Part shown: piece by piece, positions 1 through 64,000 of the stretch
How the letters are laid out: each line of letters begins with the position of its first letter
Position numbering within the stretch: the stretch's first letter is position 1
DNA from: Fontisphaera persica
GTDB lineage: Bacteria; Verrucomicrobiota; Verrucomicrobiia; Limisphaerales; Fontisphaeraceae
Direction: 5' to 3'
Assembly: GCF_024832785.1 (NCBI RefSeq)
Contig: NZ_CP116615.1
Coordinates: 4,154,001-4,218,000, forward strand
DNA: 64,000 nt
Made by a program: the position numbers and the translations under genes
The notes under the pieces: generated by a model
What the model was told of the DNA's origin: nothing
Seen by the model: the letters and a program-made list of their open reading frames with translations, nothing else
Databases searched by the model: none

Positions 1-1
1 C

Positions 2-337
2 GAAGTCACCCCGCGGCGCCTGGAAATCCTGCGCCATGCCGATGCCATTGTGGTGGAGGAAATGAAGGCCACCGGCTGGTATTACCGCATCTGGCAAAGT
101 TTCGCCGTGCTGCTGCCCGTGCGCAGCGTGGGGGTGATGGGGGATGAACGGACCTACGATTACACCATTGCCGTCCGCGCCGTGGAATCGCAGGACGGCA
201 TGACGGCCGACTGGGTCAAGCTGCCCTACGATTTATTGGAGCGGCTTTCCAACCGCATCATCAACGAGGTCAACGGCGTCAACCGCGTGGTGTTGGACAT
301 TTCCAGCAAGCCGCCCGCCACCATCGAGTGGGAATAG
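2..337 (+). CDS. guaA: GMP synthase (glutamine-hydrolysing), C-terminal part
   Basis: Only the last 111 residues are present; the frame is open to the left edge. GuaA aminates XMP to GMP in the cytoplasm (purine synthesis). The visible part is the C-terminal dimerisation domain: [20 protein letters not shown], then [40 protein letters not shown] and the family ending PPATIEWE. This is near-textbook GuaA sequence, so the identity is secure although the amidotransferase and ATP-pyrophosphatase domains lie outside the window. The gene ends at TAG and is followed by a convergent ABC transporter gene 54 bp away. Confidence 0.96.
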
Positions 338-391
338 GCCGGGGGATGCCGCCGGGGCGGAGAATCCACCGGCGGCGCGCGGCCGGGGAAA

Positions 392-2212
392 TCAACCCGC
401 GCCAAGCTTCTCGAAGCTCTCCTCGATGAAAGTGGTGTTCTGGATGCGGGCCAGCCGCGCGTAAAGCCCATCGGCCGCCAGCAACTCCTCGTGGGTGCCG
501 CGCTCGACGATTTCGCCGTGGCGCAAAACGAGGATTTGGTCCGCCTTGAGAATGGTGCTGAGACGGTGGGCGATGACAAAGCTGGTGCGGCCGGCCATCA
601 ATCGTTCGAGGGCCTCCTGGATGAGTTTTTCCGTGGCGGTGTCCACGCTGGCGGTGGCCTCGTCGAGAATCAGGAGCGGCGCGTCCTTGAGCAAAGCCCG
701 GGCAATGCTCACGCGCTGTTTTTCGCCCACGCTGAGTTTGACGCCGCGTTCGCCCACATGCGAGTCGTAGCCGCGCGGGAGGCGCTGAATGAACTCGTGC
801 GCGTTGGCGGCCCGGGCGGCGGCAATCATTTCCTCCTCGGTGGCGTTGAGTTTGCCGTAGAGGATGTTTTCGCGAATGGTGCCGTTGAACAGGAAGGATT
901 CCTGGCTGACGACGGCAATTTGCGCGCGCAACGATTCCAGGGTCACCGTGCTGATGTCCACCCCATCAATCAGAATGCGCCCCTCGGTAGGCTCATAAAA
1001 GGCGGGCAGCAGGTTGACGAGGGTGGACTTGCCGGCGCCGGTAGGCCCCACCAGGGCGATCATCTGTCCCGGCTGCGCGTGGAGATGAATGCCGCGCAGG
1101 ACGACGCGCTCGGGGTGGTAGCGGAAGCCCACGTTTTCGTACACCACCTCCCCGCGCACGCGGCCCAGCTCGCGCGTGCGTCCGGTGACGCGCTCGTGGG
1201 GCGTGTCCAGGATGTCGAAGACCCGCTCGCCCGCGGCGCGGGCGCTCTGGAGCATTTGGTTGAGGCCGTGCAGGCGGCCAATTGGCTCATAAAACAGGCC
1301 CAAATAGAAAATGAACTCCACCAGTTGACCGAGGGATAATTCCCCGTGCATCACCTGGCGCCCGCCCGCCCAGAGCACCAGAGCGATGCCCAGGGAGGAG
1401 CCGAAGGCCATGGAGGGCGAGTAAAAGGCCCAGGCCAGCATGACCTGCAACATGCCCCGGCGCATGGCATCGGCGCGCTGGGCGAAACGCTCGTCCTCAT
1501 GGCGCTCGCGGCCAAAAGCCTTGATTTGGCGGACGCCCTGCAGGTTGTCCATGAGCAGGGCGTTCATGGCGCTGGCGGCCTCGCGCTGGGCGCGGTAGCG
1601 CTGGTGGGCGGTCAGGGTGTACCACAGGGCGCCGGCCACCAGCAACGGCAGGGGGAGCATGGCCATCAGCGCGAGCGTGGGCGAAGCCAGGAGCATGATG
1701 ACCAGGACGCCCAGGACGCTCAACAGCGCCACGGTGCCCTGCTCGGTGCCGTCAATGAGCACGCGCTCCACGCTGTTCACGTCCTCGATGACCCGGGTCA
1801 TCAGGTCGCCGGAGGCCCGCTGGTCAAACCACGCCACCGGCAGCCGTTGCAGGCGGGCGTACACCGCGCGGCGCATGTCGTAAATGACGTTTTGCTCAAA
1901 GATGTTGTTGATGCGAATGCGCAGGCTGTTGAACACCTCCCGCAGCAGGAAGGCGCCGGCCAGGGCCAGGCAGACCCAGCCGAGGAGGGCGGCCTGGTTT
2001 TTGGCGATGACCTCGTCAATGATGTAGCGGGCCAGCTTGGGGTACACAAAGGCAAAGGCCAGCGACAGAATGGCGCAGGCGATGTTGGCGATTGCCAGCC
2101 CGCGGTACGGGCGCAGAAAGACCCAGACACGCCGGATGACCTCCCACGTCGTGCGCGGTTTGACGCGCAACGTGGGATCGCTCAACGCCCGGACTGGATG
2201 ATGGCGCATCAT
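392..2212 (-). CDS. ABC exporter, fused permease and ATPase (MsbA/multidrug type)
   Basis: A 606-residue half-transporter: an N-terminal six-helix exporter domain (about residues 35-330) followed by a nucleotide-binding domain. Seen in the ATPase are the Walker A GPTGAGKST (about 388), signature LSVGEKQRVSIARAL (about 490), Walker B LLILDEATASVD and H-loop IAHRLS. This is the architecture of homodimeric lipid or drug exporters in the inner membrane; the substrate cannot be read from sequence. The frame is open for 91 codons further upstream, but those residues look random and overlap the divergent gene. The Met-Met pair at 2212/2209 just before RHHPVRALSD is taken as the start. It is a lone exporter with no membrane-fusion partner, so it is unlikely to be a type I secretion ATPase. 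Confidence 0.88.
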   Translation of the reverse strand: MMRHHPVRALSDPTLRVKPRTTWEVIRRVWVFLRPYRGLAIANIACAILSLAFAFVYPKLARYIIDEVIAKNQAALLGWVCLALAGAFLLREVFNSLRIRINNIFEQNVIYDMRRAVYARLQRLPVAWFDQRASGDLMTRVIEDVNSVERVLIDGTEQGTVALLSVLGVLVIMLLASPTLALMAMLPLPLLVAGALWYTLTAHQRYRAQREAASAMNALLMDNLQGVRQIKAFGRERHEDERFAQRADAMRRGMLQVMLAWAFYSPSMAFGSSLGIALVLWAGGRQVMHGELSLGQLVEFIFYLGLFYEPIGRLHGLNQMLQSARAAGERVFDILDTPHERVTGRTRELGRVRGEVVYENVGFRYHPERVVLRGIHLHAQPGQMIALVGPTGAGKSTLVNLLPAFYEPTEGRILIDGVDISTVTLESLRAQIAVVSQESFLFNGTIRENILYGKLNATEEEMIAAARAANAHEFIQRLPRGYDSHVGERGVKLSVGEKQRVSIARALLKDAPLLILDEATASVDTATEKLIQEALERLMAGRTSFVIAHRLSTILKADQILVLRHGEIVERGTHEELLAADGLYARLARIQNTTFIEESFEKLGAG

Positions 2213-2366
2213 GCGGCCCTTGTGCCGCCGGAAAAGTAGAAGCCCCCGCCCACTTTGCCAAGGGGGAAGGCGGGCGGGAGGCGTCAGCCGGCGGCACCGG
2301 GCTAGAATATCGCATTGCTTTTTGGCGTCCAATCCGGCACAAAGCAGCTTGCACCAAGCCAAAACT

Positions 2367-3380
2367 ATGAAAGCCATGTTTGCCTGGAATCTCGTGGCCG
2401 CACTGAGCCTGTGCGCCGGAACTTTGTTTGCCGCGCCGTCGCCGTGGGTGGTGTATGACGGCTTTCCCGGCCCGGGCAAAGGCAAACATATTGTGCTGGT
2501 CTCCGGCGATGAAGAATACCGCTCGGAGGAGGCGCTGACGCAACTGGGGCGGATTTTGGCGCGGCATCATGGATTCAAGTGCACGGTGCTCTACGCGATT
2601 GACCCGGCCACGGGCGAGATCAACCCCAATGTGAACAATAATATCCCGGGCCTGGAGGTGCTGAAGACGGCGGATTTGATGATTATTTTCACGCGCTGGC
2701 GCAATTTGTCGGATGAGCAGATGAAGCCCATCATAGATTATGTGGAGGCGGGCCGGCCGGTGCTGGGCATCCGCACCGCCACCCATGCGTTCAAGCTGAG
2801 CAATAAAAACAGCCCCTATTTCAAATACAGCGACGGCTATGCTGGCGCGGATTATGAGGGCGGTTTCGGGCGGCAGGTGCTGGGAGAAAAATGGATTGCG
2901 CATCACGGCAATCACGGCACGGAAGCGACCCGCGGCATCCTCGCGCCGGGCGAGGCCAATCATCCTATTTTACGCGGCATCAAGGACGGGGAAATTTTTG
3001 GGCCGACGGATGTGTACCGCGTGCGCCTGCCATTGCCGGGCGACAGCCGGCCGCTGGTGCTCGGGCAGGTGGTCAAGGGGATGAAACCGGAGGACCCGCC
3101 AGTGGAGGGGGAAAAGAATAATCCCATGATGCCCATTGCCTGGACCAAAACCTACAAGGGCGGGCGGGTGTTCACCTCCACCATGGGCAGCGCGGTGGAC
3201 ATGCAGAATGAGGCCTTCCGGCGCCTGCTGGTCAATGGCGCTTACTGGTGCCTGGGGATGGAGGCGCAAATCCCAGCCCGCAGCCAGGTGGACATTGTGG
3301 GGGAATGGAAGCCCACCTATTTTGGCTTCGGCAAGCACGTCAAGGGCATCAAGCCGGAAATGCTGGCGGAAATCAAGTGA
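2367..3380 (+). CDS. Secreted ThuA-domain protein
   Basis: 337 residues with a clear Sec signal peptide (MKAMFAWNLVAALSLCAGTLFAA) and a ThuA-like, glutamine-amidotransferase-fold domain. Visible are HIVLVSGDEEYRSEEALTQL near the N terminus, then TADLMIIFTRWRNLSDEQ, DYVEAGRPVLGIRTATHAF and VFTSTMGSAVDMQNEAFRRL near the end. ThuA proteins are common in Verrucomicrobiota and Planctomycetota beside sugar genes, but their chemistry is poorly defined. The frame is open 52 codons upstream; ATG 2367 is chosen because it begins the signal peptide and leaves a 154-bp divergent promoter region towards the ABC gene. Confidence 0.85.
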   Translation: MKAMFAWNLVAALSLCAGTLFAAPSPWVVYDGFPGPGKGKHIVLVSGDEEYRSEEALTQLGRILARHHGFKCTVLYAIDPATGEINPNVNNNIPGLEVLKTADLMIIFTRWRNLSDEQMKPIIDYVEAGRPVLGIRTATHAFKLSNKNSPYFKYSDGYAGADYEGGFGRQVLGEKWIAHHGNHGTEATRGILAPGEANHPILRGIKDGEIFGPTDVYRVRLPLPGDSRPLVLGQVVKGMKPEDPPVEGEKNNPMMPIAWTKTYKGGRVFTSTMGSAVDMQNEAFRRLLVNGAYWCLGMEAQIPARSQVDIVGEWKPTYFGFGKHVKGIKPEMLAEIK

Positions 3381-3527
3381 GGCGGGCCTGGTTTTGGGCG
3401 CGCCGCCAGCCCGGCCAGTGGCCGCAGATTTCACGTTTTCATTCAACCCCCGCCGCAGCCTTGGGTTGCAGGAAAGGGGGGCATAACTCCACGCCGCGAG
3501 GGCAAGCCGCGCTGAGGCATGGCCCGG

Positions 3528-4847
3528 CTAGGGGTTGACTGCCGCCTTGGGAGCCATCCCTTGAGCGCCCGCCGGCGCGGTGGCTGGGTGGTCGTGAGGG
3601 CGGGGTCGCCACAGATGCAGCAGGGGACCGGCCATGGCGGTGGTGACCAGGGCCATGATGACAAACATGGTGAAAAGCTGGGGCGGCAGCAGACCCAGGT
3701 CGGCGCCCACGTTGATGGCCACCAGCCCCATGAGGGCGCGCGTGTTCATCAGGGTGGCCACGAAGGCCGAATCACGCACCGGCAGGCCGGTCATGCGCGC
3801 GCCCGCGAAACAGCCGCCAAGTTTGCCCGCCACGGCCACCGCCACGACGACGGCGCAGCCCAGCCAGGCCGTCAGGCCGTCCAGCGAGCCGATGTGAGTG
3901 CGCAGGCCGGTGTTGGTGAAGAAGATGGGGACCAGGGCCACGAGGACGAAGTCCGAGAACTTTTCGCGCCAGGCCTTGACCAGGGCGTGTTCCTGATGGA
4001 GCGAAACCCCCAGCAGAAAGGCGCCGAAGATGGAGAACACGCCGAGGGAGTTGGTGGTGATGCAGCAGGCAAACAAGACCATCAACAGCACCGCCAGGTA
4101 GGCGGTGGGGATGGCCGGGCCTTGGGGGTTTGGTCCAGCCTGGAGGCGCCTCCACCACCAGCGCAAGGCGGGGCCGATGCCGTACACCACGACAAAATAA
4201 AACACCAACAGGCTGACCACTTGTTTGGCCAGGGAACCCCAGTAAAAACCGGCGGTGGCCAGGGCGGTGATGACGGCCAGCAGCACCCAGCCCACCACAT
4301 CATCAATGGCGCCGGCGCTGATGGCCAGGACGGAGAGTGGATGTTTTTCCAGTTTCATCTCCAGCAGGATGCGGCCCATGATTGGCAGGGCGGTGATGGC
4401 CATGGCCACACAAATGAACAGTTGGAAACCAAAATAGGAGACCTCCGCCGCAAAAGTGCGGTGGAGCCACGGGCCGATGAGCAGGGCGCCAAGCATGGGC
4501 ACCACCAGGCCGGTCACGGCCACGGCGGTGACGGTGCGGGTGCGGCTGCGCAGGTGGCTGAACTCGAACTCCATGCCCACCTGAAACAACAGGAGGATTA
4601 ATCCAAGCTTGCCCAGCAATTGCATGGATTGGGCGGCGCTGGCGGGAAAAATTTGTTGGAAATACTCGGGCCAGAAAGCGCCAAAAAAGGAAGGGCCCAG
4701 CAGGATGCCGGCAAAAATCTCACCCACAGCCAGCGGCTGGTTGAGAAACCGCCGCCCCAGCCGGCCAAAAATATAGGCGCAGGCAATGATGATTACCCAT
4801 TGCCCGAGCACCAGCCGGAGATGGCTTTCGATGGCAGCCGGATTCAT
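3528..4847 (-). CDS. Cation/proton antiporter, CPA2 family
   Basis: 439 residues with about 12 predicted hydrophobic helices, starting MNPAAIESHLRLVLGQWVII. Family features seen are GEIFAGILLGPSFFG in the first third, LILLLFQVGMEFEF, and the paired acidic motif LAISAGAIDDVVGWVLLAVI, which carries the ion-binding Asp-Asp of CPA2 exchangers (Na+/H+ or K+/H+). There is no C-terminal RCK/KTN regulatory domain, so it resembles short NapA/KefB-like core transporters. Coding potential reaches 5246 but the extra 133 residues overlap the divergent gene and look non-coding; ATG 4847 fits the family. Cation specificity is not determinable here. Confidence 0.87.
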   Translation of the reverse strand: MNPAAIESHLRLVLGQWVIIIACAYIFGRLGRRFLNQPLAVGEIFAGILLGPSFFGAFWPEYFQQIFPASAAQSMQLLGKLGLILLLFQVGMEFEFSHLRSRTRTVTAVAVTGLVVPMLGALLIGPWLHRTFAAEVSYFGFQLFICVAMAITALPIMGRILLEMKLEKHPLSVLAISAGAIDDVVGWVLLAVITALATAGFYWGSLAKQVVSLLVFYFVVVYGIGPALRWWWRRLQAGPNPQGPAIPTAYLAVLLMVLFACCITTNSLGVFSIFGAFLLGVSLHQEHALVKAWREKFSDFVLVALVPIFFTNTGLRTHIGSLDGLTAWLGCAVVVAVAVAGKLGGCFAGARMTGLPVRDSAFVATLMNTRALMGLVAINVGADLGLLPPQLFTMFVIMALVTTAMAGPLLHLWRPRPHDHPATAPAGAQGMAPKAAVNP

Positions 4848-5040
4848 AATCCTGACGCGGGGGAAATCTGCCACCCACGCGAGGCAGAAGTTAGCGCAGG
4901 AATGTCCACGCGCAAATGGCGGGCGGGCGCGAGGCGCCATTCGCCCAAGGGTGACGGAAAAAGCGCCTCCCTTCCCTTGGGCCCCACAGCACACTGGCGG
5001 CCGGGCGTGGCTTGTGGTATGACGTGCGGACGTTATTACC

Positions 5041-6738
5041 ATGATAAAAATCCTTTTGCTCGCTGCCGTGGTGACGGCGCTGGCGGTATGGCAACCCCGC
5101 TGGTTTTCTCGCGCCTTGCGCTGGCTGGAGGCGGTGACCGGCTGGCTGGGCCGCCGGCCGCGGCTGACGGTAGCGTTGGTGGGGCTGCTCACCTTTGCGC
5201 TGCACGGCGGGCTGACGCTGGTGGTGGGACGCGCCGCGCCGCACATTCATGATGAATTTGCCAACCTGCTGGCGGCGGACACTTTTGCGCGGGGGCGGCT
5301 GGCCAACCCGGCGCATCCGCTGGCGGAGTTTTTTGAGGAAATCCATGTGCTGTGCGAGCCGCCGAACTCGGCCACGCCGGTGCGGATGTCGAAGTATCCG
5401 CCGGCGCAGGGGCTGATGCTGGCGCTGGGGCAGGTGACGGTGGGCCAGCCAATCGTGGGGATGTGGTTGAGTGTGGCGCTGGCTTGCGCGGCGTTGTGCT
5501 GGGCGTTTTTTGCGTGGCTGCCGCCGCGGTGGGCGGTGCTGGGGGGCGCGTTGGTGGCGTTGCATCCGGTGCTGCTGAAGTGGGGGCAGGTTTATTGGGG
5601 GGGGGCGGAGGCGCTGTTGGGCGGGGCCCTGGTGGCGGGGGCATTGGGTCGTTTTGTCCATGGCCCCCGGGCGGCGGATGGCTTCTGGCTGGCGGTGGGG
5701 GGGGTGTGGATGGCGTTGAGCCGGCCCTTTGAGGGACTGCTGGTGGCGGTGATTGCCGGGGTTGGCCTGGCCGGGTGGGTGTGGCGTCAACGTGCCACGC
5801 TGGAAATAAAAACCCTGCAACGGGCCCTGTGGCCGGCGGCGATGGTGGCCGGTTTGTATTTGGGCTGGCAGGGTTATTACAACGCCCGTCTGACCGGTGA
5901 TTATTTCAAGTTTCCCTACATGGTTTATGAGGAGCGCTACGCGGTGGCGCCGTTTTTGGTCTGGATGAAACCGCGCCCGGAGCCGGCCTATCATCATGCC
6001 TTAATCCGCGAGCATTTTGTGGGGTACGCCCGCGAGGAGTATGACGCGCAGCAGACACTGGGGGGATTTGCGCGGCAGACCGTGGTGAAGCTCAAACGGC
6101 TGGCGCGGGATTATCTGGGGCGTTTTTACGTGCTGGCCATTGCGCTGCTGGCGCTGCCGTGGGTATGGCGGCGCGGCGGCTGGCCGCGTTTTGCGGTGGG
6201 GGCGGTGGTGGTGTTTGGGGTGCTGGTCATGCAGGAGACGTGGATGTGGGACCGGTATGTGGCGCCAGTGGGCGGCTTTTTCTTTGTGGTCGTGCTGCTG
6301 GGGCTGCGGCAGTGGGCGGGCTGGCGGCCGTGGGGGCGTCCGCTGGGCCGTGCCGTGGTGGTGCTGGTGCTGCTGGGATGCCTGGGCCAGACCGCTTTGT
6401 GGATGAAAAGCCGGCGGTGGGAGAATCACCGGCGCGACTGGGACTATCAGCGCCAGGAAATGATGGCGCGCCTCACGCGGCAGGGCGGCCAGCACTTGAT
6501 TATAGTGCGGTACGGTCCGAAACAATCGGTGCACGATGACTGGGTGCACAATGGCGCCGAGATTGACAGCGCGCCGGTGGTCTGGGCGCGCGACATGGGG
6601 CCGGAGAAGAACCGGCGGCTGTTGGATTACTTTGCGGGGCGCACGGTGTGGCTGCTGGAATCGGAGCTGCCAGTGGCGCAGGTGCGGGACCAGATGAAAA
6701 CACCGCCGCAGCATGAGCTGCGGCCGTACCGGCCATGA
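5041..6738 (+). CDS. Integral membrane protein, GT-C glycosyltransferase-like
   Basis: 565 residues, very hydrophobic, with about 10-12 membrane helices and a soluble C-terminal tail (about 455-565). After the first helices comes APHIHDEFANLLAADTFARG; an acidic pair in the first external loop is typical of GT-C (PMT/ArnT-like) lipid-linked sugar transferases. Further on are SKYPPAQGLMLALGQ and GQVYWGGAEALLGGALV. The product is probably a periplasm-facing sugar or membrane-lipid modification enzyme, but donor and acceptor are unknown. A protein of similar style lies at the right edge of the window. Low-complexity Gly/Ala/Leu codons make several overlapping false frames here. Confidence 0.7.
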   Translation: MIKILLLAAVVTALAVWQPRWFSRALRWLEAVTGWLGRRPRLTVALVGLLTFALHGGLTLVVGRAAPHIHDEFANLLAADTFARGRLANPAHPLAEFFEEIHVLCEPPNSATPVRMSKYPPAQGLMLALGQVTVGQPIVGMWLSVALACAALCWAFFAWLPPRWAVLGGALVALHPVLLKWGQVYWGGAEALLGGALVAGALGRFVHGPRAADGFWLAVGGVWMALSRPFEGLLVAVIAGVGLAGWVWRQRATLEIKTLQRALWPAAMVAGLYLGWQGYYNARLTGDYFKFPYMVYEERYAVAPFLVWMKPRPEPAYHHALIREHFVGYAREEYDAQQTLGGFARQTVVKLKRLARDYLGRFYVLAIALLALPWVWRRGGWPRFAVGAVVVFGVLVMQETWMWDRYVAPVGGFFFVVVLLGLRQWAGWRPWGRPLGRAVVVLVLLGCLGQTALWMKSRRWENHRRDWDYQRQEMMARLTRQGGQHLIIVRYGPKQSVHDDWVHNGAEIDSAPVVWARDMGPEKNRRLLDYFAGRTVWLLESELPVAQVRDQMKTPPQHELRPYRP

Positions 6739-6797
6739 GCAAAGGCTAAAGCCACCGGCATTCATGGCCGGGAAATCACCCGCCGTCGGCAGGCAAA

Positions 6798-6827
6798 AAC
6801 CCCAAGCCTTGGGAAGGATTTGGGGTT
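6798..6827 (+). terminator. Possible hairpin terminator after the GT-C-like gene
   Basis: Perfect 8-bp arms AACCCCAA / TTGGGGTT with a 14-nt loop, 60 bp after the membrane-protein stop codon and 80 bp before the epimerase start. No T-run follows, so it could be a structured leader rather than a terminator. Confidence 0.3.
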
Positions 6828-6908
6828 GCCCGGCGGATGGGCGCGGGTGAGCGTCGGCGACATTCTGTTTTCCCTGCGCGGGGGGTGGGTTTATTTTGGG
6901 GCTGATTT

Positions 6909-7808
6909 ATGCGGGCCTTAATCATCGGCTGTGGTTATGTGGGCACGGCGCTGGCGGAGCAGCTTCTTCAGCGCGGGGTGGAGGTGCATGCCGTGCGCCG
7001 GCAGGCGGTGGAGCTGGCGCCGCCTTCCCTGGCCGCCGCGCGCTGGTGGACCGTGGACATCACGCAGCGCGACGCCGTGCGGCAGTTGCAGGGGAAATGG
7101 GATGCGGTCATCAACTGTGTGTCTTCGAGCCGCGGGGGGGTGGAAGTGTACCGGCAGGTGTTTCTGGAGGCGGCAGGGCATTTGCGCGAGATTTTTACAG
7201 TGGCGCCCCCGGTGCTGTATGTGCATCTGAGCAGCACCAGCGTTTATGGGCAGACCGATGGACAATGGGTAACGGAGGACAGCCCCACGGAGCCGGCGAA
7301 TGAGACAGCGCGGATTTTGGTGGCCACGGAGCATCAATGGCGGGAGGCCGCCGCCGGGGGAATGCCGGTGGCCATTTTGCGGCTGGCGGGCATTTACGGG
7401 CCGGGCCGTTGTTACTGGCTGAATCAGTTTCTGGCGGGCCAGGCGAGGCTGGACGAGAGCAGCGGGCGCTTTCTGAACATGATTCATCGGGAGGATGTGG
7501 TGCAGGCCATTTTGGCGGTGCTGGACCATGCGGGCCGGGCGGCGGGGCGGGTGTATAATGTGGCGGACGATGGGCCGGTAACGGCCCGGGAATTGTTCGG
7601 CTGGCTGGCGCAGCAACTCGGCAGGCCGCTGCCGCCCGAGATGAGCGGCGAAGTCGCAGTGCCCCGCAAGCGGGCGTTGACGAATAAACGGGTGAGCAAC
7701 GCGCGGTTGAAGGCGGAGCTGGGCTGGCGGCCGCGTTATCCGACGTATCGGGAGGGTTTTTTGCCGGAAATCCAGCGTTTGCAGCGGGAAGGGGGCTGGG
7801 AAAGTTAA
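6909..7808 (+). CDS. Atypical SDR-family NAD(P)-dependent epimerase/reductase
   Basis: 299 residues. The N-terminal Rossmann motif MRALIIGCGYVGTALAEQLL (G-x-G-x-x-G) binds NAD(P). LSSTSVYGQTDGQWVTEDSP carries the SDR serine and tyrosine region, and ILRLAGIYGPGR and YNVADDGPVTARELFGWLAQ are typical of extended/atypical SDRs acting on nucleotide sugars or related metabolites. The classical YxxxK is not obvious (Tyr of SVYG present, Lys position replaced), as in atypical SDRs such as YeeZ-like proteins, so catalytic activity is uncertain. The stop codon overlaps the stop of the convergent dehydrogenase by 3 bp, leaving no room for a terminator between them. Confidence 0.82.
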   Translation: MRALIIGCGYVGTALAEQLLQRGVEVHAVRRQAVELAPPSLAAARWWTVDITQRDAVRQLQGKWDAVINCVSSSRGGVEVYRQVFLEAAGHLREIFTVAPPVLYVHLSSTSVYGQTDGQWVTEDSPTEPANETARILVATEHQWREAAAGGMPVAILRLAGIYGPGRCYWLNQFLAGQARLDESSGRFLNMIHREDVVQAILAVLDHAGRAAGRVYNVADDGPVTARELFGWLAQQLGRPLPPEMSGEVAVPRKRALTNKRVSNARLKAELGWRPRYPTYREGFLPEIQRLQREGGWES

Positions 7809-8839
7809 AACTCAATCATCGCCTTGATGACGCCGTCGCGGTAATCGGCCACCATGGCAAAGGCGGCGGCGCCTTTTTCCGGGCCGAAGGTGTGGGTCAC
7901 CAGGAAATCCGGGTTCACCGCGCCGGCGGCCACCAGGTCCAGGGCCGCCTGCACGCACTGGTTTTGGCGGCGGACGTTGACGAGGGTGATTTCCTTGCGG
8001 CGGAGGGAGTCAATGTGAAAGGAGACACGGTCTTCGCGGGGGATGCCCACAATGGCCAGCGTGCCGCCGGGTTTGAGCAGCTCCACGGCCTGGTCGAGCG
8101 CGGCCTGCTGACCAGCACACTCGAAAACCACGTCCAACCCTGCGGGCTGCGAATGGAGAATGTGGCTCACCACATCTTCGCGGTCCGGATTGCCGGCCCA
8201 GGTGGCGCCGTGCTGGTGGGCAAAAGCCACGCGATAATCCAGGCGGTCGGTCATCCAGATGCCGGCGGCGCCAGCGTGGCGCGCGGCGAGCATGACACAG
8301 AGACCAATGGGGCCGGCGCCGAGGATGCCCGCGGTCATGCCGGGTTGCAGGCGGGCGAGGCGGACGGCGTACACGGCAATGGACAGGGGTTCACAGAGGG
8401 CGGCCTGGGTGAGATTCAGGCGGCGGTAGGTGCGGTACAGGCTGCTTTCGGGCATGACGATGAATTCACTGAGGCAACCCGGCGCTTCGCCGGGGCAGCC
8501 CAGAAAACGCAACTGGCGGCAGGTGTGCGGGCGTCCGGCGCGGCACTGGTCGCACTGGCCGCAGCTCATGGCGGGGTCCACCGCCACTTCATCGCCGAGT
8601 TTGACGCGCTGCACGGCGGCACCGGTGGCCATGACCACACCGGAGCACTCGTGGCCCAGGACAAAGGGAAACTGCACGCGGCGCGAGGCGATGCGGCCGG
8701 TTTCGTAGTAGTGCATGTCCGAGCCGCAGATGCCCACGCAGCGCACCTGTAGGAGGACTTCATGGGGCGAGCGCAGCGTGGGCATGGGCAGCTCGATTAA
8801 TTCCAACTGGCGCAAGGCCGTCATGGCGAGGGCTTTCAT
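7805..8839 (-). CDS. Zinc-dependent alcohol/polyol dehydrogenase (MDR family)
   Basis: 344 residues of the sorbitol/threonine-dehydrogenase branch of medium-chain dehydrogenases. Catalytic zinc ligands lie in VGICGSDMHYYETG (Cys) and LGHECSGVV (His-Glu). The structural zinc site has its four cysteines in CGQCDQCRAGRPHTC. The NAD-binding motif is GILGAGPIGLCVML. It would oxidise a sugar alcohol, sugar acid or hydroxy-acid in the cytoplasm; the exact substrate is not readable. It lies 28 bp downstream of an SDR gene on the same strand, suggesting a two-gene operon of paired oxidoreductases, plausibly for sugar catabolism given the pectin/arabinan genes beside it. Confidence 0.88.
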   Translation of the reverse strand: MKALAMTALRQLELIELPMPTLRSPHEVLLQVRCVGICGSDMHYYETGRIASRRVQFPFVLGHECSGVVMATGAAVQRVKLGDEVAVDPAMSCGQCDQCRAGRPHTCRQLRFLGCPGEAPGCLSEFIVMPESSLYRTYRRLNLTQAALCEPLSIAVYAVRLARLQPGMTAGILGAGPIGLCVMLAARHAGAAGIWMTDRLDYRVAFAHQHGATWAGNPDREDVVSHILHSQPAGLDVVFECAGQQAALDQAVELLKPGGTLAIVGIPREDRVSFHIDSLRRKEITLVNVRRQNQCVQAALDLVAAGAVNPDFLVTHTFGPEKGAAAFAMVADYRDGVIKAMIEF

Positions 8840-8867
8840 GTGGGTCCCTTCAAACAGAGCCGGTTCA

Positions 8868-9599
8868 TCAAGTCCACGAATTCAACCGGCTGTCCAGTTG
8901 AAAGATTTGGCCGGAGACGTTTTTCATGCCGGCCAGGAAAACCACAAAGCGCGCCACCTCGGCCAAATCATTGAGGCGGCGGAGCAGGTTGGCCTCGGCC
9001 AGCGCGTTGATTTGTTCCGGGCGCAGGCGCCGGGTCATTTCGGTGGGCAGGACGCCGGGCAGGACGGCGTTGACGCGCACGTCGTAGGGGGCGGCTTCGC
9101 GGGCAAGGCTCAGGGTAAGGCCCAGCAACGCGGCCTTGGCGGCGGCGTAGTTGGCCTGGCCGCGCGTGCCGGCGCGGGCGGCGTGGCTGCTGATATGAAT
9201 GATGTGGCCGGAGCGCTGTTGCTGCATCACCGGCAGGGCGGCCCGGGCGCATAAAAACGCGCCTTTCAGATTCACCGCCAGCACGGCCTCCCAGTCGGCG
9301 GGCTGCATTTGGGCGATGAGCGAGTCGCGGGTGAGGCCGGCGTTGTGGATGAGCAAATCGAGGCGGTGCCAGCGGTCCAGGAGCTGTTGCACGGCGGCCT
9401 GGACACTGGGCGCGGAGGTTACGTCCAGCGGCACGGGCAGCAGGGCAGGGTGGGGCTGGGAGATGGGTTTTTGATGCCAGCCGGCGCCCACCTGCCAGCC
9501 CTGCGCCAGGAGCTCCTCCACCAGCGCGCGGCCCAGACCGCCGGCGGCGCCGGTGACCAGCGCCACGCGGGAGGGCCGTGATGTATTGGCATCCGCCAC
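8868..9599 (-). CDS. SDR-family oxidoreductase (FabG-like)
   Basis: 243 residues of a classical short-chain dehydrogenase: cofactor motif ALVTGAAGGLGRALVEELL (TGxxxGxG), LIHNAGLTRDSLIAQM (NAG), catalytic Ser in HIIHISSHAARAG and YxxxK in QANYAAAKAALLGLTLSLAR, then VNAVLPGVLPTEMTRRL. All four residues of the catalytic tetrad appear present. The start is a GTG at 9599; no ATG fits before the Rossmann motif. FabG-like proteins act on 3-oxoacyl-ACP or on sugars; being first in a pair with a polyol dehydrogenase favours sugar metabolism. Translation of the two genes is closely spaced (28 bp). Confidence 0.87.
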   Translation of the reverse strand: MADANTSRPSRVALVTGAAGGLGRALVEELLAQGWQVGAGWHQKPISQPHPALLPVPLDVTSAPSVQAAVQQLLDRWHRLDLLIHNAGLTRDSLIAQMQPADWEAVLAVNLKGAFLCARAALPVMQQQRSGHIIHISSHAARAGTRGQANYAAAKAALLGLTLSLAREAAPYDVRVNAVLPGVLPTEMTRRLRPEQINALAEANLLRRLNDLAEVARFVVFLAGMKNVSGQIFQLDSRLNSWT

Positions 9600-9686
9600 G
9601 GGCGGGAATGTAACCGGGCGGGCGGGGGAAAGGCAAAGGGCAAAGTGTATCTCTCAATGGAGATTTTATTGCAGAGCCGGTGGCGT

Positions 9687-9727
9687 TCTCTCCCTTTACC
9701 CTGCCCCTCTCCTTTGGGGAGAGGGAA
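9687..9727 (-). repeat. Dispersed palindromic repeat C, intergenic copy
   Basis: On the minus strand this reads CCCTCTCC, a short loop, GGAGAGGGGCAGGGT and an A-rich tail. The same pattern recurs at about 41404, 42121 and 42450, and inside the polymerase fusion gene at 56055. It lies between the SDR gene and the next plus-strand gene and can fold as a hairpin with CTCTCC/GGAGAG arms. Function unknown; it has the look of a REP/MITE-like element. Confidence 0.6.
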
Positions 9728-9857
9728 GTAAATGAACACCGCTGCCGCGGAGGGCGTCCCGACGGGTAAAGGAAAAATTCTGAAAAAAGAAGGCCGGAGA
9801 GTTAGTTCTTTCGCATCGCAATCTGGGCGGGGGGTGGCATATTGGGGCCTGCAATCT

Positions 9858-12725
9858 ATGAACCAGCGATGGTTAGTTTGGGCTGCGTCCGGGCTGGCTG
9901 CCGGCCTGGGGCTGCTGCCGCGATTGATGGCCACGGAACTGGCGTTGAACGTGGCCGAGCCGGCGGGAGTGGCGCGCCACCAGGAGATTGTCACGTCCGG
10001 CGTGCCCTTTCCGCCGGGGCGATTGACGAATGTGGCCGCCCTGCAATTGCGGGACGGGCAGGGGCAGGCCGTGCCGTTGCAGGCGCAGGCGCTGGCGACG
10101 TGGCGTGATGGTTCAGTGAAATGGGCGTTGCTGGACTTTCCGCTGAGTCTTTCAGCACGGGAGCAAACCACCCTGAAATTGTCCGTGGCGGCAGCGGCGG
10201 CTCCGCCGCCTGCGCCGCGCCACGCGGTGCGCGTCACCGAAACACCGGCGGGGGTGGAGGTGGACAACGGCTTGCTGCGGTTTGGGGTGGCGCGGCAGGA
10301 GTTTGCGTTGTTGCGCCAGTTGCGCGTGCGTGGGCGGGAGCTGCCGCCGGTGCGCCTGGGCACGTTTGTGAATGAAGGGGGCGCCGAGCTGCCGCCCGAG
10401 GCGGTGGTGGTGGAGGAAAGCGGCCCGGTGCGGGCGGTGATTCGCGTTGCCGGGAAGCTGCGGCCGGTGGCGGGAAGCAACGCGCCGGTGACGCTCCATT
10501 ATCTCTGGCGTTTGACGGTGTGGGCGGAGGCGGCGCGGGTGCAGGCGCAGCACACGCTGGTTCATTTGAACGCGCAAAACAAGCTGCTGCCGGTGCGGAG
10601 TTACGGCGTGCAGTGGGAGGCGGCCATGGCGCCGGGGGCGGACGGCGCAGCCTGGCTGGGCGGCGATGAGGGCATGACTCATGAGAGCCGCGGGATGAGC
10701 CATGAGCTGCGCCAGTGGGCGGAGTCGCAGTATGAGTTTGCGGGCGGCGCGGCCAGGGCGCAGGGCAGGCAGGCGGCGGGGTGGGTGGTGTGCTCGAATG
10801 GGAGTTTTCGGGTGCTGACGGCCGTGCGCGACTTTGCGGCGCAATACCCCAAGACGCTGCGCGCGGACGGGCGGCGGTACCAGTGCGAATTGTATGCGGC
10901 CGGGGCGAAGGAGCTGTTCGAGTGGGACCAGGGCCTGGCCAAGACGCATGATTTATTGCTGGATTTCGAGCCACCGGCGGAGGCGGCGGCAGCGGCGCGG
11001 GCGTGGGAGGAGCCGTTGTTTGCGACGGCGCCGGCGGCGTGGTATTGCGCCAGCGGGGTGTTTGGGGAGGTGGCGCCGTTTGATTTCGATTTGTTTCCCG
11101 ATTACGAAACGCTCACGCAGGCGAGCGGGGACAAGTGCATCAAAAGCATGACGCGCGGCCTGCGGCATTGGGGCGACTTTTATTACGGCGGGCCGTACAA
11201 GGGCAAAAATGCGTACGTCAACCTGGAGTACGACATGCCGCACAATTTTCTGGTGCAATTTGCCCGGACCGGCCAGCGCAAATATCTGGACGCGGCGCGG
11301 CGCATGGCGCGGCATCAGGCGGACATTGACACCAATCACTTCACCGGCTGGCAATGGAAGCATTCGCCGCGGCACACTGAGACACAGGCGGAATTTGGCC
11401 ACACCTTCACCCGCGGTTTGCTGGAGCATTATTTTTTCACCGGCGAACGTCGCAGTCTGGAGGCGGCGGTGACGCTGGGGCGTTTTTTTGCGCGGGACAT
11501 CCGCAATCCGCGCTCGTTGGGGAACGAGCGGCAAATTGGGTGGGCGCTGATTTCGCTGCTGCCCGTGTACGAGGCCACGTGGGACCCGGTGTTTTTCGAG
11601 GCGGCGCGCGACACGGTGCAGCGGCTGGTGGAGGGGCTGGACGCGCGGGGCCGGTTCAACATTCGGTGGGACAATCGGATTGCCTTCTTTAACGGCATTG
11701 CGGCAACGGGATTCATTTATTATTACCGCGCCACCGGGGATGAACGCGTGGCGGAGGCGGCGCTGCGGGTGATTCACCGCACGCTGGGGATGTATCCGGA
11801 ATATCTGGGGCGCACGCTGGAGGCGCTGGCCTGGGCCTATCAGCGCACGGGCGATGCGCGGTATCTGGACGCGCTCAAATTATCCTATGAGACCACGCTG
11901 GCGCGGGCGGTGGCATGGAATACGCTGGATTTGGGGGCGGGCACGATTTTCACGGTACATGCGCTGCCGTTCATGGAGCGCAGCGGGCTGGTGCAGCGGC
12001 CGGAGCACAGTTTCCGGTTGAGCGCGGAGCAGTTTGCCTCGGAAAACGGCCTGCATGTGCGGCATGTGCCGTCCGGCGCGGGGGAGCTGTATTACCAGGT
12101 CACCGAGGCCGCACCGCTGGAGTTGGTCATCATCCGCAAGGGCGCGTGGAAGGGGCCGGGCGAAGCGCGGCTGCATGACCCGGCGGGGCGGCTGGCGGCG
12201 CGGGTGAGTTTTCCCGAAAGCGGCGTGGTGTGGCAGCGCGAGCGGCTGCGGGTGAAGCAACCGGCCGCCGGCACCTGGCGGCTGGCGCTGGACGCGCCGC
12301 AGATGGCCACTGTGCGGGCCGGTTCGTTCATCACATGGGACGTGGTTTCGGCGCGGCCAATGGCGGCGGTGTTGAGCACGCCGCAATTTACCGGGCTGGA
12401 GTTTCTGCATCCGCGGCTTTATACGGTGCCGGTGGCGGGAGCAACCAACATTGTGATTGCGCTGGCCGGCGAGGGGGAGGGATTCAAGAAGGCGGTGCTG
12501 TTTGACCCGCAGGGCCGGCCGGCGGGGGTGGTGGAGGCGTTTGTGGATTTGGGGGATACCGGTCGTTATGGTTACACGTTGAGCGCGCCCATCCCGCCGG
12601 CCCATGCGCGGGGGCTGTGGAGTTTGAAGTTGCAGGATGTCAGTGTGGTCAGCGTGCAGGGGCTGGCGCCGTATTTTGCGACTCGTCCTGAGGCCTTTTT
12701 TCGGCCGGAGAAGCCTCTGCCCTGA
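9858..12725 (+). CDS. Secreted exo-rhamnogalacturonan lyase-like protein (PcRGLX/YetA, RIFT barrel)
   Basis: 955 residues. An N-terminal signal peptide (MNQRWLVWAASGLAAGLGLL...ATELAL) precedes a RIFT-barrel-like domain opening with HQEIVTSGVPFPPGRLTNVA and WRDGSVKWALLDFPLSL, the hallmark of PcRGLX/YetA-type proteins (polysaccharide lyase family 26 relatives). The central part (about 360-760) is an alpha/alpha-toroid with MPHNFLVQFARTGQRKYLDA and QAEFGHTFTRGLLEHYFFTG, and the C-terminal third is beta-rich. It probably cleaves rhamnogalacturonan I chains from pectin outside the cytoplasm. ATG 9858 is chosen over an in-frame start 42 codons earlier because it begins the signal peptide. It is followed by GH62 at 101 bp. 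Confidence 0.75.
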   Translation: MNQRWLVWAASGLAAGLGLLPRLMATELALNVAEPAGVARHQEIVTSGVPFPPGRLTNVAALQLRDGQGQAVPLQAQALATWRDGSVKWALLDFPLSLSAREQTTLKLSVAAAAAPPPAPRHAVRVTETPAGVEVDNGLLRFGVARQEFALLRQLRVRGRELPPVRLGTFVNEGGAELPPEAVVVEESGPVRAVIRVAGKLRPVAGSNAPVTLHYLWRLTVWAEAARVQAQHTLVHLNAQNKLLPVRSYGVQWEAAMAPGADGAAWLGGDEGMTHESRGMSHELRQWAESQYEFAGGAARAQGRQAAGWVVCSNGSFRVLTAVRDFAAQYPKTLRADGRRYQCELYAAGAKELFEWDQGLAKTHDLLLDFEPPAEAAAAARAWEEPLFATAPAAWYCASGVFGEVAPFDFDLFPDYETLTQASGDKCIKSMTRGLRHWGDFYYGGPYKGKNAYVNLEYDMPHNFLVQFARTGQRKYLDAARRMARHQADIDTNHFTGWQWKHSPRHTETQAEFGHTFTRGLLEHYFFTGERRSLEAAVTLGRFFARDIRNPRSLGNERQIGWALISLLPVYEATWDPVFFEAARDTVQRLVEGLDARGRFNIRWDNRIAFFNGIAATGFIYYYRATGDERVAEAALRVIHRTLGMYPEYLGRTLEALAWAYQRTGDARYLDALKLSYETTLARAVAWNTLDLGAGTIFTVHALPFMERSGLVQRPEHSFRLSAEQFASENGLHVRHVPSGAGELYYQVTEAAPLELVIIRKGAWKGPGEARLHDPAGRLAARVSFPESGVVWQRERLRVKQPAAGTWRLALDAPQMATVRAGSFITWDVVSARPMAAVLSTPQFTGLEFLHPRLYTVPVAGATNIVIALAGEGEGFKKAVLFDPQGRPAGVVEAFVDLGDTGRYGYTLSAPIPPAHARGLWSLKLQDVSVVSVQGLAPYFATRPEAFFRPEKPLP

Positions 12726-12826
12726 GGGGGAGGAATGGCGGGCCGCTCACGAACCCAGCTTTGGCGCGGGGGCGGGAGGTTTCTGCGAGTTTGACCCGGA
12801 GGGCGGTTTGGGATTAGGGTGGTGCT

Positions 12827-13867
12827 ATGAACCACGGCACGAGAACGCGCCCGGCTCTGGGCGTTGCGCTGGCTGCCGCCTGCCTGATGCTGGCGGGGGT
12901 GGTGGGGGTGACCGGGGCCACGGAGCCCTGGCAGAATGGCCAGTTTCAATGGCAGGCGTCTGCGCCGTGGCTGGATGTCGCGGCGTACGCCCATGCGCCA
13001 AATCCGCAGGTGGCGGTGAAGGACCCGTCGGTGGTGCGGCACAACGGCCGGTGGCACGTATTCGCCACCCTGCGGCACGCCACGGGCAAGGTGGACATGG
13101 TGTATCTCAATTTTGGCGATTGGGCTGAGGCCAATCGCGCGCCGCGGCACATTCTCAATCTCCATGACCAATACCATTGCGCGCCGCAGGTGTTTTATTT
13201 CACGCCGCACCAGCGATGGTATCTCATCGCGCAAATGGCCGACCGCTCCGGGAAACCAGCTTTTGGCCCGTGTTTTTCGACCAATGAGCGCGTGGACCAG
13301 CCGGCGGGGTGGAGCCGCCCGCGGATGATGGTGACCAACAGCCCGCCCAATCCGCGCTGGCTGGATTTTTGGGTGATTGGCGACGGCACGCACATGCACT
13401 TGTTTTACACGACTTTGGACGGGCGCATGTGGCGGCGGCAGGCGCGGCGGGAGGATTTTCCTTATGGCTGGGGCGAGGAGCAACTGGCGCTGCAGGCGGA
13501 TATTTTTGAAGCGTCGCACACTTACAAACTCAAAGGGCGCCAAGAATACCTGACCATCGTGGAGGCGCAGGGCGGCGGCGGGCGCTATTACAAGGCGTAT
13601 CTGGCGCGCTCGCTGGCCGGGCCATGGGAGCCGCTGGCGGCCACGTGGGAGAAGCCTTTTGCCAGCCGGTTGAATGTGCGGCAAAACCCGGTGTGGACGG
13701 CCAGCATCAGCCATGGCGAGCTAATCCGTGCGGGGGTGGACGAAGGAATGGAAGTGGAGCCGGAGCGGTTGCAAATGGTATTTCAGGGCGCCAGTGACGA
13801 GGAATACCGCGGGCGTCCTTACGGCCAGATACCGTGGCGCCTCGGATTGCTGACTTTGGCGCCCTGA
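12827..13867 (+). CDS. Glycoside hydrolase family 62 alpha-L-arabinofuranosidase, secreted
   Basis: 346 residues with a signal peptide (hydrophobic residues about 10-33) and a five-bladed beta-propeller of GH62 type. Family landmarks are VAVKDPSVVRHNGRWHVFAT (the Asp of KDPS is the expected catalytic base), YHCAPQVFYFTPHQRWYLI, DFWVIGDGTHMHLFYTTLDG and the C-terminal YGQIPWRLGLLTLAP. GH62 enzymes remove arabinofuranosyl side chains from arabinoxylan or arabinan. It is co-directional with the lyase-like gene upstream and the oxidoreductase downstream, a small pectin/arabinan cassette. Confidence 0.85.
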   Translation: MNHGTRTRPALGVALAAACLMLAGVVGVTGATEPWQNGQFQWQASAPWLDVAAYAHAPNPQVAVKDPSVVRHNGRWHVFATLRHATGKVDMVYLNFGDWAEANRAPRHILNLHDQYHCAPQVFYFTPHQRWYLIAQMADRSGKPAFGPCFSTNERVDQPAGWSRPRMMVTNSPPNPRWLDFWVIGDGTHMHLFYTTLDGRMWRRQARREDFPYGWGEEQLALQADIFEASHTYKLKGRQEYLTIVEAQGGGGRYYKAYLARSLAGPWEPLAATWEKPFASRLNVRQNPVWTASISHGELIRAGVDEGMEVEPERLQMVFQGASDEEYRGRPYGQIPWRLGLLTLAP

Positions 13868-13912
13868 AAGCTGGGGCGGCGAAAAACTCAAAAACCACAA
13901 GAGACCCACAAG

Positions 13913-15139
13913 ATGCTTATGAAGACTCAATCCAACTCCGCATCCTCCGCCATGCCGCGCCGGCGGTTTCTGGCTTCCACCACAGCCGCCGCCGTGGGCG
14001 GCGCGATGACGTTGCTTAAGCCTGCCACCGTGTTTGGTGCCGAAGCCAATTCGCGGGTGGAGGTTGGCCTGATTGGCTGTGGCGGGCGGGGGGCGTGGAT
14101 TGCCGACTTGTTTGCGGCGGACGGGCATTATCAATGGGTGGCGTGCGCGGATTATTTCGGGGACCGGGTGGAGGCGGTGGGCAACAAGCATCAAATCCAG
14201 GCCGCCCGCCGCTACACCGGCCTGAGCGGTTATCGCCGTTTGCTGGAAGGCAAACTGGACGCGGTGGTCATCGAGACGCCGCCTTATTTTCATCCGGAGC
14301 AGGCCGCCGCAGCGGTGGAGGCGGGCAAGCATGTATTCATCGCCAAACCGATTGCGGTGGACGCGCCGGGCTGCCTGTCCATCGGGGAATCCGGACGCCG
14401 TGCCACCGCCAAAAAACTGGTGTTTCTGGTGGATTTTCAGATTCGGGCCAATGAGCATTTTCGGGAGGCGGTGCGGCGGGTGCACGAGGGGCAGATTGGC
14501 CAGCTCATCATGGGCGATGCCCATTATCCCTGGCGGGGCGGGGGCCGCGGGACGCCGCCCGATACCGCCGAAGGCCGGCTGCGGCAGTGGTATTATGTGC
14601 TGGAGCTGAGCGGGGATTTTATCGTGGAGCAAAGCATCCATTCGCTGGACTTTGCCACATGGGTCATCAACGCCGACCCGGTCCGGGCCGTGGGGGGCGG
14701 GGGGCGCAAGGTGCGTCCGCCCAACAGCATCTATGACCATTTTGCGCTGACCTACTGGTTTCCCAATCAGGTGCCGCTGGCCTTTACCTGCATCCAGTCC
14801 ATTCCCGAGGTGAAGGATGAAATCACCGCCCGCTGGTTTGGCTCGGAGGGGGTGATTTGGGGCGATTATTTTTCGGAGGTGTACGTGCGGGGCAAGGATT
14901 TCATGCGGGCGCGGGTGGACAACCTCTACACCACCGGGGCGCAGGTCAACATCCGGGAGTTTTGGGAGGCCATTACGCAGGGGCGTTATGACAATCCCAC
15001 GGTGGCGCCCTCGGTGCGCTCCAATTTGACGGCGGTGCTGGGGCGGGAGGCGGCGTACCGGCAAACCGAGCTGACGCTGGCGGCGCTGATTAAAGAGGGG
15101 AAAAAGCTCGAGCCGGATTTGCGCGGGGTGAAGGGCTGA
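13913..15139 (+). CDS. Tat-exported Gfo/Idh/MocA-family oxidoreductase
   Basis: 408 residues. The N terminus carries a twin-arginine signal (PRRRFLASTTAAAVGGAMTL) ending near VFGAEANS, so the protein is probably folded with its cofactor before export. Then comes the Rossmann motif VEVGLIGCGGRGAWIADLF and the family motif HVFIAKPIAVDAPGCLSIG (EKP-type, here AKP), followed by the C-terminal alpha/beta domain. Family members oxidise or epimerise sugars with bound NAD(P). Tat-exported paralogues are abundant in Verrucomicrobiota and often sit, as here, beside glycoside hydrolases. Two in-frame ATGs (13913 and 13919) could start translation. The gene is 45 bp after GH62. Confidence 0.85.
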   Translation: MLMKTQSNSASSAMPRRRFLASTTAAAVGGAMTLLKPATVFGAEANSRVEVGLIGCGGRGAWIADLFAADGHYQWVACADYFGDRVEAVGNKHQIQAARRYTGLSGYRRLLEGKLDAVVIETPPYFHPEQAAAAVEAGKHVFIAKPIAVDAPGCLSIGESGRRATAKKLVFLVDFQIRANEHFREAVRRVHEGQIGQLIMGDAHYPWRGGGRGTPPDTAEGRLRQWYYVLELSGDFIVEQSIHSLDFATWVINADPVRAVGGGGRKVRPPNSIYDHFALTYWFPNQVPLAFTCIQSIPEVKDEITARWFGSEGVIWGDYFSEVYVRGKDFMRARVDNLYTTGAQVNIREFWEAITQGRYDNPTVAPSVRSNLTAVLGREAAYRQTELTLAALIKEGKKLEPDLRGVKG

Positions 15140-15177
15140 GCCGTCTCTGGCCCACCACGATAATGGCTGACCGGCGC

Positions 15178-15210
15178 AAAAAAAATGGGGCGCAGCGAAC
15201 TGCGCCCCAT
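15178..15210 (-). terminator. Rho-independent terminator of the GH51 gene
   Basis: On the minus strand an 11-bp perfect stem (ATGGGGCGCAG / CTGCGCCCCAT) closes on a TTCG tetraloop and is followed by eight T. It lies 56 bp past the GH51 stop codon. On the plus strand the same hairpin follows the oxidoreductase gene but lacks a T-run, so it mainly serves the minus-strand gene. Confidence 0.88.
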
Positions 15211-15265
15211 GTTTGATGGCGGTGACGGCACGTTGGCAGCCGTGGCGTCAACCGCGGGATTGCCC

Positions 15266-17677
15266 TTATTGGACCCTTACGCGCAACACGTTGATGGAGT
15301 TGGGGGCGAGCGTTTGCTCAAAGCGCGGGCCGGGCAGGTTGAGGGTGGCGGTTTTGGGCGAGACTTTGGTGGGGTTTTCCAAACTGTTTTCGTCGGTGGC
15401 ATTCTCGCTGGTCAGGACAATCATCCGCGCCGGGCCTTGCACGCGTTGCACGCCCTGAAGGGCAAAGGTGGTGGTGACGGGGTCGTAACTGGCGTTGACG
15501 ACTTTGACAATCACCTCTTCCTGGGCCTTGGTGGCCGAGGCATAAAGCGCCTTGAGGGTGGGATACTCGGAGTCGTGCACCAGTTGGCCGTCCAGATAGC
15601 ACTTCACGCCTTTGGCGCCGGATTCGATGCGGATGTCATACCAGCGGTTGGTTTCGATGCGGCCGTTGACTTCGCGGCCGATGACGCCGCCCATTTCGAT
15701 GGCGTGGCGGCGGTTGCCCCAGCCGCCGAGGTTCCACCAGGACTTGGCATTTTCATCCTGCACATTGAAGAGAATGAGGAAGCCCTCGTCGCCACTGATT
15801 TTGCGGGCCTTGAGGGTGAGGGTGTAATCCGTCCAAGATTTGTCGCCGATGACGGCGCGCACATTTTCGGCACGGCTCATCTGGCGGAGGGCGCCGTCCT
15901 GGATGCTCCAGTTGCCATTGCCCAGCAGCCGCCAGGGCTGGGTGCCTTTGGCCGGGTCAAACTCAAAGAGAACCTCATTGCCGCGGGTGACCTTGATGTC
16001 CTTGAACTCGGCCTGGGTGAGCCAGGTGCCCACGCCGATGGCGCCGCCCTGCGTGCGGGTGGAGGCGTTGGGGGACTCCACGGTGATGGGGAGGATGGTC
16101 TGCCCGCGGTTTTCACTGAACATTTTTTGGACGTAATAGGAGGGGATGCCGTAGGCGCGGGAGCTGTCGAAATTGATGAGGTCCGGGTTCCAGCGGCGGT
16201 GATTGACATGCACAAAGAGCGGGGCATAGGAGGCCATGACAACCACGTCTGAATTGCGCTCCAGGCCGGTCATGAAGGCGGCCTCGCCCACGGCGGCGCG
16301 GAGATTGCCCTGGCCGCCGCCCTGGGTGACGGCGTACTCGCCCACGAAGACCTTGAAGCCGTTGCGGGGGTACTTGTCATAACGGGTGGACTGCACCATG
16401 AAAAACTCGGGGTTGTTGTAGTAGTGCTCGTCCACAATTTCGAGGGGGCTGTTTTTGGGCGGGCCGCCCCAGTCGTTGGCGATGATGTTGACGTAGGGGT
16501 ATTTGGCCTTGATGGCATTGTACATGAGGCGGTAACGCTCCTCGTAGGCCGGGCCGCCGTTTTCGTTGCCGATTTGCAGGTACTTCAAATTAAAGGGGGC
16601 GGGATGTCCGTTTTTGGCGCGCACGGCGCCCCAGGTGCTGGTCACCGGGCCATTGGCGTATTCGATGGCATCCAAGGCGTCCTGGACAAACTCGTTCATC
16701 TTGTCCATGGGCACATTTTCGCGATGGCTCATGCCGCAGTTGATGACAAACAGCGGCTCGGCGCCGATGTCTTCGCACATTTGCAGATACTCATGGTAGC
16801 CGATGCCGTGGGTGGCGTGGTACCCCCACAAATTCCATTGGGTGCGGCGCTCGGAGAGGTCGCCGATGGTGAGTTTCCAGCGGTAGGCTTGGGCCATGGT
16901 ATCGCCTTCCACCCAGCAGCCGCCGGGGAAGCGGTTGAACGAAGGCTTGAGGTCCACCAGCATTTGTGCCAGGTCCGGCCGCAGGCCGTTGGGGCGGTTT
17001 TTGAAGGTCTTTTTCGGGAAGAGGGAGACCATGTCCAGCCAGAAGGTGCCGGCGCGGGTGGTGCTGATGACCAGGCGGGCATGGGGGTCGGTGCCGCGGG
17101 CGGTGAGGCTCAGCGAATATTTTTTCCATTGCGTGTCGAGGCGCGGGATGCGGCCTTCGGCGTACACCTCGCGGTCTTCGCTTTCCAGCGTGACCGTCAG
17201 CGGGCCGTTAAAGCCGGCGGCCGCGCGGGCGAAGAGGGAGAGTTCGTAGTTTTCGCCCTTGCGGATGTTCATGCCCCAATAACCGCCGTTGGCCACGCCG
17301 GCGCGGCCGGTGCCGGGCTCGCGGATGTCCACTTTGAGCGAGCGCGGGTTTTTGGCGCTGAGGGGCTGGCTGCGGTCCACGGCGATTTCGATTTGGGCCG
17401 GCCCGCTGCGGACCACGGTCCAGTAATCCGGCTTGTCGCCGTCCTCGAAGTTGCGGTTGCGGACCAGCTCCGCGTAGATGCCGCCGTCGGTGGAGTGGTT
17501 GATGTCCTCAAAAAAGATGCCCCACAACATGGGACTGGAGGCGGGGCCGGGCCGGTCCACGGCCACGGTGATGGTGCCGGAGGCAGGAGCGCCCGGCAGC
17601 GCGAAGGGGGTTAAAAACAAACAGCCACCAGCCAGAGCTAGAGCGAACCACGCCATACACCAACGATTTTGTTTCAT
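15266..17677 (-). CDS. GH51 alpha-L-arabinofuranosidase with inserted LamG-like domain
   Basis: 803 residues with a signal peptide (MKQNRWCMAWFALALAGGCL). Regions in order: a beta-sandwich CBM-like segment (about 60-200); a GH51 (beta/alpha)8 barrel with PSFNRFPGGCWVEGD, acid/base Glu in LKYLQIGNENGGPAY and the nucleophile region IVDEHYYNNPEFF; then GIPSYYVQKMFSENRGQTIL. After this, about residues 590-720, is a concanavalin/LamG-like insertion (FLILFNVQDENAKSWWNLGG), and finally the C-terminal beta-sandwich. The enzyme releases terminal L-arabinofuranose from arabinan or arabinoxylan; here it is exported, unlike many intracellular GH51s. The frame is open 31 codons further, but ATG 17677 starts the signal peptide. 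Confidence 0.87.
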   Translation of the reverse strand: MKQNRWCMAWFALALAGGCLFLTPFALPGAPASGTITVAVDRPGPASSPMLWGIFFEDINHSTDGGIYAELVRNRNFEDGDKPDYWTVVRSGPAQIEIAVDRSQPLSAKNPRSLKVDIREPGTGRAGVANGGYWGMNIRKGENYELSLFARAAAGFNGPLTVTLESEDREVYAEGRIPRLDTQWKKYSLSLTARGTDPHARLVISTTRAGTFWLDMVSLFPKKTFKNRPNGLRPDLAQMLVDLKPSFNRFPGGCWVEGDTMAQAYRWKLTIGDLSERRTQWNLWGYHATHGIGYHEYLQMCEDIGAEPLFVINCGMSHRENVPMDKMNEFVQDALDAIEYANGPVTSTWGAVRAKNGHPAPFNLKYLQIGNENGGPAYEERYRLMYNAIKAKYPYVNIIANDWGGPPKNSPLEIVDEHYYNNPEFFMVQSTRYDKYPRNGFKVFVGEYAVTQGGGQGNLRAAVGEAAFMTGLERNSDVVVMASYAPLFVHVNHRRWNPDLINFDSSRAYGIPSYYVQKMFSENRGQTILPITVESPNASTRTQGGAIGVGTWLTQAEFKDIKVTRGNEVLFEFDPAKGTQPWRLLGNGNWSIQDGALRQMSRAENVRAVIGDKSWTDYTLTLKARKISGDEGFLILFNVQDENAKSWWNLGGWGNRRHAIEMGGVIGREVNGRIETNRWYDIRIESGAKGVKCYLDGQLVHDSEYPTLKALYASATKAQEEVIVKVVNASYDPVTTTFALQGVQRVQGPARMIVLTSENATDENSLENPTKVSPKTATLNLPGPRFEQTLAPNSINVLRVRVQ

Positions 17678-17800
17678 GGCGGGCAATTTAAGCACAGCCG
17701 GCAGCGGTGGCAATGTCGCATGTTTGGAGGACAGGCGTGGGGATGTCCTGCGGGAGGCCCTCCGGTTCACGCGCCCGGGCCGAAAGCGGCCCTTAACGGA

Positions 17801-18337
17801 CTACTTGATAAGGATGTCCGCGGCGGCCTCGATGTAGCACTTGTAAGCGCGGTCGTTATAGCAGACAAAAATGATTTTTTCGATGGGCGGGTTGGTTTCC
17901 AGGAATTTGTGGGTTTCCTCCAGGGCAATGCGGGTGGCGCGTTCCATTGGAAACCCGTAGGCACCGGTGCTGATGGCGGGGAAGGCGATGGTTTTCAAGC
18001 CTTCGGCCACCATGATTTCAAAGCAGCGCCGGTAACAGGAGGCCAGCTTTTCATCTTCTCCCCGGTTGCCGTCTTTCCAGATGGGGCCCACGGTGTGAAT
18101 GACGTATTTGGCGGGGAGCTGAAAGCCGGGGGTAATTTTGGCATCGCCGGTGGCGCAACCCTTGAGCTTGCGGCAGGCTTCGTAGAGCAAAGGCCCGGCG
18201 GCGCGGTGAATGGCGCCGTCCACCCCGCCCCCGCCCAGCAGGGAACTGTTGGCCGCGTTGACGATGGCATCCACCGCGAAGGTGGTGATGTCACCGGTCA
18301 CAATTTCCACTTTGCCATCGCGGATTTTCATGGGCAA
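17801..18337 (-). CDS. Macro-domain ADP-ribose/O-acetyl-ADP-ribose hydrolase
   Basis: 178 residues, a single macro domain. Motifs seen: [21 protein letters not shown] (ADP-ribose binding Asp and the NAAN loop), [17 protein letters not shown] (glycine-rich diphosphate loop), [10 protein letters not shown] and [20 protein letters not shown]. This is the MacroD/YmdB-type set, whose members hydrolyse O-acetyl-ADP-ribose or remove mono-ADP-ribose from proteins or DNA. It is cytoplasmic, with no toxin-like ART partner next to it, so a housekeeping role is more likely than a DarTG-type antitoxin role. hisI lies 112 bp upstream on the same strand. Confidence 0.9.
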
Positions 18338-18449
18338 ATCAGGGCCGAGCGTGTGGTGGCCAATGCCACAGAGGCAGAGGATACGCCCACCCCCTCATTT
18401 TTCAATCCTTTATTGCGCGGCCCAGGCGTGGGGGAAACCGCCGGCGGCC

Positions 18450-18839
18450 TTATTTCTTGCCGTAGATGCTCTCCGGGTCAAGCAGCCGCGGCTCGGTAAC
18501 TTCGGCGCTTTGGCCTTGCTGCCGCAGGGAGCGGAAGAAACAGGACTTGTAACCTTCATGGCAGGCGGCGCCGATTTGTTCGACTTGAATCAGCAGGGTG
18601 TCGGCGTCGCAATCCACCGCGATGTCCTTCACAATTTGAACATGACCGCTGCTCTCGCCCTTCATCCAGTATTTTTGGCGGGAGCGGCTCCAGAAATGGG
18701 TTTTACCGGTGGCGAGGGTGGTTTCCAGAGAAGCCCGGTTCATCCAGGCCATCATCAGCACACGGCCGGTGGACTGTTCCTGCACAATGGCCGGAATGAG
18801 GCCGTTGGCATCGTATTTAAGCTGGTCAAGAAAGCTCAT
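18450..18839 (-). CDS. hisI: Phosphoribosyl-AMP cyclohydrolase
   Basis: 129 residues, the usual length of stand-alone HisI, which opens the ring of phosphoribosyl-AMP in the third step of histidine synthesis. Seen are [40 protein letters not shown], the metal-binding [14 protein letters not shown] (Asp triad) and zinc cysteines in [14 protein letters not shown]. No HisE domain is fused and no other his gene is in the window, so the pathway is dispersed. Transcription runs away from the giant gene that starts 315 bp to the right. Confidence 0.94.
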
Positions 18840-19153
18840 CAGGGGAGTGAGCTTAGCTTATTCAGGCCGTTTGGCAAGCCGCACCGCGCCGGCGCGTGGC
18901 ATTCCCTTTTTTACCGGAGCCGATGGGCTCTTTTTTGTGGGCATTTACAGCAAATGGACCGGAAAGTGGAGGTGAATAAGAGGCTTCTGCGTGCTTGTTG
19001 GGAGAAATTTTGAAGATTTTTTTTCATGATTTTCTTGACGTTAGATTTTTTTGTGTTATACATTAGCGCCAGACAACCAAACGTAGCGCTCAAAAACAGG
19101 CTGCCAGAAAAAGCTGAAGTCCGTTTTTCGTTTGGGGGGCCAGCGAGGACAGT
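18840..19153 (+). other. Divergent regulatory gap between hisI and the giant gene
   Basis: 314 bp without a gene. The right half is AT-richer than the surroundings and holds a sigma70-like promoter (separate entry) and an 85-90-nt leader before the TTG start. No riboswitch or operator repeat was recognised. Confidence 0.5.
19035..19062 (+). promoter_or_regulatory. Sigma70-like promoter of the giant LEPR-XLL gene
   Basis: TTGACG (19035-19040) and TATACA (19057-19062) with a 16-bp spacer, in a locally T-rich stretch and about 92 bp before the start codon. The match to TTGACA/TATAAT is good for a GC-rich genome. Confidence 0.55.
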
Positions 19154-22100
19154 TTGCACAGGCAACGAATAGCGGTGACGTATAGCTTGGAGGCATTGGA
19201 ACCCCGCGTTCTGCTTTCGGGGGATGGACTTTGCCCCATGGCCGCGCCGATGTTGCCCGCCGTGCAGGAGCCGCAGGCGGTGGAGGAAGTTGCCTTTTCG
19301 CCAGCGCAACATGGCGCGGAGGAATCTTCGTCTTCCGCCCTGTTTGAATCCACTCCTGGAGAAATTTTTGCTCCCTCGCCAGTCACTGAATCGAGCCCGG
19401 CGGAAGTTTTGGATACCACGGACGTTGGGGATGACGCTGGTGCCAGCGTGGCGGTGGAAGTGGCGGGGGAAACGGTGACGGAAAGCACCGCCGCGACCCC
19501 AATTTCCAGCACGGACGAGATGCCCACCGGGGCTTCCGGGGAGACACTTTCATGGACTGTTTTGCAAATGGTGGACACGTTGCGGGCTTCCAATGGGCCG
19601 CCGGAAGCGAGTACCGGGACGATTCATTTGACGCCTGAGAGCGGCTTGAATCTGAACGGCGGAACGTTGGAACTGGCTGATGGACAAGTACTTAGCGGAA
19701 ATGGCAGCATCCAGGGAGGAATTGCGGGCAATGGGATATTTCGTCCGGGCAATTCGCCGGGACACCTGACGGTGGACAATTTCAACCCCGGCGCCGATGC
19801 GGTGACGGAGATTGAAATTGAGGGTTTGGCGCAGGGAGTGAGTTACGATTGGATTGAGGTTACCGGCGCGGCGAATCTGAACGGCACGCTCAAGATTATT
19901 TTCAATCCTCAAGGGGGATACACACCGGCGTTGGGCGACACTTTCAACGTCATCACCTGGAATAACTATAGTGGGCAGTTTGCCCAGTGGCTGGGGACGG
20001 TGGCCATTCCGGGGCAGCCCACCTGGGCGTTGAAGCCGGAGTACTTGCCGACGGGGCTCCGGTTGACGATTGTGCAGACACCCAATCTCTCGGCGGGACT
20101 GGACACGCAGATATTAAATGTGTTGCAGCAACTGGGGGAGGTGGCGGACCGGCTGGACACTTTTGGGAGCTTCGCGCAGAGCCTTCCGTTCATTGGTTCT
20201 AACGTGGGCAGCCTGGCCAACATGGGTTCGGCTTTTCTGAACGGATTGCGGGCGCGGATGATGTCGGTGTTGAGCGGCATCCCCACGGTGGCGCAGGTAA
20301 CGGCGGGCATTCAGGGGTGGGACAACACCACCTTTGGCGGTTTCACGTTCCGGGTGAAGGGGATTTTGGCACACTATGGGGTGACCAGTTCGGACCCGAT
20401 CTGGTGGGATTTGCAGGTGGAGCTGGAGCCGACGGCGATCAATGCGACGCTGCAAAACATCCTGGGCGGTGTGTTTGGGGCGGTGTTCAGCGGGTCGGCC
20501 CCCACGGTGACGGTGAACAGCAGCGCATTTTTGGATTTCTCCTTTGGCCGGGATGGCTCCGTTTTTGTGGGCGTGGATGCGGTGGGGGCGCGGGCGTCAG
20601 TGAATGCCAGCGGGCTGGGCGGGTTTGGTTTCACCTTCAATACGCCGGTGGGCACGCAGACGTTGAGCGCGAGCGGCGGCACGGTGGCGTTTGCGGCGGG
20701 GGTGACGGCCACGCCGGATGCCAGCGTATTGACCGGGGGACGGATTACCACGACAACCCTCACCAATCTGGCCAACGGCACCACCCCGGTGGGCAATGCG
20801 TTTAATGTGAGCACCACGGGCACGTTGAATGCGGCTTTTCCGCTGACGGGCACACTGAGCTTCCTGGGCTTCAGTCTGACGGGCGCGTACGTGGTGCGGG
20901 TGCAAAGCCCTAATATATTTAATCAGGCGCCGGAGCTAAGCGTGGAGGTCAACAGCACTTTGACGGTGATGGGACAAAACTTGAGCGGCAGCTTCACGCT
21001 CAAGAACACCGGCACCGAGACCATTCTGCAGGCCAGCAACGTCAGTTTCCAGGTGGGTTCGGGCAGCAGCCGGGTGTTGAGCGTGCAAAATGGGGCGGGC
21101 AACCTGCTGATTCTCAATTCTGGTTTGGCGGGGACGCTGGCGTTGGATTTCTCGACGGGGCCGGCCATACCGAATGTGGGATTGAGCGCAACGGGTCTGC
21201 AACTGGCGTTCAACACGACCACGGCGGCCGTGCCGGACATCAACGGGGTGGCGGTGGCGCTGCCGGCGGGGCCGTACTTCCGGGTGTCAGGCCAGGGGAC
21301 GCTGACGTTGAGCACGCCGGCGGCAAGCCTGAGCGGGGATTTCCTGTTCGAGCCGCGGGATGCGGATGGGAATCCGGGGAATGGCTATGAGCAGACGGTG
21401 GCGGCGGTGGCGAATCTGGGCTTTCAGTTTTCGGACGGCACGAATCCGTTGCTGACGGTGAGCCAGGGGCAGGGGGCGATGGTGTTCACGAGCGCGGGGG
21501 TGATGGGGAGCTTGTCGGCGCAACTGGCCTTGAACGTGGCGGGGGTGAATTTGTCCGGGACATACGGGGTGACGTTGAACAACACCGCCTCGGCGTTCAA
21601 CGCGACCTTTAATGTCAATGGCAACCCGGTGACGTTGAATCTGCCGGCGGGGCCGTATCTGCGGGTGAGCGCCAGCAGCGCAACGCTGACGGTGCAGGGC
21701 TTTGGGGTGACGGGCAGTTTTGTGTTTGAGCGCAAGCAAACCGGCGGCGGGGCGACGGTGGTGACGGTGGCGGGGACGGGCATGGCGCTGAGCTTTGGAG
21801 CGTCCGCCTCTAATATACTTAATGTCAGTAATGGCAGCGGGGCATTTATTTTGAGCCAGGCCGGTTTGGCGGGGACGGCGACGGCGACGGTGGGGGTGAA
21901 CGCGACCGGGGTCTCGGTGGGGGGCACGTTCACGGTGCGGATTAATGACCGGAATACCGCCGTGAGCGAGACCGTGGAGGTGGGCGGAACCAATGTAACC
22001 ATCAACCTGCCGGCGGGGCCGTATGTGCAGGTGCAGGGTCAGGGGGTGACGTTGACGGTGCTGGGGGTGGGGTTGCAGGGCGACTTTACCTTCGAGCAAA

Positions 22101-25100
22101 AGAACACCTTGAGCGGCAGCCGCGTGATTACGGTGACGGCGGCCAATGTGAATTTCAACTTTGGGACGAGCCTGCTGACGGCCACCCATGGGTCGGGATT
22201 CTTCATGATGACCGATGCCGGGTTGATGGGCGAGGGCCAGATTACGGTGGGCATCAATGCGTTTGGCACGGGCTTTTCCCATACTTTCCAGTGGAGCTTC
22301 AACAACACCAGTGCGGCCTTCAATCAGGCGGTGGGGAATCCCACGGCCTTGAATCTGCCGGCGGGGCCGTTCAACAAGCTGGATTCCGGCCCCACGCCCA
22401 TCAGCATCAACATTCCCATCGGCAGCAGCACGCAGTCGCTGAGCGGGCGGTTTATTTTGACGCTGGTGCAGGGCAGCCCGGGTTATGTGACCCTTGCGGC
22501 GTCGAATGTGAGCGCCACGCTGGGGGCGGGGCCGGTGAGTTTGACGGTGAGCGGCGGGCAGGGGGCGTTTCTGCTGACGGCTGCGGGCGGTTTGGCGGGC
22601 GAGGTGAAGGTGGCCAGCGCGACGTTGGGCAATGCGGGTTTGCTGGGGCTGAACGCGCAGAACCTGAAGCTGCGGCTGAACAATACGGGCGGGAATGTGG
22701 GCGACCCCAACCCGGTGGTGGTGCCGATTTCCGACAACCCGGCGGAAAATGTGTCCATCCAGTTTATTGGGCCGTATTACCACAACTTCCTGGCGGTGTC
22801 GGGCACGGCGGAGATTACCGGCCTGATGGGCGGCATCACGCTGGGCGGAAACTTTGTGATAGAGACGGCGCGGCTGGACACCAACGGGGACAGCGTGCTG
22901 GAGGACGTGTTCAAGCTGGGGGCCACCAATCTGCAATTGCGGGTGCAGATGGGGTCGGCGACGGTGCTGTCGTTTGACCGGGGGACGGGAGCGCTGATTT
23001 TGAACGGGGCGGGGCTGGCGGCGGAAGCGGATTTGCAATTTGAATCGGGCCTGGTGGGGTTGAGCGGGACGATGCAGTTGAAGCTCAACACGACGGGGGC
23101 GAATGTCAACACGACGGTGAACACGCCGTCGGGCAGCCGGGTGGTGAACGTGCCGGCGGGCACCAACGTGCAGGTGAATGTGGACGGGCATTTGCATGTG
23201 GGGAGCTTTGCGCTGCCGTTCCAGTTGAGCGTGCGGGTGGCGGGCAGCACCATCGAGTTCCGGCGGTTGAGCAACAACGAGCTGCTCTTGACGGTTGACA
23301 GCGGCACCATCATCCCCGGGCCGGCGTTGACGTCGCTGGCCAACTTTGATTTTGCCAAGGCCAGCCCGTTTGAATGGGTGATGCTGCTCAATCAGTTGGG
23401 CGACTGGTTCGAGTCGTTTGCGGGCAGCTCGCTTTTCCAGGTGGAGATTCCGTTCACCGGCGGCAAGACGCTGGGGGATGCCTTCAACTGGGCGCAGCTT
23501 TATCTGGACACCATCTACAAGTATTTCGTGAGCGTGGAGCTGCAGTCGCGCAGCGTCACCGAGACCAGCACGCACACGGGGGCGCTGGCGGGGGCCACGC
23601 TGAAGCTGCAGTTGGGGACGGAGCCGGTGGTGACGTTGACGGTGACGGACACGGTGGGGGATCCGAACTCGCGCACGGGCACGGAGCTGGTGACCTTGTT
23701 GCAGAACGCGATAGCGGCGCAGGGGCTGGCGGGGCGGCTGGAGGCGCGATTGAACCGGGAGAAGAAGGTGGTCATTGCGTTGCGGGAGGATGAAGTGGCA
23801 AAGAACACCACCTTGAACCTGGTGGATGCCGATGCGGCGATATCGAGCCTGGGCTTCGGGCCGGGGGATGGCAACACGGCCACCAATGACCAGACGGGGG
23901 TGCTGACGGAGCGGTTCAGCACGGAGGAGTTTTTTGTGGCGCTGGCGGATTTGTTCAACGACGGTTTGTTGAACAACAACAGCGGGATAATCTACAACCC
24001 GATGCAGCGGGTGTACACCTACACGGTCAACCGGCAACTGACCTACAACACGCAGCAGTTGTTTGGCTCGCCCACGCTGCCGTTCAATTTCAACCTGGCG
24101 TTGGGGCCGATTGCGGGGGCGTCGCTGACGGGCGCACTGCAATTCAACGTGCAGGTGGGCTTCAACCTGACGCTGGGTTTTGACCTGGCGGCGGCGGAGG
24201 TGCCACGGGTGTTTACCTCGAGCACGGTGCCGACGCCGAGCCACGGGCGGATTACGGCGGACGCGCACTTTGGGATTTATTTGAACGACGTGCTGCCGAG
24301 CGGTTCGGGCACATTTGCGCAGTGGTTCCCGCTGACGCTGACGCAGGCGGCGACGGCCGACAACACCAGCATCCAGATGCTGGCGGACGATTTGAACAAC
24401 GTGCTGGCGGGGGCGGCGTATGGGAGCGGGACGCTCGGCGATGTGCTGATTTTCCAGAAGGCGGGCAACGGGGTGGCGTTGAGCGCGCGGGACACCCAGT
24501 TGGGAATCATCAACCGGGTGGTGGTGATCACGCCGCGGAATGATCCGTTTGGGACGGAGATCGGGTTTGGGGCGGAGGTGCAGGATTTGGACGGGAGCGC
24601 GGTGACGACCCATGACCAGATTCTGGTGGCGGCGGCCACGGCGCCCATCAAGGGGTTGTTTGTCGAAAACGCGCAGTTGAGCGCCAGCCTGGCGGTGAAC
24701 ACGACGGCGGCGGGCATTGCGGGGTCGCTGCGGTTTGGGTTTGTGGAAATCAGCACCAGCGGGGGGGCCTTTGGGACGCTGGCCTACGACGGCGTGACGC
24801 CCGCGCCCATCACCGCCACGCTGCGGCTGGAGCATCAGACCACGGGCGAGCGGCGGTTCTACATCAGCGAGCTGATGAACAACACGTCGTCGAACAACAT
24901 CAGCAACCTGGTGCCGGCGTTCAGTTTCAACGGGAGTTTTCTGGCGCGGCTGAACAACATCACGGTGTCGGGGCTGGGCTTTTCCATTCCGCTGGGCAGC
25001 AATCCGCAGGTGGCGGTGTGGATACCGGACATCAAGCACCTGACCTACAACGCCAATCCGTACGATCCGGCGAGCAACAACAAGGGCATCTTTGTCACGT

Positions 25101-28100
25101 ACCCGGATTTGTCCACGCTGACGAATTTCACCAGCCTGAACTTCACCACGATTGTGCGGGCGCTCAACGGGATAGCGGACCAACTGAGCCAGTTGAGCGC
25201 GTTTTCGTTCCTGGACGAGCCGCTGCCGTTTGTGAATCTGAGCGTGAACGACATGCTCGATTACGCGCAGAAGTTTGCCGATTTGATTGACGGGCTGTCG
25301 TCGAGCAGCGCGCGGGACACGTTGCAGAACACGCTGGCCGAGCTGAAGCGGCAGATTGACACGCTGTTCCACCTGAACCCGAATGTGCTGACGCTGTCGC
25401 TGGACCACAACGGGGTGGCGCCGGCCAGCCTGGTGACCAGCGGTGGCACGGCCAGCCAGCCCAGCGCGTTGGTGATTGATTACAGCGGGTTCAACAATGG
25501 TTTCCGCATCTATGCCAATACCAACGGCACGGCGCTGAACAACAGCCGGGTGGTGGTGGTGGGCGACAGCACCATCACCAACGGCACCGCCAAGGCGGAA
25601 TGGAATGCCACCAGCAAGGTCCTGACCCTCAAGATTCAACCGGGGCGGACGACGGCCAACGCCATTTTGCAGGCCATCAGCGAGGCTGGCAGCCACGGCT
25701 CGCCGTGGCTGGCGCAGTTGACGGCCAATGACAATCCGGCGGGCAGCAACACGGGCGCGGGGACCATCACGCTCACCGCGCTGAAGTTCGCGTTCAATTT
25801 CTCGACGGGTTACGCCAACAGCCTGCCGTTCCAGTTGGATTTGCAGCAGTTGGTGTCGCAGTTGGCGGGGAATCATCCGACGGTGCGGGCGTTTCTGGAG
25901 CTGGCCACCACCCTGGTGCAAATCCAAGGCTCCGGGCAGTTGACCGTGAGCGCCAGCGCGTCGCTAATCCTGGAATTTGGGCTGGATGTCTCGACGCCGG
26001 GGACGGCGCGGCCGTTCTTCTATGAGACGACGCGCATCGAGATGCTGGCCAAGGTGGCGGGGACGAACATCAGCCTGGAGGCGTCCCTGGGGTCGGTATT
26101 TGGGATATTCATCAAGAATGGGCGGGTCACCCTGGACCAGGACGGGGACCCGGACACCGGGGCGGCGCAGGGGGATCGCGGGGCGATTTTCCAGGTGGGC
26201 TTGAAGGACAGCAACGGGGACGGGCGGCTGTATCTGGACGAGAACTGGCTGAGCACGGACTTCATCCGGCTGCAACTGGAGGGCGGGGTGAGCGCGCAGT
26301 TGCCCATCTTTGCGCCGTTTGAATCCACGCCGCTGAGCGGCAGCGACGACACCAACGGAGACGGTTACCCGGACAATTACCTGGTGGTGGAGGCGCCGGA
26401 CCTGGTGCGGTTCTTCCTCAGCGAGGCGGTTTCGACGGAAGCGGTGGGGGCGGAGAAGGTGGTGAAGTTTGCGGGGTTGCACAATGATTTGCGGGTACGT
26501 AGCAACGGCTCGATTACCAACTACCGCATTGTCTTCACCGATACCTTGAGCGGCAACAATGCCAGCGCCACCTACAACGCCGCCACCAAAACGCTGACGG
26601 TGCAGATGGATGCCGGGGTGACCACGGCGGTGACGGCGCGCAATGCCATCCAGAGCGCCAGCGGCGCGGCCGGGGCATTTGCGCCGACGGCGTTGACGAC
26701 GGACGATGACGGGCAGGCCAGCAGCACGAGCAACACCGGCGCGGGCACGCTGGAGAAGGTGTTTCTGGTCACGCCCGACTTCAGCACGCTGTTTGACGGT
26801 CTGGAACTGTGCGATGTCATCGCCAACAGCATTGGGCCGATTCTGGATGGGTTGGACAAATTCCTGGGCTGGGTGCAGGACGGCCTCAACGGCGTGGTTT
26901 ACAACGTGAACCTGCCGCTGCTGGGCAGCGGGCTGAAGGGGGCGGCCGATTTCATCGGGGATTTCCGCAACGGCCTGTTGCGCGAGCTGCGCGAGGAGGT
27001 GGACGCCGCGGGGGGCAACGGCATCACCGCGCTGGAAAACGCCATCAAGAAGGCCCTGTGGAATTCGCTGGGGCCGGGCGGGTTGAACTGGCTGGTGAAT
27101 TACGAGACGGGCCAGCCGCTTGATGTGGCGGCGGGCTTCAGCCAGTTGGATGTGCGGCTGGATTGCGACACCGGCCTGGTGGTCAACATCCGGCTGGCCA
27201 AGACGATTGCGTTGCTGGACACCACGGGCAACCCGATTGATTTCAACATTGGCGTGCCGGGCTTCGGGCTGGAGGTGGACGGCAACGTGGTCCTCTCGCT
27301 GGGCTTTGACTGGAAGTTTGGTTTCGGGGTGGATTTGACCAATGGTTTCTACTTCAACACTTCCGCGCCGGCGAGCCATCCGGAGCTGAAAATCTTCTTC
27401 CGCGCCGAGATACCGGGGCTGCATGCGGCGGGCCAGTTGTTGTTCCTGCAACTGGACGTGATGGACGACGCGGATTCACCGAGCTTCTTCGAGGGAGCGT
27501 TTGAGGTGGATTTGCGGGACCCGAATCACGACGGCAAGCTGACGATGGCCGAGCTGTTCTCCAGCGGCACGCAGTTTGGGGACATCATCAGCGCCAAACT
27601 GGGGGCGGAAGCGGATGTCAACCTGGATTTGATTGCCAGCTTTGGGGGCAACACGGCCTTCCCGCGGGTGCTGGCGGATTTCCATCTGGGGTGGGAGGCG
27701 GACACCCAGCAGGGGTCGCAGGATCCGGAGATTGAGTTCACCAACATCCGGCTGGATTTGGGGACGTTCCTTTCAGATTTTCTGGGGCCGATTCTGAAGG
27801 AAATCCGCAAGGTGACCGAGCCGATCCAGCCGATCATTGACATTGTGACGGCGCGGCTGCCGGTGTTGTCGGACTTGGCGGGGCAGACCATCACGCTGCT
27901 GGATCTGGCCGAGGCGTTTGGTTTGCTGGAGCCGTCCACGATGGATTTCATCCGGGACGTGATTTCGGTGGTTGAGCTGATCAATGATCTGGAGGGCCTG
28001 GGCAGCGGGACGATTTTGATACCCTTTGGCAGCTTCCGGTTGCTGGAGGGCAATGACGGGCGGCGGTCGGCAATCCAGGCACTGGAGCCGCTGGCGGCGC

Positions 28101-31100
28101 GGGCGATGGAGGACATTGCGACCATGGCGGCGGCGGCGACAGGGCCGGGGGCGAGCAGCACGTACACGCAGAAGGTTTCCGGTTTTGCCAGCGACGTGGG
28201 AAGCCTGAGCAACTTCAAGATTCCGGTCTTCGACAATCCGGCGGAGCTGTTCAACCTGTTCACGGGCGAGCCGGTGCGGCTGGTGGAGTGGCGGATGCCG
28301 ACGTTCCGGTTCAAGTTCACCTACACGCAGAAGATACCGATTTATCCGCCGCTGTACGCGCAATTTGGCGGGACGATTGGGGCGGACATCAACGTTGGTT
28401 TTGGTTACGACACCTATGGCATCCAGAAGTTCATCAGCTCGGAGGACAAGAATTTCCTGGATATTCTGGATGGGTTCTACGTGCTGGACTTTGACGCGCA
28501 GGGGCGGGAGCAGCCGGAGGTGCGGTTGTATGGCGAGCTGTTTGCGGGGGCGACGATTGATCTGGCCATTGTGAAGGCGGGCGTCAACGGCGGGCTGGGC
28601 TTCGAGGTGAAGTTTGATCTGAACGACATCAATGATGACGGGAAGATCCGGGTGAGCGAGCTGGTGGCCAACGCGCAGCAGGACCCGCGCTGCATCTTCG
28701 ACATTGAAGGGCGGATTTACCTGTTCCTCGAGGCGTTCTTGAAGGTGGATTTGTTCTTCTTCAGCATCGACAAGACGTGGCGGTTTGCGGAGATCACGTT
28801 GTTCTCGATTGAGATCACCTGTCCCGAGCCGGTGCTGGCCGAGAAGTCCGGCAATGACCTGTACCTGAACATCGGCAGCCGCGCCGGGCGCCGGCTGGAG
28901 GTGGACACGACGGACGGGGCGGAGACGTTCATCGTCAAGCACACCGGCGGGGCGGCAGGCAGCGAAACGCTGGAAGTGCAATGGGGCAACTGGCGGCAGA
29001 CCTTTGAGAATGTGGCGCGGGTGGTGGTGCCGGATGCCGGACAGGGGGATGATTACCTTGATTTCCGCGGTGTGCTCTCGGAGGTGGAAGTGCACGGCGG
29101 GGCGGGCCATGACACCATTTACCTGGGCGACGGCGCGAATTCCGAGGCGTATGGGGACGCGGGCAATGACCAGATTTACGCCAGCACCAACGCGGGCGTG
29201 ACCGGCGTGGTGATTTATGGCGGCGACGGCAACGACCTGCTGGTGGCCGGGCCGGTGGCCATCCGCATCTATGGCGGCGGCGGCAACGACACCCTCACCG
29301 GCAGTCCCGAGGACGATGAACTGTACGGCGATGACGGCAGCGGCACGGCGGCGGATGGCAACGACGTCATTGACGGCCTGGCCGGGAATGACCTCCTGCG
29401 CGGCGGGCGCGGCAACGACACACTGCGGGGCGGGGACGGTGATGACTGGTTGCGCGGGGATGACGGCAATGACCAGTTGTATGGGAGTATTGGGCACGAC
29501 GTGCTCGACGGCGGGGGCGGCGACGACAAGTTGTACGGGGGCGACGGGAATGATTTGCTGCTGGGCGGGCCGGGGAGCGACTGGGCCAACGGGCATGGCG
29601 GCATAGATTTGCTCATCGGGGATGATGACCCGGTCACTGCGCTTGCCATCAACAACCTGCCGGTGACGGCGGCCAATTTGGCGGCCATTCGCGCTGCCAT
29701 TGCGGCCATCCCGACGGCGGGCGTAGTGGTGCAGAATGTGCCGGGCGGTGGCAGCAGCATCAACGGCCATGACCTTCTGATTGGCGGTGGCAATGTGGAT
29801 GTGTTGTTTGGCGGGCCGGGCAATGATTTCTTGTACGGCGGCAATTTCATGAACCAGGGCGAGACGTCTGTGATTGAGGAGGACCACAATGACTTTTTCG
29901 ACGGCGGCCCGGGGGATGACACGATGTTTGGTGATGACGCCATGGGCCGCACGGGGGACCGCGATACTGGCATCGCCATTCGCTCCTCCATTTTCTTTGA
30001 CTTGAACAAGAACGGCGTGCGCGACGCGGGCGAGACCGGATTTGGCGGAGTGACGGTGACGTTGTATCGGAATGATGGGCTGCTGATTGGCTCGGAAGTG
30101 ACGGAGGTGGACGGCACGTTTGCCTTCACGGGCCTGGACCCGGACCGGTATTACCTGACCTTCAGCCCCGTGACCGGGCTGACGTTCATCACGCAGTTTG
30201 GCGGCGGCGCGGCCGGAGCGGAGGCGGCCGGCAATGACAGCGATGTATATCCCAGCGGGCCGCTGGTGGGGCGGACGCCGGACTTCCAACTGACGTTTGA
30301 CGAGACGGAGCGGAGCATTGCCGCCGGTTACGAGGGGGACCCGCTGGTGAGCGTGGCGCCGGTGACGGTGACCGAGGGCAACAACGGGCAGACGCTGGTC
30401 ACGCTGCTGGTCACGCTGTCCGGGCCGCAGCGCATGGCGGTGACGTTGAATTACCGCACGGAGGACGGCAACGATGCGATGTTCCCGCAGCGCAACGCCA
30501 CGGCGGCTTCGGGTGATTATGCGCCGGTGTCGGGCACGCTGACTTTTGCGGCGGGACAGACGCAGCAGGCCATCACCATCGCGGTGCTGGGCGATTTGAT
30601 GTACGAGGAGCACGAGCAATTCCGCGTCATCTTCAGCAACCCCAGCGCGGGCATCAAACTGCCGACGCTGCCGGAGACCACAGTGCTGGTGACCCTCAGC
30701 AATGATGACCCGGTGCCGCAGATTGCGATTGCCGACTTTGTGCCCGCCTCGACGCTGCTGAACAATGGCACGCGGGTGTACACGGTGCCGGAGAATGTCA
30801 CCGCCGAGTTCATTGTGTCGCTGTCCAACCCGAGCACTTACGCCGTGACGGTGTGGTATCTGGTGGATTCGGCCTATGACTGCGGCTGCGATCCGAATCC
30901 GGCCAGGCCGTTCCCGCTGTATCCGGATGGCGATTACGTGCAACCGGCGCCGGCGATGATTACCTTCCAGCCGGGCGAGACACAGAAGAAGGTCACCGTG
31001 ACGCTGCGGCAGGATGCCCTGGATGAGCCGGATGAGTCCTTCTATATTGACCTCTTCAATCCCACCTACGCGCGCATCGGCGACGGCCGGGCCTACGGCA

Positions 31101-34100
31101 TCATCCCCGATGACGACGCGCCGGTGAGCGTGTCCATCCATGAGACGGGCGTGCCAGCGTCGCATCTGGTCACGGTGTTTGAAGGCAACAGCGGCTACAC
31201 CACGGTGACGGTGCAGGTCTCGCTCTCGGCGGTGAGCGGGCACACGGTGAAGGTGAATTATGCCACCGCGCCGGGCACGGCAGTGGAGTCGGTGTACACG
31301 GCCGATGCGGGCGAGTCGGCGGATTACCAGGCGCTGCCGCTGGAGAGCCTGCCGCCGGAGCAGCGGACGCTGGTGTTTGCGCCGGGCGAGACCACCAAAC
31401 TCTTGACGGTGCGCGTGTTTGGAGATTTGCGGCCGGAGGGCGACGAGTATTTCTTCCTGAATTTGTTGAACGCGGAAAACGCCAATGTAGCGGCCAACGC
31501 GCTGGTGGAGAGCAATCACTTCAGCATCGTCATCACCGACGATGACCTGGCCGCGCCGGTGGATTTGCCGCCATGGAGCCTTTTCTTCTCGGACACCGCT
31601 TACACAGTGCAGGAGCCGGCGAGCGGCGTGGCCTACGCGACCATCACGGTGCACCGGATGCCGGGCAGTCCGCAGGCGGTGGCGGTGCTGACCACCACGC
31701 CGGGCACAGCCACGGCGGGGCTGGATTACAGCGCGACGCGCCGGTATCTGGTTTATTTCCGCGGCAATGAAGTTACCCGCACCCTGGAAATCCCGATTTA
31801 TAGCGACGGCACGAGCGAAGGGGACGAGACGGTGCTGCTGTCGCTCAACAATCCGACGGGCGGGGCGGTGAATGCGGCGCCGGATGCGGCGGTGCTGATG
31901 ATTCGCGACGCGGATTTGCCGAAGGTGTCAGTCCTTGCGCCGGTGCTGGGCATCTTCATGGACCCGGTGACAGGCCTGTTCACCATTGTGCGCGGGGTGC
32001 AGGAGGGCACGGGGGCGGGCGCGACGACCGCCACCTTCACCATCCAGTTGGACAACCCGGCGCCGCCCGGCGGAGTGTTTGTGGATTGGACGACGGTGAG
32101 CAGCACGGCGCGGGCGGGGCAGGACTTTACGGCGGCAAGCGGGACGGCGTTCATTGCGGCGGGCGGCACGCAGACGACGGTGAGCGTGCCGATTACGCGG
32201 GATGCGAATCCCGAGCTGACGGAGCGCTTTGGGGTGCGGTTGAGCAATCCGGTGCGGGCCACGCTGGCGGAGCGCACCTACATCACGGCCTGCCCGATAT
32301 ACGATGATGACCTGCAAACGGTCACGGGCATGGTGTTCTATGACCGGAATGGCAACGGCTTCATGGATTTGGGCGAGGGCGGCATTGAGGACGTGAGCGT
32401 GACGCTGACCTGGCTGCAGAATGGCATCCATCAGCAGCAGACGGTGAAGACCAATGCCGCCGGCCAGTACAGCCTGCCAGTGGCGCTGGGGCCGGTGACG
32501 GTGGCGGTGGATGGCACGACGGTGAAGTCGCCCTATCAAAAGGCGCTGGGGCCGCTCTCGCTGCTGCTGTGGTCGGGTGAGTATTACACCACCACGGAAA
32601 ATGAGGTGCAGACGGCGCCGTTCGAGGGCGTGGTGGGCATCTCGCCGTTTGCGCCGGTGGGTTACAAGAACAGCTTCAGCCTCACGCTGCCCGAGCAGGC
32701 CAAAGAGGTGGGCCGCGGCGGCACTGATGACACACTGTTTGGCGGGCCGGGCAATGACTTCCTCGACGCGGGCGCCGGGGATGACCATGTGGTGGCCGGG
32801 CACTGGCAGACTGCCACCGACACCAACATGCCGGTGAACCAGGGCGCCTACAATGCCACCGTGGTGGTGGTGACGTCGGCCACGAATCTGCAAACGGTGT
32901 ACGGCCTGCCGGCGGGGGTCACGCTGCATCCGATTTATGATGAAGGCCCCATTTTCTCGGTGACGCCGGAGAATTACCCGGGGGTCATTAGCGGCCAAAT
33001 CTGGCTGGATAACAACCTCAACAACATCCGGGATGCGGGGGATGTCCTCTATACCGGCGGCGTGGTGGTGACGTTGTATGACGCGGCGGGCAATCCGGTG
33101 AACGCGATTTACACCACCACCGGCACGTACAGCTTCACCAATCTATATTTGCGCGCGGGCGACCCGTTGTCCTCCAGCACGTATGTGGTGGAATTTGAGC
33201 TGCCGGACGGCTACCGGTTTGTGGACCCGAATGTGGGCGACGCCAATCCGGCGCTGGACCAGTCCTCCAGCGACAGCGACGCCGAGTTTGTGAGCCGGAC
33301 GCGGGCCTTCACCATCACCGGCATCAATCCCACCAAGACGACCGTGGGCGCCGGGCTGGCGCCGGCCAGCCAGTATGCGGCGGGCGCCACGTACCAGTTT
33401 GTGCAGAACACCTTCAGCGTTTCGGAGCGGGTGCCCGGGTACATTGACATCACGGTCATCCGCTCCTACTCCTTCACGCCGGGCGTGGTGGTGGTGGAGA
33501 CCGCCGACGGCACCGGCGCCAAGGCCGCGCTGGCGCAGCCGGCGGCCACGCGCAATTACACCGCCACCTCGGCCATTCTGGTGTTCAACGTGGGCGAGAC
33601 CGAGCGCACGGTGCGGATTCCGATTCACAACCGCAACCTGGGCTTCAATGAATTCCGCTGGTTCTCGCTCGCGCTCAATGACGCGACTGGCCGGCCGTAC
33701 GACACGGCCACGGTGTACATTGTGGGCGACGGCAACCCCACAGTGACCGACGACGACGTGGTGCTGGGCGGCGAGGATTGGGACATTCTGCTGGGCGACT
33801 CGGGCAACATCCCCGGTTACGCCGTGGTGCATGAATTTGCAAACATTCACCTGCCGCAGTACCTGGGCAACCTGCGGTTCACCGGCGGGCCGGGGCATGA
33901 CTGGGTGGATGCGGCGATAGGCGCGGATTACGTGAACGGCCAGTTGGGCAATGACATTCTGGCGGGGGGCGACGGGGTGGACATTGTGCTGGGCGGTCTG
34001 GGCAACGACCAGATTACCGTGGGGCAGGGCGATGACACGATTCGCGGCGACCACGGGCGCGACACGGTGATTTCGACGCGGTCGGTGCCCGGCATCACGC

Positions 34101-37100
34101 TCACGCCTGCGGCCTTGACCCATGAGCGGCTGGAGCTGGGCAGCTACGTGCCGTTGAACGTGCACACCATGCTGGATGTGTTTGAGGTGGCGCGGCTCAC
34201 GGGCGATGCGGAGCCGAACCGGTTTGTCATCCAAAACTGGGCGCAGGCGGCCTTCATCGCGGGCGGCGGCGGGCAGGACAGCCTGTGGGTCACGCACGAC
34301 ACCAACATGATTTTGAAAGATGCCACGCCGGTGGAGCGGCTCTACTGGCTGCTGGTGGCGGGCTTTGCCAAGGATGCGTCCATCAGCCTGCCCAACGGGC
34401 AAACTTATCACCTGGCCAGCCTGGAGCAGGTCACCCTCACCGGCGGCTCGCTGGCCAACACCTTCGACGCCTCCGGTTACTCGCGGGCGGTGACGTTTGT
34501 GGCCACCCCGGGCAACGACACGTTCATCGGCGGCACGGCGGACGACACCTTCCAGTTCGCGGCAGATTCGCCGCTGCACACGATAACAATTCGCGGCAAC
34601 GGCGGGAGCGACACGCTGGACTTCAGCCAGACGGTGGCGGGGGTGACGGTGGATTTGGCCGTGGTGGGCGCGGCGCAGACCGTCAACCCCAACCTCAGCC
34701 TGGTGTTGCAGGATGCACTGGAAAAGGTGACGGGCGGCAAAGGTGACGACTTCCTCTACGGCAACGCGCTGGACAACGTGCTGCTGGGCGGTCCGGGCAA
34801 CGACTGGCTGGAGGGCCGCGACGGGAGCGAGACGTATGTGTTTGACACGGACGAGGCTTGGGGCCAGGAAACCATCGTGGAGGCCCTGGGCGCGCCGGGG
34901 CTGGACGTGTTGGACTTCTCGGGCACGGCGACGCGGCGCATCGAGGTGAATCTGGGCGTGCTGGGGGTGTATCAGACGGTGAATGACCACCTGCAAATCC
35001 GCTTCTTTAATGAGGGACTCGAGGAGGTGCGCGGCGGCGCGCTGAATGATGTAATTCGCGGCAATGGCAACAACAACACCCTCTACGGCGGGGCGGGCGA
35101 AGATTTGCTGGATGGCAAGGGCGGCGATGACGTGCTGGATGGCGGGCCGGGCAATGACGAATTGGACGGCGGCGAAGGCCAGGACACCATCAATGAAACA
35201 GCCAACACAAACTTCACCCTGACCAACAACCGGCTCACACGCGGCACGGGCGAGACGGACATTCTGCGGAGCATTGAAGTGGCCAACCTGACCGGCGGCG
35301 CGGGGGCCAACACCTTCACCCTGACCGGTTGGACGGGCCGCGGCAGTGTGCGCGGCGGCGGGGGGCTGGATGCGATTGTCTGGGCGGCGGATGCCGACTT
35401 CACCGTCAGCGATGCGGTGCTTACGATGTCGCTGGCTGCGGGACCGATGAACCTGACGAGCATCGAGCAGGTCCTCCTCACCGGCGGGCCGGGCAATAAT
35501 ACCTTGGACGCCACCAATTTCTCCGGCGCGGCCACGTTGTCGGGCAAGGAGGGCAACGACATATTGCGCGGCGGCAGCGGAGTCAACACCCTGCTGGGCG
35601 GGCCGGGCAATGACGTGTTGACCGGCAGCCGCGGCAACGATGTGCTGGACGGCGGCGAGGGGACGGACATTTTGACCGAGGACCTCATTGGCGCGGTGTG
35701 GGAGGTGATTTTTGTGGTGCAGAACGACCGCCTGTTCATCACGCAAGTGGATCCGTCGCCGGCGGCGGCCAGCATTTATGAGGTGGACACGCTGGTGGAC
35801 CTGGAGGCGGTGACCCTTACCGGCAGCCCGCAGAATGACATCTTTGACTTGAGCGGCTGGCTGCGCGGGCCGGTGGTGATTGACGGCGGCTGGGGTGATG
35901 ACCGCGTTCAGGTGCTGGCCACCGCGCCGTCCACTCCCGGGCCGGCGGGCGTGACCGTGACCCTCACCAACACGGGCATTGCCTTCACCGGCAGCACGGC
36001 CACCATCAACTTTGTCTCCATTGAACAGGCCAACATCACCGGCACGGAGCGCAACGACACCTTCAATGCCACGGCTTTCACCGGCATTGCGTGGCTGTAT
36101 GGCCTGGGCGGCGATGACGTCTTCCTGGATGGCCCCGGCCCGACCTGGCTGGAGGGCGGCGACGGCAGCGACCGGTTTGTCTTCACCCAAAACGGGGCGG
36201 TGCTGAATGACTTTAATGTCGTGCTGGGCGGCGCCGGCGTGGACACGCTGGACTTCTCAGCTTTCACCCTGCCGGTGAATGTGAATCTGGGGCTGTTGAT
36301 GAACATCCAGAACGTCACGCCGGGCGAGCTGCAACTCTATTTCCGGGCGGAGGATTTGGAGAATGTGCTGGGCGGCGCCGGCGTGGACACCCTCACCGGC
36401 AATGCGCTGGACAATGAAATCAGCGGCGGCGCGGGGGCGGACACCCTGGCCGGTGGCGGGGGCGTGGATACGCTGGTGGAAACGGCCGATGCCAACATGG
36501 TGCTGACCAACACCAACCTCACCATCGGGGCCACGGTGGACATTCTCAGCGGCTTCCAGCGGGCGCGGCTGACGGGTGGCGCGGGGAATAACACGCTGGA
36601 CGCCTCCGGTTACAGCGGCTCGGCCACGTTGAGGGGGATGGGCGGCGATGACACGCTGCTGGGCGGCAGCGGGCGCGACACGTTGCTGGGCGGCGCGGGC
36701 AATGATCTGCTGCGGGGCGGCGCCGGCAATGACACGTATGTCTTTGATGTGGATGAAGTGCTGGGCCAGGACACGGTGGACGAACTGCCCGGCCCGGCGG
36801 GGGGCATAGACATGCTGGACTTCTCGCCCACCACCACCACGGGCGTGCGGGTGAATCTTTCGGTGACCGGCTCGCAATTGGTGCACGCCACGAATTTAGC
36901 GCTCATTCTGACCAGCGATGTGGCGCTGGAATACATTCGCGGCGGTGACGGCGATGACCGGTTGATTGGCAACGCGCTGGACAATGTCTTCTGGGGCGGC
37001 TTGGGCGCGGATGAGTTCAATGGCAACGGCGGCGTCTTCGACACGGTGTATGAGATGCGCGATGCCGACTTTGAAATCACCGACACCACCATGCGCATCG

Positions 37101-37531
37101 GCGCGGAAAACAATTGGATGACCAACATCCAGCGCGTGTATGTGGAGGGCGGAGAGGGCGACAACGTGCTGAATGCCACGGCCTACACGGGCATGGCGTG
37201 GCTGTACGGGCGCGGCGGCAATGACACCCTCTACGGGGGCAGCGGCAATGACCGGCTGTTTGGCGGGGACGGCGACGACGCGCTGCGCGGCAATGGCGGC
37301 GATGATTACCTGGCCGGTGGCGCGGGCAACGACGGGTACTGGTTTGACCTGAGCTTTGACCAGGGGGCAGATACGGTTGTCGAACTGACCGGCGAAGGAT
37401 TTGCGGACGTGGTCTGGGGCGCGGGCTTGAGTGGGCTGGTGGTGAATTTGCACACCACAACCACTCAGGTGGTGCACGCGCATCTGACTCTGACCTTGAT
37501 GTATGCCTCCACCGTGGAATATGCCTACTAA
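19154..37531 (+). CDS. Giant 6125-residue LEPR-XLL surface protein with Calx-beta, SdrD-B-like and RTX repeats
   Basis: One frame of 18.4 kb. Residues 10-23 (YSLEALEPRVLLSG) are the LEPR-XLL motif found at the N terminus of very large exported proteins of Verrucomicrobiota and Planctomycetota. Order of regions: beta-helix-like segment (about 155-283); tandem LPAGP modules (about 594-1376); flagellin IN-motif-like stretches; two duplicated FRIYANTNG/LRVRSNG modules (about 2105-2540); EF-hand-like loops (DSNGDGRL, DPNHDGKL, DINDDGKI); GGxGxD calcium-binding RTX block (3306-3496); SdrD-B-like domains near 3613, 4390 and 4613; five Calx-beta domains (3733-4386) and a sixth (4746-4864); then RTX modules to the end. 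Probably a calcium-dependent adhesin or matrix protein. Start: an in-frame stop lies at 19115 and no ATG precedes the motif, so TTG 19154 (AGGA five bases before) or GTG 19175 is used. The C terminus has no anchor and stops inside a repeat. Confidence 0.9.
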   Translation: MHRQRIAVTYSLEALEPRVLLSGDGLCPMAAPMLPAVQEPQAVEEVAFSPAQHGAEESSSSALFESTPGEIFAPSPVTESSPAEVLDTTDVGDDAGASVAVEVAGETVTESTAATPISSTDEMPTGASGETLSWTVLQMVDTLRASNGPPEASTGTIHLTPESGLNLNGGTLELADGQVLSGNGSIQGGIAGNGIFRPGNSPGHLTVDNFNPGADAVTEIEIEGLAQGVSYDWIEVTGAANLNGTLKIIFNPQGGYTPALGDTFNVITWNNYSGQFAQWLGTVAIPGQPTWALKPEYLPTGLRLTIVQTPNLSAGLDTQILNVLQQLGEVADRLDTFGSFAQSLPFIGSNVGSLANMGSAFLNGLRARMMSVLSGIPTVAQVTAGIQGWDNTTFGGFTFRVKGILAHYGVTSSDPIWWDLQVELEPTAINATLQNILGGVFGAVFSGSAPTVTVNSSAFLDFSFGRDGSVFVGVDAVGARASVNASGLGGFGFTFNTPVGTQTLSASGGTVAFAAGVTATPDASVLTGGRITTTTLTNLANGTTPVGNAFNVSTTGTLNAAFPLTGTLSFLGFSLTGAYVVRVQSPNIFNQAPELSVEVNSTLTVMGQNLSGSFTLKNTGTETILQASNVSFQVGSGSSRVLSVQNGAGNLLILNSGLAGTLALDFSTGPAIPNVGLSATGLQLAFNTTTAAVPDINGVAVALPAGPYFRVSGQGTLTLSTPAASLSGDFLFEPRDADGNPGNGYEQTVAAVANLGFQFSDGTNPLLTVSQGQGAMVFTSAGVMGSLSAQLALNVAGVNLSGTYGVTLNNTASAFNATFNVNGNPVTLNLPAGPYLRVSASSATLTVQGFGVTGSFVFERKQTGGGATVVTVAGTGMALSFGASASNILNVSNGSGAFILSQAGLAGTATATVGVNATGVSVGGTFTVRINDRNTAVSETVEVGGTNVTINLPAGPYVQVQGQGVTLTVLGVGLQGDFTFEQKNTLSGSRVITVTAANVNFNFGTSLLTATHGSGFFMMTDAGLMGEGQITVGINAFGTGFSHTFQWSFNNTSAAFNQAVGNPTALNLPAGPFNKLDSGPTPISINIPIGSSTQSLSGRFILTLVQGSPGYVTLAASNVSATLGAGPVSLTVSGGQGAFLLTAAGGLAGEVKVASATLGNAGLLGLNAQNLKLRLNNTGGNVGDPNPVVVPISDNPAENVSIQFIGPYYHNFLAVSGTAEITGLMGGITLGGNFVIETARLDTNGDSVLEDVFKLGATNLQLRVQMGSATVLSFDRGTGALILNGAGLAAEADLQFESGLVGLSGTMQLKLNTTGANVNTTVNTPSGSRVVNVPAGTNVQVNVDGHLHVGSFALPFQLSVRVAGSTIEFRRLSNNELLLTVDSGTIIPGPALTSLANFDFAKASPFEWVMLLNQLGDWFESFAGSSLFQVEIPFTGGKTLGDAFNWAQLYLDTIYKYFVSVELQSRSVTETSTHTGALAGATLKLQLGTEPVVTLTVTDTVGDPNSRTGTELVTLLQNAIAAQGLAGRLEARLNREKKVVIALREDEVAKNTTLNLVDADAAISSLGFGPGDGNTATNDQTGVLTERFSTEEFFVALADLFNDGLLNNNSGIIYNPMQRVYTYTVNRQLTYNTQQLFGSPTLPFNFNLALGPIAGASLTGALQFNVQVGFNLTLGFDLAAAEVPRVFTSSTVPTPSHGRITADAHFGIYLNDVLPSGSGTFAQWFPLTLTQAATADNTSIQMLADDLNNVLAGAAYGSGTLGDVLIFQKAGNGVALSARDTQLGIINRVVVITPRNDPFGTEIGFGAEVQDLDGSAVTTHDQILVAAATAPIKGLFVENAQLSASLAVNTTAAGIAGSLRFGFVEISTSGGAFGTLAYDGVTPAPITATLRLEHQTTGERRFYISELMNNTSSNNISNLVPAFSFNGSFLARLNNITVSGLGFSIPLGSNPQVAVWIPDIKHLTYNANPYDPASNNKGIFVTYPDLSTLTNFTSLNFTTIVRALNGIADQLSQLSAFSFLDEPLPFVNLSVNDMLDYAQKFADLIDGLSSSSARDTLQNTLAELKRQIDTLFHLNPNVLTLSLDHNGVAPASLVTSGGTASQPSALVIDYSGFNNGFRIYANTNGTALNNSRVVVVGDSTITNGTAKAEWNATSKVLTLKIQPGRTTANAILQAISEAGSHGSPWLAQLTANDNPAGSNTGAGTITLTALKFAFNFSTGYANSLPFQLDLQQLVSQLAGNHPTVRAFLELATTLVQIQGSGQLTVSASASLILEFGLDVSTPGTARPFFYETTRIEMLAKVAGTNISLEASLGSVFGIFIKNGRVTLDQDGDPDTGAAQGDRGAIFQVGLKDSNGDGRLYLDENWLSTDFIRLQLEGGVSAQLPIFAPFESTPLSGSDDTNGDGYPDNYLVVEAPDLVRFFLSEAVSTEAVGAEKVVKFAGLHNDLRVRSNGSITNYRIVFTDTLSGNNASATYNAATKTLTVQMDAGVTTAVTARNAIQSASGAAGAFAPTALTTDDDGQASSTSNTGAGTLEKVFLVTPDFSTLFDGLELCDVIANSIGPILDGLDKFLGWVQDGLNGVVYNVNLPLLGSGLKGAADFIGDFRNGLLRELREEVDAAGGNGITALENAIKKALWNSLGPGGLNWLVNYETGQPLDVAAGFSQLDVRLDCDTGLVVNIRLAKTIALLDTTGNPIDFNIGVPGFGLEVDGNVVLSLGFDWKFGFGVDLTNGFYFNTSAPASHPELKIFFRAEIPGLHAAGQLLFLQLDVMDDADSPSFFEGAFEVDLRDPNHDGKLTMAELFSSGTQFGDIISAKLGAEADVNLDLIASFGGNTAFPRVLADFHLGWEADTQQGSQDPEIEFTNIRLDLGTFLSDFLGPILKEIRKVTEPIQPIIDIVTARLPVLSDLAGQTITLLDLAEAFGLLEPSTMDFIRDVISVVELINDLEGLGSGTILIPFGSFRLLEGNDGRRSAIQALEPLAARAMEDIATMAAAATGPGASSTYTQKVSGFASDVGSLSNFKIPVFDNPAELFNLFTGEPVRLVEWRMPTFRFKFTYTQKIPIYPPLYAQFGGTIGADINVGFGYDTYGIQKFISSEDKNFLDILDGFYVLDFDAQGREQPEVRLYGELFAGATIDLAIVKAGVNGGLGFEVKFDLNDINDDGKIRVSELVANAQQDPRCIFDIEGRIYLFLEAFLKVDLFFFSIDKTWRFAEITLFSIEITCPEPVLAEKSGNDLYLNIGSRAGRRLEVDTTDGAETFIVKHTGGAAGSETLEVQWGNWRQTFENVARVVVPDAGQGDDYLDFRGVLSEVEVHGGAGHDTIYLGDGANSEAYGDAGNDQIYASTNAGVTGVVIYGGDGNDLLVAGPVAIRIYGGGGNDTLTGSPEDDELYGDDGSGTAADGNDVIDGLAGNDLLRGGRGNDTLRGGDGDDWLRGDDGNDQLYGSIGHDVLDGGGGDDKLYGGDGNDLLLGGPGSDWANGHGGIDLLIGDDDPVTALAINNLPVTAANLAAIRAAIAAIPTAGVVVQNVPGGGSSINGHDLLIGGGNVDVLFGGPGNDFLYGGNFMNQGETSVIEEDHNDFFDGGPGDDTMFGDDAMGRTGDRDTGIAIRSSIFFDLNKNGVRDAGETGFGGVTVTLYRNDGLLIGSEVTEVDGTFAFTGLDPDRYYLTFSPVTGLTFITQFGGGAAGAEAAGNDSDVYPSGPLVGRTPDFQLTFDETERSIAAGYEGDPLVSVAPVTVTEGNNGQTLVTLLVTLSGPQRMAVTLNYRTEDGNDAMFPQRNATAASGDYAPVSGTLTFAAGQTQQAITIAVLGDLMYEEHEQFRVIFSNPSAGIKLPTLPETTVLVTLSNDDPVPQIAIADFVPASTLLNNGTRVYTVPENVTAEFIVSLSNPSTYAVTVWYLVDSAYDCGCDPNPARPFPLYPDGDYVQPAPAMITFQPGETQKKVTVTLRQDALDEPDESFYIDLFNPTYARIGDGRAYGIIPDDDAPVSVSIHETGVPASHLVTVFEGNSGYTTVTVQVSLSAVSGHTVKVNYATAPGTAVESVYTADAGESADYQALPLESLPPEQRTLVFAPGETTKLLTVRVFGDLRPEGDEYFFLNLLNAENANVAANALVESNHFSIVITDDDLAAPVDLPPWSLFFSDTAYTVQEPASGVAYATITVHRMPGSPQAVAVLTTTPGTATAGLDYSATRRYLVYFRGNEVTRTLEIPIYSDGTSEGDETVLLSLNNPTGGAVNAAPDAAVLMIRDADLPKVSVLAPVLGIFMDPVTGLFTIVRGVQEGTGAGATTATFTIQLDNPAPPGGVFVDWTTVSSTARAGQDFTAASGTAFIAAGGTQTTVSVPITRDANPELTERFGVRLSNPVRATLAERTYITACPIYDDDLQTVTGMVFYDRNGNGFMDLGEGGIEDVSVTLTWLQNGIHQQQTVKTNAAGQYSLPVALGPVTVAVDGTTVKSPYQKALGPLSLLLWSGEYYTTTENEVQTAPFEGVVGISPFAPVGYKNSFSLTLPEQAKEVGRGGTDDTLFGGPGNDFLDAGAGDDHVVAGHWQTATDTNMPVNQGAYNATVVVVTSATNLQTVYGLPAGVTLHPIYDEGPIFSVTPENYPGVISGQIWLDNNLNNIRDAGDVLYTGGVVVTLYDAAGNPVNAIYTTTGTYSFTNLYLRAGDPLSSSTYVVEFELPDGYRFVDPNVGDANPALDQSSSDSDAEFVSRTRAFTITGINPTKTTVGAGLAPASQYAAGATYQFVQNTFSVSERVPGYIDITVIRSYSFTPGVVVVETADGTGAKAALAQPAATRNYTATSAILVFNVGETERTVRIPIHNRNLGFNEFRWFSLALNDATGRPYDTATVYIVGDGNPTVTDDDVVLGGEDWDILLGDSGNIPGYAVVHEFANIHLPQYLGNLRFTGGPGHDWVDAAIGADYVNGQLGNDILAGGDGVDIVLGGLGNDQITVGQGDDTIRGDHGRDTVISTRSVPGITLTPAALTHERLELGSYVPLNVHTMLDVFEVARLTGDAEPNRFVIQNWAQAAFIAGGGGQDSLWVTHDTNMILKDATPVERLYWLLVAGFAKDASISLPNGQTYHLASLEQVTLTGGSLANTFDASGYSRAVTFVATPGNDTFIGGTADDTFQFAADSPLHTITIRGNGGSDTLDFSQTVAGVTVDLAVVGAAQTVNPNLSLVLQDALEKVTGGKGDDFLYGNALDNVLLGGPGNDWLEGRDGSETYVFDTDEAWGQETIVEALGAPGLDVLDFSGTATRRIEVNLGVLGVYQTVNDHLQIRFFNEGLEEVRGGALNDVIRGNGNNNTLYGGAGEDLLDGKGGDDVLDGGPGNDELDGGEGQDTINETANTNFTLTNNRLTRGTGETDILRSIEVANLTGGAGANTFTLTGWTGRGSVRGGGGLDAIVWAADADFTVSDAVLTMSLAAGPMNLTSIEQVLLTGGPGNNTLDATNFSGAATLSGKEGNDILRGGSGVNTLLGGPGNDVLTGSRGNDVLDGGEGTDILTEDLIGAVWEVIFVVQNDRLFITQVDPSPAAASIYEVDTLVDLEAVTLTGSPQNDIFDLSGWLRGPVVIDGGWGDDRVQVLATAPSTPGPAGVTVTLTNTGIAFTGSTATINFVSIEQANITGTERNDTFNATAFTGIAWLYGLGGDDVFLDGPGPTWLEGGDGSDRFVFTQNGAVLNDFNVVLGGAGVDTLDFSAFTLPVNVNLGLLMNIQNVTPGELQLYFRAEDLENVLGGAGVDTLTGNALDNEISGGAGADTLAGGGGVDTLVETADANMVLTNTNLTIGATVDILSGFQRARLTGGAGNNTLDASGYSGSATLRGMGGDDTLLGGSGRDTLLGGAGNDLLRGGAGNDTYVFDVDEVLGQDTVDELPGPAGGIDMLDFSPTTTTGVRVNLSVTGSQLVHATNLALILTSDVALEYIRGGDGDDRLIGNALDNVFWGGLGADEFNGNGGVFDTVYEMRDADFEITDTTMRIGAENNWMTNIQRVYVEGGEGDNVLNATAYTGMAWLYGRGGNDTLYGGSGNDRLFGGDGDDALRGNGGDDYLAGGAGNDGYWFDLSFDQGADTVVELTGEGFADVVWGAGLSGLVVNLHTTTTQVVHAHLTLTLMYASTVEYAY
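20935..23290 (+). repeat. Tandem LPAGP modules inside the giant gene
   Basis: At least five beta-rich modules of about 115-127 residues. The DNA CTGCCGGCGGGGCCGT recurs at 21260, 21641, 22007 and 22355 (spacings 381, 366 and 348 bp), with a diverged form at 23150. Each is followed by an LSGxFxF-type strand and a GxGxxxLxxxGLxG strand. Unequal spacing shows module divergence rather than recent amplification. Confidence 0.8.
25470..26760 (+). repeat. Duplicated module pair inside the giant gene
   Basis: Two copies of a roughly 100-residue module, about 25470-25790 and 26455-26760, share the pattern xRxxxNG...NxRxVxxDT...ATYNAATKxLTxxxxxGxTTAxxxxxAIxxASG and end in SNTGAGT. An intervening segment of about 670 bp carries EF-hand-like acidic loops. 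Confidence 0.65.
29070..29640 (+). repeat. RTX-type GGxGxD nonapeptide block
   Basis: A run of GGAGHDTIYLGDG, GGDGNDLLVAG, GGGGNDTLTGS, GGRGNDTLRGG, GGDGDDWLRGD and GGGGDDKLYGG repeats encoding a calcium-binding parallel beta-roll. Further RTX blocks lie at about 32710-32790 and, in modular form, 33890-37330. Confidence 0.9.
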
Positions 37532-37627
37532 CTCAACCCACAGGGCCAAACCTGCCTGGCACCTGCGCCCCCGCTCGAAGGCGGGAGCCGCGGGAAGGGG
37601 CTGGCCGGGCGCAGCAATTTTTGGCTT

Positions 37628-40600
37628 ATGAATGCAAAGTTGTTTCTTTGGACCCGTGTCCGCCCGTGGCTCTGGGCCGGGCTGGTCACGGTGCTGATGG
37701 GGCCGGGGCTGGCATGGAGCCAGACGGCCCAGCGCGATTATGGGGACGCTCCCGCCCCCTATCCCACCAAAATTGAACACAATGGGGCGCGGCACACGTT
37801 GGGTTCCATTCGCATGGGCGACTTGGTGGATGTGGATCTGGACGGCCAACCGGACCCCGATGCCTTGGGTGATGACAACCAGCCGGACCCTGAGCGCGAT
37901 GATGAAGACGGCGTCACGTTTCTGACCGCCCTGATTCCGGGCCAGACCGCCCGCGTGCAGGTGGTGGTGCGGGGCACGGCGCAGTTGGGATTTCTTTATG
38001 TGTGGGTGGATTTTGGTGGAGATGGCTCCTGGGCCGAAGCCGGGGACCAGGTCTTTAATGAACAGTCGGTGAACCTGGGGACCAATGTGCTCACCTTCCC
38101 GGTGCCGGCCGCCGCCAAAACGGGGGTCACCTTTGCGCGGTTTCGTATCAGCGCCGAGCGCGGACAGTTGAGCTTTGCCGGCGTGGCCAGCACGGGCGAG
38201 GTCGAGGACTACAAAGTGGTGATTCAGGAGGAACAACTGGACTTCGGGGACGCTCCCAATAGCTACTCCACCACCTTGAGCAGCGAGGGGCCGCGCCATG
38301 TGGCGGTGGGCCCCATCCTTGGCTTCCGGCGGGATGTGGAGGCCGACGGACAGCCCAGTCCCGAGGCAATGGCCGACGACAAGTTTCCGCTGGGCCAGCC
38401 CGCGGATGAAGATGGTGTCTTTTTCCCGGAGCCTTTGGTGCCGGGCCGCGGCGTGAGCATAGAGGTGGTCGTCAGCGGCAACTTCGAGCGCGCCCGGCTC
38501 GACGCCTGGATGGATTTTGGCCGGGACGGCACCTTCCTTGAGCCGGCCGACCAGATTTTTGAAGATGTGCCCGTGTTCCGCGGCACCAACCACCTGACCT
38601 TCCTGATTCCTGCCGGGGCGTCGCCGGGCGAAACCTTCGCCCGTTTCCGGCTCAGCGAGCGGGGCAAACTCTCCTTCCGCGGGCTCGAGGGCAGCGGCGA
38701 GGTGGAAGATTATCAGGTGACGTTGGTGCAGGAGTTCGACTTCGGTGATGCGCCGGCGCCGTATCCCACCCTGCTGCGCAACAACGGCGCGCGCCATTTG
38801 TTCAACGCCGACATTTTTTTAGGCTATCAGATTGATGCCGAGCCGGACGGCCAGCCCACCCCACAGGCGGACGGCGATGATGTGAACCCCTCCACCTCCC
38901 CTGACGAGGACGGCGTAATCTTCACCAGCGCGGTGGTGCCCGGCCGGCAGGCCACGGTGCAGGTGGTGGCCAGCACGCGCGGGCGGTTGTATGCGTGGAT
39001 TGATTTCAACCGCAACGGCAGTTGGGCTGACCCGGGCGAGCAGGTTTTCAATGGCGAATTGTTAAGCCCGGGCTGGCAGATTCTGACCTTTGACGTCCCG
39101 GAAAACGCCGTCCTCGGCGACACCTTCAGCCGCTGGCGGTTCACTGTGCAGGGCGGCGCGTTGTCGTTCACCGGCCCGGCGCCAGACGGCGAGGTGGAAG
39201 ACCATCAAGTGAAGATTATTCCCGACCGCGAGCGGTGCGATTTGGGCTGCGAAGGCCGCGAGTTCTGGCTGACCTTCCCCGGCAACTACGCGCCGGACCC
39301 GGACAATCCCACTCGGCCCTCGCTGGCCATTCAAGGGGCGGCAGGCACCACGGGCATGGTCAGTGTGGCGGCGCTGGGGATTTCACTGCCCTACGTTATT
39401 CCGACCAGTTTTGTGGCGCGCGTTACCCTGCCCACGGCGGTGGATTTGGGCAACCTCCAGGATGGCATCACCAATCTGGGGATTCGCGTCACGGCCAATC
39501 GAGACGTGCGCGTGACGGCCTTCAATCATGCCCGCTACACCACCGACAGCTATCAGGGCTTGAACACCACGGTCCTGGGCACGGAGTATGTCGTAATGGC
39601 CTATGGCAACGTGCACGCAGGCGTGCCCTTCTTGAATGGCAGCCAGTTTGCCATCGCCGGCGCGCACAGCAACACGGTGGTCACCATCACGCCCAAGGTC
39701 ACCGTGGGCACCCGCCTGGCCGGCGTGCCGTATCAAATCACCCTGCAGCCGGGGCAGGTCTATCAACTGCGCGCCACGCGCGATGCGCCGGCAGACCTGA
39801 CCGGCACCCTCATCAAGGCGGACAAGCCGGTGGCGGTGTTTGCGGGGCATCATTGCGCCAATGTGCCCTCCGACCAGGTCTGGTTCTGCGATTATGTGGT
39901 GGAGCAGTTGCTGCCCGTGAATAACTGGGGCGACACCTTTTACGTGGCCCCGCTGGCCACCCGCAGCAACGGCGATATCCTGCGCATCCTGGCCGCGCAG
40001 GACGGCACCGAGGTCTATGTCAACGGCCTGCTCGCGGCCAACTTGAACCGCGGCCAGTTCCACCAGCGCCTGCTGACCGTGCCTTCCGAAATTACCAGCA
40101 GCAAGCCCGTGCTGTTGGCCCAATATGCCACCAGCTCGGATTTCGACGGCAACCCGCAGGCGGACCCCTTCATGGTGCAGGTACAGGCCACCCGGCATTA
40201 CTCCAGCGCGTACATCTTCGTCACGCCCACCAACGATTTTCCGGTGAATTACGTCCAGATTATGATTTACGCCTACGGCACGAATTCCGTGCTGTTGGAC
40301 GGCGTCTTGGTCAACCCGTCCCTGTTCCAGCCCATTGGCTCCACCTTCATGGCCGTGGCCAATGTGCCGGTGACGCCCGGCCGGCACATCATCGGGGCGG
40401 AAATCAGTTTTGGCATCACCGTTTATGGCTGGGGCACGTATGATTCCTACGGGCATCCCGGCTGTTACTACCTGGGCGATGTCATGGAGCCGGAAGTCAC
40501 GCCGCCCTTCACCACCTTTACTGCCAACGTGGCGCAAAATCCCAATGCCCCGGGCATGGCCGCCGTGCCGAACATCGCGGGACAGACGACCGCCAGGGAC

Positions 40601-41167
40601 AACTGCGGACAGGAAAATCCCATGCCCGAGCAGTCCATTCCGGCCGGCACGCTGCTGGGGCCTGGCCTGTACACCGTCAATGTGGCGGTGGCCGATTACC
40701 ATGGCAACGTGGGCATGGTGCCGGTGAATGTGAAGATTATTGACCCATCGCCGGTGAACATCCAATGCCCGCCCAACCTGACCGTGCCCTGCCAAAATGG
40801 ACAGGGGGCGGTGGTGCACTTCAATGTGACGGCCTCCACCACTTATGAAACCAATGTGGCCGTGGTGTCCACGCCGCCCTCTGGCAGCTTCTTCCCGGTG
40901 GGTACCACCGTGGTGACCAATGTGGCCACCAGCCTGGCCGGCAACACCGCCACCTGCACCTTCACCGTCACGGTGACGTGTGAGCAAAAAGTCACGGCCG
41001 CGCTCAGCCGCACGGGCATTTACCTGAACTGGGGGCGGATGGGTTCGCTGGAGTACTCGGCGAATCCCACCGGCCCGTGGTTCACCGTGGCGCCCAACAC
41101 CAATCAATTTCTGGCGCCTACCACCGGCCCGCGCGGCTTTTATCGCGTCCGCTACACGGAACCTTGA
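37628..41167 (+). CDS. Secreted GEVED / IgGFc-binding-like / HYR protein
   Basis: 1179 residues with an N-terminal signal peptide ending near AWSQT. Three GEVED domains follow (about 37-204, 205-370, 371-535), each with DYGDAP or DFGDAP, DEDGVxF, ARFR or SRWRF and the diagnostic GEVEDYKV/GEVEDYQV/GEVEDHQV. Next (about 543-955) is a region matching the IgGFc-binding N-terminal domain: REFWLTFPGNYAP, LGTEYVVMAYG, KPVAVFAGHHCANVP, VVEQLLPVNNWGDTFYVAPL and VYGWGTYDSYGHPG. A HYR-like module (IQCPPNLTVPC, about 1041-1120) and a short beta-rich end complete it. No membrane anchor is seen. It starts 96 bp after the giant gene on the same strand and is probably co-expressed, a second surface or matrix protein. 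Ligand unknown; the IgG name is historical. Confidence 0.85.
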   Translation: MNAKLFLWTRVRPWLWAGLVTVLMGPGLAWSQTAQRDYGDAPAPYPTKIEHNGARHTLGSIRMGDLVDVDLDGQPDPDALGDDNQPDPERDDEDGVTFLTALIPGQTARVQVVVRGTAQLGFLYVWVDFGGDGSWAEAGDQVFNEQSVNLGTNVLTFPVPAAAKTGVTFARFRISAERGQLSFAGVASTGEVEDYKVVIQEEQLDFGDAPNSYSTTLSSEGPRHVAVGPILGFRRDVEADGQPSPEAMADDKFPLGQPADEDGVFFPEPLVPGRGVSIEVVVSGNFERARLDAWMDFGRDGTFLEPADQIFEDVPVFRGTNHLTFLIPAGASPGETFARFRLSERGKLSFRGLEGSGEVEDYQVTLVQEFDFGDAPAPYPTLLRNNGARHLFNADIFLGYQIDAEPDGQPTPQADGDDVNPSTSPDEDGVIFTSAVVPGRQATVQVVASTRGRLYAWIDFNRNGSWADPGEQVFNGELLSPGWQILTFDVPENAVLGDTFSRWRFTVQGGALSFTGPAPDGEVEDHQVKIIPDRERCDLGCEGREFWLTFPGNYAPDPDNPTRPSLAIQGAAGTTGMVSVAALGISLPYVIPTSFVARVTLPTAVDLGNLQDGITNLGIRVTANRDVRVTAFNHARYTTDSYQGLNTTVLGTEYVVMAYGNVHAGVPFLNGSQFAIAGAHSNTVVTITPKVTVGTRLAGVPYQITLQPGQVYQLRATRDAPADLTGTLIKADKPVAVFAGHHCANVPSDQVWFCDYVVEQLLPVNNWGDTFYVAPLATRSNGDILRILAAQDGTEVYVNGLLAANLNRGQFHQRLLTVPSEITSSKPVLLAQYATSSDFDGNPQADPFMVQVQATRHYSSAYIFVTPTNDFPVNYVQIMIYAYGTNSVLLDGVLVNPSLFQPIGSTFMAVANVPVTPGRHIIGAEISFGITVYGWGTYDSYGHPGCYYLGDVMEPEVTPPFTTFTANVAQNPNAPGMAAVPNIAGQTTARDNCGQENPMPEQSIPAGTLLGPGLYTVNVAVADYHGNVGMVPVNVKIIDPSPVNIQCPPNLTVPCQNGQGAVVHFNVTASTTYETNVAVVSTPPSGSFFPVGTTVVTNVATSLAGNTATCTFTVTVTCEQKVTAALSRTGIYLNWGRMGSLEYSANPTGPWFTVAPNTNQFLAPTTGPRGFYRVRYTEP

Positions 41168-41175
41168 TGAGGGAG

Positions 41176-41228
41176 TGTAGCGCAGGCGTCCCGCCTGCGG
41201 GTTCACGGAGCCTCCCGGCTCCGTGATT
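41176..41228 (+). repeat. Repeat A, copy 1
   Basis: 53 bp composed of two adjacent hairpins, GCAGGCG-tcc-CGCCTGC and CACGGAGCC-tccc-GGCTCCGTG, joined by GGGTT. It lies 8 bp past the stop codon of the GEVED gene, so it might also act in 3-prime-end formation. Confidence 0.85.
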
Positions 41229-41296
41229 ACTGAATTACCAACAGCAAGCGGGCGCGCTTGGTTACCCCAGTCCGCACGGCAACCTTTAATTTCCCA

Positions 41297-41350
41297 TAGC
41301 GCAGGCGTCCTCGTCCCGCAAAGCGGGATTCAGCCTCCGTCCCGCAGGCC
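41297..41350 (+). repeat. Repeat B, copy 1
   Basis: Begins TAGCGCAGGCGTCCTCGTCC, contains the hairpin TCCCGCAAAGCGGGA and ends CCCGCAGGCC. It shares its left end (TAGCGCAGGCGTC) with repeat A, suggesting a common element with alternative right halves. Confidence 0.75.
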
Positions 41351-41403
41351 AAAGGGTGGCCAACGGACCGGCGGCAGAATAATGCAACGCACGGTAACTA
41401 TTT

Positions 41404-41440
41404 CCCTTTCCCTCTGGGAGAGGGCCAGGGTGAGGGGGCG
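41404..41440 (+). repeat. Repeat C, intergenic copy
   Basis: CCCTCTGGGAGAGGGCCAGG followed by GTGAGGGGG; the left half folds on itself (CCCTCT/AGAGGG). Confidence 0.7.
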
Positions 41441-41557
41441 TTTTCCCCCTTCGTTCCCTTCGTTTCCTTCTGTTAAAAATCCGTGTCCATCCGTGCTCCT
41501 TTACCCCATCGTGGGAAGGGACTATTGTGAAGGTGTGTAGTGCGGGCGTCGGCCCCA

Positions 41558-41610
41558 TGTAGCGCAGGCGTCCCGCCTGCGGGTTCACGGAGCCTCCCGG
41601 CTCCGTGATT
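41558..41610 (+). repeat. Repeat A, copy 2
   Basis: Identical to copy 1 over all 53 bp, 382 bp downstream and in the same orientation. Confidence 0.85.
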
Positions 41611-41714
41611 GCAGCACTGATAAGGTCAAGCGGACGCGCTCGGAAACAACAAACCGAGTACCAATCTTTCCTGTGCAGTAACGAAGGTGAGCACGCATCG
41701 TAAGGTGGGAATAA

Positions 41715-41767
41715 GCCTGCGAGCGGCAGGCCAAATCCCGCTCTGCGAGACGAGGACGCCTGCGCTA
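41715..41767 (-). repeat. Repeat B, copy 2 (inverted)
   Basis: Diverged inverted copy: GGCAGGCC, ATCCCGC, GAGACGAGGACGCCTGCG match the complement of copy 1. Confidence 0.65.
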
Positions 41768-42033
41768 CAGACCCTCACCTTAGCCTTTTACCACGATGGG
41801 GTGGAGGGAATACGAGGAAGAGCGCGTGAAAGGGAAAAAAACCAACCACGAATGAACACGTACAAACACGGATTTTTAACAGAAGGAAACAAAGGGAACA
41901 AAGAGGGAGAAGAGGCCCCTTAGCCTGACCCTTTCCCCGGGGGGGATTGTAGCGGGACGGATTATCCTGCCCCTAGCCTGTGGGACGCCATACGTTATGG
42001 CTAATGCGAGATTGAAGTGCGGATTGGTGCGTC

Positions 42034-42118
42034 CAGGGGCGTGTGTTTGACGACGGCAATTCAGCAAGCACGGAGCCGGGAGGCTCCGTGAACCCGCAGG
42101 CGAGACGCCTGCGCTACA
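42034..42118 (-). repeat. Repeat A, copy 3 (inverted, extended)
   Basis: Inverted repeat A with 35 bp of extra shared flank. The 85-bp unit recurs at 42357-42441 with only three mismatches, so it was duplicated together with its flank. Confidence 0.85.
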
Positions 42119-42120
42119 GA

Positions 42121-42156
42121 CCCTCACCCTGACCCTCTCCCCGGGGGGAGAGGGAA
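42121..42156 (-). repeat. Repeat C, intergenic copy (inverted)
   Basis: Plus-strand CCCTCACCCTGACCCTCTCC then CCGGGGGGAGAGGGA. This is the closest intergenic relative of the in-gene copy at 56055. Confidence 0.75.
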
Positions 42157-42267
42157 AATAGTTAATGTACCTCGAATTATTCGTTATCTATGTTTGCTCA
42201 ATGCAGGCGAGGAGGGAAAGAAAGAATAGAAACCCCATAGATGTTCTCATCTCAATTCGTTGCCTCC

Positions 42268-42316
42268 GGCCTGCGGGACGCGGGCCGAATCCCGCTTTGC
42301 GGGACGAGACGCCTGC
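42268..42316 (-). repeat. Repeat B, copy 3 (inverted)
   Basis: GGCCTGCGGGACG, ATCCCGCTTTGCGGGACGAG and ACGCCTGC match the complement of repeat B copy 1. Confidence 0.7.
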
Positions 42317-42356
42317 CTGACGACACAGGAAAGTTTAACGGGCAGACTGCTGGTTA

Positions 42357-42441
42357 CAGGCGCGTCTGTTTGACAACGGCAATTCAGCAAGCACGGAGCC
42401 GGGAGGCTCCGTGAACCCGCAGGCGAGACGCCTGCGCTACA
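42357..42441 (-). repeat. Repeat A, copy 4 (inverted, extended)
   Basis: The 85-bp partner of 42034-42118; three substitutions, all in the flank, while the hairpin core is identical. Confidence 0.85.
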
Positions 42442-42449
42442 TCACATCG

Positions 42450-42487
42450 CCCTGGCTCTTTTCCGCAGGGAGAGGGTGGAGAGGGGG
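42450..42487 (-). repeat. Repeat C, diverged copy
   Basis: CCCTGGCTCTTTTCCGCAGG followed by GAGAGGGTGGAGAGGGGG; a degenerate copy next to repeat A copy 4, the same A-C adjacency as at 42069-42156. Confidence 0.55.
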
Positions 42488-42649
42488 ATGGCGGGTCGGC
42501 GACCAGCAGGCTTTATAATTCGGCCCTATCTTCGGAGGAAGGGACGTTTTCATGGAGGGACGCCTTCCATGGCGTGCCGTCATGGCATTCCAAGTGGGCG
42601 CACCGGCCAGGCAGTGGCCGGGCGGGCGAATTGGGCGAGTGGGCGGCGG

Positions 42650-45310
42650 TTAGGGCTCGCGCATCCAGACCATGGAGCGGCCGCCGCGGTTGAGGCGGGC
42701 GTAATTGGGGATGGCCAGCAGGGGCGCGCCATTGGCCCAGGTGCCTTTGATTACCACCACGCCACCCAGCAAATCTGGTCGCCATTCCGCATTCAAGGGC
42801 GTGGCCGGGGCCAGTGCCGATTCGAGGTTTTGGTCCACGCTTTCCACGTTGTAAATCAGTGGCCCGCGGCGCAAGGCCACGCGGCCGCGGTTGGCGACAA
42901 TGCGGTCATCGGCCTTGATGCGCTGCACGGGGAGGGGCAACTCCAACTCGACGCGGTCGCCGGGCTGCCACGCGCGCCGGAGCGAGACGTAGCCATCGCG
43001 CACGGTGGCCTTCACCGGCTTGCCGTTGACGGCCACGCGGAGGACTTCTGCGCAGGGCGGGGTGTTGGTGTAGAGCAGGCTGGTTTGCCGGTTGGGCACG
43101 CGCAGATGCACGGCAAAGGTGCGGCGCGCCGCCGGCTGCACGGTCAGGGTTACCTGGCCCTGCCAGGGGTAATCGGTGGTTTGTTCCAGGCGCAGCGGAG
43201 CGCCGGCCACGTGGGGCAGCGTGACCACACTGCCGGCGTAAAGGTTCACGTAGACGGCGTCCCGCCCCAGGGTGTACATCCAGGTGGGCAGCAGGAAGAG
43301 GGTGCGCGGGATGTTGCCCACGCAGCAGGGGCAGCCATGCCATTTATAGCGGGCGGCGGAGGAATCCAGGGGGTTGGTGTAGGTGAAGTTTTGCGCCTCC
43401 AAATCCACGCTGCCCAGGACGGCGTTATAGAGCGTGTCCTCCATCACATCCGCATAGCGCCCCTGGTGCCAGAGGCGCTGCATTTTGTGTTGGAAAAACA
43501 CCATGCCGCAGCCGGCGCAGGATTCGCAATAGGAGGCGTTGGGCAGGGAGTAATTCTTGCCGAATCCCTCGCTGGTTTCGCCGCTGCCGATGCCGCCGGT
43601 GACGTAGTATTTGCAATGCACCAGGTTGTGCCACAGGGATTGCACGGCGCTGAGGTAATCGGGGTCGTGCGTGGCGATGGCCACATCGGCCATGGCGGAG
43701 TAGGAATAGGAGGCGCGCACGGCGTGGCCCACCGCCTCATATTGGCGGATGACAGGCACATGGCTTTGGTCATATTCCTCGCCGCCGTCGCGGGCATCCA
43801 GGAGGTACCTGGCCAGTTCAAAATACGGGCGGCCTTTGCCTGGGCCTTCCACGTGGTCCACGTACCAGGCGAAGCGCGCCAGGGTTTGTTCCAGTTCCTG
43901 ATGGCCTTCGTACCAGGGGCGTTTGGGCGGCGGGCCGATGTGGCGGACCCAGCAGTCGGCCAGTTTTTTAGCGGCGTCGTACAGGCGAGTGTCCCTGCCC
44001 TCGGTGAGGCGGTGATGGGCCAGGGCGGCGCCGATGAAATAGCCGGCCAGGTAGCCTTCGTGGTCGTGTTTGTTGGACCAGCGTTTGCGGTTTTCAATGG
44101 TGTATTGCGTGTGCAGATAACCATCCGGCTCCTGGGCGGCGAGGATGAGGGGAATCCATTTTTCCAGGGTCTGGCGCAGGCGCTCCTGGCCGGCGCGCCA
44201 GTCGGCATCGTTGCCCGGGTCCACCATCAAGGCCAGGCAGATGGACTCCAGGGTGTTATAGACCCACGCATTGGCAAACACCGGGCCGATGTGCCGCGCT
44301 CCCGGTTTGCCGGCCAGTTTGTTGGCGGCCTGCACGAAGTTTTCCAGCCCGCCTTCGCGGGTGGCGGGGTCCTCGATTTTGGCGATGCAGTGCGGGAGCC
44401 AGTTCAGGGTCAGAGCCTTGAGCCGGGGCCGCCAGAAGGGGCTGGTAATCTGGTAGGGTTGGGGCGGGAGCCACTCGAGGGCCTGGGCAGGCGGAGGCGG
44501 CTCGGCCCAGACGCGCAAGGTGTCCCTGCTCTCGGCTGCGCCGTCATGCGCGGTGAACCGGAGCACATATTCCCCAGGTGCGGAAAAACGCGCCGTGGTG
44601 GCGGCCTGGGTGTCTTTTTCAAAGATGACGCGGCCCGGCCCGCTGGCTTTCATCCAGCGCACGGTGGGCGAGGGCACAACTTTGCCGTCGTCGCGAGCCA
44701 CGCCTTCCAGGTACGTCCGCCCCGGCTGGACCACCACCCGGTCCGGCCCGGCAGTGACGCGGGGAGGGAAATTGGGCGAATTGCCGGAGTCAAGCACCCG
44801 CCACTCCAGCAGGCCGGTGGAGAATTTTTCCTGGCCCTCCATTTCGAGGCGCAGGCGGGTGGTTTTGATTTCCGGGAAGGTGGTGACATTAAACTTGCCG
44901 GCTTCGAGGCCCAAACCGGCAGCCTCCGGCACAGGCACGAACTCCGTGCCATTCCAATACAGCAGCCGGCACGCACGCGGCAGGCGCACGCCGCGGCGGT
45001 CATCAAACCAATAAACCTCGATGCGGCGGGTGGCAATGGGCTGGCTCCAGTCGTACTGGACCCATTGCGTGCCCGTCCGCGGCCAGTTGCCGTAGGCGCC
45101 GTGGCGTTTGTCATCCGAATGGGCAGGCGTAAAGCCGTCGTTCAACGCCGTGATGGTTTCGTGAGGTGATACATACGAAGTGGAGGGCGTGGCCACCAGG
45201 GCCAGATTGACTTCGGCGGCGCGCAGGCCGGTGCCTGCCAGGGAGAGCAACGCGGTGAGGGCCAGATGCATGGCGGGACGGCAGAAGGGCAGGAAGGCGC
45301 GATTTTTCAT
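42650..45310 (-). CDS. Secreted GH127 beta-L-arabinofuranosidase-like enzyme with discoidin and Ig-like domains
   Basis: 886 residues with a signal peptide (hydrophobic about 13-32). An F5/8-type discoidin domain comes first (NLALVATPSTSYVSPHETIT ... TQWVQYDWSQPIATRRIEVY), then an Ig/PKD-like domain (about 180-265), then the GH127 (DUF1680) alpha/alpha barrel from about 290. The GH127 zinc/catalytic region is visible as ASYCESCAGCGMVFFQHKM (about 585-605) and WHGCPCCVGNIPRTLFLLP (about 655-675). The first Glu and the Cys residues correspond to the zinc ligands and the catalytic cysteine known in HypBA1. It likely removes beta-L-arabinofuranose from plant glycoproteins or arabinans, complementing GH62 and GH51. 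Related GH127-like clades differ in substrate. Confidence 0.85.
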   Translation of the reverse strand: MKNRAFLPFCRPAMHLALTALLSLAGTGLRAAEVNLALVATPSTSYVSPHETITALNDGFTPAHSDDKRHGAYGNWPRTGTQWVQYDWSQPIATRRIEVYWFDDRRGVRLPRACRLLYWNGTEFVPVPEAAGLGLEAGKFNVTTFPEIKTTRLRLEMEGQEKFSTGLLEWRVLDSGNSPNFPPRVTAGPDRVVVQPGRTYLEGVARDDGKVVPSPTVRWMKASGPGRVIFEKDTQAATTARFSAPGEYVLRFTAHDGAAESRDTLRVWAEPPPPAQALEWLPPQPYQITSPFWRPRLKALTLNWLPHCIAKIEDPATREGGLENFVQAANKLAGKPGARHIGPVFANAWVYNTLESICLALMVDPGNDADWRAGQERLRQTLEKWIPLILAAQEPDGYLHTQYTIENRKRWSNKHDHEGYLAGYFIGAALAHHRLTEGRDTRLYDAAKKLADCWVRHIGPPPKRPWYEGHQELEQTLARFAWYVDHVEGPGKGRPYFELARYLLDARDGGEEYDQSHVPVIRQYEAVGHAVRASYSYSAMADVAIATHDPDYLSAVQSLWHNLVHCKYYVTGGIGSGETSEGFGKNYSLPNASYCESCAGCGMVFFQHKMQRLWHQGRYADVMEDTLYNAVLGSVDLEAQNFTYTNPLDSSAARYKWHGCPCCVGNIPRTLFLLPTWMYTLGRDAVYVNLYAGSVVTLPHVAGAPLRLEQTTDYPWQGQVTLTVQPAARRTFAVHLRVPNRQTSLLYTNTPPCAEVLRVAVNGKPVKATVRDGYVSLRRAWQPGDRVELELPLPVQRIKADDRIVANRGRVALRRGPLIYNVESVDQNLESALAPATPLNAEWRPDLLGGVVVIKGTWANGAPLLAIPNYARLNRGGRSMVWMREP

Positions 45311-45335
45311 GTGAATTACTTAATAGTGTTAATAA

Positions 45336-45365
45336 ATAATCATCGTAAGGACGTCATTCTGTCAA
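45336..45365 (-). promoter_or_regulatory. Sigma70-like promoter of the GH127 gene
   Basis: On the minus strand a perfect TTGACA (45360-45365) and GATTAT (45336-45341) with an 18-bp spacer in an AT-rich patch, about 25 bp before the start codon. The short leader shows no clear ribosome-binding site. Confidence 0.5.
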
Positions 45366-45527
45366 GCATGAGCGTGGCCAAAGGTTTATATAGCGAGGGC
45401 CGGGTCTCCCCCAAACATGCGCCGAATGCGGTGCTAGCGGGGGCTGTGGCACGTTGGCCAGCCCCGGCGCGGGCGCAAATGTGCTTGAGCCGGTTGAGTG
45501 CGCGGCTCAAGATAGGTGGCGTCGCGT

Positions 45528-45818
45528 ATGACCAAAACGCAAGTGTTGGACCAATACTTCATCACCGCCCGCCATCAGTTGCTTGAGTTGGCGGCTTTTC
45601 TGGACCGCGTGGAGCGGGCAGAGGGGACGGCGGATTTTCGTCTGGCCGCGTTGCGCGAGGCCTTGCCCCTGCTCCAACGACCGCGCGGGCCGCGGGTGGA
45701 AAAAATCCTGGTGGCGTTAAGTGACCCGTCGCGGCCGCCCATCGCGCGAGCCACCACACAGTCGGCCTGCGGCGCCTGTCCACCGGCCGCCCGCCGCAAG
45801 GGCCGCACCAAGGGCTGA
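45528..45818 (+). CDS. Small conserved hypothetical protein
   Basis: 96 residues, [20 protein letters not shown] onward, mostly helical. The middle reads [19 protein letters not shown] and the basic C-terminal tail is ARRKGRTKG. No domain is recognised. It ends 16 bp before the TatD-like hydrolase gene and is likely translated with it. ATG 45528 is chosen over an in-frame start four codons earlier. A role tied to the hydrolase and EboE is inferred only from position. Confidence 0.6.
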
Positions 45819-45834
45819 GCATTGTTTACGGCTT

Positions 45835-46650
45835 ATGCGCTACATTGAGCCTCATGCCCACATGGTCAGCCGCACCACGGACGATTACCGCGCCATGGTG
45901 GCGGCCGGCTGCGCCGCCGTGACGGAGCCGGCTTTCTGGGCCGGATTTGACCGCAGCTCGGTGGACGCCTTTTATGACTATTTTTGCCAGTTGACGGATT
46001 ACGAGCCGCGGCGGGCGGCGCGTTATGGGCTGCCGCATTATTGCTGGTTGTGCGTCAACCCCAAGGAGGCGGAAGACGCCGGATTTGCGCGGGAGGTGCT
46101 CAAGATTATTCCGGAATTCCTGCCGCGTCCCAACGTGCTGGGCATTGGGGAAATTGGCCTCAATAAGAACAGCCGCAACGAGCTGGCAATTCTGGAGGAG
46201 CACATTGAGCTGGCGGTGCGGCATGATTTGCTCATCCTGGTGCACACGCCGCATTTGGAGGACAAGCTCAAGGGCACGCGGCTGACGCTGGACGTGCTGC
46301 GGGCGCATCCGAAGGTGCAGCCGGGGCGGGTCATCATTGACCATGTGGAAGAGCATACCATTCGCATGGTGTTGGAGGCGGGATTCTGGGCGGGCATCAC
46401 GTTGTACCCCGACTCCAAGGTCAGCCCCGCGCGGGCGGTGGACATGCTGGAGCGGTACGGGCCGGAGCGGTTGTGGCTGAATAGCGCCTGTGATTGGGGC
46501 CACAGCATCCCGCTCAACGTGCCTTACACCGCCATGGAAATGCGGCGGCGCGGTTTCACCGCCGCGCAGGTGGACCGCATCATCTTCCAAAATCCCTGCC
46601 AGTTCCTGCGGCAAAGCCCGCGTTTTCAGGCGCCGGAAGTGCCGGGCTGA
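45835..46650 (+). CDS. TatD-like metal-dependent hydrolase (EboB-like)
   Basis: 271 residues of the amidohydrolase/TatD TIM-barrel family. Metal ligands appear as EPHAHM near the N terminus (HxH), Glu in [13 protein letters not shown], His in [12 protein letters not shown], His in [10 protein letters not shown], and a late Asp in [10 protein letters not shown]. It lies 31 bp upstream of eboE; in ebo clusters of algae, cyanobacteria and other bacteria a TatD-like protein (EboB) accompanies EboE, so this gene is its probable counterpart. Those clusters help export a precursor (scytonemin in cyanobacteria). ATG 45835 is used; the upstream frame overlaps the previous gene and is not TatD-like. 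Confidence 0.8.
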
Positions 46651-46681
46651 GGAGGAGCCCCGCAGCCGGCATTGGCATCCC

Positions 46682-47854
46682 ATGCAATTGCGATACGGAC
46701 TGCATCTGGCCTATTGCACCAATGTGCATCGCGGCGAGCGCTGGGGTGAAATTCTGGCCGCGCTGGAGCAACACGTGCTGGCCGTGCGCGCCGTGGTGTG
46801 CCCGCAGGCGCCGTTTGCCATTGGGTTGCGGCTGGGGGCGCAGGCGGCCGCCGAGCTGGGCGACCCGGCCACGCTGCTGGAGTTCAACCGCTGGCTCGAC
46901 CGCCATCAATGTTACGTTTTCACCATCAACGGTTTTCCCTATGGCCCGTTCCACGGCACACCGGTCAAGGAGCAGGTGTATCAGCCGGACTGGACCACGC
47001 CGGAGCGGCTGGAGTACACGGTGCAACTGCTGGAAATCCTGGCGCAACTCCTGCCGCCGGGCATGGAGGGCAGCGTCAGCACCGTGCCGGTCTCCTTCAA
47101 ACCGGCGCTGCGGACGCCCGAGCAGGAGGCGCAGGCGCGCCGCCAGCTTTGGGCGTGTGTGGACCAGGCGCACCGCATTTGCCGCCGCTACGGGCGCAAT
47201 CTGCACGTGGGGCTGGAGCCGGAGCCGATGTGCGCGCTCGAGACCACGCGCGAGACGGTGGAGTTTTTTGCGCGGCTGCGCGCCGACCGGCCCGGCGACA
47301 CGCGGCTGGAGGAGCTGCTGGGCGTGAACTATGACTGCTGCCATCTGGCCATCCAATTCGAGGACCCGCGGGAGTCTTTGGAGGCATTGCGCCGGCATGG
47401 CATCCGCCTCAGCAAGATTCACCTGAGCAACGCCCTCAAAGTCATCCCCACCCCGGCGGCGCGGGCGGCGTTGAGGGCCTTTGTGGAGCCGGTTTATTTG
47501 CATCAGGTGGTGGCCGCCGACCGCTGGGCGCAGCTCACACGTTACCTGGATTTGCCGGAGGCGCTGGCCGCGGCGGAGGCGTGGCCGGCGGAGCAGCCGC
47601 TGCCCGAATGGCGCATCCATTTTCACGTTCCGTTGCATCAGCCGCCCGATGCCCTGTTTGGCAACACCAGCGACCACGTGATGGGCGTGCTGGATTATTT
47701 GTCCCGGCGGCCCAATCTGTGCGCGCATTTGGAAATGGAAACCTACACCTGGGAGGTGATGCCGCCGGCCATGCGCCAGCGGCGGGTGGAGGACCAAATT
47801 GTATCCGAATACCGCTGGACGCTGGCGGAGCTGCAGCGGCGGCAACTGGCATGA
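46682..47854 (+). CDS. eboE: Metabolite traffic protein EboE
   Basis: 390 residues, a xylose-isomerase-like TIM barrel. Characteristic EboE sequence includes GLHLAYCTNVHRGERWGEIL at the start, FAIGLRLGAQAAAEL, YVFTINGFPYGPFHGTPVKE, GSVSTVPVSFKPAL, HVGLEPEPMCALETT, VNYDCCHLAIQFEDP and HFHVPLHQPP, ending near AHLEMETYTWEVMP. In cyanobacteria ebo genes act in moving a product precursor to the periplasm; the chemistry of EboE itself is unknown. Here it is accompanied only by a TatD-like gene. EboA, the UbiA-type EboC, EboD and EboF are absent from the window. ATG 46682 is favoured over an in-frame start 64 codons upstream inside the hydrolase gene. Confidence 0.85.
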   Translation: MQLRYGLHLAYCTNVHRGERWGEILAALEQHVLAVRAVVCPQAPFAIGLRLGAQAAAELGDPATLLEFNRWLDRHQCYVFTINGFPYGPFHGTPVKEQVYQPDWTTPERLEYTVQLLEILAQLLPPGMEGSVSTVPVSFKPALRTPEQEAQARRQLWACVDQAHRICRRYGRNLHVGLEPEPMCALETTRETVEFFARLRADRPGDTRLEELLGVNYDCCHLAIQFEDPRESLEALRRHGIRLSKIHLSNALKVIPTPAARAALRAFVEPVYLHQVVAADRWAQLTRYLDLPEALAAAEAWPAEQPLPEWRIHFHVPLHQPPDALFGNTSDHVMGVLDYLSRRPNLCAHLEMETYTWEVMPPAMRQRRVEDQIVSEYRWTLAELQRRQLA

Positions 47855-47866
47855 CCCGGCCTGCCC

Positions 47867-48862
47867 ATGTTTGAAGCAGCCACGATTGGCGGCCAGACGC
47901 TGACCCCGGCGCGGGTGTGCGCGCCCATGGCGCTTTATACCCACAGCGCCTTTCGCCGCCTGCTGGCCGATTTGGGCGGTTGTGGCGCGGTGTGGACGGA
48001 GATGCTGGCGGCGCGGCGGCTGTTGTCGGAAGATTTCCAGACTTCCCCGTGGCTGCGGCGGCGGCCGCACGAGGGACTGGTGGTGTATCAACTCATGGCC
48101 CGCCCCGGCGACCCGCTGGAGCGGGTTTTGGCGCGCATGGCCGAGCAGGGGGTGCAGGCGGTGGATTTGAACCTGGCCTGCGACGCCCACAACATCCGGG
48201 CCATGGCCTCCGGCAGCGCGCTGTGGGATGACTGGGAGGGCATGCGCCGGGTGGTCACCCAAATGCGCGCCGCCTGGCACGGGTGGTTTTCGGTGAAAAT
48301 CCGGCTGGGGCATCGGCGCGAAGGCTGGCAGGAGGCTTTTCGCGAGCGGATGAAATTTCTGGAGGAGGCCGGCGTGGACGCCGTGGTGTTGCACGCGAGA
48401 TTTTTCGAGGACAAATACCGGCGGCCCGCCCAGTGGCAATGGATTCCGTGGGCCGCGGCGCTGACGCGATTGCCGCTCATCGCCAACGGCGATTTGCAGA
48501 GCGCGGAACAGGTGCAGGAGCTGCGCGAATGGCTGGCCCCTGCCCGCGCCATCATGCTGGGGCGCATGGCCGTGGTGTGCCCGTGGGTCTTTGCGCATTG
48601 GGGGGTGGCGCGGCCAGTGGATTACGCCGCCGTGTGGAATCGGTACTGCGATTATGTGGAGGAGGACTTTCCGCCGCGACTGGCCCTGCGGCGCATTCAG
48701 GCTTTTGCGCGGTATTACGAGCTGCACTTTTTCTACGGGCACCAGTTTCACACCACGCTCGGCCGCCTGACCACCGTGGCCGAGGCCCGCGCCTGGGCCG
48801 GCGAATTCTTTGCCCGCGGCCCGGCGTTGAACCGGACCCTGCTGCTGGGCGGACTGCGCTGA
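47867..48862 (+). CDS. tRNA-dihydrouridine synthase family protein
   Basis: 331 residues starting 12 bp after eboE. A flavin TIM barrel: VCAPMALYTHSAFRRLLADL (APM..T...FR), WTEMLAA, VVYQLMARPGD, AVDLNLACDAHNIRAMASGS, SVKIRLG, VVLHARFFEDKYRRPAQW, LIANGDLQSAEQ and IMLGRMAVVCPWVFA follow Dus order. The helical C-terminal domain is present. Canonical Dus has GCP around the catalytic Cys; here it is ACD, so the Cys is kept but the proline is lost, and HGRTREQ is HARFFED. This indicates a divergent subgroup and possibly altered tRNA specificity. Confidence 0.8.
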   Translation: MFEAATIGGQTLTPARVCAPMALYTHSAFRRLLADLGGCGAVWTEMLAARRLLSEDFQTSPWLRRRPHEGLVVYQLMARPGDPLERVLARMAEQGVQAVDLNLACDAHNIRAMASGSALWDDWEGMRRVVTQMRAAWHGWFSVKIRLGHRREGWQEAFRERMKFLEEAGVDAVVLHARFFEDKYRRPAQWQWIPWAAALTRLPLIANGDLQSAEQVQELREWLAPARAIMLGRMAVVCPWVFAHWGVARPVDYAAVWNRYCDYVEEDFPPRLALRRIQAFARYYELHFFYGHQFHTTLGRLTTVAEARAWAGEFFARGPALNRTLLLGGLR

Positions 48863-48900
48863 GGCCGTTTGCCGTTGACCTTTGCCGGGTGGTTTCAATA

Positions 48901-49278
48901 ATGGAAGAGATGCGCATCGTGGTGTTCATGCTCCTGCTGGCGCTGGCCTTGGGCGCCGGGGGCTGCCGCAAGCGGGCCGTGGAGGGCGAGCCTTCCCGGC
49001 CGGCGCAGAAAAAATCTGCTCGCGGCAAAAAAGGGCCGGCCGTGACGCCGGACCTGGCGTTGCAGGGGCGCGTGGCAAGGGTGAGTCCCCAGGCGCGCAC
49101 GGTGGTGCTGAGTTTCCCGCTGGGCTGGCTGCCGGCACTGGAGCGGCGTTTGAACGTGTACCGGCAGGGCGTCAAAGTAGGCGAAGTCAAAATCACCGGC
49201 CCGCAGATGGATACGAACATCGCGGCGGACTTGATTGCCGGCGAGGCGGCCGTGGGAGATGAGGTGAGGGAGGATTAA
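48901..49278 (+). CDS. Small putative lipoprotein
   Basis: 125 residues. MEEMRIVVFMLLLALALGAG precedes a lipobox-like AGGC (Cys about 22), then a Lys/Arg/Pro-rich linker and a compact domain with LQGRVARVSPQARTVVLSF, RLNVYRQGVKVGEVKITGPQ and LIAGEAAVGDEVRED. Such short OB/SH3-like barrels occur in secreted Verrucomicrobiota proteins but no family is recognised. It starts 38 bp after the Dus-like gene. Confidence 0.65.
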   Translation: MEEMRIVVFMLLLALALGAGGCRKRAVEGEPSRPAQKKSARGKKGPAVTPDLALQGRVARVSPQARTVVLSFPLGWLPALERRLNVYRQGVKVGEVKITGPQMDTNIAADLIAGEAAVGDEVRED

Positions 49279-49482
49279 ACGGCCCCAACTCCCTGGGCAT
49301 GGTTGCGGCAGAGGATTTTAGCCTCGCTTCATCACTCCCTAATGCATCCCGAAAATACGGTGTGGCCTGCCGTACGGCAAATTGATTGCCGCGCAACAGG
49401 GGGGCCAGGCGGAAACATGGCACTTGGGATTGACAATCACCGATATCGGCAGCAGTGTTACTAGCGAGGCTCAAATGCGCGC

Positions 49483-50088
49483 ATGAGTCATGGAATGTCC
49501 ATTATTTTGCTTACCCTCCTGTGCGGGGGCCCGATGCTCCATGCCCAGGTGGGGCCGGCAGAGCGCATCCTCAAGGAGCGCGCCCGCGGCGTGACCAATG
49601 ACGTGAGCCAGCGCAGCGCCAACCCCAATTATACCCCCCCGGCCAAGGGCCGTCCGGCCACACCCACGCCTCCCGCCGCGGCTCCGGCCGCCGTGCGGCC
49701 ACCCGAATTGACCGATGCCCAGCGCAAGGCGGTGCGGCAACTGCGCCAGCATCTGGACGCCATTGCTCTCGGCAAGGAGCAGGCCCCGGCGCAAACACTG
49801 GCGCAGGACCTGATGCAGGCCGCCAGCGGCCCGCGCACGCCGGGCCTGACTCAACTGACGGCTCTGGCAGGCGACCTGGCGGTGGCCTGGCCCGCGCAGA
49901 AATGGGCCCAAGAGCAACAAAACCAGTTCATTGAAGGCCTGGTGCATCTTTTGAACAGCGGGTTGTCCCCCGCCGCGGCGCAAGCGGTGTTGCGGCAGGT
50001 GGAAACGCTGCTGGAAAAAAGCGGCATTCCCGCCGCCGATGCCCGACGGCTGGCGGGCAGTTTGAAACAACTGGCCCAGGCCCGCTAA
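49483..50088 (+). CDS. Exported hypothetical protein
   Basis: 201 residues with a signal peptide (MSHGMSIILLTLLCGGPMLHAQ), a proline/alanine-rich spacer (about 50-72) and an all-helical C-terminal region (about 75-200; LTDAQRKAVRQLRQHLDAIA ... EKSGIPAADARRLAGSLKQL). No known domain is recognised. The 204 bp before it show no gene. Confidence 0.6.
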   Translation: MSHGMSIILLTLLCGGPMLHAQVGPAERILKERARGVTNDVSQRSANPNYTPPAKGRPATPTPPAAAPAAVRPPELTDAQRKAVRQLRQHLDAIALGKEQAPAQTLAQDLMQAASGPRTPGLTQLTALAGDLAVAWPAQKWAQEQQNQFIEGLVHLLNSGLSPAAAQAVLRQVETLLEKSGIPAADARRLAGSLKQLAQAR

Positions 50089-50126
50089 ACTTTCCTTCCC
50101 ATCCTGCAACCACAATCCATCAGACT

Positions 50127-50531
50127 ATGAGCCTGACCCAACCTGACGGCGCGGTAATGACCAAAGTGCGTGAGCTGTGCTCCACGCTGGCGGCTGATCC
50201 CGCGTTTCACCAAATCCGAGACCGCATTGGCGCTTTCATGAGCGATGAACAGGCGCAAATGCAATATGAAGACGTGGCGGCCCTGAGCCAGGCGCTTCAA
50301 CACAAACAACGCCAGGGCATCCGCCTGACAGAAGAGGAAATTGCGGACTTTGAAGCCCGCCGCGACCAGTTGCTGGGCAATCCCGTCGCCAAAGGTTACC
50401 TCGATGCGCAGGAGGAAATGCACGCCATCCGGCAGTCGGTGGCCACGTATGTGATGAAAACGTTTGAACTGGGCCGCCTGCCCGAGGAAGACGATTTTCA
50501 TAACTGCGGCCACGGCTGCAGTTGCGGTTAA
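50127..50531 (+). CDS. YlbF/YmcA-family protein with a cysteine tail
   Basis: 134 residues. The helical YlbF/YmcA core (MTKVRELCSTLAADPAFHQI ... NPVAKGYLDAQEEMHAIRQS) is followed by a tail ending HNCGHGCSCG with three closely spaced cysteines. In Bacillus the relatives YlbF (RicF) and YmcA (RicA) join RicT in an iron-sulphur complex controlling mRNA processing; the tail suggests metal or cluster binding here too. No RicT/YaaT partner is seen in the window. The gene lies 38 bp after the exported protein and 44 bp before ubiE/menG. Confidence 0.75.
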   Translation: MSLTQPDGAVMTKVRELCSTLAADPAFHQIRDRIGAFMSDEQAQMQYEDVAALSQALQHKQRQGIRLTEEEIADFEARRDQLLGNPVAKGYLDAQEEMHAIRQSVATYVMKTFELGRLPEEDDFHNCGHGCSCG

Positions 50532-50575
50532 GCGCGGGCGGCGGCCGGCTTCCGCAACGCGCGAACCGTCACGCC

Positions 50576-51319
50576 ATGTCCCGCTCCTACTACCAACCCG
50601 GCGCCCAGCGCGCGGCGCAGGTGGAGGATTTGTTTGCCGGCATTGCGCCGCGCTACGATCTTCTGAATGACCTCCAGAGCTTTGGCCTCCACCGCTGGTG
50701 GAAGCGCCGGCTGGTGGCTTTGGCCGCGGTGCCCCCTGGCGGCAGGGCGCTGGACTTGTGCTGCGGCACGGGGGACGTGGCCCTGGCCTTTGCCCGGCGG
50801 GGCATCCCGGCGGTGGGGCTGGACTTCAGCCAGCCCATGCTCGAAGTGGCCCGCCAGCGCACCCGGCGCCTGGCTCGTCCCGGCCGCACGCTGCCGGTGG
50901 AATGGTGGCAGGGAGACGCCTTGCATTTGCCTTTTCCCGACGGCCATTTCGACGCCGTGACCATCAGTTACGGCCTGCGCAACCTGGCGGATATCCCCCG
51001 TGGTCTGGCCGAGATGTACCGCGTCACCCGCCCCGGCGGGCGGTTGCTGGTGCTGGACTTTGGCAAACCGCAGCATCCTTGGTGGCGGGCGGTGTATTTT
51101 TTCTACCTGGGCAAGGTCGTGCCGTTGCTGGGAGCCTGCTTCTGCCGCAATGCGCCCGCCTATGCCTATATCCTGGAAAGCCTGCAACATTATCCCGCCC
51201 AGGCAGGCGTGACGGCCGCCCTGCGGGAGTTGGGCTGTACGGAAATCGCGTTGCACAACATCCTCGGGGGCGCCATGAGCATTCATTGCGCCGTGAAACC
51301 GGCTCAAGGAAGTAACTAA
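50576..51319 (+). CDS. ubiE: Demethylmenaquinone/ubiquinone methyltransferase
   Basis: 247 residues of the UbiE/MenG family, which methylate the quinone ring in the last steps of respiratory quinone synthesis. Seen are VEDLFAGIAPRYDLLNDLQS, SAM-binding ALDLCCGTGDVALAF, GLDFSQPMLEVAR, the core GDALHLPFPDGHFDAVTISY and GLRNLADIPRGLAEMYRVTR, and PGGRLLVLDFGKP. The quinone is probably menaquinone (menG function), as in most of the phylum; this is inferred. ATG 50576 fits the family N terminus. Confidence 0.92.
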   Translation: MSRSYYQPGAQRAAQVEDLFAGIAPRYDLLNDLQSFGLHRWWKRRLVALAAVPPGGRALDLCCGTGDVALAFARRGIPAVGLDFSQPMLEVARQRTRRLARPGRTLPVEWWQGDALHLPFPDGHFDAVTISYGLRNLADIPRGLAEMYRVTRPGGRLLVLDFGKPQHPWWRAVYFFYLGKVVPLLGACFCRNAPAYAYILESLQHYPAQAGVTAALRELGCTEIALHNILGGAMSIHCAVKPAQGSN

Positions 51320-51825
51320 AGGCCGGCGGATGATTCAGCGTCGGCCGGGTGCCGGTTTTTGCGGCGAATGTCCTGCCACAGCTTTGCGGAAAGTGGGATG
51401 GCTTCTGGTCCGCTTGACAAACTCGGGAAGTCAAGGCAGAAAGAAGGCTCCTTAGGCTTCCCTTCAGCCTGCAGGCTGAAGCATCCTGCGAAGCCGGTTA
51501 GGGGGCTGGGAGGCCCCCTTCCTTTTTTAGTGGGCTGGCAAATGCTTTAAGGCTGCGACGTATAATGGAGTCATACCAGGTTGGTATCGCGTTGTTATTC
51601 ATAGTGCCTTATCAAACCAAAGTGGCTTGTGGGCAGATACATAGAGGTGTCCCCAATCATTACGATCACGCTTGGAGCAAGGATTTTTCCGTGAATTCTT
51701 CTGGGGCAGCAAAGCCAACTTCGCTTCGATCCCTCCGGATGGCAACGCTGTCAAGTTACGATTGCTCATAATGATTGGGGGAGGTGTTGTAATGAACATG
51801 CTGGCGTTGATGTGAGCGCTTTGAT
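51320..51825. other. Gene-free stretch with terminator, AT-richer towards the right
   Basis: 506 bp without a convincing gene. It holds a terminator hairpin at about 51500, a perfect 18-bp palindrome TTCAGCCTGCAGGCTGAA (about 51464-51481), and from about 51560 a sharp change to AT-richer sequence that continues through the BRCT gene. Confidence 0.6.
51500..51531 (+). terminator. Rho-independent terminator of the ubiE-containing run
   Basis: Stem AGGGGGC / GCCCCCT with loop TGGGAG, followed by TCCTTTTTTAG. It lies 180 bp after ubiE and before the AT-richer segment. Confidence 0.65.
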
Positions 51826-52764
51826 ATGGTATCTCTGAAAGCCAATCCTATGTTACACCCAGATCATGAACCCTATTTCAAGTACACGAAAAGGCAGCGA
51901 GTAGATCTTGCTATTCACACATTGGAAGGAATCTTAAAAGGCATCGCCATTGATGGACAGATACAATCACCCGAGTGCCGGGAATTATCCAATTGGTATA
52001 ATGAACACCGCCACTTGATTGCCTACCATCCTTTCTCGGAGCTGGTACCTGTCGTTCAGTCGGCGTTGGCAGATGGCGTGCTCAACACGGAAGAGCGCGC
52101 CGACCTTTTATGGCTATGCAAAAACATGTCTGTGGGCAGCATTTTTTATGATGAGATTACAAATGACATTCAAGTTTTACATGGCATTCTCCATGGCATC
52201 TTGGCAGACGATGTGGTCACGGAGGAGGAAACTAAAGCCCTGAGTGAATGGATTGACACCAATTCACATCTGAAAGGAACTTACCCATTCGATGAAATTG
52301 ACAGCCTGCTAACGATGGTGCTCCAGGACGGTAAGCTCGATGACAAGGAAAAATCATTGCTCAAAGATTTTTTTGAGGACTTCGTCTCATATTCCAATGC
52401 AAAGCGCTCTGAACAGGCTAAATCTGAAAAGGTCAACAAAAAGGAAATGCGGTTAACCGGCATTTGCGCTGTGTGTCCCGTGATTGAGTTTCCTAATCAT
52501 GTTTTCTGTTTCACCGGCGCCTCTCGGAGGGCTACAAGGCATGATATTGCGTACCAGGTTGAAAGCCGCAGAGGTGTGTTCACTAACACCGTTACTAAAA
52601 ATCTCGATTACCTCGTTATTGGAGCTGCCGGCAATCCTTGCTGGGCATATGGGTGCTATGGCCGCAAAGTGGAACAAGCTATAAAATATCGCCGTGAAGG
52701 CAGCAAATTGATTCTGGTTCATGAAAACGATTTTTGGGATGCGATTGAGGACACAAAAGGTTGA
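51826..52764 (+). CDS. TerB-like domain plus BRCT-domain protein
   Basis: 312 residues. The N-terminal two thirds (about 20-190) are helical and acidic with TerB-like repeats: GILKGIAIDGQIQSPECREL, VVQSALADGVLNTEERADLL, ILHGILADDVVTEEETKALS and LLTMVLQDGKLDDKEKSLLK. The C-terminal part (about 220-310) is a BRCT domain like that of bacterial NAD-dependent ligase: HVFCFTGASRRATRHDIAYQ, GVFTNTVTKNLDYLVIGAAG and KYRREGSKLILVHENDFWDA. BRCT domains bind DNA ends or phosphoproteins. Base composition is clearly more AT-rich than the neighbours, a sign of recent transfer. It converges on the polymerase fusion (155 bp apart). No strong ribosome-binding site; ATG 51850 is an alternative start. Confidence 0.75.
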   Translation: MVSLKANPMLHPDHEPYFKYTKRQRVDLAIHTLEGILKGIAIDGQIQSPECRELSNWYNEHRHLIAYHPFSELVPVVQSALADGVLNTEERADLLWLCKNMSVGSIFYDEITNDIQVLHGILHGILADDVVTEEETKALSEWIDTNSHLKGTYPFDEIDSLLTMVLQDGKLDDKEKSLLKDFFEDFVSYSNAKRSEQAKSEKVNKKEMRLTGICAVCPVIEFPNHVFCFTGASRRATRHDIAYQVESRRGVFTNTVTKNLDYLVIGAAGNPCWAYGCYGRKVEQAIKYRREGSKLILVHENDFWDAIEDTKG

Positions 52765-52918
52765 GACAAGACCCAACTAAGAATGGGGCCACGCATTCCT
52801 CGCACAATCACAGATTAAATGCTTTATGAGAGAGGCGTAAAACGAGGAAGGGGGAGGCGCGGAATGGCTCACTGCATCAGGGGCGATGGTGGAAAGGGGC
52901 TCCGTCTGGCCGGCCAAA

Positions 52919-55900
52919 TTATTCCTGACGTTGGGTCGGTTTTTCCCGCGGTTTGCCGGCGCGGTGGATGCGGAGGGTGAAGCCGCGGCCATTTTCAAAG
53001 GGTTCGACGGTGGCGGTGACTTCCAGCACAGGGTAGCGGACGGTGGCCAGGCCGTAGCTGCGGTAGGTGGAGGCAAAGAGTTCGGTTTCCACCATGCCCG
53101 TCCAGTCCGCCAGGGTCAGGAATTTCATCGGTTCGCCGGTGATTTGATGGAAGAGCCGTTGCTCGATGACGAGGCCGCAGGTGACGACTTGCTGTCCCAC
53201 AAACTCCCCCAGGCGCGCCACCGGGCAATAAGTCTCCCAGGCCACCTGGTCAAAGAGTTCGAGCGGATGGCCGCTGACGGGGTAGCCCAACAGTTCGGCC
53301 TCCCATTCCAGGCGCTGGCGGCGGGTGGGTTCCTGAAGGGGGGCGTCGCTCAGGCGCTCCGCTCCGGGCGGGGGGAGGAGCCAGCCCTGGCCGCCGCCTG
53401 CCTCCGCGTGGCCAAAGGCGCGCCGCAGGAGCTGCGCCTCCCAAAACAGGCGGGTGCGGCTCAGGCCGAATTCATCCAGGGCGCCGGCGCGGATGAGCAA
53501 TTCCATTTCCTCCGGCGCGGGGCCAACGCGGGCGTAAAAATCGCGCAGGGAGGTGAAGGCGCCCTGTTGGCGCGCGGCCAGGAGCCGGTCGCGGGTGGCC
53601 TGGGTCAGGCCTTTAATTTGTGTTATGGGCACACGAATGGCGCGAGGGGGAGCGGTGGAAACGCCGGAAGCCGGCCGCGGGCGCACCACCTGGAAAGCCG
53701 GCCCGGGCTCATTGAGGGTGGGCGGCAGGAGGGGGAGGCCCAGGCGGTGGCATTCGAGCACATAGACGAGGGGGTCGTAAAAGCCCTTGCCGTGGGTGAG
53801 CACGGCCGCCATGAACTCCGCCGGGTAATACCGCTTGAGCCACGCGGCGACGTACGCCTCCACCGCGTAAGCCGTCGAATGCGCCTTGCAAAAGGCGTAT
53901 CCGGCAAAACCGGTGACCAGGTCCCACACCTCGCGGATGACGGCTTCGGGGCGCCCGCGGGCGCGGGCGGCGGCGAAGAATTCGCGGCCAATTTCCTGGA
54001 TGGTCTCCAACTTTTCCTTGCCCAGGGCACGGCGGAGCTGGTCGGCGCGGCCGGGGGGCAGGCCGGCAAAGGCCTCGCAGATTTGCAGAACGTGCTCCTC
54101 ATACACCACCAGGCCGAAGGTGCTCCGGAGGCACGGCTCCAGCGAGGGATGGGGATAGCTGGCCGGTTCCAACCCCTGGTAACGGCGGCAGAACTTTTGT
54201 TTTTTTTGTTCGTTGGCCGCGCCGGGGCGGATGACGCTGACCACGGCCACCAGGCCGTCTATTTCGCGGATGTGGCTCTGCCGGCAGAGGCCCACCATGG
54301 CGGGTGACTCGATGTGATGCACGGCGCGGGCCTGGCCGCTGGCAATGAGGTCCCACACGGCGGGGTCATCCCAGGGGGCAAGGTCCGGCATCCCACCATC
54401 CAGCGGCGCCAACCCCTTTGTTTCCTCCGCTGGTGGAGGGGGGAGGGGGCCTTTTTGCGGCTCCTCTTTTCTGCGGATTTCCGCCAGCGCATCGCGCATC
54501 ACCGCCAGGCCGCCTTGGGCCAGGATGTCGAGTTTCACCAGGCCGAGGGCCTCGACGGCGTCCATGTCGTAGTGCGTGGCGGGCCAGCCCTTGTGGGTGC
54601 GGAAGGTGGGAGTGAGTTCGTGGATGGGCTGGCGCGAGAGCACCACGCCGCAGGGGTGCATCTTGGGATAACGCGGGAAGCCATCCAGAAATTCCGCCAT
54701 TTCCAGGGCCGAGCGGTAGGGTTCTTCCTCCAGCGGCAAATCGCGGCAGTCGGGGCTTTCGCGCAGCAGTTGGACGAGGCCGCGGGCGCGGCTCCAGGGG
54801 AAATGCTCGGTGAAGCGCCGCACTTGATGCTCGGAAAGGCCGAGCGCCTTGCCGACATCGGCCACGGCGCCGCGGGCCTGGTAGGTGGAGAAGCCGCCCA
54901 CCACCGCGCAATGCTCCGGGCCGTATTTCTCGAAGAGCAGGGCGATGACGTCATCCTTGCGGTCATGGGGAAAGTCCACGTCAATGTCCGGCAGTTTGTG
55001 CATGGCCATGCGCTCGCGGTTGAGGAAACGGCGGAAGTAGAGGTCGAAGCGCAGCGGGCACACGTTGCTGATGCCCAGACAATAGCAGACCAGGGAATCG
55101 GCGGCGCTGCCGCGGGTGAGCCAGTCCATGCCGCGGCGGCGGCATTCGCGCAGCAAATCCCACACCACCAGAAAGTAGTCCTCGTAGCCCACCTCGCCGA
55201 TGATGGCCAGCTCCTCCTCGAGTTGGGGCCGCACCTGCGTCCAGCGGTCAGGATAACGGCGGCGCGCGCCCTCCAGCACCAGCCGCCGCAAAAAGGCGCG
55301 CGAGGGGGAGCCGTCCGGGGCCTGAAACACCGGGAATTGCGGCGGGCCAAAGGGAAACCGGAAGCCCCGGCAGCGCTCGGCAATTTCGGCATTGCCGGCC
55401 AGCACGCGGGGTGGCAGGCGGAATTGCTGGCGCAGCTCGGCGGGCGCGCGCCAGTGCAACTCGCCGGGCAGTTTGGCGGGGTGCTCCTGCCGCAGGAGGG
55501 TGAGGGTGCGGATGGCCTCCAACACTTCAAATTTCCAGCGGTCTGGCGGCGTGGCGTAATGCACCGGCTGTCCCCAGGCGAGGGGTAAATGCGCGGGGAA
55601 ACGGGCGGCTTCTTCCGGCGCGCAGACCAGGCCGTAGAAACGACCGGGAAACCATGCCGCCAGGCGCGCCTCTGCGCCGAGGGCCAGCAGGCCGTCCGTG
55701 CCTTCCTCCAACTGCCGCAGCGACAACTGGCCGGGCGGCAGGCTGAGCCAGCGGCAGAGACGGGCATAGCCCCGGGCGTTTTCCACGAATAACACCAGGG
55801 GGCGGCCGTCGAGGAGGACTTCCGTGCCCACCAGCGGTTGCAAGCCGGCGGCCTGGGCTTGCTGCACAAACTCCGGCGCGCCGTGCAAATGACCCAAATC

Positions 55901-57298
55901 GGCCAGCCCGATGGCGGGCAATTCATGCTGTTGCGCCAGGCGGACGATGTCGGCAATGGCCAGGGTGGAAGCAAGGAACGAATAATAACTGCGCACGCGC
56001 AGCGGGATGACGGGGACGCTGGCCGGCCGCCGCGCGGCCGCAGGCTCGCGCCATCTCTTGCCCTGGCCCTCACGCGTTGGAGGGGGGAGGGGGAGGTTCC
56101 TGGAGTTATCGGGTGAAATATCCGTTTGCGTTTTGCGTTCCTCCAGCAGCAGGTCATGGCCGCGCATGACCACCTTGCAGCCGAACTTTTCGCGCAAGGC
56201 ATCCACGGCGGCGGCCAGGCGGCGGCGCGCCTCGGATTGGCCGTCTGCCGGCAGCAGTTCCAGCTCGCCGGTGATGCGCCCGTCATAGAGGTGGCTCAAC
56301 CGCAGCGAGACCATGCGGAGGCTCACCCGGCGGCGCCAGGCGCGTTTGAGGAGCAGGCGGAGGCGTCCATACACCTCGGTTTCCACGCACACCGGCTCGG
56401 GCAGGCTTTCGCTGCATTGGTCTTCGGCCATGTCGTTGTAACGCACTTTGACCGTGAGGGTGCGAGCCGCCTGGCCGGCCGCGCGCAATTTGGCGAAGAG
56501 TTCATCCGCCATGCGGCGCAGGACCGCCTGGGCGTATTCCTCGTCGGTGAGGTCCTGCGCAAAGGTCTCTTGTTGCCCGAAAGATTTGGCGGGGGCACGG
56601 CTGGGCACGACGGGTCGGTCATCGAGACCGCGGGCAAAGCGGTGGAGCGTGCCGGCGCCGCTGCCCACCAGCACTTCCAGCAATTCCGGGGGAGTGGCGG
56701 CGATTTGGCCCACCCGCGCCAGGCCGGCGGCGTTCAGCCGCTCGCCGAGCTTGGGGCCTACGCCCGGCAGCCAGCGGTTGGGCAGCGGACACAAAAACTC
56801 GGCTTCCCGGCCGGGCGGGACTTCCAGCAGGGCGGCGGGTTTGTTCAACTTGGAGGCCACCTGGCTGACGAGCTTGTTGGCGGCCACGCCTTCGCTGACG
56901 GAGATTTTGAGCGATTGGCGGATGGCCTCCCGCAGGCGGTGGGCCACCTCGAAAGGGGGGCGGCGCGCGCCGGTGACGTCGAGGTATCCTTCGTCAATCG
57001 AGGCCACCTCCACGTCCGGGGTGAAGTCGTAGGCGTAGGAAAACATCCATTGGGAAAATCGCTCGTATTTCTCGAAGTCGCCCGGCAGGAGAATCAAGGC
57101 GGGGCACAACCGCCGGGCCAGGGCGGCGGGCATGGGGGTGTAGATGCCGAAGCGCCGGGCCTCATAGGAGGCGGAGGCGATGATGCCGCGCTTTTCGCCG
57201 CCCACAGCCACCGGGCGCCCGCGCAGGCGGGGGTCCGCCGCCTGCTCCACCGAGGCAAAGAAGGCATCTGCGTCGAGGTGAATGATTTTGGCGGGCAT
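52919..57298 (-). CDS. DinB (Y-family) - DnaE2-like (C-family) DNA polymerase fusion
   Basis: 1459 residues from ATG 57298 (a TTG precedes it). Residues 1-390 are a full DinB-type polymerase: IIHLDADAFFASVEQ (Asp9, steric-gate Phe14), ASIDEGYLDVTG (Asp102-Glu103), helix-hairpin-helix LPGVGPKLGERLNAAGL and little finger KSFGQQETFAQDLTDEEYAQ. After a linker of about 40 residues, 430-1459 form a DnaE2-like polymerase: a short PHP domain with lost metal ligands (LRVRSYYSF, LADLGHLHG), LTRGSAADSLVCYCLGISNV, palm aspartates in KLPDIDVDFPHDRKDD (771, 773) and LVKLDILAQGG (924), GYAFCKAHSTAYAVEAYVAA, and a C-terminal OB fold (about 1365-1450). A role in SOS translesion synthesis is likely, since lexA lies 54 bp upstream on the same strand. 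No clear clamp-binding motif was found. Confidence 0.9.
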   Translation of the reverse strand: MPAKIIHLDADAFFASVEQAADPRLRGRPVAVGGEKRGIIASASYEARRFGIYTPMPAALARRLCPALILLPGDFEKYERFSQWMFSYAYDFTPDVEVASIDEGYLDVTGARRPPFEVAHRLREAIRQSLKISVSEGVAANKLVSQVASKLNKPAALLEVPPGREAEFLCPLPNRWLPGVGPKLGERLNAAGLARVGQIAATPPELLEVLVGSGAGTLHRFARGLDDRPVVPSRAPAKSFGQQETFAQDLTDEEYAQAVLRRMADELFAKLRAAGQAARTLTVKVRYNDMAEDQCSESLPEPVCVETEVYGRLRLLLKRAWRRRVSLRMVSLRLSHLYDGRITGELELLPADGQSEARRRLAAAVDALREKFGCKVVMRGHDLLLEERKTQTDISPDNSRNLPLPPPTREGQGKRWREPAAARRPASVPVIPLRVRSYYSFLASTLAIADIVRLAQQHELPAIGLADLGHLHGAPEFVQQAQAAGLQPLVGTEVLLDGRPLVLFVENARGYARLCRWLSLPPGQLSLRQLEEGTDGLLALGAEARLAAWFPGRFYGLVCAPEEAARFPAHLPLAWGQPVHYATPPDRWKFEVLEAIRTLTLLRQEHPAKLPGELHWRAPAELRQQFRLPPRVLAGNAEIAERCRGFRFPFGPPQFPVFQAPDGSPSRAFLRRLVLEGARRRYPDRWTQVRPQLEEELAIIGEVGYEDYFLVVWDLLRECRRRGMDWLTRGSAADSLVCYCLGISNVCPLRFDLYFRRFLNRERMAMHKLPDIDVDFPHDRKDDVIALLFEKYGPEHCAVVGGFSTYQARGAVADVGKALGLSEHQVRRFTEHFPWSRARGLVQLLRESPDCRDLPLEEEPYRSALEMAEFLDGFPRYPKMHPCGVVLSRQPIHELTPTFRTHKGWPATHYDMDAVEALGLVKLDILAQGGLAVMRDALAEIRRKEEPQKGPLPPPPAEETKGLAPLDGGMPDLAPWDDPAVWDLIASGQARAVHHIESPAMVGLCRQSHIREIDGLVAVVSVIRPGAANEQKKQKFCRRYQGLEPASYPHPSLEPCLRSTFGLVVYEEHVLQICEAFAGLPPGRADQLRRALGKEKLETIQEIGREFFAAARARGRPEAVIREVWDLVTGFAGYAFCKAHSTAYAVEAYVAAWLKRYYPAEFMAAVLTHGKGFYDPLVYVLECHRLGLPLLPPTLNEPGPAFQVVRPRPASGVSTAPPRAIRVPITQIKGLTQATRDRLLAARQQGAFTSLRDFYARVGPAPEEMELLIRAGALDEFGLSRTRLFWEAQLLRRAFGHAEAGGGQGWLLPPPGAERLSDAPLQEPTRRQRLEWEAELLGYPVSGHPLELFDQVAWETYCPVARLGEFVGQQVVTCGLVIEQRLFHQITGEPMKFLTLADWTGMVETELFASTYRSYGLATVRYPVLEVTATVEPFENGRGFTLRIHRAGKPREKPTQRQE
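54423..54451 (-). repeat. Repeat C fragment inside the DnaE2-like part
   Basis: Shares GGAGGGGGGAGGGGG with the linker copy at 56055. It encodes the proline-rich GPLPPPPAEETKG (about residue 950), an insertion between the third palm aspartate and the following conserved segment, where DnaE2 proteins normally have only a short loop. Confidence 0.55.
56055..56098 (-). repeat. Repeat C copy encoding the polymerase linker
   Basis: Plus strand CTCTTGCCCTGGCCCTCACG then CGTTGGAGGGGGGAGGGGGA. It matches intergenic copies at 42121 (CCCTGACCCTC...GGGGGGAGAGGGA) and 9687. In the gene's frame it reads NLPLPPPTREGQGKRW; the intergenic copy at 9687 read in one minus-strand frame gives the similar FPLPKGEGQGKGRE. 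Confidence 0.7.
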
Positions 57299-57352
57299 CA
57301 AACGCGGGCGAGGTTGGGATGGGTAACGAGGGGACGATTTTTCCGGCCAGGA

Positions 57353-57976
57353 TTATCCTGCTTTGCCGCGCACCAGTCCCACCATCACCCCCTGGATGAC
57401 CAGCTCGGCGGCGGGGATGAGTTTGGGGTATTGGGGATTTTCGGCCTTCAAATAGGGGCGCCCGCGCTCCACCACGTACGTTTTGAGGGTGCTTTCGTTG
57501 TCAATCAGCGCCGCGACGACATCGCCGGGTCGGGGGGGCCGGCCGTGCTCCAGAATCACAATGTCGCCGTCAATGATGTGCCGCCCAATCATGGAGTCGC
57601 CCCGCACCCGCAGGGCAAACGTGCGCGCGGTGGGTTGAATGCCCAGTGTCCGCACGTCCACCGACACGCATCCTTCGGCCTCCTGCTGCCGGTCGTCGGC
57701 AAAACCGGCGGGGATGCTCCCAAAGAGCGGGATGTCCACCACCGCCTGCCGGAGGCGCGCCAGGGGCGAGGCCAGCCGCCAGGAGCGCGCCTTGCCCGGC
57801 ACATGGGCCAGCCAGCCTTTGCGCTCCAGGGCCGCCACGTGACAGGCGGCGGCGCGCGGGCTGCGGAAGCCGAAATGCGCGGCGATTTCGCGCAGGGTGG
57901 GCATGGGTTCGCCCGCCTGCTGCCGGGCTTGGAGGAGGGCGAGGACCCGTGCTTGTTGGTCGGTCAAGCGTTTCAT
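57353..57976 (-). CDS. lexA: SOS repressor LexA
   Basis: 207 residues. The N-terminal winged helix (about 1-65; LTDQQARVLALLQARQQAGE, TLREIAAHFGFRSPRAAACH) binds DNA, and the C-terminal S24 peptidase-like domain is complete: cleavage site in FGSIPAGF (Ala90-Gly91), catalytic Ser128 in VRGDSMIG and Lys165 in ESTLKTYVV. It should therefore be a RecA-coprotease-responsive SOS repressor. The polymerase fusion follows 54 bp downstream, making a two-gene damage-response operon. A 20-bp palindrome ends three bases before the start codon, consistent with autorepression. No other lexA is in the window, so it could be a cassette-specific paralogue or the only one. Confidence 0.94.
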   Translation of the reverse strand: MKRLTDQQARVLALLQARQQAGEPMPTLREIAAHFGFRSPRAAACHVAALERKGWLAHVPGKARSWRLASPLARLRQAVVDIPLFGSIPAGFADDRQQEAEGCVSVDVRTLGIQPTARTFALRVRGDSMIGRHIIDGDIVILEHGRPPRPGDVVAALIDNESTLKTYVVERGRPYLKAENPQYPKLIPAAELVIQGVMVGLVRGKAG

Positions 57977-57979
57977 AGT

Positions 57980-57999
57980 TACTATACAAATGTATAGTA
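57980..57999. promoter_or_regulatory. Candidate LexA operator (20-bp palindrome)
   Basis: TACTATACAAATGTATAGTA: 9-bp perfect arms around AA, three bases upstream of the lexA ATG (minus strand). It overlaps a possible -10 (TATACA, 57991-57996) with TTGAAT at 58012-58017 as -35 (15-bp spacer, weak). No Shine-Dalgarno fits between operator and ATG, so the transcript may be nearly leaderless. The motif differs from the Escherichia CTGTN8ACAG and Bacillus CGAAC-N4-GTTCG boxes. Confidence 0.7.
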
Positions 58000-58163
58000 T
58001 TCAGGAAAAAAATTCAAGCGTCCTCCTGCCCGGGCCACGGGGGGGTGGATTGCCCTTGTGGCCAGGGACTTGGGGGGACTTCGGCCCGGGGTCCGGGGCC
58101 TCTGGCTGGTTTCCTGCGCCTTTCTGCTTGCGCGGGTCTGGCTGGCTTTCTAACAATCACTCA

Positions 58164-59471
58164 ATGCTGGATATCAAGAGCATCCGGGACAACCCGGATT
58201 GGGTGCGGGAACGGCTCGCCACCCGCGGCGGCGGGGATGAGGCGCGGGTGGCCGAGGTTTTGGAATGGGACGAAAAACGGCGGAAGGCCCTGGCCGAAGT
58301 CGAGGCCCTGAAAGCCCAGCGCAACCGGGTTTCCAAGGAAATCGGGGCGTTGATGGCGCAGAAGAAGGCCGTGGAAGCCGAGGCAAAAAAGGCCGAAACG
58401 CGCCAGTTGGGGGACCGGATTGCGGCGTTGGACAAGGAGGCGGAGGCGGCGAACGCGGCGCGGGATGCGGTGCTGGCGCGCCTGCCCAATCTGCCGCATG
58501 AGAGCGTGCCGGTGGGGCGGAGCGCAGCCGATAATCCCGTGGTGCGGGAGTGGGGGCAAAAGCGGGCTTTTGAGTTCAAGCCGCGGGACCACATGGAGTT
58601 GTGCCGCAGCTTGCGGCTGGTGGACTTCGAGCGGGGGGCCAAACTTTCGGGGAGCGGTTTTCTGCTGTACACGGGGGCGGGGGCGCGGCTGGAGCGGGCG
58701 TTAATCCAGTTCATGCTGGACCTGCACACGCGCGAGCATGGCTTCACGGAAGTTTCGCCCCCCTACATCATCAGCCGCGATTGCATGTTTGGGGTGGGGC
58801 AATTTCCGAAGTTTGAGGACCAGGCCTACGCAGTGCGGGAGGGGCTGGACGACAGCACGCTGGGCAAGTTGTATCTGCTGCCCACCGCGGAGGCGCCGGT
58901 GGCCAACATTCACCGCGAGGAAATTTTGCGGGAGGAGGATTTGCCGCTTTACTACTGCGCTTACAGTCCGTGTTTCCGGGCGGAGGCGGGGGCGGCGGGG
59001 GTGGGCACGCGGGGCATGATCCGGGTGCATCAGTTTGACAAGGTGGAGCTGATCAAGATCGTCCAGCCGGAGGCGGGTTACGACGAGTTGGAGCGGATGG
59101 TGGCCAATGCGGAAACCGTGTTGCAACGGTTGGGACTGCATTACCGCGTGGTGTTGCTGTGCACGGGGGACATGGGCTTTGCCAGCGCCAAGACCTACGA
59201 CATTGAGGTCTGGGCGCCGGGGCAGGGAGCGTATCTGGAGGTGTCCAGTTGCTCCAATTGCGAGGATTTTCAGGCGCGCCGGATGAATTTGCGATACAAG
59301 AGCCAGACGGGACAGAATGTGTTCCCGCATATTCTCAACGGCAGCGGCACGGCCCTGGCGCGGTTATTTGTGGCGCTGGTGGAGACGCACCAGCAGGCCG
59401 ATGGCACGGTGCTGTTGCCGGAGCCGTTGCGCGCTTACCTTGGCCAGGACCGGCTTGCCCCTCCCGCATGA
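58164..59471 (+). CDS. serS: Seryl-tRNA synthetase
   Basis: 435 residues, normal length. Charges tRNA-Ser in the cytoplasm. The N-terminal coiled-coil tRNA-binding arm (about 25-110; KALAEVEALKAQRNRVSKEI) precedes the class II core: motif 2 region YSPCFRAEAGAAGVGTRGMI with RVHQFDKVE, EVSSCSNCEDFQARRMNLRY, and motif 3 HILNGSGTALARLFVALVET. ATG 58164 starts the canonical MLDIKSIRDNPDWVRERLA; the longer frame overlaps lexA on the other strand. The stop codon overlaps the glgA start (ATGA), so the two are translationally coupled. Confidence 0.96.
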   Translation: MLDIKSIRDNPDWVRERLATRGGGDEARVAEVLEWDEKRRKALAEVEALKAQRNRVSKEIGALMAQKKAVEAEAKKAETRQLGDRIAALDKEAEAANAARDAVLARLPNLPHESVPVGRSAADNPVVREWGQKRAFEFKPRDHMELCRSLRLVDFERGAKLSGSGFLLYTGAGARLERALIQFMLDLHTREHGFTEVSPPYIISRDCMFGVGQFPKFEDQAYAVREGLDDSTLGKLYLLPTAEAPVANIHREEILREEDLPLYYCAYSPCFRAEAGAAGVGTRGMIRVHQFDKVELIKIVQPEAGYDELERMVANAETVLQRLGLHYRVVLLCTGDMGFASAKTYDIEVWAPGQGAYLEVSSCSNCEDFQARRMNLRYKSQTGQNVFPHILNGSGTALARLFVALVETHQQADGTVLLPEPLRAYLGQDRLAPPA

Positions 59472-60913
59472 GAATCCTCCTCGCCAGCAGCGAAATCCAC
59501 CCCTACTCGAAAACCGGCGGGCTGGCCGACATGGTGGGGGCGTTGGGCAAGGCGCTGGCGCGGCAGGGGCATCAGGTGGGGCTGGTCACGCCGCTTTATC
59601 GCGGAGTGCGGGAGAAGTTTCCGGACATTCAACGGCTGGATTGGTGGCTGGACGTGCCGTGGGGCGAGGGCCGGCAGGGGGGCCAGGTTTTTCACCGGCA
59701 GGCGGAGAAAAACCTCACCGTGTACTTCATTGACCGGCCGGACTTCTTTGACCGCAACGGCCTTTACACGGAGCACGGCCACGGGTACCCGGACAATCCG
59801 GAGCGTTATTTGTTTTTCTCGAAGGCGGTGGTGCATCTGGCGAATTATCTGCCTTGGCGGCCACAGGCGCTGCATTTGCACGACTGGCAGACGGCGCTGG
59901 CTGCGCCCCTGGTGCATTGGCAGCGCCAGCAGGGGGCGCCCGTCAACCTGCCGCGCACGCTGTTCACCATTCATAACCTCGCCTACCAGGGGATTTGCGA
60001 CGCCCGTTTTTATGCGCTGACCAATCTGCCGCCGGCCTATTGGTGGCCGGACGGCTGCGAGTTTTTTGGGGCGTTCAATTTTCTCAAGGGCGGCATCGAG
60101 TACGCTGATTTGCTGACCACCGTCAGCCCCCGTTACGCGCGGGAAATTACCACCGAGGCCTTTGGCTGCCAGTTGGATGGGGTGCTGCGGCGGCGGGCGG
60201 CGCAGCTCACCGGCATTTTGAACGGGGTGGATTACGAGGAATGGAACACGGAGCATAACCCTTATCTGCGGCATCCCTACTCGTGGCGCAATCTGGCGGG
60301 CAAAGCGGCAAACAAACGCGAATTGCAGCGCGAAATGGGTCTGCCGGAGCGGGAGCACGTGCCGCTGTACGGCAACATCTCGCGGCTGGTGGACCAGAAA
60401 GGGACCGATTTGCTGTTGGGGGCGCTGGAAGAGATGCTGGCCACCGAGATTCAGTTTGTCTTTTTGGGCAGCGGCGAGCCGGTGCTGGAAGCGGCCTGCC
60501 GGCGGCTGGCGGCGCGTTATCCGGCGCAAGTGGCGGTGCGCATCGGATTTGACCAACCTCTATCCCACCGGATTGAGGCGGGGTGCGATTTTTACCTGAT
60601 GCCTTCACGCTTTGAGCCGTGCGGCTTGAACCAGATGTACAGCCTGCGCTATGGCACGGTGCCGATTGTGCGGCGGACGGGGGGGCTGGATGATTCGGTG
60701 GTGGATTATCTGGATGACCCGCGTCGGGCCAACGGCATCAAGTTCCAGGAATACAGCTCGCGGGCCCTGGCGCGGGCGATGCGCAAATCACTGGCGTTGT
60801 ACCACGAGCCGGCCCTGCTGCGCCGCTACCGCATCAACGGCATGAAGGCGGATTTTTCGTGGGATCGCACCGCCCGCGAGTACTCGGCGCTTTACCAGAA
60901 AATGGCGGGTTGA
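59468..60913 (+). CDS. glgA: Glycogen synthase (ADP-glucose, GT5)
   Basis: 481 residues. Transfers glucose from ADP-glucose to growing glycogen. Family markers: MRILLASSEIHPYSKTGGLA with the KTGGL ADP-binding loop (Lys15), LHLHDWQTALAAPLVHW, FTIHNLAYQGI, GILNGVDYEEWNTEHNP, YGNISRLVDQKGTDLLLGAL, and FYLMPSRFEPCGLNQMYSLR followed by YGTVPIVRRTGGLDDSV. ATG 59468 overlaps the serS stop by four bases. A serS-glgA pairing is unusual; glycogen metabolism partners are not in view. Confidence 0.95.
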   Translation: MRILLASSEIHPYSKTGGLADMVGALGKALARQGHQVGLVTPLYRGVREKFPDIQRLDWWLDVPWGEGRQGGQVFHRQAEKNLTVYFIDRPDFFDRNGLYTEHGHGYPDNPERYLFFSKAVVHLANYLPWRPQALHLHDWQTALAAPLVHWQRQQGAPVNLPRTLFTIHNLAYQGICDARFYALTNLPPAYWWPDGCEFFGAFNFLKGGIEYADLLTTVSPRYAREITTEAFGCQLDGVLRRRAAQLTGILNGVDYEEWNTEHNPYLRHPYSWRNLAGKAANKRELQREMGLPEREHVPLYGNISRLVDQKGTDLLLGALEEMLATEIQFVFLGSGEPVLEAACRRLAARYPAQVAVRIGFDQPLSHRIEAGCDFYLMPSRFEPCGLNQMYSLRYGTVPIVRRTGGLDDSVVDYLDDPRRANGIKFQEYSSRALARAMRKSLALYHEPALLRRYRINGMKADFSWDRTAREYSALYQKMAG

Positions 60914-60930
60914 CGGCGGGGGGCGGGAAG

Positions 60931-60967
60931 AAAAAAAACACCCGCCGCCGTGTCCGGCAGCGGGTGT
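60931..60967 (-). terminator. Rho-independent terminator of the small exported gene
   Basis: On the minus strand ACACCCGC / GCGGGTGT arms enclose an inner GCCG/CGGC stem, then TTTTTTTT. It lies 26 bp past the stop at 60993, between convergent glgA and the small gene. Confidence 0.85.
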
Positions 60968-60992
60968 GGCGAGGCAAGGGAGGAACGAAAAT

Positions 60993-61418
60993 TTATTTCT
61001 TCTCCGCTTCGCGCTTGGCTTCCCAGTCGCGGGACATGGTTTCGCCGTTGCGCTCGAACTCAATCTTGCCCTTGATGGTGTCGCCCTCGACCTTGCCGCT
61101 GTATTTGGTGACCATGCGGTTGTTGTTGAACTCCCGCACGACCTGGAAGGAGATTTCGTTGCCCTTGACTTTGCCTTCGCTGATGGCGGTTTCCTGCGGT
61201 TCGCCCTGGCGGTTCAAGGTGATGAGCGTGCCCGTCAGTTTCTCCCCCTCGACTTTCAGCTTGAGGGTGGTTTTACGAGGTTCACCGCCCTGGCGTCCGG
61301 GGGTGGTCCAAGCCCAGGTGCCGCCAATATCCGCTGCCTGAGCCATGAAACCCAGGAACACCAACGCAAAGGTGACCGCCGACAACACCGACACGATTGA
61401 ACGCGATTTGATTTGCAT
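60993..61418 (-). CDS. Small exported beta-barrel-like protein
   Basis: 141 residues with a signal peptide (MQIKSRSIVSVLSAVTFALV...AQAADI). The mature part is a repeated beta-strand pattern, IGGTWAWTTPGRQGGEPRKT, LKLKVEGEKLTGTLI, EGKVKGNEISFQVVREF and YSGKVEGDTIKGKIEF, reminiscent of small lipocalin-like domains common in secreted planctomycete and verrucomicrobial proteins. Function unknown. Start chosen at ATG 61418, which begins the signal peptide. It has its own terminator and a possible ECF-type promoter, so it is likely a single-gene unit. Confidence 0.75.
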   Translation of the reverse strand: MQIKSRSIVSVLSAVTFALVFLGFMAQAADIGGTWAWTTPGRQGGEPRKTTLKLKVEGEKLTGTLITLNRQGEPQETAISEGKVKGNEISFQVVREFNNNRMVTKYSGKVEGDTIKGKIEFERNGETMSRDWEAKREAEKK

Positions 61419-61506
61419 ATTATTCTGTTGTTTCCCGACAAACACCAACACTCATGCCCTTGCTTTCGTCCCAAACGAAAGCGGCACGAGCCTCTCTGTC
61501 ATTCCA

Positions 61507-61536
61507 TTGGACGAACGGCGTGGCCCAAAGGTTACA
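61507..61536 (-). promoter_or_regulatory. Candidate ECF-sigma promoter
   Basis: Minus-strand TGTAACC (61530-61536) and CGTCCAA (61507-61513) separated by exactly 16 bp, the layout of many extracytoplasmic-function sigma promoters (AAC-containing -35, CGTC-type -10). It would drive the small exported gene with a leader of about 80 nt. Confidence 0.4.
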
Positions 61537-61633
61537 CTTTTTTTATAAGGGGGGGTGGGGGCCAGGCGTCTCCCCAAAGCCTTGGCATCACGGGGCTTGG
61601 ACGCAACGACGCAAGGGGGGACCAATGTGCGCC

Positions 61634-62080
61634 TTAATTGGCGGGAGGCACGACTTCGTAGGTCTTGAAGTCCACCTCCCCGCGGCGGTCTTTGGTCTCC
61701 ACAATTAGGCGATAGGGGACATTCGGCTGCAGCGGCTCCGGCGTGGCGCGGGGGATGCTGGGTTTCATGCCCTGGATGCGCTGGCCGTAGATGAACCATT
61801 TGGTGGGGACGGAGGTGGAGTCGGAAATCATGTGCCACAGCGGGCGGGCAAACTTGTTGGTTTTGATTTCCTCGGCTTTGACCACCTTGATGGAAGTCAG
61901 GGCGTATTTGCCATCGAGCATGAAGGTCACCGGGTAGGCATCGGGATTCAGGCGGGAGGTGGCGCCGGGGCGAATGGTGGGAGTAATTTGAATAGGGGGC
62001 AGCTTAAAAAAGTCATTAGTATAGAGATACGCGCCAACAACGATGGCGAGTACCAGCGACCAGAAAATGGCTCGTTTCAT
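61634..62080 (-). CDS. Membrane-anchored hypothetical protein
   Basis: 148 residues. MKRAIFWSLVLAIVVGAYLY is an N-terminal transmembrane anchor or uncleaved signal; the rest is a beta-rich extracytoplasmic domain (TPTIRPGATSRLNPDAYPVT, VPTKWFIYGQRIQGMKPSIP, VPYRLIVETKDRRGEVDFKT). No family recognised. It is divergent from the prepilin-like gene (67 bp between start codons). Confidence 0.65.
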   Translation of the reverse strand: MKRAIFWSLVLAIVVGAYLYTNDFFKLPPIQITPTIRPGATSRLNPDAYPVTFMLDGKYALTSIKVVKAEEIKTNKFARPLWHMISDSTSVPTKWFIYGQRIQGMKPSIPRATPEPLQPNVPYRLIVETKDRRGEVDFKTYEVVPPAN

Positions 62081-62147
62081 GTTACAACTGATGATTTGAC
62101 GCTGTGCCGGATTAAATATTCGGACGGAGTCCAACACCGTGACAGCT

Positions 62148-62906
62148 ATGAATAAAGACGTTCTTGTGCGCCATGCGGTTACAAAGAAGCCGCGGGCCTT
62201 TACTTTGATTGAATTGCTGGTGGTGATTGCCATCATTGCCCTGCTGGCGGCGATGTTGCTGCCGGCGCTGGCCCGGGCCAAGGAGGCCGGCAAGCGCATT
62301 TACTGCAACAACAACATGAAGCAACTGGCCCTGTCGCTGCGGATGTACACCGATGACAATGACGATTATGTCCCCCCACGCACGATTCCCGGCGCCTGGC
62401 CCACCAAGTTGCACCCCTACTATTACAATTTGAAGGTCCTGATTTGTCCCAGTGACGGACCCGACACGCCGCGCAGCCAGTACACGGCCAATCCCAATTC
62501 GCCCGATGCCGCGCCGCGCAGTTTCATGATCAATGGTTTCAATGACTGGTACGCCTTTACCTACAAAACCACGGATTTCAATCAGATTAGCCGAATCATG
62601 GCCACCAATGCCTTCCGTGATTCGGTCATTCATAAATCCTCCCAAACCATTGTCTTCGGCGAAAAGGAGAACAGCTCCGGCCATTATTTCATGGATTTCC
62701 TCGAAAGCGTGGCGGGAAATGACAATACGGAAATCGAGCACAGCCGGCACATGTCCGACCGCAGCAACCGGGCGGGGGGCGGCTCCAATTTCGCCTTCCA
62801 CGATGGCCACGTGGAATACCTGAAATTTGGCCGGAGCGTCACTCCGTTCAACCTCTGGGCGGTGACGGATTATTACCGCACCAACACCTTCTTTGTCGGG
62901 CAATAA
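62148..62906 (+). CDS. Prepilin-like protein with N-terminal methylation motif
   Basis: 252 residues from ATG 62148 (a GTG three codons earlier is possible). The type IV prepilin/pseudopilin leader is [20 protein letters not shown]; cleavage would be before the Phe after Ala-Arg-type context, followed by the hydrophobic helix. The mature domain contains [32 protein letters not shown] and a C-terminal [13 protein letters not shown], a set typical of the large prepilin-like families expanded in Verrucomicrobiota and Planctomycetota. Probably assembled or anchored in the inner membrane and exposed to the periplasm; no secretion or pilus assembly gene is nearby. Confidence 0.88.
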
Positions 62907-62960
62907 AGCAAGGCGCGGGCGTCCTCCCTTGCTGTTTCACACCGTTGGCCTCTCCCTTTC

Positions 62961-64000
62961 TCAGGGGGCCGGTGAAGCGCCGGGCCTTGGAGCGTGGAGC
63001 CGTTGAAATACGGCCACCGGCCAGGGAGGAAGTGAGGCCTTCTCCCCGCGGGGCAGGGAAACTTCCTGAAACTCCGGATGTTGGGCCAGGGCTTCGGCGA
63101 GGGGGTCCGAGCGGTTGACAAAAAAGAGTTGGACGCCCGAGCGGAGGCAGTCTGCGACGGTGGCGCCGGGTTGGTCGCCATACCACTGCAGGCCGAGGTA
63201 ATAGGCGGTCATCAAGCCAGTGCGCCCACCGGGTTGCAGGGCGCTGCCGGCGGTGGGGCCGCGGAGATGGGCGGCGCGCAGACCTTCAGCGAGTTCCAGG
63301 GCAATCTGGCCGGCGGCGCGCTTGGGGGGCAGCCACCAGCAAAGCAATGCACCGGCGGGAATTAAAAAAGAAAGAGCCAACGCCGGGTGGAGCCAGCGTC
63401 TGGCTTCGGGAAGCAGGCGGCAAAAACCTTCCGCCATCCAGGCGCCGGCCACCCACAGGAGGGGCAGAGCCGGATAGAAATAACGCTGGTCGCCCAGCCG
63501 CAAATAATTGGGGGCGTAAACGGCCATCAGGGCCAGCAGTCCCCAGGCCGCGAGCTGCAGCGGCGGAGCCAAAGCGCCGGAGTGCTGGGCTTGGCGCTGC
63601 CGCCGCCACCACCACGCGGAATAGCCGAGCAAGACAGGCCAGTCGAGCATGAGGGTGGTGAGCATGAGCTGAATCAGGGCGAGGTTTTTCAGGATGATTT
63701 TGCCCTGGTGCCAGGCATAAGCAGGACTGGCCCAGGGCCGCCAGGTGGCGTAAGGCATTTCGGAGGGGTCCTCCCAGGAGGTCAGGCGCGACGGGTGGGG
63801 GTGGTGGAAAGTGCGGAAAGTGGGATGGTACCGCTCAACGTCCGGGGGGCCGGCCAGGGCATGGTTGATGACAGCGGCGCGGGTGAGGGTAAACTGGCCG
63901 TAATGAGCGCTGAGCGTGGCCACCCAGGGCGCCATGACGGCGGCCAGCCCAACGAAAAAGGCGGCCAGCAGTCCCCACTTCTTTTGGGGGGACGTCCGAT
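62961..64000 (-). CDS. Integral membrane protein, GT-C-like, C-terminal part
   Basis: Open at the right edge, so the N terminus is missing; at least 345 residues are visible. Several membrane helices (WGLLAAFFVGLAAVMAPWVA, LLALMAVYAPNYLRLGD, WLHPALALSFLIPAGALLCW) precede a soluble C-terminal domain ending in LHAPRPGASPAP. APWVATLSAHYGQFTLTRAA and DQRYFYPALPLLWVAGAWMA are in the style of GT39/PMT-like proteins. It may be a relative of the protein at 5041, but family assignment is tentative. It ends 54 bp from the convergent prepilin-like gene. Confidence 0.65.
   Translation of the reverse strand, partial: RTSPQKKWGLLAAFFVGLAAVMAPWVATLSAHYGQFTLTRAAVINHALAGPPDVERYHPTFRTFHHPHPSRLTSWEDPSEMPYATWRPWASPAYAWHQGKIILKNLALIQLMLTTLMLDWPVLLGYSAWWWRRQRQAQHSGALAPPLQLAAWGLLALMAVYAPNYLRLGDQRYFYPALPLLWVAGAWMAEGFCRLLPEARRWLHPALALSFLIPAGALLCWWLPPKRAAGQIALELAEGLRAAHLRGPTAGSALQPGGRTGLMTAYYLGLQWYGDQPGATVADCLRSGVQLFFVNRSDPLAEALAQHPEFQEVSLPRGEKASLPPWPVAVFQRLHAPRPGASPAP

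What the first reader, a model, noticed from the sequence alone, without database searches (positions are those of the whole stretch)
52919..57298. Two DNA polymerases of different families fused in one LexA-linked polypeptide
A single uninterrupted frame encodes a complete DinB-type Y-family polymerase (Asp9, Asp102-Glu103, steric-gate Phe14, little finger) followed by a complete DnaE2-like C-family polymerase (palm Asp771, Asp773, Asp924). lexA precedes it in the same operon. In the known SOS mutasome (lexA-imuA-imuB-dnaE2) the partners are separate and ImuB is an inactive Y-family adaptor. Here the Y-family half looks active and the link is covalent, so inserter and extender polymerase could hand over the primer within one molecule. 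I do not know of a described DinB-DnaE fusion; novelty is my inference.
Basis: partly seen in the sequence, partly recalled or inferred. Interest (0 to 1): 0.92.

Follow-up and report, generated by a model that had tools for sequence, protein, structure and literature searches.

The report
Two DNA polymerases fused in one
Many bacteria of one Verrucomicrobiota lineage make a single protein in which two different damage-copying DNA polymerases, both apparently active, are joined end to end, with the gene sitting behind that of the DNA-damage repressor LexA.

Summary
One frame (minus strand, ATG 57298 to stop 52919; 1,459 residues) encodes a Y-family polymerase, a RecA-NT-like motif, a variable linker and a C-family polymerase, 54 nt behind lexA. 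It is no assembly artefact: of 249 genomes of the order searched, 105 match it at E 1e-120 or better, and in 84 of these I read one open frame spanning both halves. Two genomes of the class outside the order also have fused frames. Catalytic acids of both halves are conserved in 43 aligned sequences. The C half groups with separate DnaE2B polymerases of Bacteroidota and Desulfosarcina; the tree fits one fusion and several later splits at the linker. lexA lies directly upstream in 48 of 54 fused frames; 44 of 59 lexA upstream regions carry a palindrome. Best reading: a one-chain form of the predicted PolY + DnaE2B + RecA mutasome, the Y half inserting and the DnaE2 half extending. Induction, RecA and clamp binding and hand-over are inferred. 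My searches listed no description of the fusion; one relevant paper was not held and supplements could not be opened.

The parts
52919..57298 (-). PolY-DnaE2B fusion gene, 1,459 codons plus stop
   Evidence: one open frame; Pfam domains of both families; joined frame in 84 of 249 genomes of the order (table read by hand)
56249..57298 (-). Y-family (DinB-like) polymerase half, residues 1-350; catalytic D9, D102, E103; steric gate F14
   Evidence: IMS and IMS_C; conserved residues in 43 aligned sequences; the 50 Foldseek rows shown for residues 1-730 are Y-family structures
56153..56239 (-). RecA-NT-like motif, residues 354-382 (predicted RecA-binding helix and strand)
   Evidence: profile against 25 RecA N-termini of the order: hhalign P 2.8e-5, probability 74%; best place in the whole fused profile, E 0.0013, probability 18%
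56009..56143 (-). variable, probably flexible linker, about residues 386-430
   Evidence: 17-127 aa in 43 aligned sequences; dN/dS 0.69 against the genus-mate; pLDDT under 50 over most of it
55739..56002 (-). PHP domain with disrupted metal-binding motif (no proofreading expected)
   Evidence: Pfam PHP; HLHLHT and TDHG of the genome's own DnaE1 read PLRVRS and ADLG here
54518..55294 (-). C-family palm/NTPase region; catalytic D771, D773, D924
   Evidence: PF07733; residues conserved
53450..54379 (-). C-family fingers and helix-hairpin-helix region
   Evidence: PF17657 and PF14579
53375..53389 (-). QGWLL pentapeptide after the helix-hairpin-helix region, about where DnaE1 has its clamp-binding motif (placement recalled; clamp contact inferred)
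   Evidence: Q-x-W-L in 20 of the 22 rows printed, of 43
57353..57976 (-). lexA, upstream gene of the presumed operon; Ala90-Gly91, Ser128, Lys165
   Evidence: TIGR00498 above cut-off; only TIGR00498 match in the genome; residues (roles recalled)
57980..57999 (.). palindrome TACTATACATTTGTATAGTA before lexA, presumed LexA operator
   Evidence: 44 of 59 distinct lexA upstream regions carry an 18-bp palindrome with at most 1 mismatch, against 2.7% of shuffles; only match in the genome, control pattern 1 hit per strand

Best explanation
A one-chain SOS mutasome. LexA represses the lexA-polymerase operon through a palindromic operator. When RecA filaments form at stalled forks, LexA cleaves itself and the fusion is made. 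The Y-family half is recruited to RecA through its RecA-NT motif, and the DnaE2B half to the sliding clamp through a QxWL motif. The Y half inserts opposite the lesion. The flexible linker keeps the second active site at hand, so the non-proofreading DnaE2B half takes the distorted primer end and extends it before DnaE1 resumes. Seen here by sequence: two intact active sites in one conserved chain, lexA directly upstream, a conserved palindrome, a RecA-NT-like motif, a disrupted PHP site, low dN/dS in both catalytic halves, a tree that fits one fusion. Inferred: co-transcription, induction, LexA, RecA and clamp binding, division of labour, intramolecular hand-over.
For: Domains and residues. 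Conservation: 105 of 249 genomes of the order match at E 1e-120 or better, 84 with one frame over both halves (read by hand); fused frames in two genomes of the class outside the order. C half: fused proteins plus DnaE2B form one group, bootstrap 100 / SH-aLRT 99, and the fused clade is 100/100. lexA directly upstream in 48 of 54; palindrome in 44 of 59. RecA-NT. PHP disrupted. dN/dS 0.02-0.14 in the catalytic parts. Only PF00817 match in the genome and one of two PF07733 proteins, the other being DnaE1. The classical DnaE2 (NF004225) is found in 53 of 249 genomes; only 4 of these are among the 105, against 22 expected, as expected if the two fill the same role; relatedness was not corrected for.
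Against: No expression or enzyme data. In 6 of the 105 genomes the halves lie apart, so covalent hand-over is not essential. The AlphaFold model of residues 1-730 has pTM 0.41, so the placement of the halves is undefined, and the RecA-NT segment itself lies largely in the low-confidence stretch. The RecA-NT match is moderate as a profile (74%, and 18% when searched over the whole protein) and absent for the single window sequence (E 2.1); its dN/dS is 0.55 over 36 codons. The operator pattern's reversed control also hit once per strand. The fusion scores far below the NCBIfam cut-off for DnaE2. Recent B. subtilis work reports no detected PolY2-RecA contact (PMC13335488, passages read).
Confidence: 0.55

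Rival explanations
1. Adaptor model: as in ImuB-DnaE2, the Y half mainly targets the molecule (RecA, lesion) and most synthesis is done by the DnaE2B half; the Y active site is a minor activity.
For: The Y half carries the RecA-NT-like motif; ImuB, its counterpart in the known mutasome, is a targeting subunit (PMC11791113, abstract and introduction read).
Against: The Y-family catalytic acids are identical in 43 of 43 aligned sequences and the steric gate is aromatic in all, whereas ImuB has lost its acids (PMC11791113); low dN over residues 1-350, 0.048.
Confidence: 0.22
2. The fusion only fixes stoichiometry and co-expression of two polymerases that act independently; no hand-over takes place.
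For: Long variable linker; halves apart in 6 of the 105 genomes; in three annotated Bacteroidota plasmids dinB and dnaE are overlapping or 13-nt-apart separate genes.
Against: The single frame appears to have been kept since the base of the fused clade, in the order and beyond it, while the parts of an operon could have stayed separate.
Confidence: 0.2
3. The chain is cut in the linker after synthesis, giving two ordinary polymerases.
For: The linker is low-confidence in the model and fast-evolving.
Against: I see no shared motif in the linkers of the 43 aligned sequences (by eye).
Confidence: 0.05
4. Assembly or sequencing artefact joining two neighbouring genes.
For: None found; read data not available.
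Against: Joined frame in 84 of 249 genomes, 53 fused ORFs in fetched loci, single-contig genome.
Confidence: 0.01

Closest known systems
Putative DnaE2B-PolY-RecA module of Bacteroidetes (PMC6511836, PMC12926913)
   Same: active Y-family polymerase with RecA-NT motif plus DnaE2B, no ImuA or ImuB; the C half groups with DnaE2B of Bacteroidota plasmids
   Different: separate genes there, one chain here; in PMC8565304 (passages read) Bacteroidetes dinB-polymerase III alpha operons are under non-canonical LexA-like repressors, here the neighbour is a TIGR00498 LexA
ImuA-ImuB-DnaE2 mutasome
   Same: Y-family partner with RecA-NT motif, DnaE2-type C-family polymerase with disrupted PHP, LexA-linked
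   Different: ImuB is catalytically dead and carries ImuB-C; here the Y half is intact, no ImuB-C-sized stretch follows it in most homologues, and the C half is on the DnaE2B, not the DnaE2A, branch
lexA-DUF72-PolY-DnaE gene row on Desulfosarcina ovata plasmid Do28_1
   Same: lexA followed by a Y-family-related gene and a DnaE2B-like gene
   Different: separate genes; the Y partner is very divergent
E. [quoted passage not shown]
   Same: Y-family polymerase tied to RecA through the RecA-NT motif, SOS-controlled
   Different: no C-family partner; UmuD' instead
B. subtilis PolY1/PolY2-PolA bipartite translesion synthesis (PMC13335488, passages read)
   Same: two-step idea: Y-family insertion, second polymerase extends
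   Different: A-family partner, separate proteins

Membership tests
DnaE2 (error-prone C-family), DnaE2B branch | falls in the DnaE2 clade, apart from DnaE1 and DnaE3 | tested here: met
   tree rooted on DnaE3: DnaE2 clade SH-aLRT 100, DnaE2B side 99 (quick tree with a long-branch warning); careful tree rooted on DnaE1: fused + DnaE2B 100/99. The A and B labels of reference rows are mine, from gene context and the paper's description
DnaE2 (error-prone C-family), DnaE2B branch | PHP active-site motif disrupted | tested here: met
   window PLRVRS and ADLG against HLHLHT and TDHG in its own DnaE1; some homologues keep HVHS in the first motif
DnaE2 (error-prone C-family), DnaE2B branch | NCBIfam PRK05672 cut-off for error-prone DnaE2 | tested here: not met
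   497.5 bits against a cut-off of 939; DnaE1-type models score higher (607 and 559 bits); PRK05672 passes its cut-off in 50 of 249 genomes of the order. The tree, not this model, is my ground for the DnaE2 label
Active Y-family polymerase (DinB/PolY) | three catalytic acids and aromatic steric gate | tested here: met
   D, D, E in 43 of 43; F in 41, Y in 2
Active Y-family polymerase (DinB/PolY) | polymerase activity | not testable with these tools
   needs enzyme assays
Putative DnaE2B-PolY-RecA module | active PolY with RecA-NT motif and a DnaE2B partner | tested here: met
   the RecA-NT match is moderate
Putative DnaE2B-PolY-RecA module | no ImuA and no ImuB in the genome | tested here: inconclusive
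   one PF00817 match and one PF00154 match in the genome; a divergent ImuA or ImuB could escape these models
Putative DnaE2B-PolY-RecA module | physical complex with RecA | not testable with these tools
   no multimer modelling offered; needs pull-down
ImuA-ImuB-DnaE2 mutasome | catalytically inactive Y-family subunit | tested here: not met
   catalytic acids intact
ImuA-ImuB-DnaE2 mutasome | ImuB-C domain after the RecA-NT motif | tested here: inconclusive
   only a 17-127 aa variable linker follows, 25 aa in the commonest case; no dedicated ImuB-C model was run
LexA/SOS-regulated operon | LexA homologue and conserved palindrome at the operon | tested here: met
   TIGR00498, palindrome in 44 of 59; LexA binding and co-transcription not tested

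The most novel reading that the evidence does not exclude
A natural tandem polymerase: one SOS-induced polypeptide holds both the inserter (Y family) and the extender (DnaE2B) active sites plus its own RecA and clamp tethers, and carries out the whole lesion bypass by passing the primer from one active site to the other without leaving the molecule. In the window genome the only match to this LexA operator pattern lies at this operon, so the SOS response there may be little more than this switch.
Probability: 0.4. Interest if true: 0.88.

Novelty: new variant of a known kind. Interest (0 to 1): 0.78.

Why it matters
How a translesion inserter gives the primer end to an extender is usually studied with separate proteins that find each other at the clamp (general knowledge). 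A chain in which nature has tied the two together makes the hand-over directly testable: mutate either site, vary the linker, or compare with the re-split versions found in sister genomes. The fusion is also independent (Rosetta-stone) support for the predicted PolY-DnaE2B complex of Bacteroidetes, which in the papers I saw rests on gene neighbourhood and modelling. It shows that a lineage seen here almost only through metagenome bins (all 48 loci are titled MAG) has its own form of a mutasome.

Tried and rejected
Artefact: rejected. Linker as an inserted genomic repeat: the proline-rich linker looked like the translation of an interspersed repeat, but the 81-bp stretch occurs once in the genome; several homologues have linkers that look repeat-like, not followed up. 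C half as DnaE1: its best NCBIfam scores are to DnaE1-type models, but the trees put it with DnaE2. ImuB identity for the Y half: rejected by its catalytic residues. Phage or plasmid origin: no phage record of 50,697 has one place covering 80% of the protein. Among the 5,000 best plasmid records (limit reached) two have; the two top rows at 80% or more, Desulfosarcina ovata and Streptomyces cavourensis, are each two pieces under two annotated genes. Mutual exclusion with the classical DnaE2: 4 genomes with both against 22 expected; 5 genera with both against 13 expected; relatedness not corrected for, so supporting evidence only. Steps that failed: the tree step (too many threads); IQ-TREE timed out, so that tree carries FastTree-type supports and I rely; the RecA filter (empty), mended; structure of residues 1-1200. 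Residues 1-730 gave two folded parts and a low-confidence middle (mean pLDDT 75.6). Promoter-like consensus matches were at chance level.

Counting notes: the 84 of 105 was read by eye from the table (one open frame holding matches to both halves). G041 and G211 are ambiguous and not counted. The other 19 are contig-edge pieces, single halves, genomes whose match row was not listed, or halves lying apart (G066, G068, G074, G075, G076, G118). In G068 the C half, and in G066 the Y half, is broken by stops or frame changes, so four are clean splits. The 43-row alignment holds the window and 42 others from the 44 complete of 53 fused ORFs; one exact duplicate was dropped and near-duplicates were kept. 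The 59 lexA upstream regions come from all fetched loci with a LexA match of sufficient length, fused or split; L046, L107 and L129 were dropped beforehand. In some searches (40 and 39 rows) fused and reference rows were thinned by hand; the group lists were typed from the tables.

Full report
WHAT IS THERE. The frame is on the minus strand, from ATG 57298 to the stop at 52919-52921. It encodes 1,459 residues. Pfam finds a full Y-family polymerase (IMS, IMS_C), then PHP, C-family palm, fingers and HHH, in that order. phmmer against the PDB matches Pol III alpha over about 572-1443 and Pol IV over about 3-387. lexA ends 54 nt upstream on the same strand and scores above the TIGR00498 cut-off. 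The window lies in a 4.73-Mb single-contig genome without a name. The genome contigs matches are nearly all titled Verrucomicrobiota (for example Limisphaerales, Pedosphaera, Verrucomicrobia subdivision 3); some bear titles that read otherwise (Akkermansia muciniphila, itself a verrucomicrobium; one Kiritimatiellia; one Klebsiella pneumoniae), and all 48 are titled MAG.

IS THE JOIN REAL. Yes. One genome-contig scan gave 48 loci. Together with stretches from relatives, 53 open frames hold both halves, 44 of them complete. In a search of 249 genomes of the order at 80% completeness or more, 105 have a match at E 1e-120 or better (66 of the 154 that are at least 90% complete and at most 5% contaminated); I read 84 of the 105 as one open frame with both halves. 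In 387 genomes drawn from the whole phylum, 6 match at that threshold. One is the window genome. Two (G438, G589; same class, outside the order) have fused frames of 1,420 and 1,467 aa. One (G545) is in two contig pieces, the Y-bearing piece running into the C half. One (G255) has the two halves on different contigs. One (G516, 36% identity, C half only) I take for a DnaE1 but did not test.

BOTH HALVES LOOK ALIVE. Across 43 aligned sequences the Y catalytic acids are identical in all, and the steric gate is F in 41 and Y in 2. The first two C-family palm aspartates are identical in all; the third is identical in 42, with a gap in one row. Against its genus-mate (88% aa identity), dN/dS is 0.02 over residues 1-350 (but dS there is 2.1, saturated), 0.14, 0.05 and 0.08 over the three C-half segments, 0.55 over the 36-codon RecA-NT segment and 0.69 over the linker. 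The script gave numerical warnings, so these are rough. The PHP site is not intact, so proofreading is not expected.

THE MIDDLE. After the Y little finger, residues 354-382 resemble the N-terminal helix and strand of RecA. hhalign of the motif alignment against 25 RecA N-termini of the order gives P 2.8e-5, probability 74%. Over the whole fused profile this is the best place, with E 0.0013 but probability only 18%. One homologue (L045) is hit by the RecA-NT profile at 1.5e-6; the window protein alone is not (E 2.1). This is the RecA-NT motif that Timinskas and Venclovas described (PMC6511836, passages read), needed for ImuB-ImuA' binding (PMC11791113, abstract and introduction read). Then comes a linker of 17-127 aa with no shared sequence that I can see. 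In the AlphaFold model of residues 1-730, 340-368 and 370-426 have pLDDT under 50, so both the linker and most of the RecA-NT segment are low-confidence (a helix is drawn at 355-372); pTM is 0.41. The 50 Foldseek rows shown, of 210 at E 0.001 or better, are Y-family structures, at rmsd of 6.6-14.4 A. The C half carries a Q-x-W-L motif after the HHH region (20 of 22 rows printed, of 43), about where DnaE1 has its clamp motif (that placement is recalled, not tested). The corresponding Y-half site reads ELPL[DE] in many rows, which I judge a poor clamp motif. In the mycobacterial system the clamp motif is in ImuB and DnaE2 lacks one (PMC11791113).

ORIGIN. In the careful tree of 39 C-family proteins, rooted on DnaE1, the fused clade (100/100) has the separate-gene G255 protein as sister (100/99). 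Next to them stand the DnaE2B of Bacteroidota plasmids and Desulfosarcina (100/99). The canonical DnaE2 of the same order sits in the other branch with ImuAB-linked DnaE2 (100/100). A quick tree rooted on DnaE3 agrees, with a warning that long branches meet among the DnaE2B rows. In three annotated Bacteroidota plasmids dinB and dnaE are separate: overlapping in two records and 13 nt apart in the third. The tree groups the Y halves together (93, with the lone G033 Y protein as neighbour at 90) but does not resolve their deeper kin. Four genomes with halves apart (G066, G074, G075, G118) lie inside the fused clade; the tree needs 5 changes of the fused label, most simply one fusion and four later fissions. 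In three of the four printed split Y proteins the chain ends soon after the RecA-NT motif; the fourth (L096) has a longer tail. lexA stays with Y in 4 of the 5 split Y loci.

REGULATION. lexA is directly upstream (700 nt or less, same strand) in 48 of 54 distinct fused frames; one more is cut by a contig end, and five are not so placed (L104 has a lexA 3.9 kb upstream; L067 has only 808 nt of sequence there). Of 65 lexA upstream regions, 59 are distinct; 44 of these carry an 18-bp palindrome, consensus ACT(G/A)TNCA-TN-TGNA(C/T)AGT, with at most one mismatch between arms, 39 of them 17-25 nt before the projected start. In dinucleotide shuffles 2.7% do. The window's copy is perfect (57980-57999) and is the only match with up to two mismatches in the genome, though the reversed control pattern also hit once per strand. 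None of 7 recA stretches (the window genome's among them) has a match within three mismatches, nor do the 5 stretches around re-split C genes. The LexA has Ala90-Gly91, Ser128 and Lys165 at the places expected for self-cleavage (roles recalled) and is the only TIGR00498 match in the genome. Binding and co-transcription were not tested.

ROLE IN THE CELL. The fusion is the genome's only PF00817 match and one of two PF07733 matches, the other being DnaE1. There is one PF00154 (RecA) match. In the order, the classical DnaE2 (NF004225, E 1e-190 or better) is found in 53 of 249 genomes; only 4 of these (G051, G095, G215, G244) are among the 105 (22 expected; by genus 5 against 13). These figures ignore relatedness.

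COMPARISON WITH WHAT IS KNOWN. A module of an active PolY, DnaE2 and presumably RecA was proposed for Bacteroidetes from gene neighbourhood (PMC6511836, passages) and modelled as a complex (PMC12926913; sections 6, 7, 10 and 22 and passages read). The 2026 survey used complete representative genomes and queries trimmed to polymerase domains. Its main text has no occurrence of 'fusion', and neither of its two uses of 'fused' is about PolY-DnaE. The passages seen in PMC3919608 and PMC3765255 do not mention such a fusion. The literature searches (20 of 26 listed; 4 of 4; 11 of 12; 11 of 11; 20 of 356; none found; 12 of 27) listed no paper whose title or abstract start reports it; most of those papers I did not open. 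Not excluded: supplements (none could be opened), unlisted papers, papers outside the library, and Erill et al. 2016 on the Verrucomicrobia LexA motif, which is not held.

VERDICT. Observation confirmed; interpretation supported, with the hand-over still a hypothesis. I class it as a new variant of a known kind: the composition was predicted before, while the one-chain architecture with two intact active sites from two polymerase families is, as far as I could search, undescribed.

Noticed in passing
window 19154-37531 (+): A 6,125-aa open frame; its first 4,800 aa hold Calx-beta, SdrD_B-like and RTX calcium-binding repeats: probably a giant secreted or surface repeat protein.
   Followed up: partly
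window 51826-52764 (+): Convergent neighbour of the fusion matches PHROG 3989 (unknown function) and, over its last 80 or so residues, a DNA-ligase family.
   Followed up: no
L100, L101 (G128); L102, L103 (G217); L063, L071 (MAG RYN_636): Some genomes carry two fusion copies; in G128 and G217 each copy has its own lexA.
   Followed up: no
L095 (G068), L180 and L093 (G066): In two genomes with halves apart one half looks broken (C half in G068, Y half in G066) while the other is intact; decay or MAG error.
   Followed up: no
L076/L104 (1,800 aa), L056 (1,681 aa), L066 (1,621 aa): Some homologues are one to several hundred residues longer, apparently through inserts in the C half; their nature is unknown.
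   Followed up: no
L098: 6184-9339: A second DinB-type gene lies directly upstream of lexA and the Y half in G126.
   Followed up: no
G033 C19 (L038: 6586-7785): A lone Y-family gene, 48% identical to the Y half and next to it in the tree, with no lexA match in the 14-kb stretch fetched.
   Followed up: partly

Follow-up and report, generated by a model that had tools for sequence, protein, structure and literature searches.

The 20-bp palindrome TACTATACAAATGTATAGTA, located at positions 57980 to 57999 of the window (the whole stretch of 64,000 nucleotides analysed here), is very probably, on comparative grounds, a LexA operator of divergent specificity. In the complete model that we favour, to which we give a probability of about 0.87, it would be the autoregulatory operator of the only LexA of this genome, matched to the recognition helix of that repressor, blocking a lexA-(dinB-dnaE) unit and coevolved with the protein that reads it. 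Across the order to which the organism belongs, about 20 forms of this operator can be distinguished, which look largely readable from the DNA-contacting helix of the cognate repressor.

The palindrome is composed of two perfect arms of 9 bp each around a non-symmetric centre of 2 bp, and can be read as two half-sites (T)ACTATAC separated by an N4 spacer. On the lexA strand, the box and the start of the gene read TACTATACATTTGTATAGTA-act-ATG, which leaves 3 nt between the palindrome and the ATG at 57976, where no Shine-Dalgarno motif fits. The 18-bp core ACTATAC-AAAT-GTATAGT (57981 to 57998) is found identical and at the same place before lexA in a second genome of the genus (G043), and is the positional homologue of about 115 lexA operators. 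When up to 3 mismatches are allowed, ACTATACN4GTATAGT matches the window once (0.11 expected), and the 20-mer occurs as a single copy in the 4.73-Mb genome.

The gene that follows the box is lexA (57353 to 57976, minus strand), which encodes a protein of 207 amino acids with a LexA DNA-binding domain and an S24 peptidase, both scoring above the curated cut-offs of Pfam and NCBIfam, the equivalog TIGR00498 among them. In alignments, its ATG corresponds to Met1 of the E. coli protein and to the starts of the relatives, and the start codon is therefore sound. Alignment by eye with the E. coli protein also points to a predicted self-cleavage site (A-G, in IPAG) and to a Ser/Lys dyad (GDSM, TLK). 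Residues 39-46 of the recognition helix (SPRAAACH, with the same residue numbers as in E. coli, so that the helix starts as Ser39-Pro40-Arg41-Ala42-Ala43) are encoded at 57839 to 57862 of the minus strand. A single LexA DNA-binding domain and a single S24 peptidase were found in the whole genome.

Regarding the promoter, a possible -35 element TTGAAT lies on the minus strand at 58012 to 58017, with TTGATT at the same offset in the second genome of the genus, and a possible -10 element TACATT, which is no strong match to the consensus, would follow 17 nt away, inside the operator (57989 to 57994, minus strand). Such a TTGAAT-N17-TACATT arrangement would make transcription begin some 6 nt upstream of the ATG. 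A strict sigma-70 scan returned no promoter at the box, and a consensus sigma-70 promoter was rejected for the window on this basis. In the relatives, a TTGAC mostly precedes the box by 17, 15, 13 or 12 nt, at a distance that is fixed for each box type; a -10 element that sits within the operator, with a best register that changes along with the operator sequence, would produce this pattern. The -10 region is probably contained in the operator, which would make the mRNA nearly leaderless.

Most of what an earlier, sequence-only reading of this DNA had proposed agrees with these data. The palindrome and its coordinates three bases from the lexA ATG were exact, a second copy was rightly said to be absent from the window, no room exists for a ribosome-binding site between box and ATG, and the claimed overlap with the promoter and the start region is very likely. 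The proposal of a LexA box is itself very probably correct, given the conserved position and the covariation with the recognition helix of LexA described below. The description of the palindrome as unusual holds in part, since its core, TATAC-N4-GTATA, differs from the classic motifs, but the order has about 20 related palindromes, this one included.

Those relatives were examined in about 130 distinct lexA genes with upstream DNA, mostly from the same order (Limisphaerales), where relatives of the window LexA were found in 136 of 320 genomes; the protein search gave no such relative in the other 184, some of them nearly complete. The named relatives belong mostly to Verrucomicrobiota, including Limisphaera and Pedosphaera, and already among the first nine, most lexA genes showed a palindrome in the same position with a different sequence. 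Under a strict definition (6 or 7 of the 7 arm positions paired, not more than 20 nt from the start), 98 of the 130 genes carry a palindrome, against 4.4 on average (maximum 10) in shuffled upstream DNA, which together with the identical 18-mer in the second genome of the genus argues that the palindrome of the window is not due to chance. Slightly looser rules called 115 boxes, 57 of which abut the start codon exactly, with most others within 5 nt of it, and a Shine-Dalgarno-like motif was seen in the last 20 nt for only 4 of the 130 genes. Most boxes share the frame ACTxxxC-N4-GxxxAGT. Perfectly symmetric half-sites come in 20 kinds, among them the ACTATAC of the window, the Verrucomicrobia motif ACTGTTC, an E. 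coli-like ACTGTAT, ACTATCC, ACTACTC, ACTGCTC and ACTGTCC, as well as a few with other outer bases (for example GGTGAAC). The window lexA thus has, like genes with an SOS box, a dyad-symmetric site in its probable promoter. One of the boxes, ACTGTTC-GTGT-GAACAGT of L032 (G037:C135), is embedded in a far longer palindrome (CAGATGGTCAT...ATGACCATCTG) that reaches the start codon. Operator diversity seems to be concentrated in this order: when 40 LexAs of other orders of the class were sampled, a small number, an SQT helix was dominant (about half) and palindromes at the start codon were few, with some families outside the order having boxes that abut the ATG and fit the same rules, such as SSF helices with AGTGCTC.

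The main evidence that these sites belong to LexA comes from the way in which their variable bases follow the recognition helix. In the half-site, base 4 covaries with helix residue 41 (z 30), base 6 with residue 40 (z 31), base 3 with residue 42 (z 29) and base 7 with residue 43, all within an overall z range of 20-31 obtained with shuffles that ignore ancestry. Of 37 boxes whose LexA has arginine or lysine at position 41, 35 have A at base 4 in both arms; when another residue stands there (Asn, Thr, Tyr, His, Ser, Gly), base 4 is G in 77 of 78. On a tree built exclusively from the part of the protein that follows the helix, 18 changes of Arg/Lys41 and 19 of A4 were counted, and both changed together in all 6 of the independent pairs whose branches are well supported. 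Prediction with each GTDB-type family left out of the training gave base 4 in 99% of the cases (baseline 68%), base 6 in 80% (41%) and base 7 in 85% (74%), and the whole half-site exactly in 59 of 110; the helix of the window, with its own family left out, returned exactly ACTATAC, although the predictor positions had been chosen on all data, the two sequences of the window's genus included, which is a small leak. Two other genomes (L050 and L073) with Pro40-Arg41 and a different following helix have no clear box, which counts against the favoured model. In E. coli LexA, Ser39, Asn41, Ala42, Glu44 and Glu45 contact the DNA (PMC3091678), Asn41 reaching the operator through a water molecule (PMC5999292), so the covariation falls at positions where contacts are expected. 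The specificity of the site thus appears tied to the helix of its cognate LexA.

Downstream of lexA, 54 nt past its stop codon and on the same strand, a presumed second gene of the operon (52919 to 57298, minus strand) encodes in a single open frame an unusual fusion of a DinB (Y-family) and a DnaE (C-family) polymerase, 1459 amino acids long when counted from its ATG. Of 80 homologous loci for which 4.5 kb or more of downstream DNA was available, 58 have a fusion of this kind after lexA; the remaining loci show lexA followed by a lone DinB-like gene, by an ImuA-like gene (as judged by eye) or by unrelated genes. Both polymerase sites look active, since the motifs S-x-DEGY-x-D (54 of 57 fused frames examined) and PDIDxDF (57 of 57) are conserved. 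Open frames of 1655-1760 amino acids suggested tripartite LexA-polymerase fusions, which were discarded as a stop codon separates the genes. No DinB-DnaE fusion is mentioned in the polymerase surveys searched, which include the main-text passages on fusions of a census published in 2026 for bacterial polymerases (PMC12926913). In the window, lexA and the fused polymerase would be co-transcribed.

How the operators became so different is a separate matter. Repeated duplication of lexA, or its transfer between lineages as an insulated lexA-polymerase cassette, rather than drift of a single resident LexA, may have been the main route of diversification, an account of origin that is compatible with the function proposed here and that we consider a serious option, if somewhat short of even odds. 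The patchy distribution of these LexAs in the order would fit it, as would the ten genomes with at least two boxed lexA genes, whose boxes are mostly clearly different within each pair (the alike or close ones being those of G109, G145, G261 and one pair of G264), and a published model in which divergence of LexA motifs is linked to duplication (PMC8565304). On the other hand, most genomes with a match have a single lexA, the window and the second genome of its genus have inherited the same helix and box from a common ancestor, and a relative of the same family (G044) has another helix and box pair. Seven genomes (G264, G125, G110, G275, G070, G212 and G027) hold at least two lexA genes with different operators and are candidates for mutually insulated LexA circuits.

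A LexA operator would usually be expected to recur before other repair genes, and the sequence-only reading did anticipate copies in front of recA, uvrA and splB. The search for them was negative, and the lexA site is the only good one in the genome. With up to 3 mismatches, ACTATACN4GTATAGT is rarer than its reversed control both in the genome of the window (11 matches versus 54) and in the other genome of the genus (6 versus 40), with lexA as the only place common to both, and a wider regulon was consequently rejected for the window genome. No such palindrome precedes recA, and across 20 genomes of differing box types the match of each own box to the recA upstream region was no better than in shuffles (22 box tests, none with p <0.05). 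Exact TGTTCN4GAACA sites number 2 in the window genome, equal to the control, neither of them at lexA. The absence of repair-gene copies, which that same reading named, together with a lack of LexA binding, as a refutation, does not overturn the LexA box, because the helix covariation extends over about 115 genes and the repair gene under control would be the adjoining DinB-DnaE fusion. It is unlikely, but worth weighing, that a conventional SOS regulon persists here under LexA, with sites too degenerate for the scans to pick up: LexA sites elsewhere can be degenerate, the scan covered up to 3 of 14 mismatches, and a weak wider regulon made of sites beyond that limit is possible. Moreover, a few additional targets may have been retained in some genomes of the GTTC type, as in G245, with 10 exact TGTTCN4GAACA sites against 0 in the reversed control, and in G132, where a second perfect site (L187, G132:C245:2708-2723) lies some 300 bp upstream of a radical-SAM gene resembling SplB/PA0069 by eye. 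ATCC-type genomes gave little beyond lexA, and exact-site counts were small as well for SQT-helix LexAs elsewhere in the class. A one-site regulon, presumably made up of lexA and the next gene, is well supported for the genus of the window, to which we confine the claim.

That another regulator, or an RNA or promoter feature, owns the palindrome with LexA uninvolved is highly improbable: start-codon palindromes can serve other repressors, but the variable bases track LexA residues 40-43 across the order, several variants are known LexA motifs (such as ACTGTATN4ATACAGT with E. coli-like SPN helices), and an RNA hairpin is unlikely if transcription starts within the palindrome. A second LexA or S24 repressor as the true owner of the site was also considered and rejected, since none was found in the genome.

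Under the model of a helix-matched autoregulatory operator, a LexA dimer with a divergent helix would bind the two ACTATAC half-sites, 4 bp apart, in an operator that would span the -10 and transcription-start region and that ends 3-4 nt from the ATG. Bound LexA would block initiation of the nearly leaderless lexA-(dinB-dnaE) mRNA until DNA damage led to RecA-stimulated self-cleavage of the repressor, lifting the block, after which the fused translesion polymerase would be made together with new LexA. The operator would have co-evolved with the helix, and hence would not be conserved across the order, a process that is plausibly easy because the repressor appears to keep essentially one operator.

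The LexA motif of Verrucomicrobia, in work by Erill and colleagues in 2016, is said to be TGTTC-N4-GAACA. The site of the window shares with it the protein family and the 5-N4-5 geometry, but has the core given above instead, and a helix that reads SPR versus SMN, SMT or SQT. Several relatives in the order do carry that motif (ACTGTTC-N4-GAACAGT), one of them in tandem: before the lexA of Limisphaera (L013/L055, G099) two TGTTC-N4-GAACA boxes adjoin, their junction forms a further palindrome (TATGAACAGTTGTTCATA), and the arrangement resembles tandem sites reported for other Verrucomicrobia. In Verrucomicrobium spinosum, recA is reported as bound by LexA, whereas the genome of the window lacks a recA box. 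With the SOS box of E. coli, CTGT-N8-ACAG (TACTGTATATATATACAGTA), the site shares the 20-bp TACT...AGTA frame and the outer bases, and some relatives with SPN or SLN helices carry ACTGTAT-N4-ATACAGT; the window differs by A for G at base 4 and C for T at base 7, which match its Arg41 and the AAAC continuation of its helix. As for the operon, the LexA1/LexA2 system of Geobacter sulfurreducens, as outlined in the passages of PMC6511836 that cite Jara et al. 2003, likewise has lexA together with a Y-family polymerase (lexA-imuB-C-polY), with polymerases that are unfused there and fused in the window. Similarly, in lexA-imuA-imuB-dnaE2 cassettes lexA heads an operon that combines Y-family with DnaE2-type polymerase functions, but these are separate genes with a catalytically inactive ImuB (PMC6511836), whereas the window has no adjoining imuA and encodes a single polypeptide in which the active-site motifs of both polymerases are conserved.

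A LexA operator as such is known biology; what looks new is the extent and the predictability of the drift, and in the window an autoregulatory operator that would be of a new sequence type, a view whose support is comparative. It is an old question how a repressor can change along with its DNA site while the circuit keeps working, and the divergence of LexA motifs between phyla is a textbook puzzle; this order supplies about 115 natural repressor-operator pairs, with about 20 half-site types and predictions at the level of single residues. We see even chances that, in this order, LexA gave up recA and often became a one-operator repressor of lexA and a dual-polymerase cassette; released from a larger regulon, it would have drifted with its site into those half-site types under a largely additive code, in which residues 42, 41 and 40 specify bases 3, 4 and 6, respectively, and would have formed mutually insulated modules, sometimes two in a genome. 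The order may thus be a source of candidate mutually independent LexA repressors, and the data point to an SOS system that, in the genus of the window, has shrunk to lexA and one translesion polymerase.
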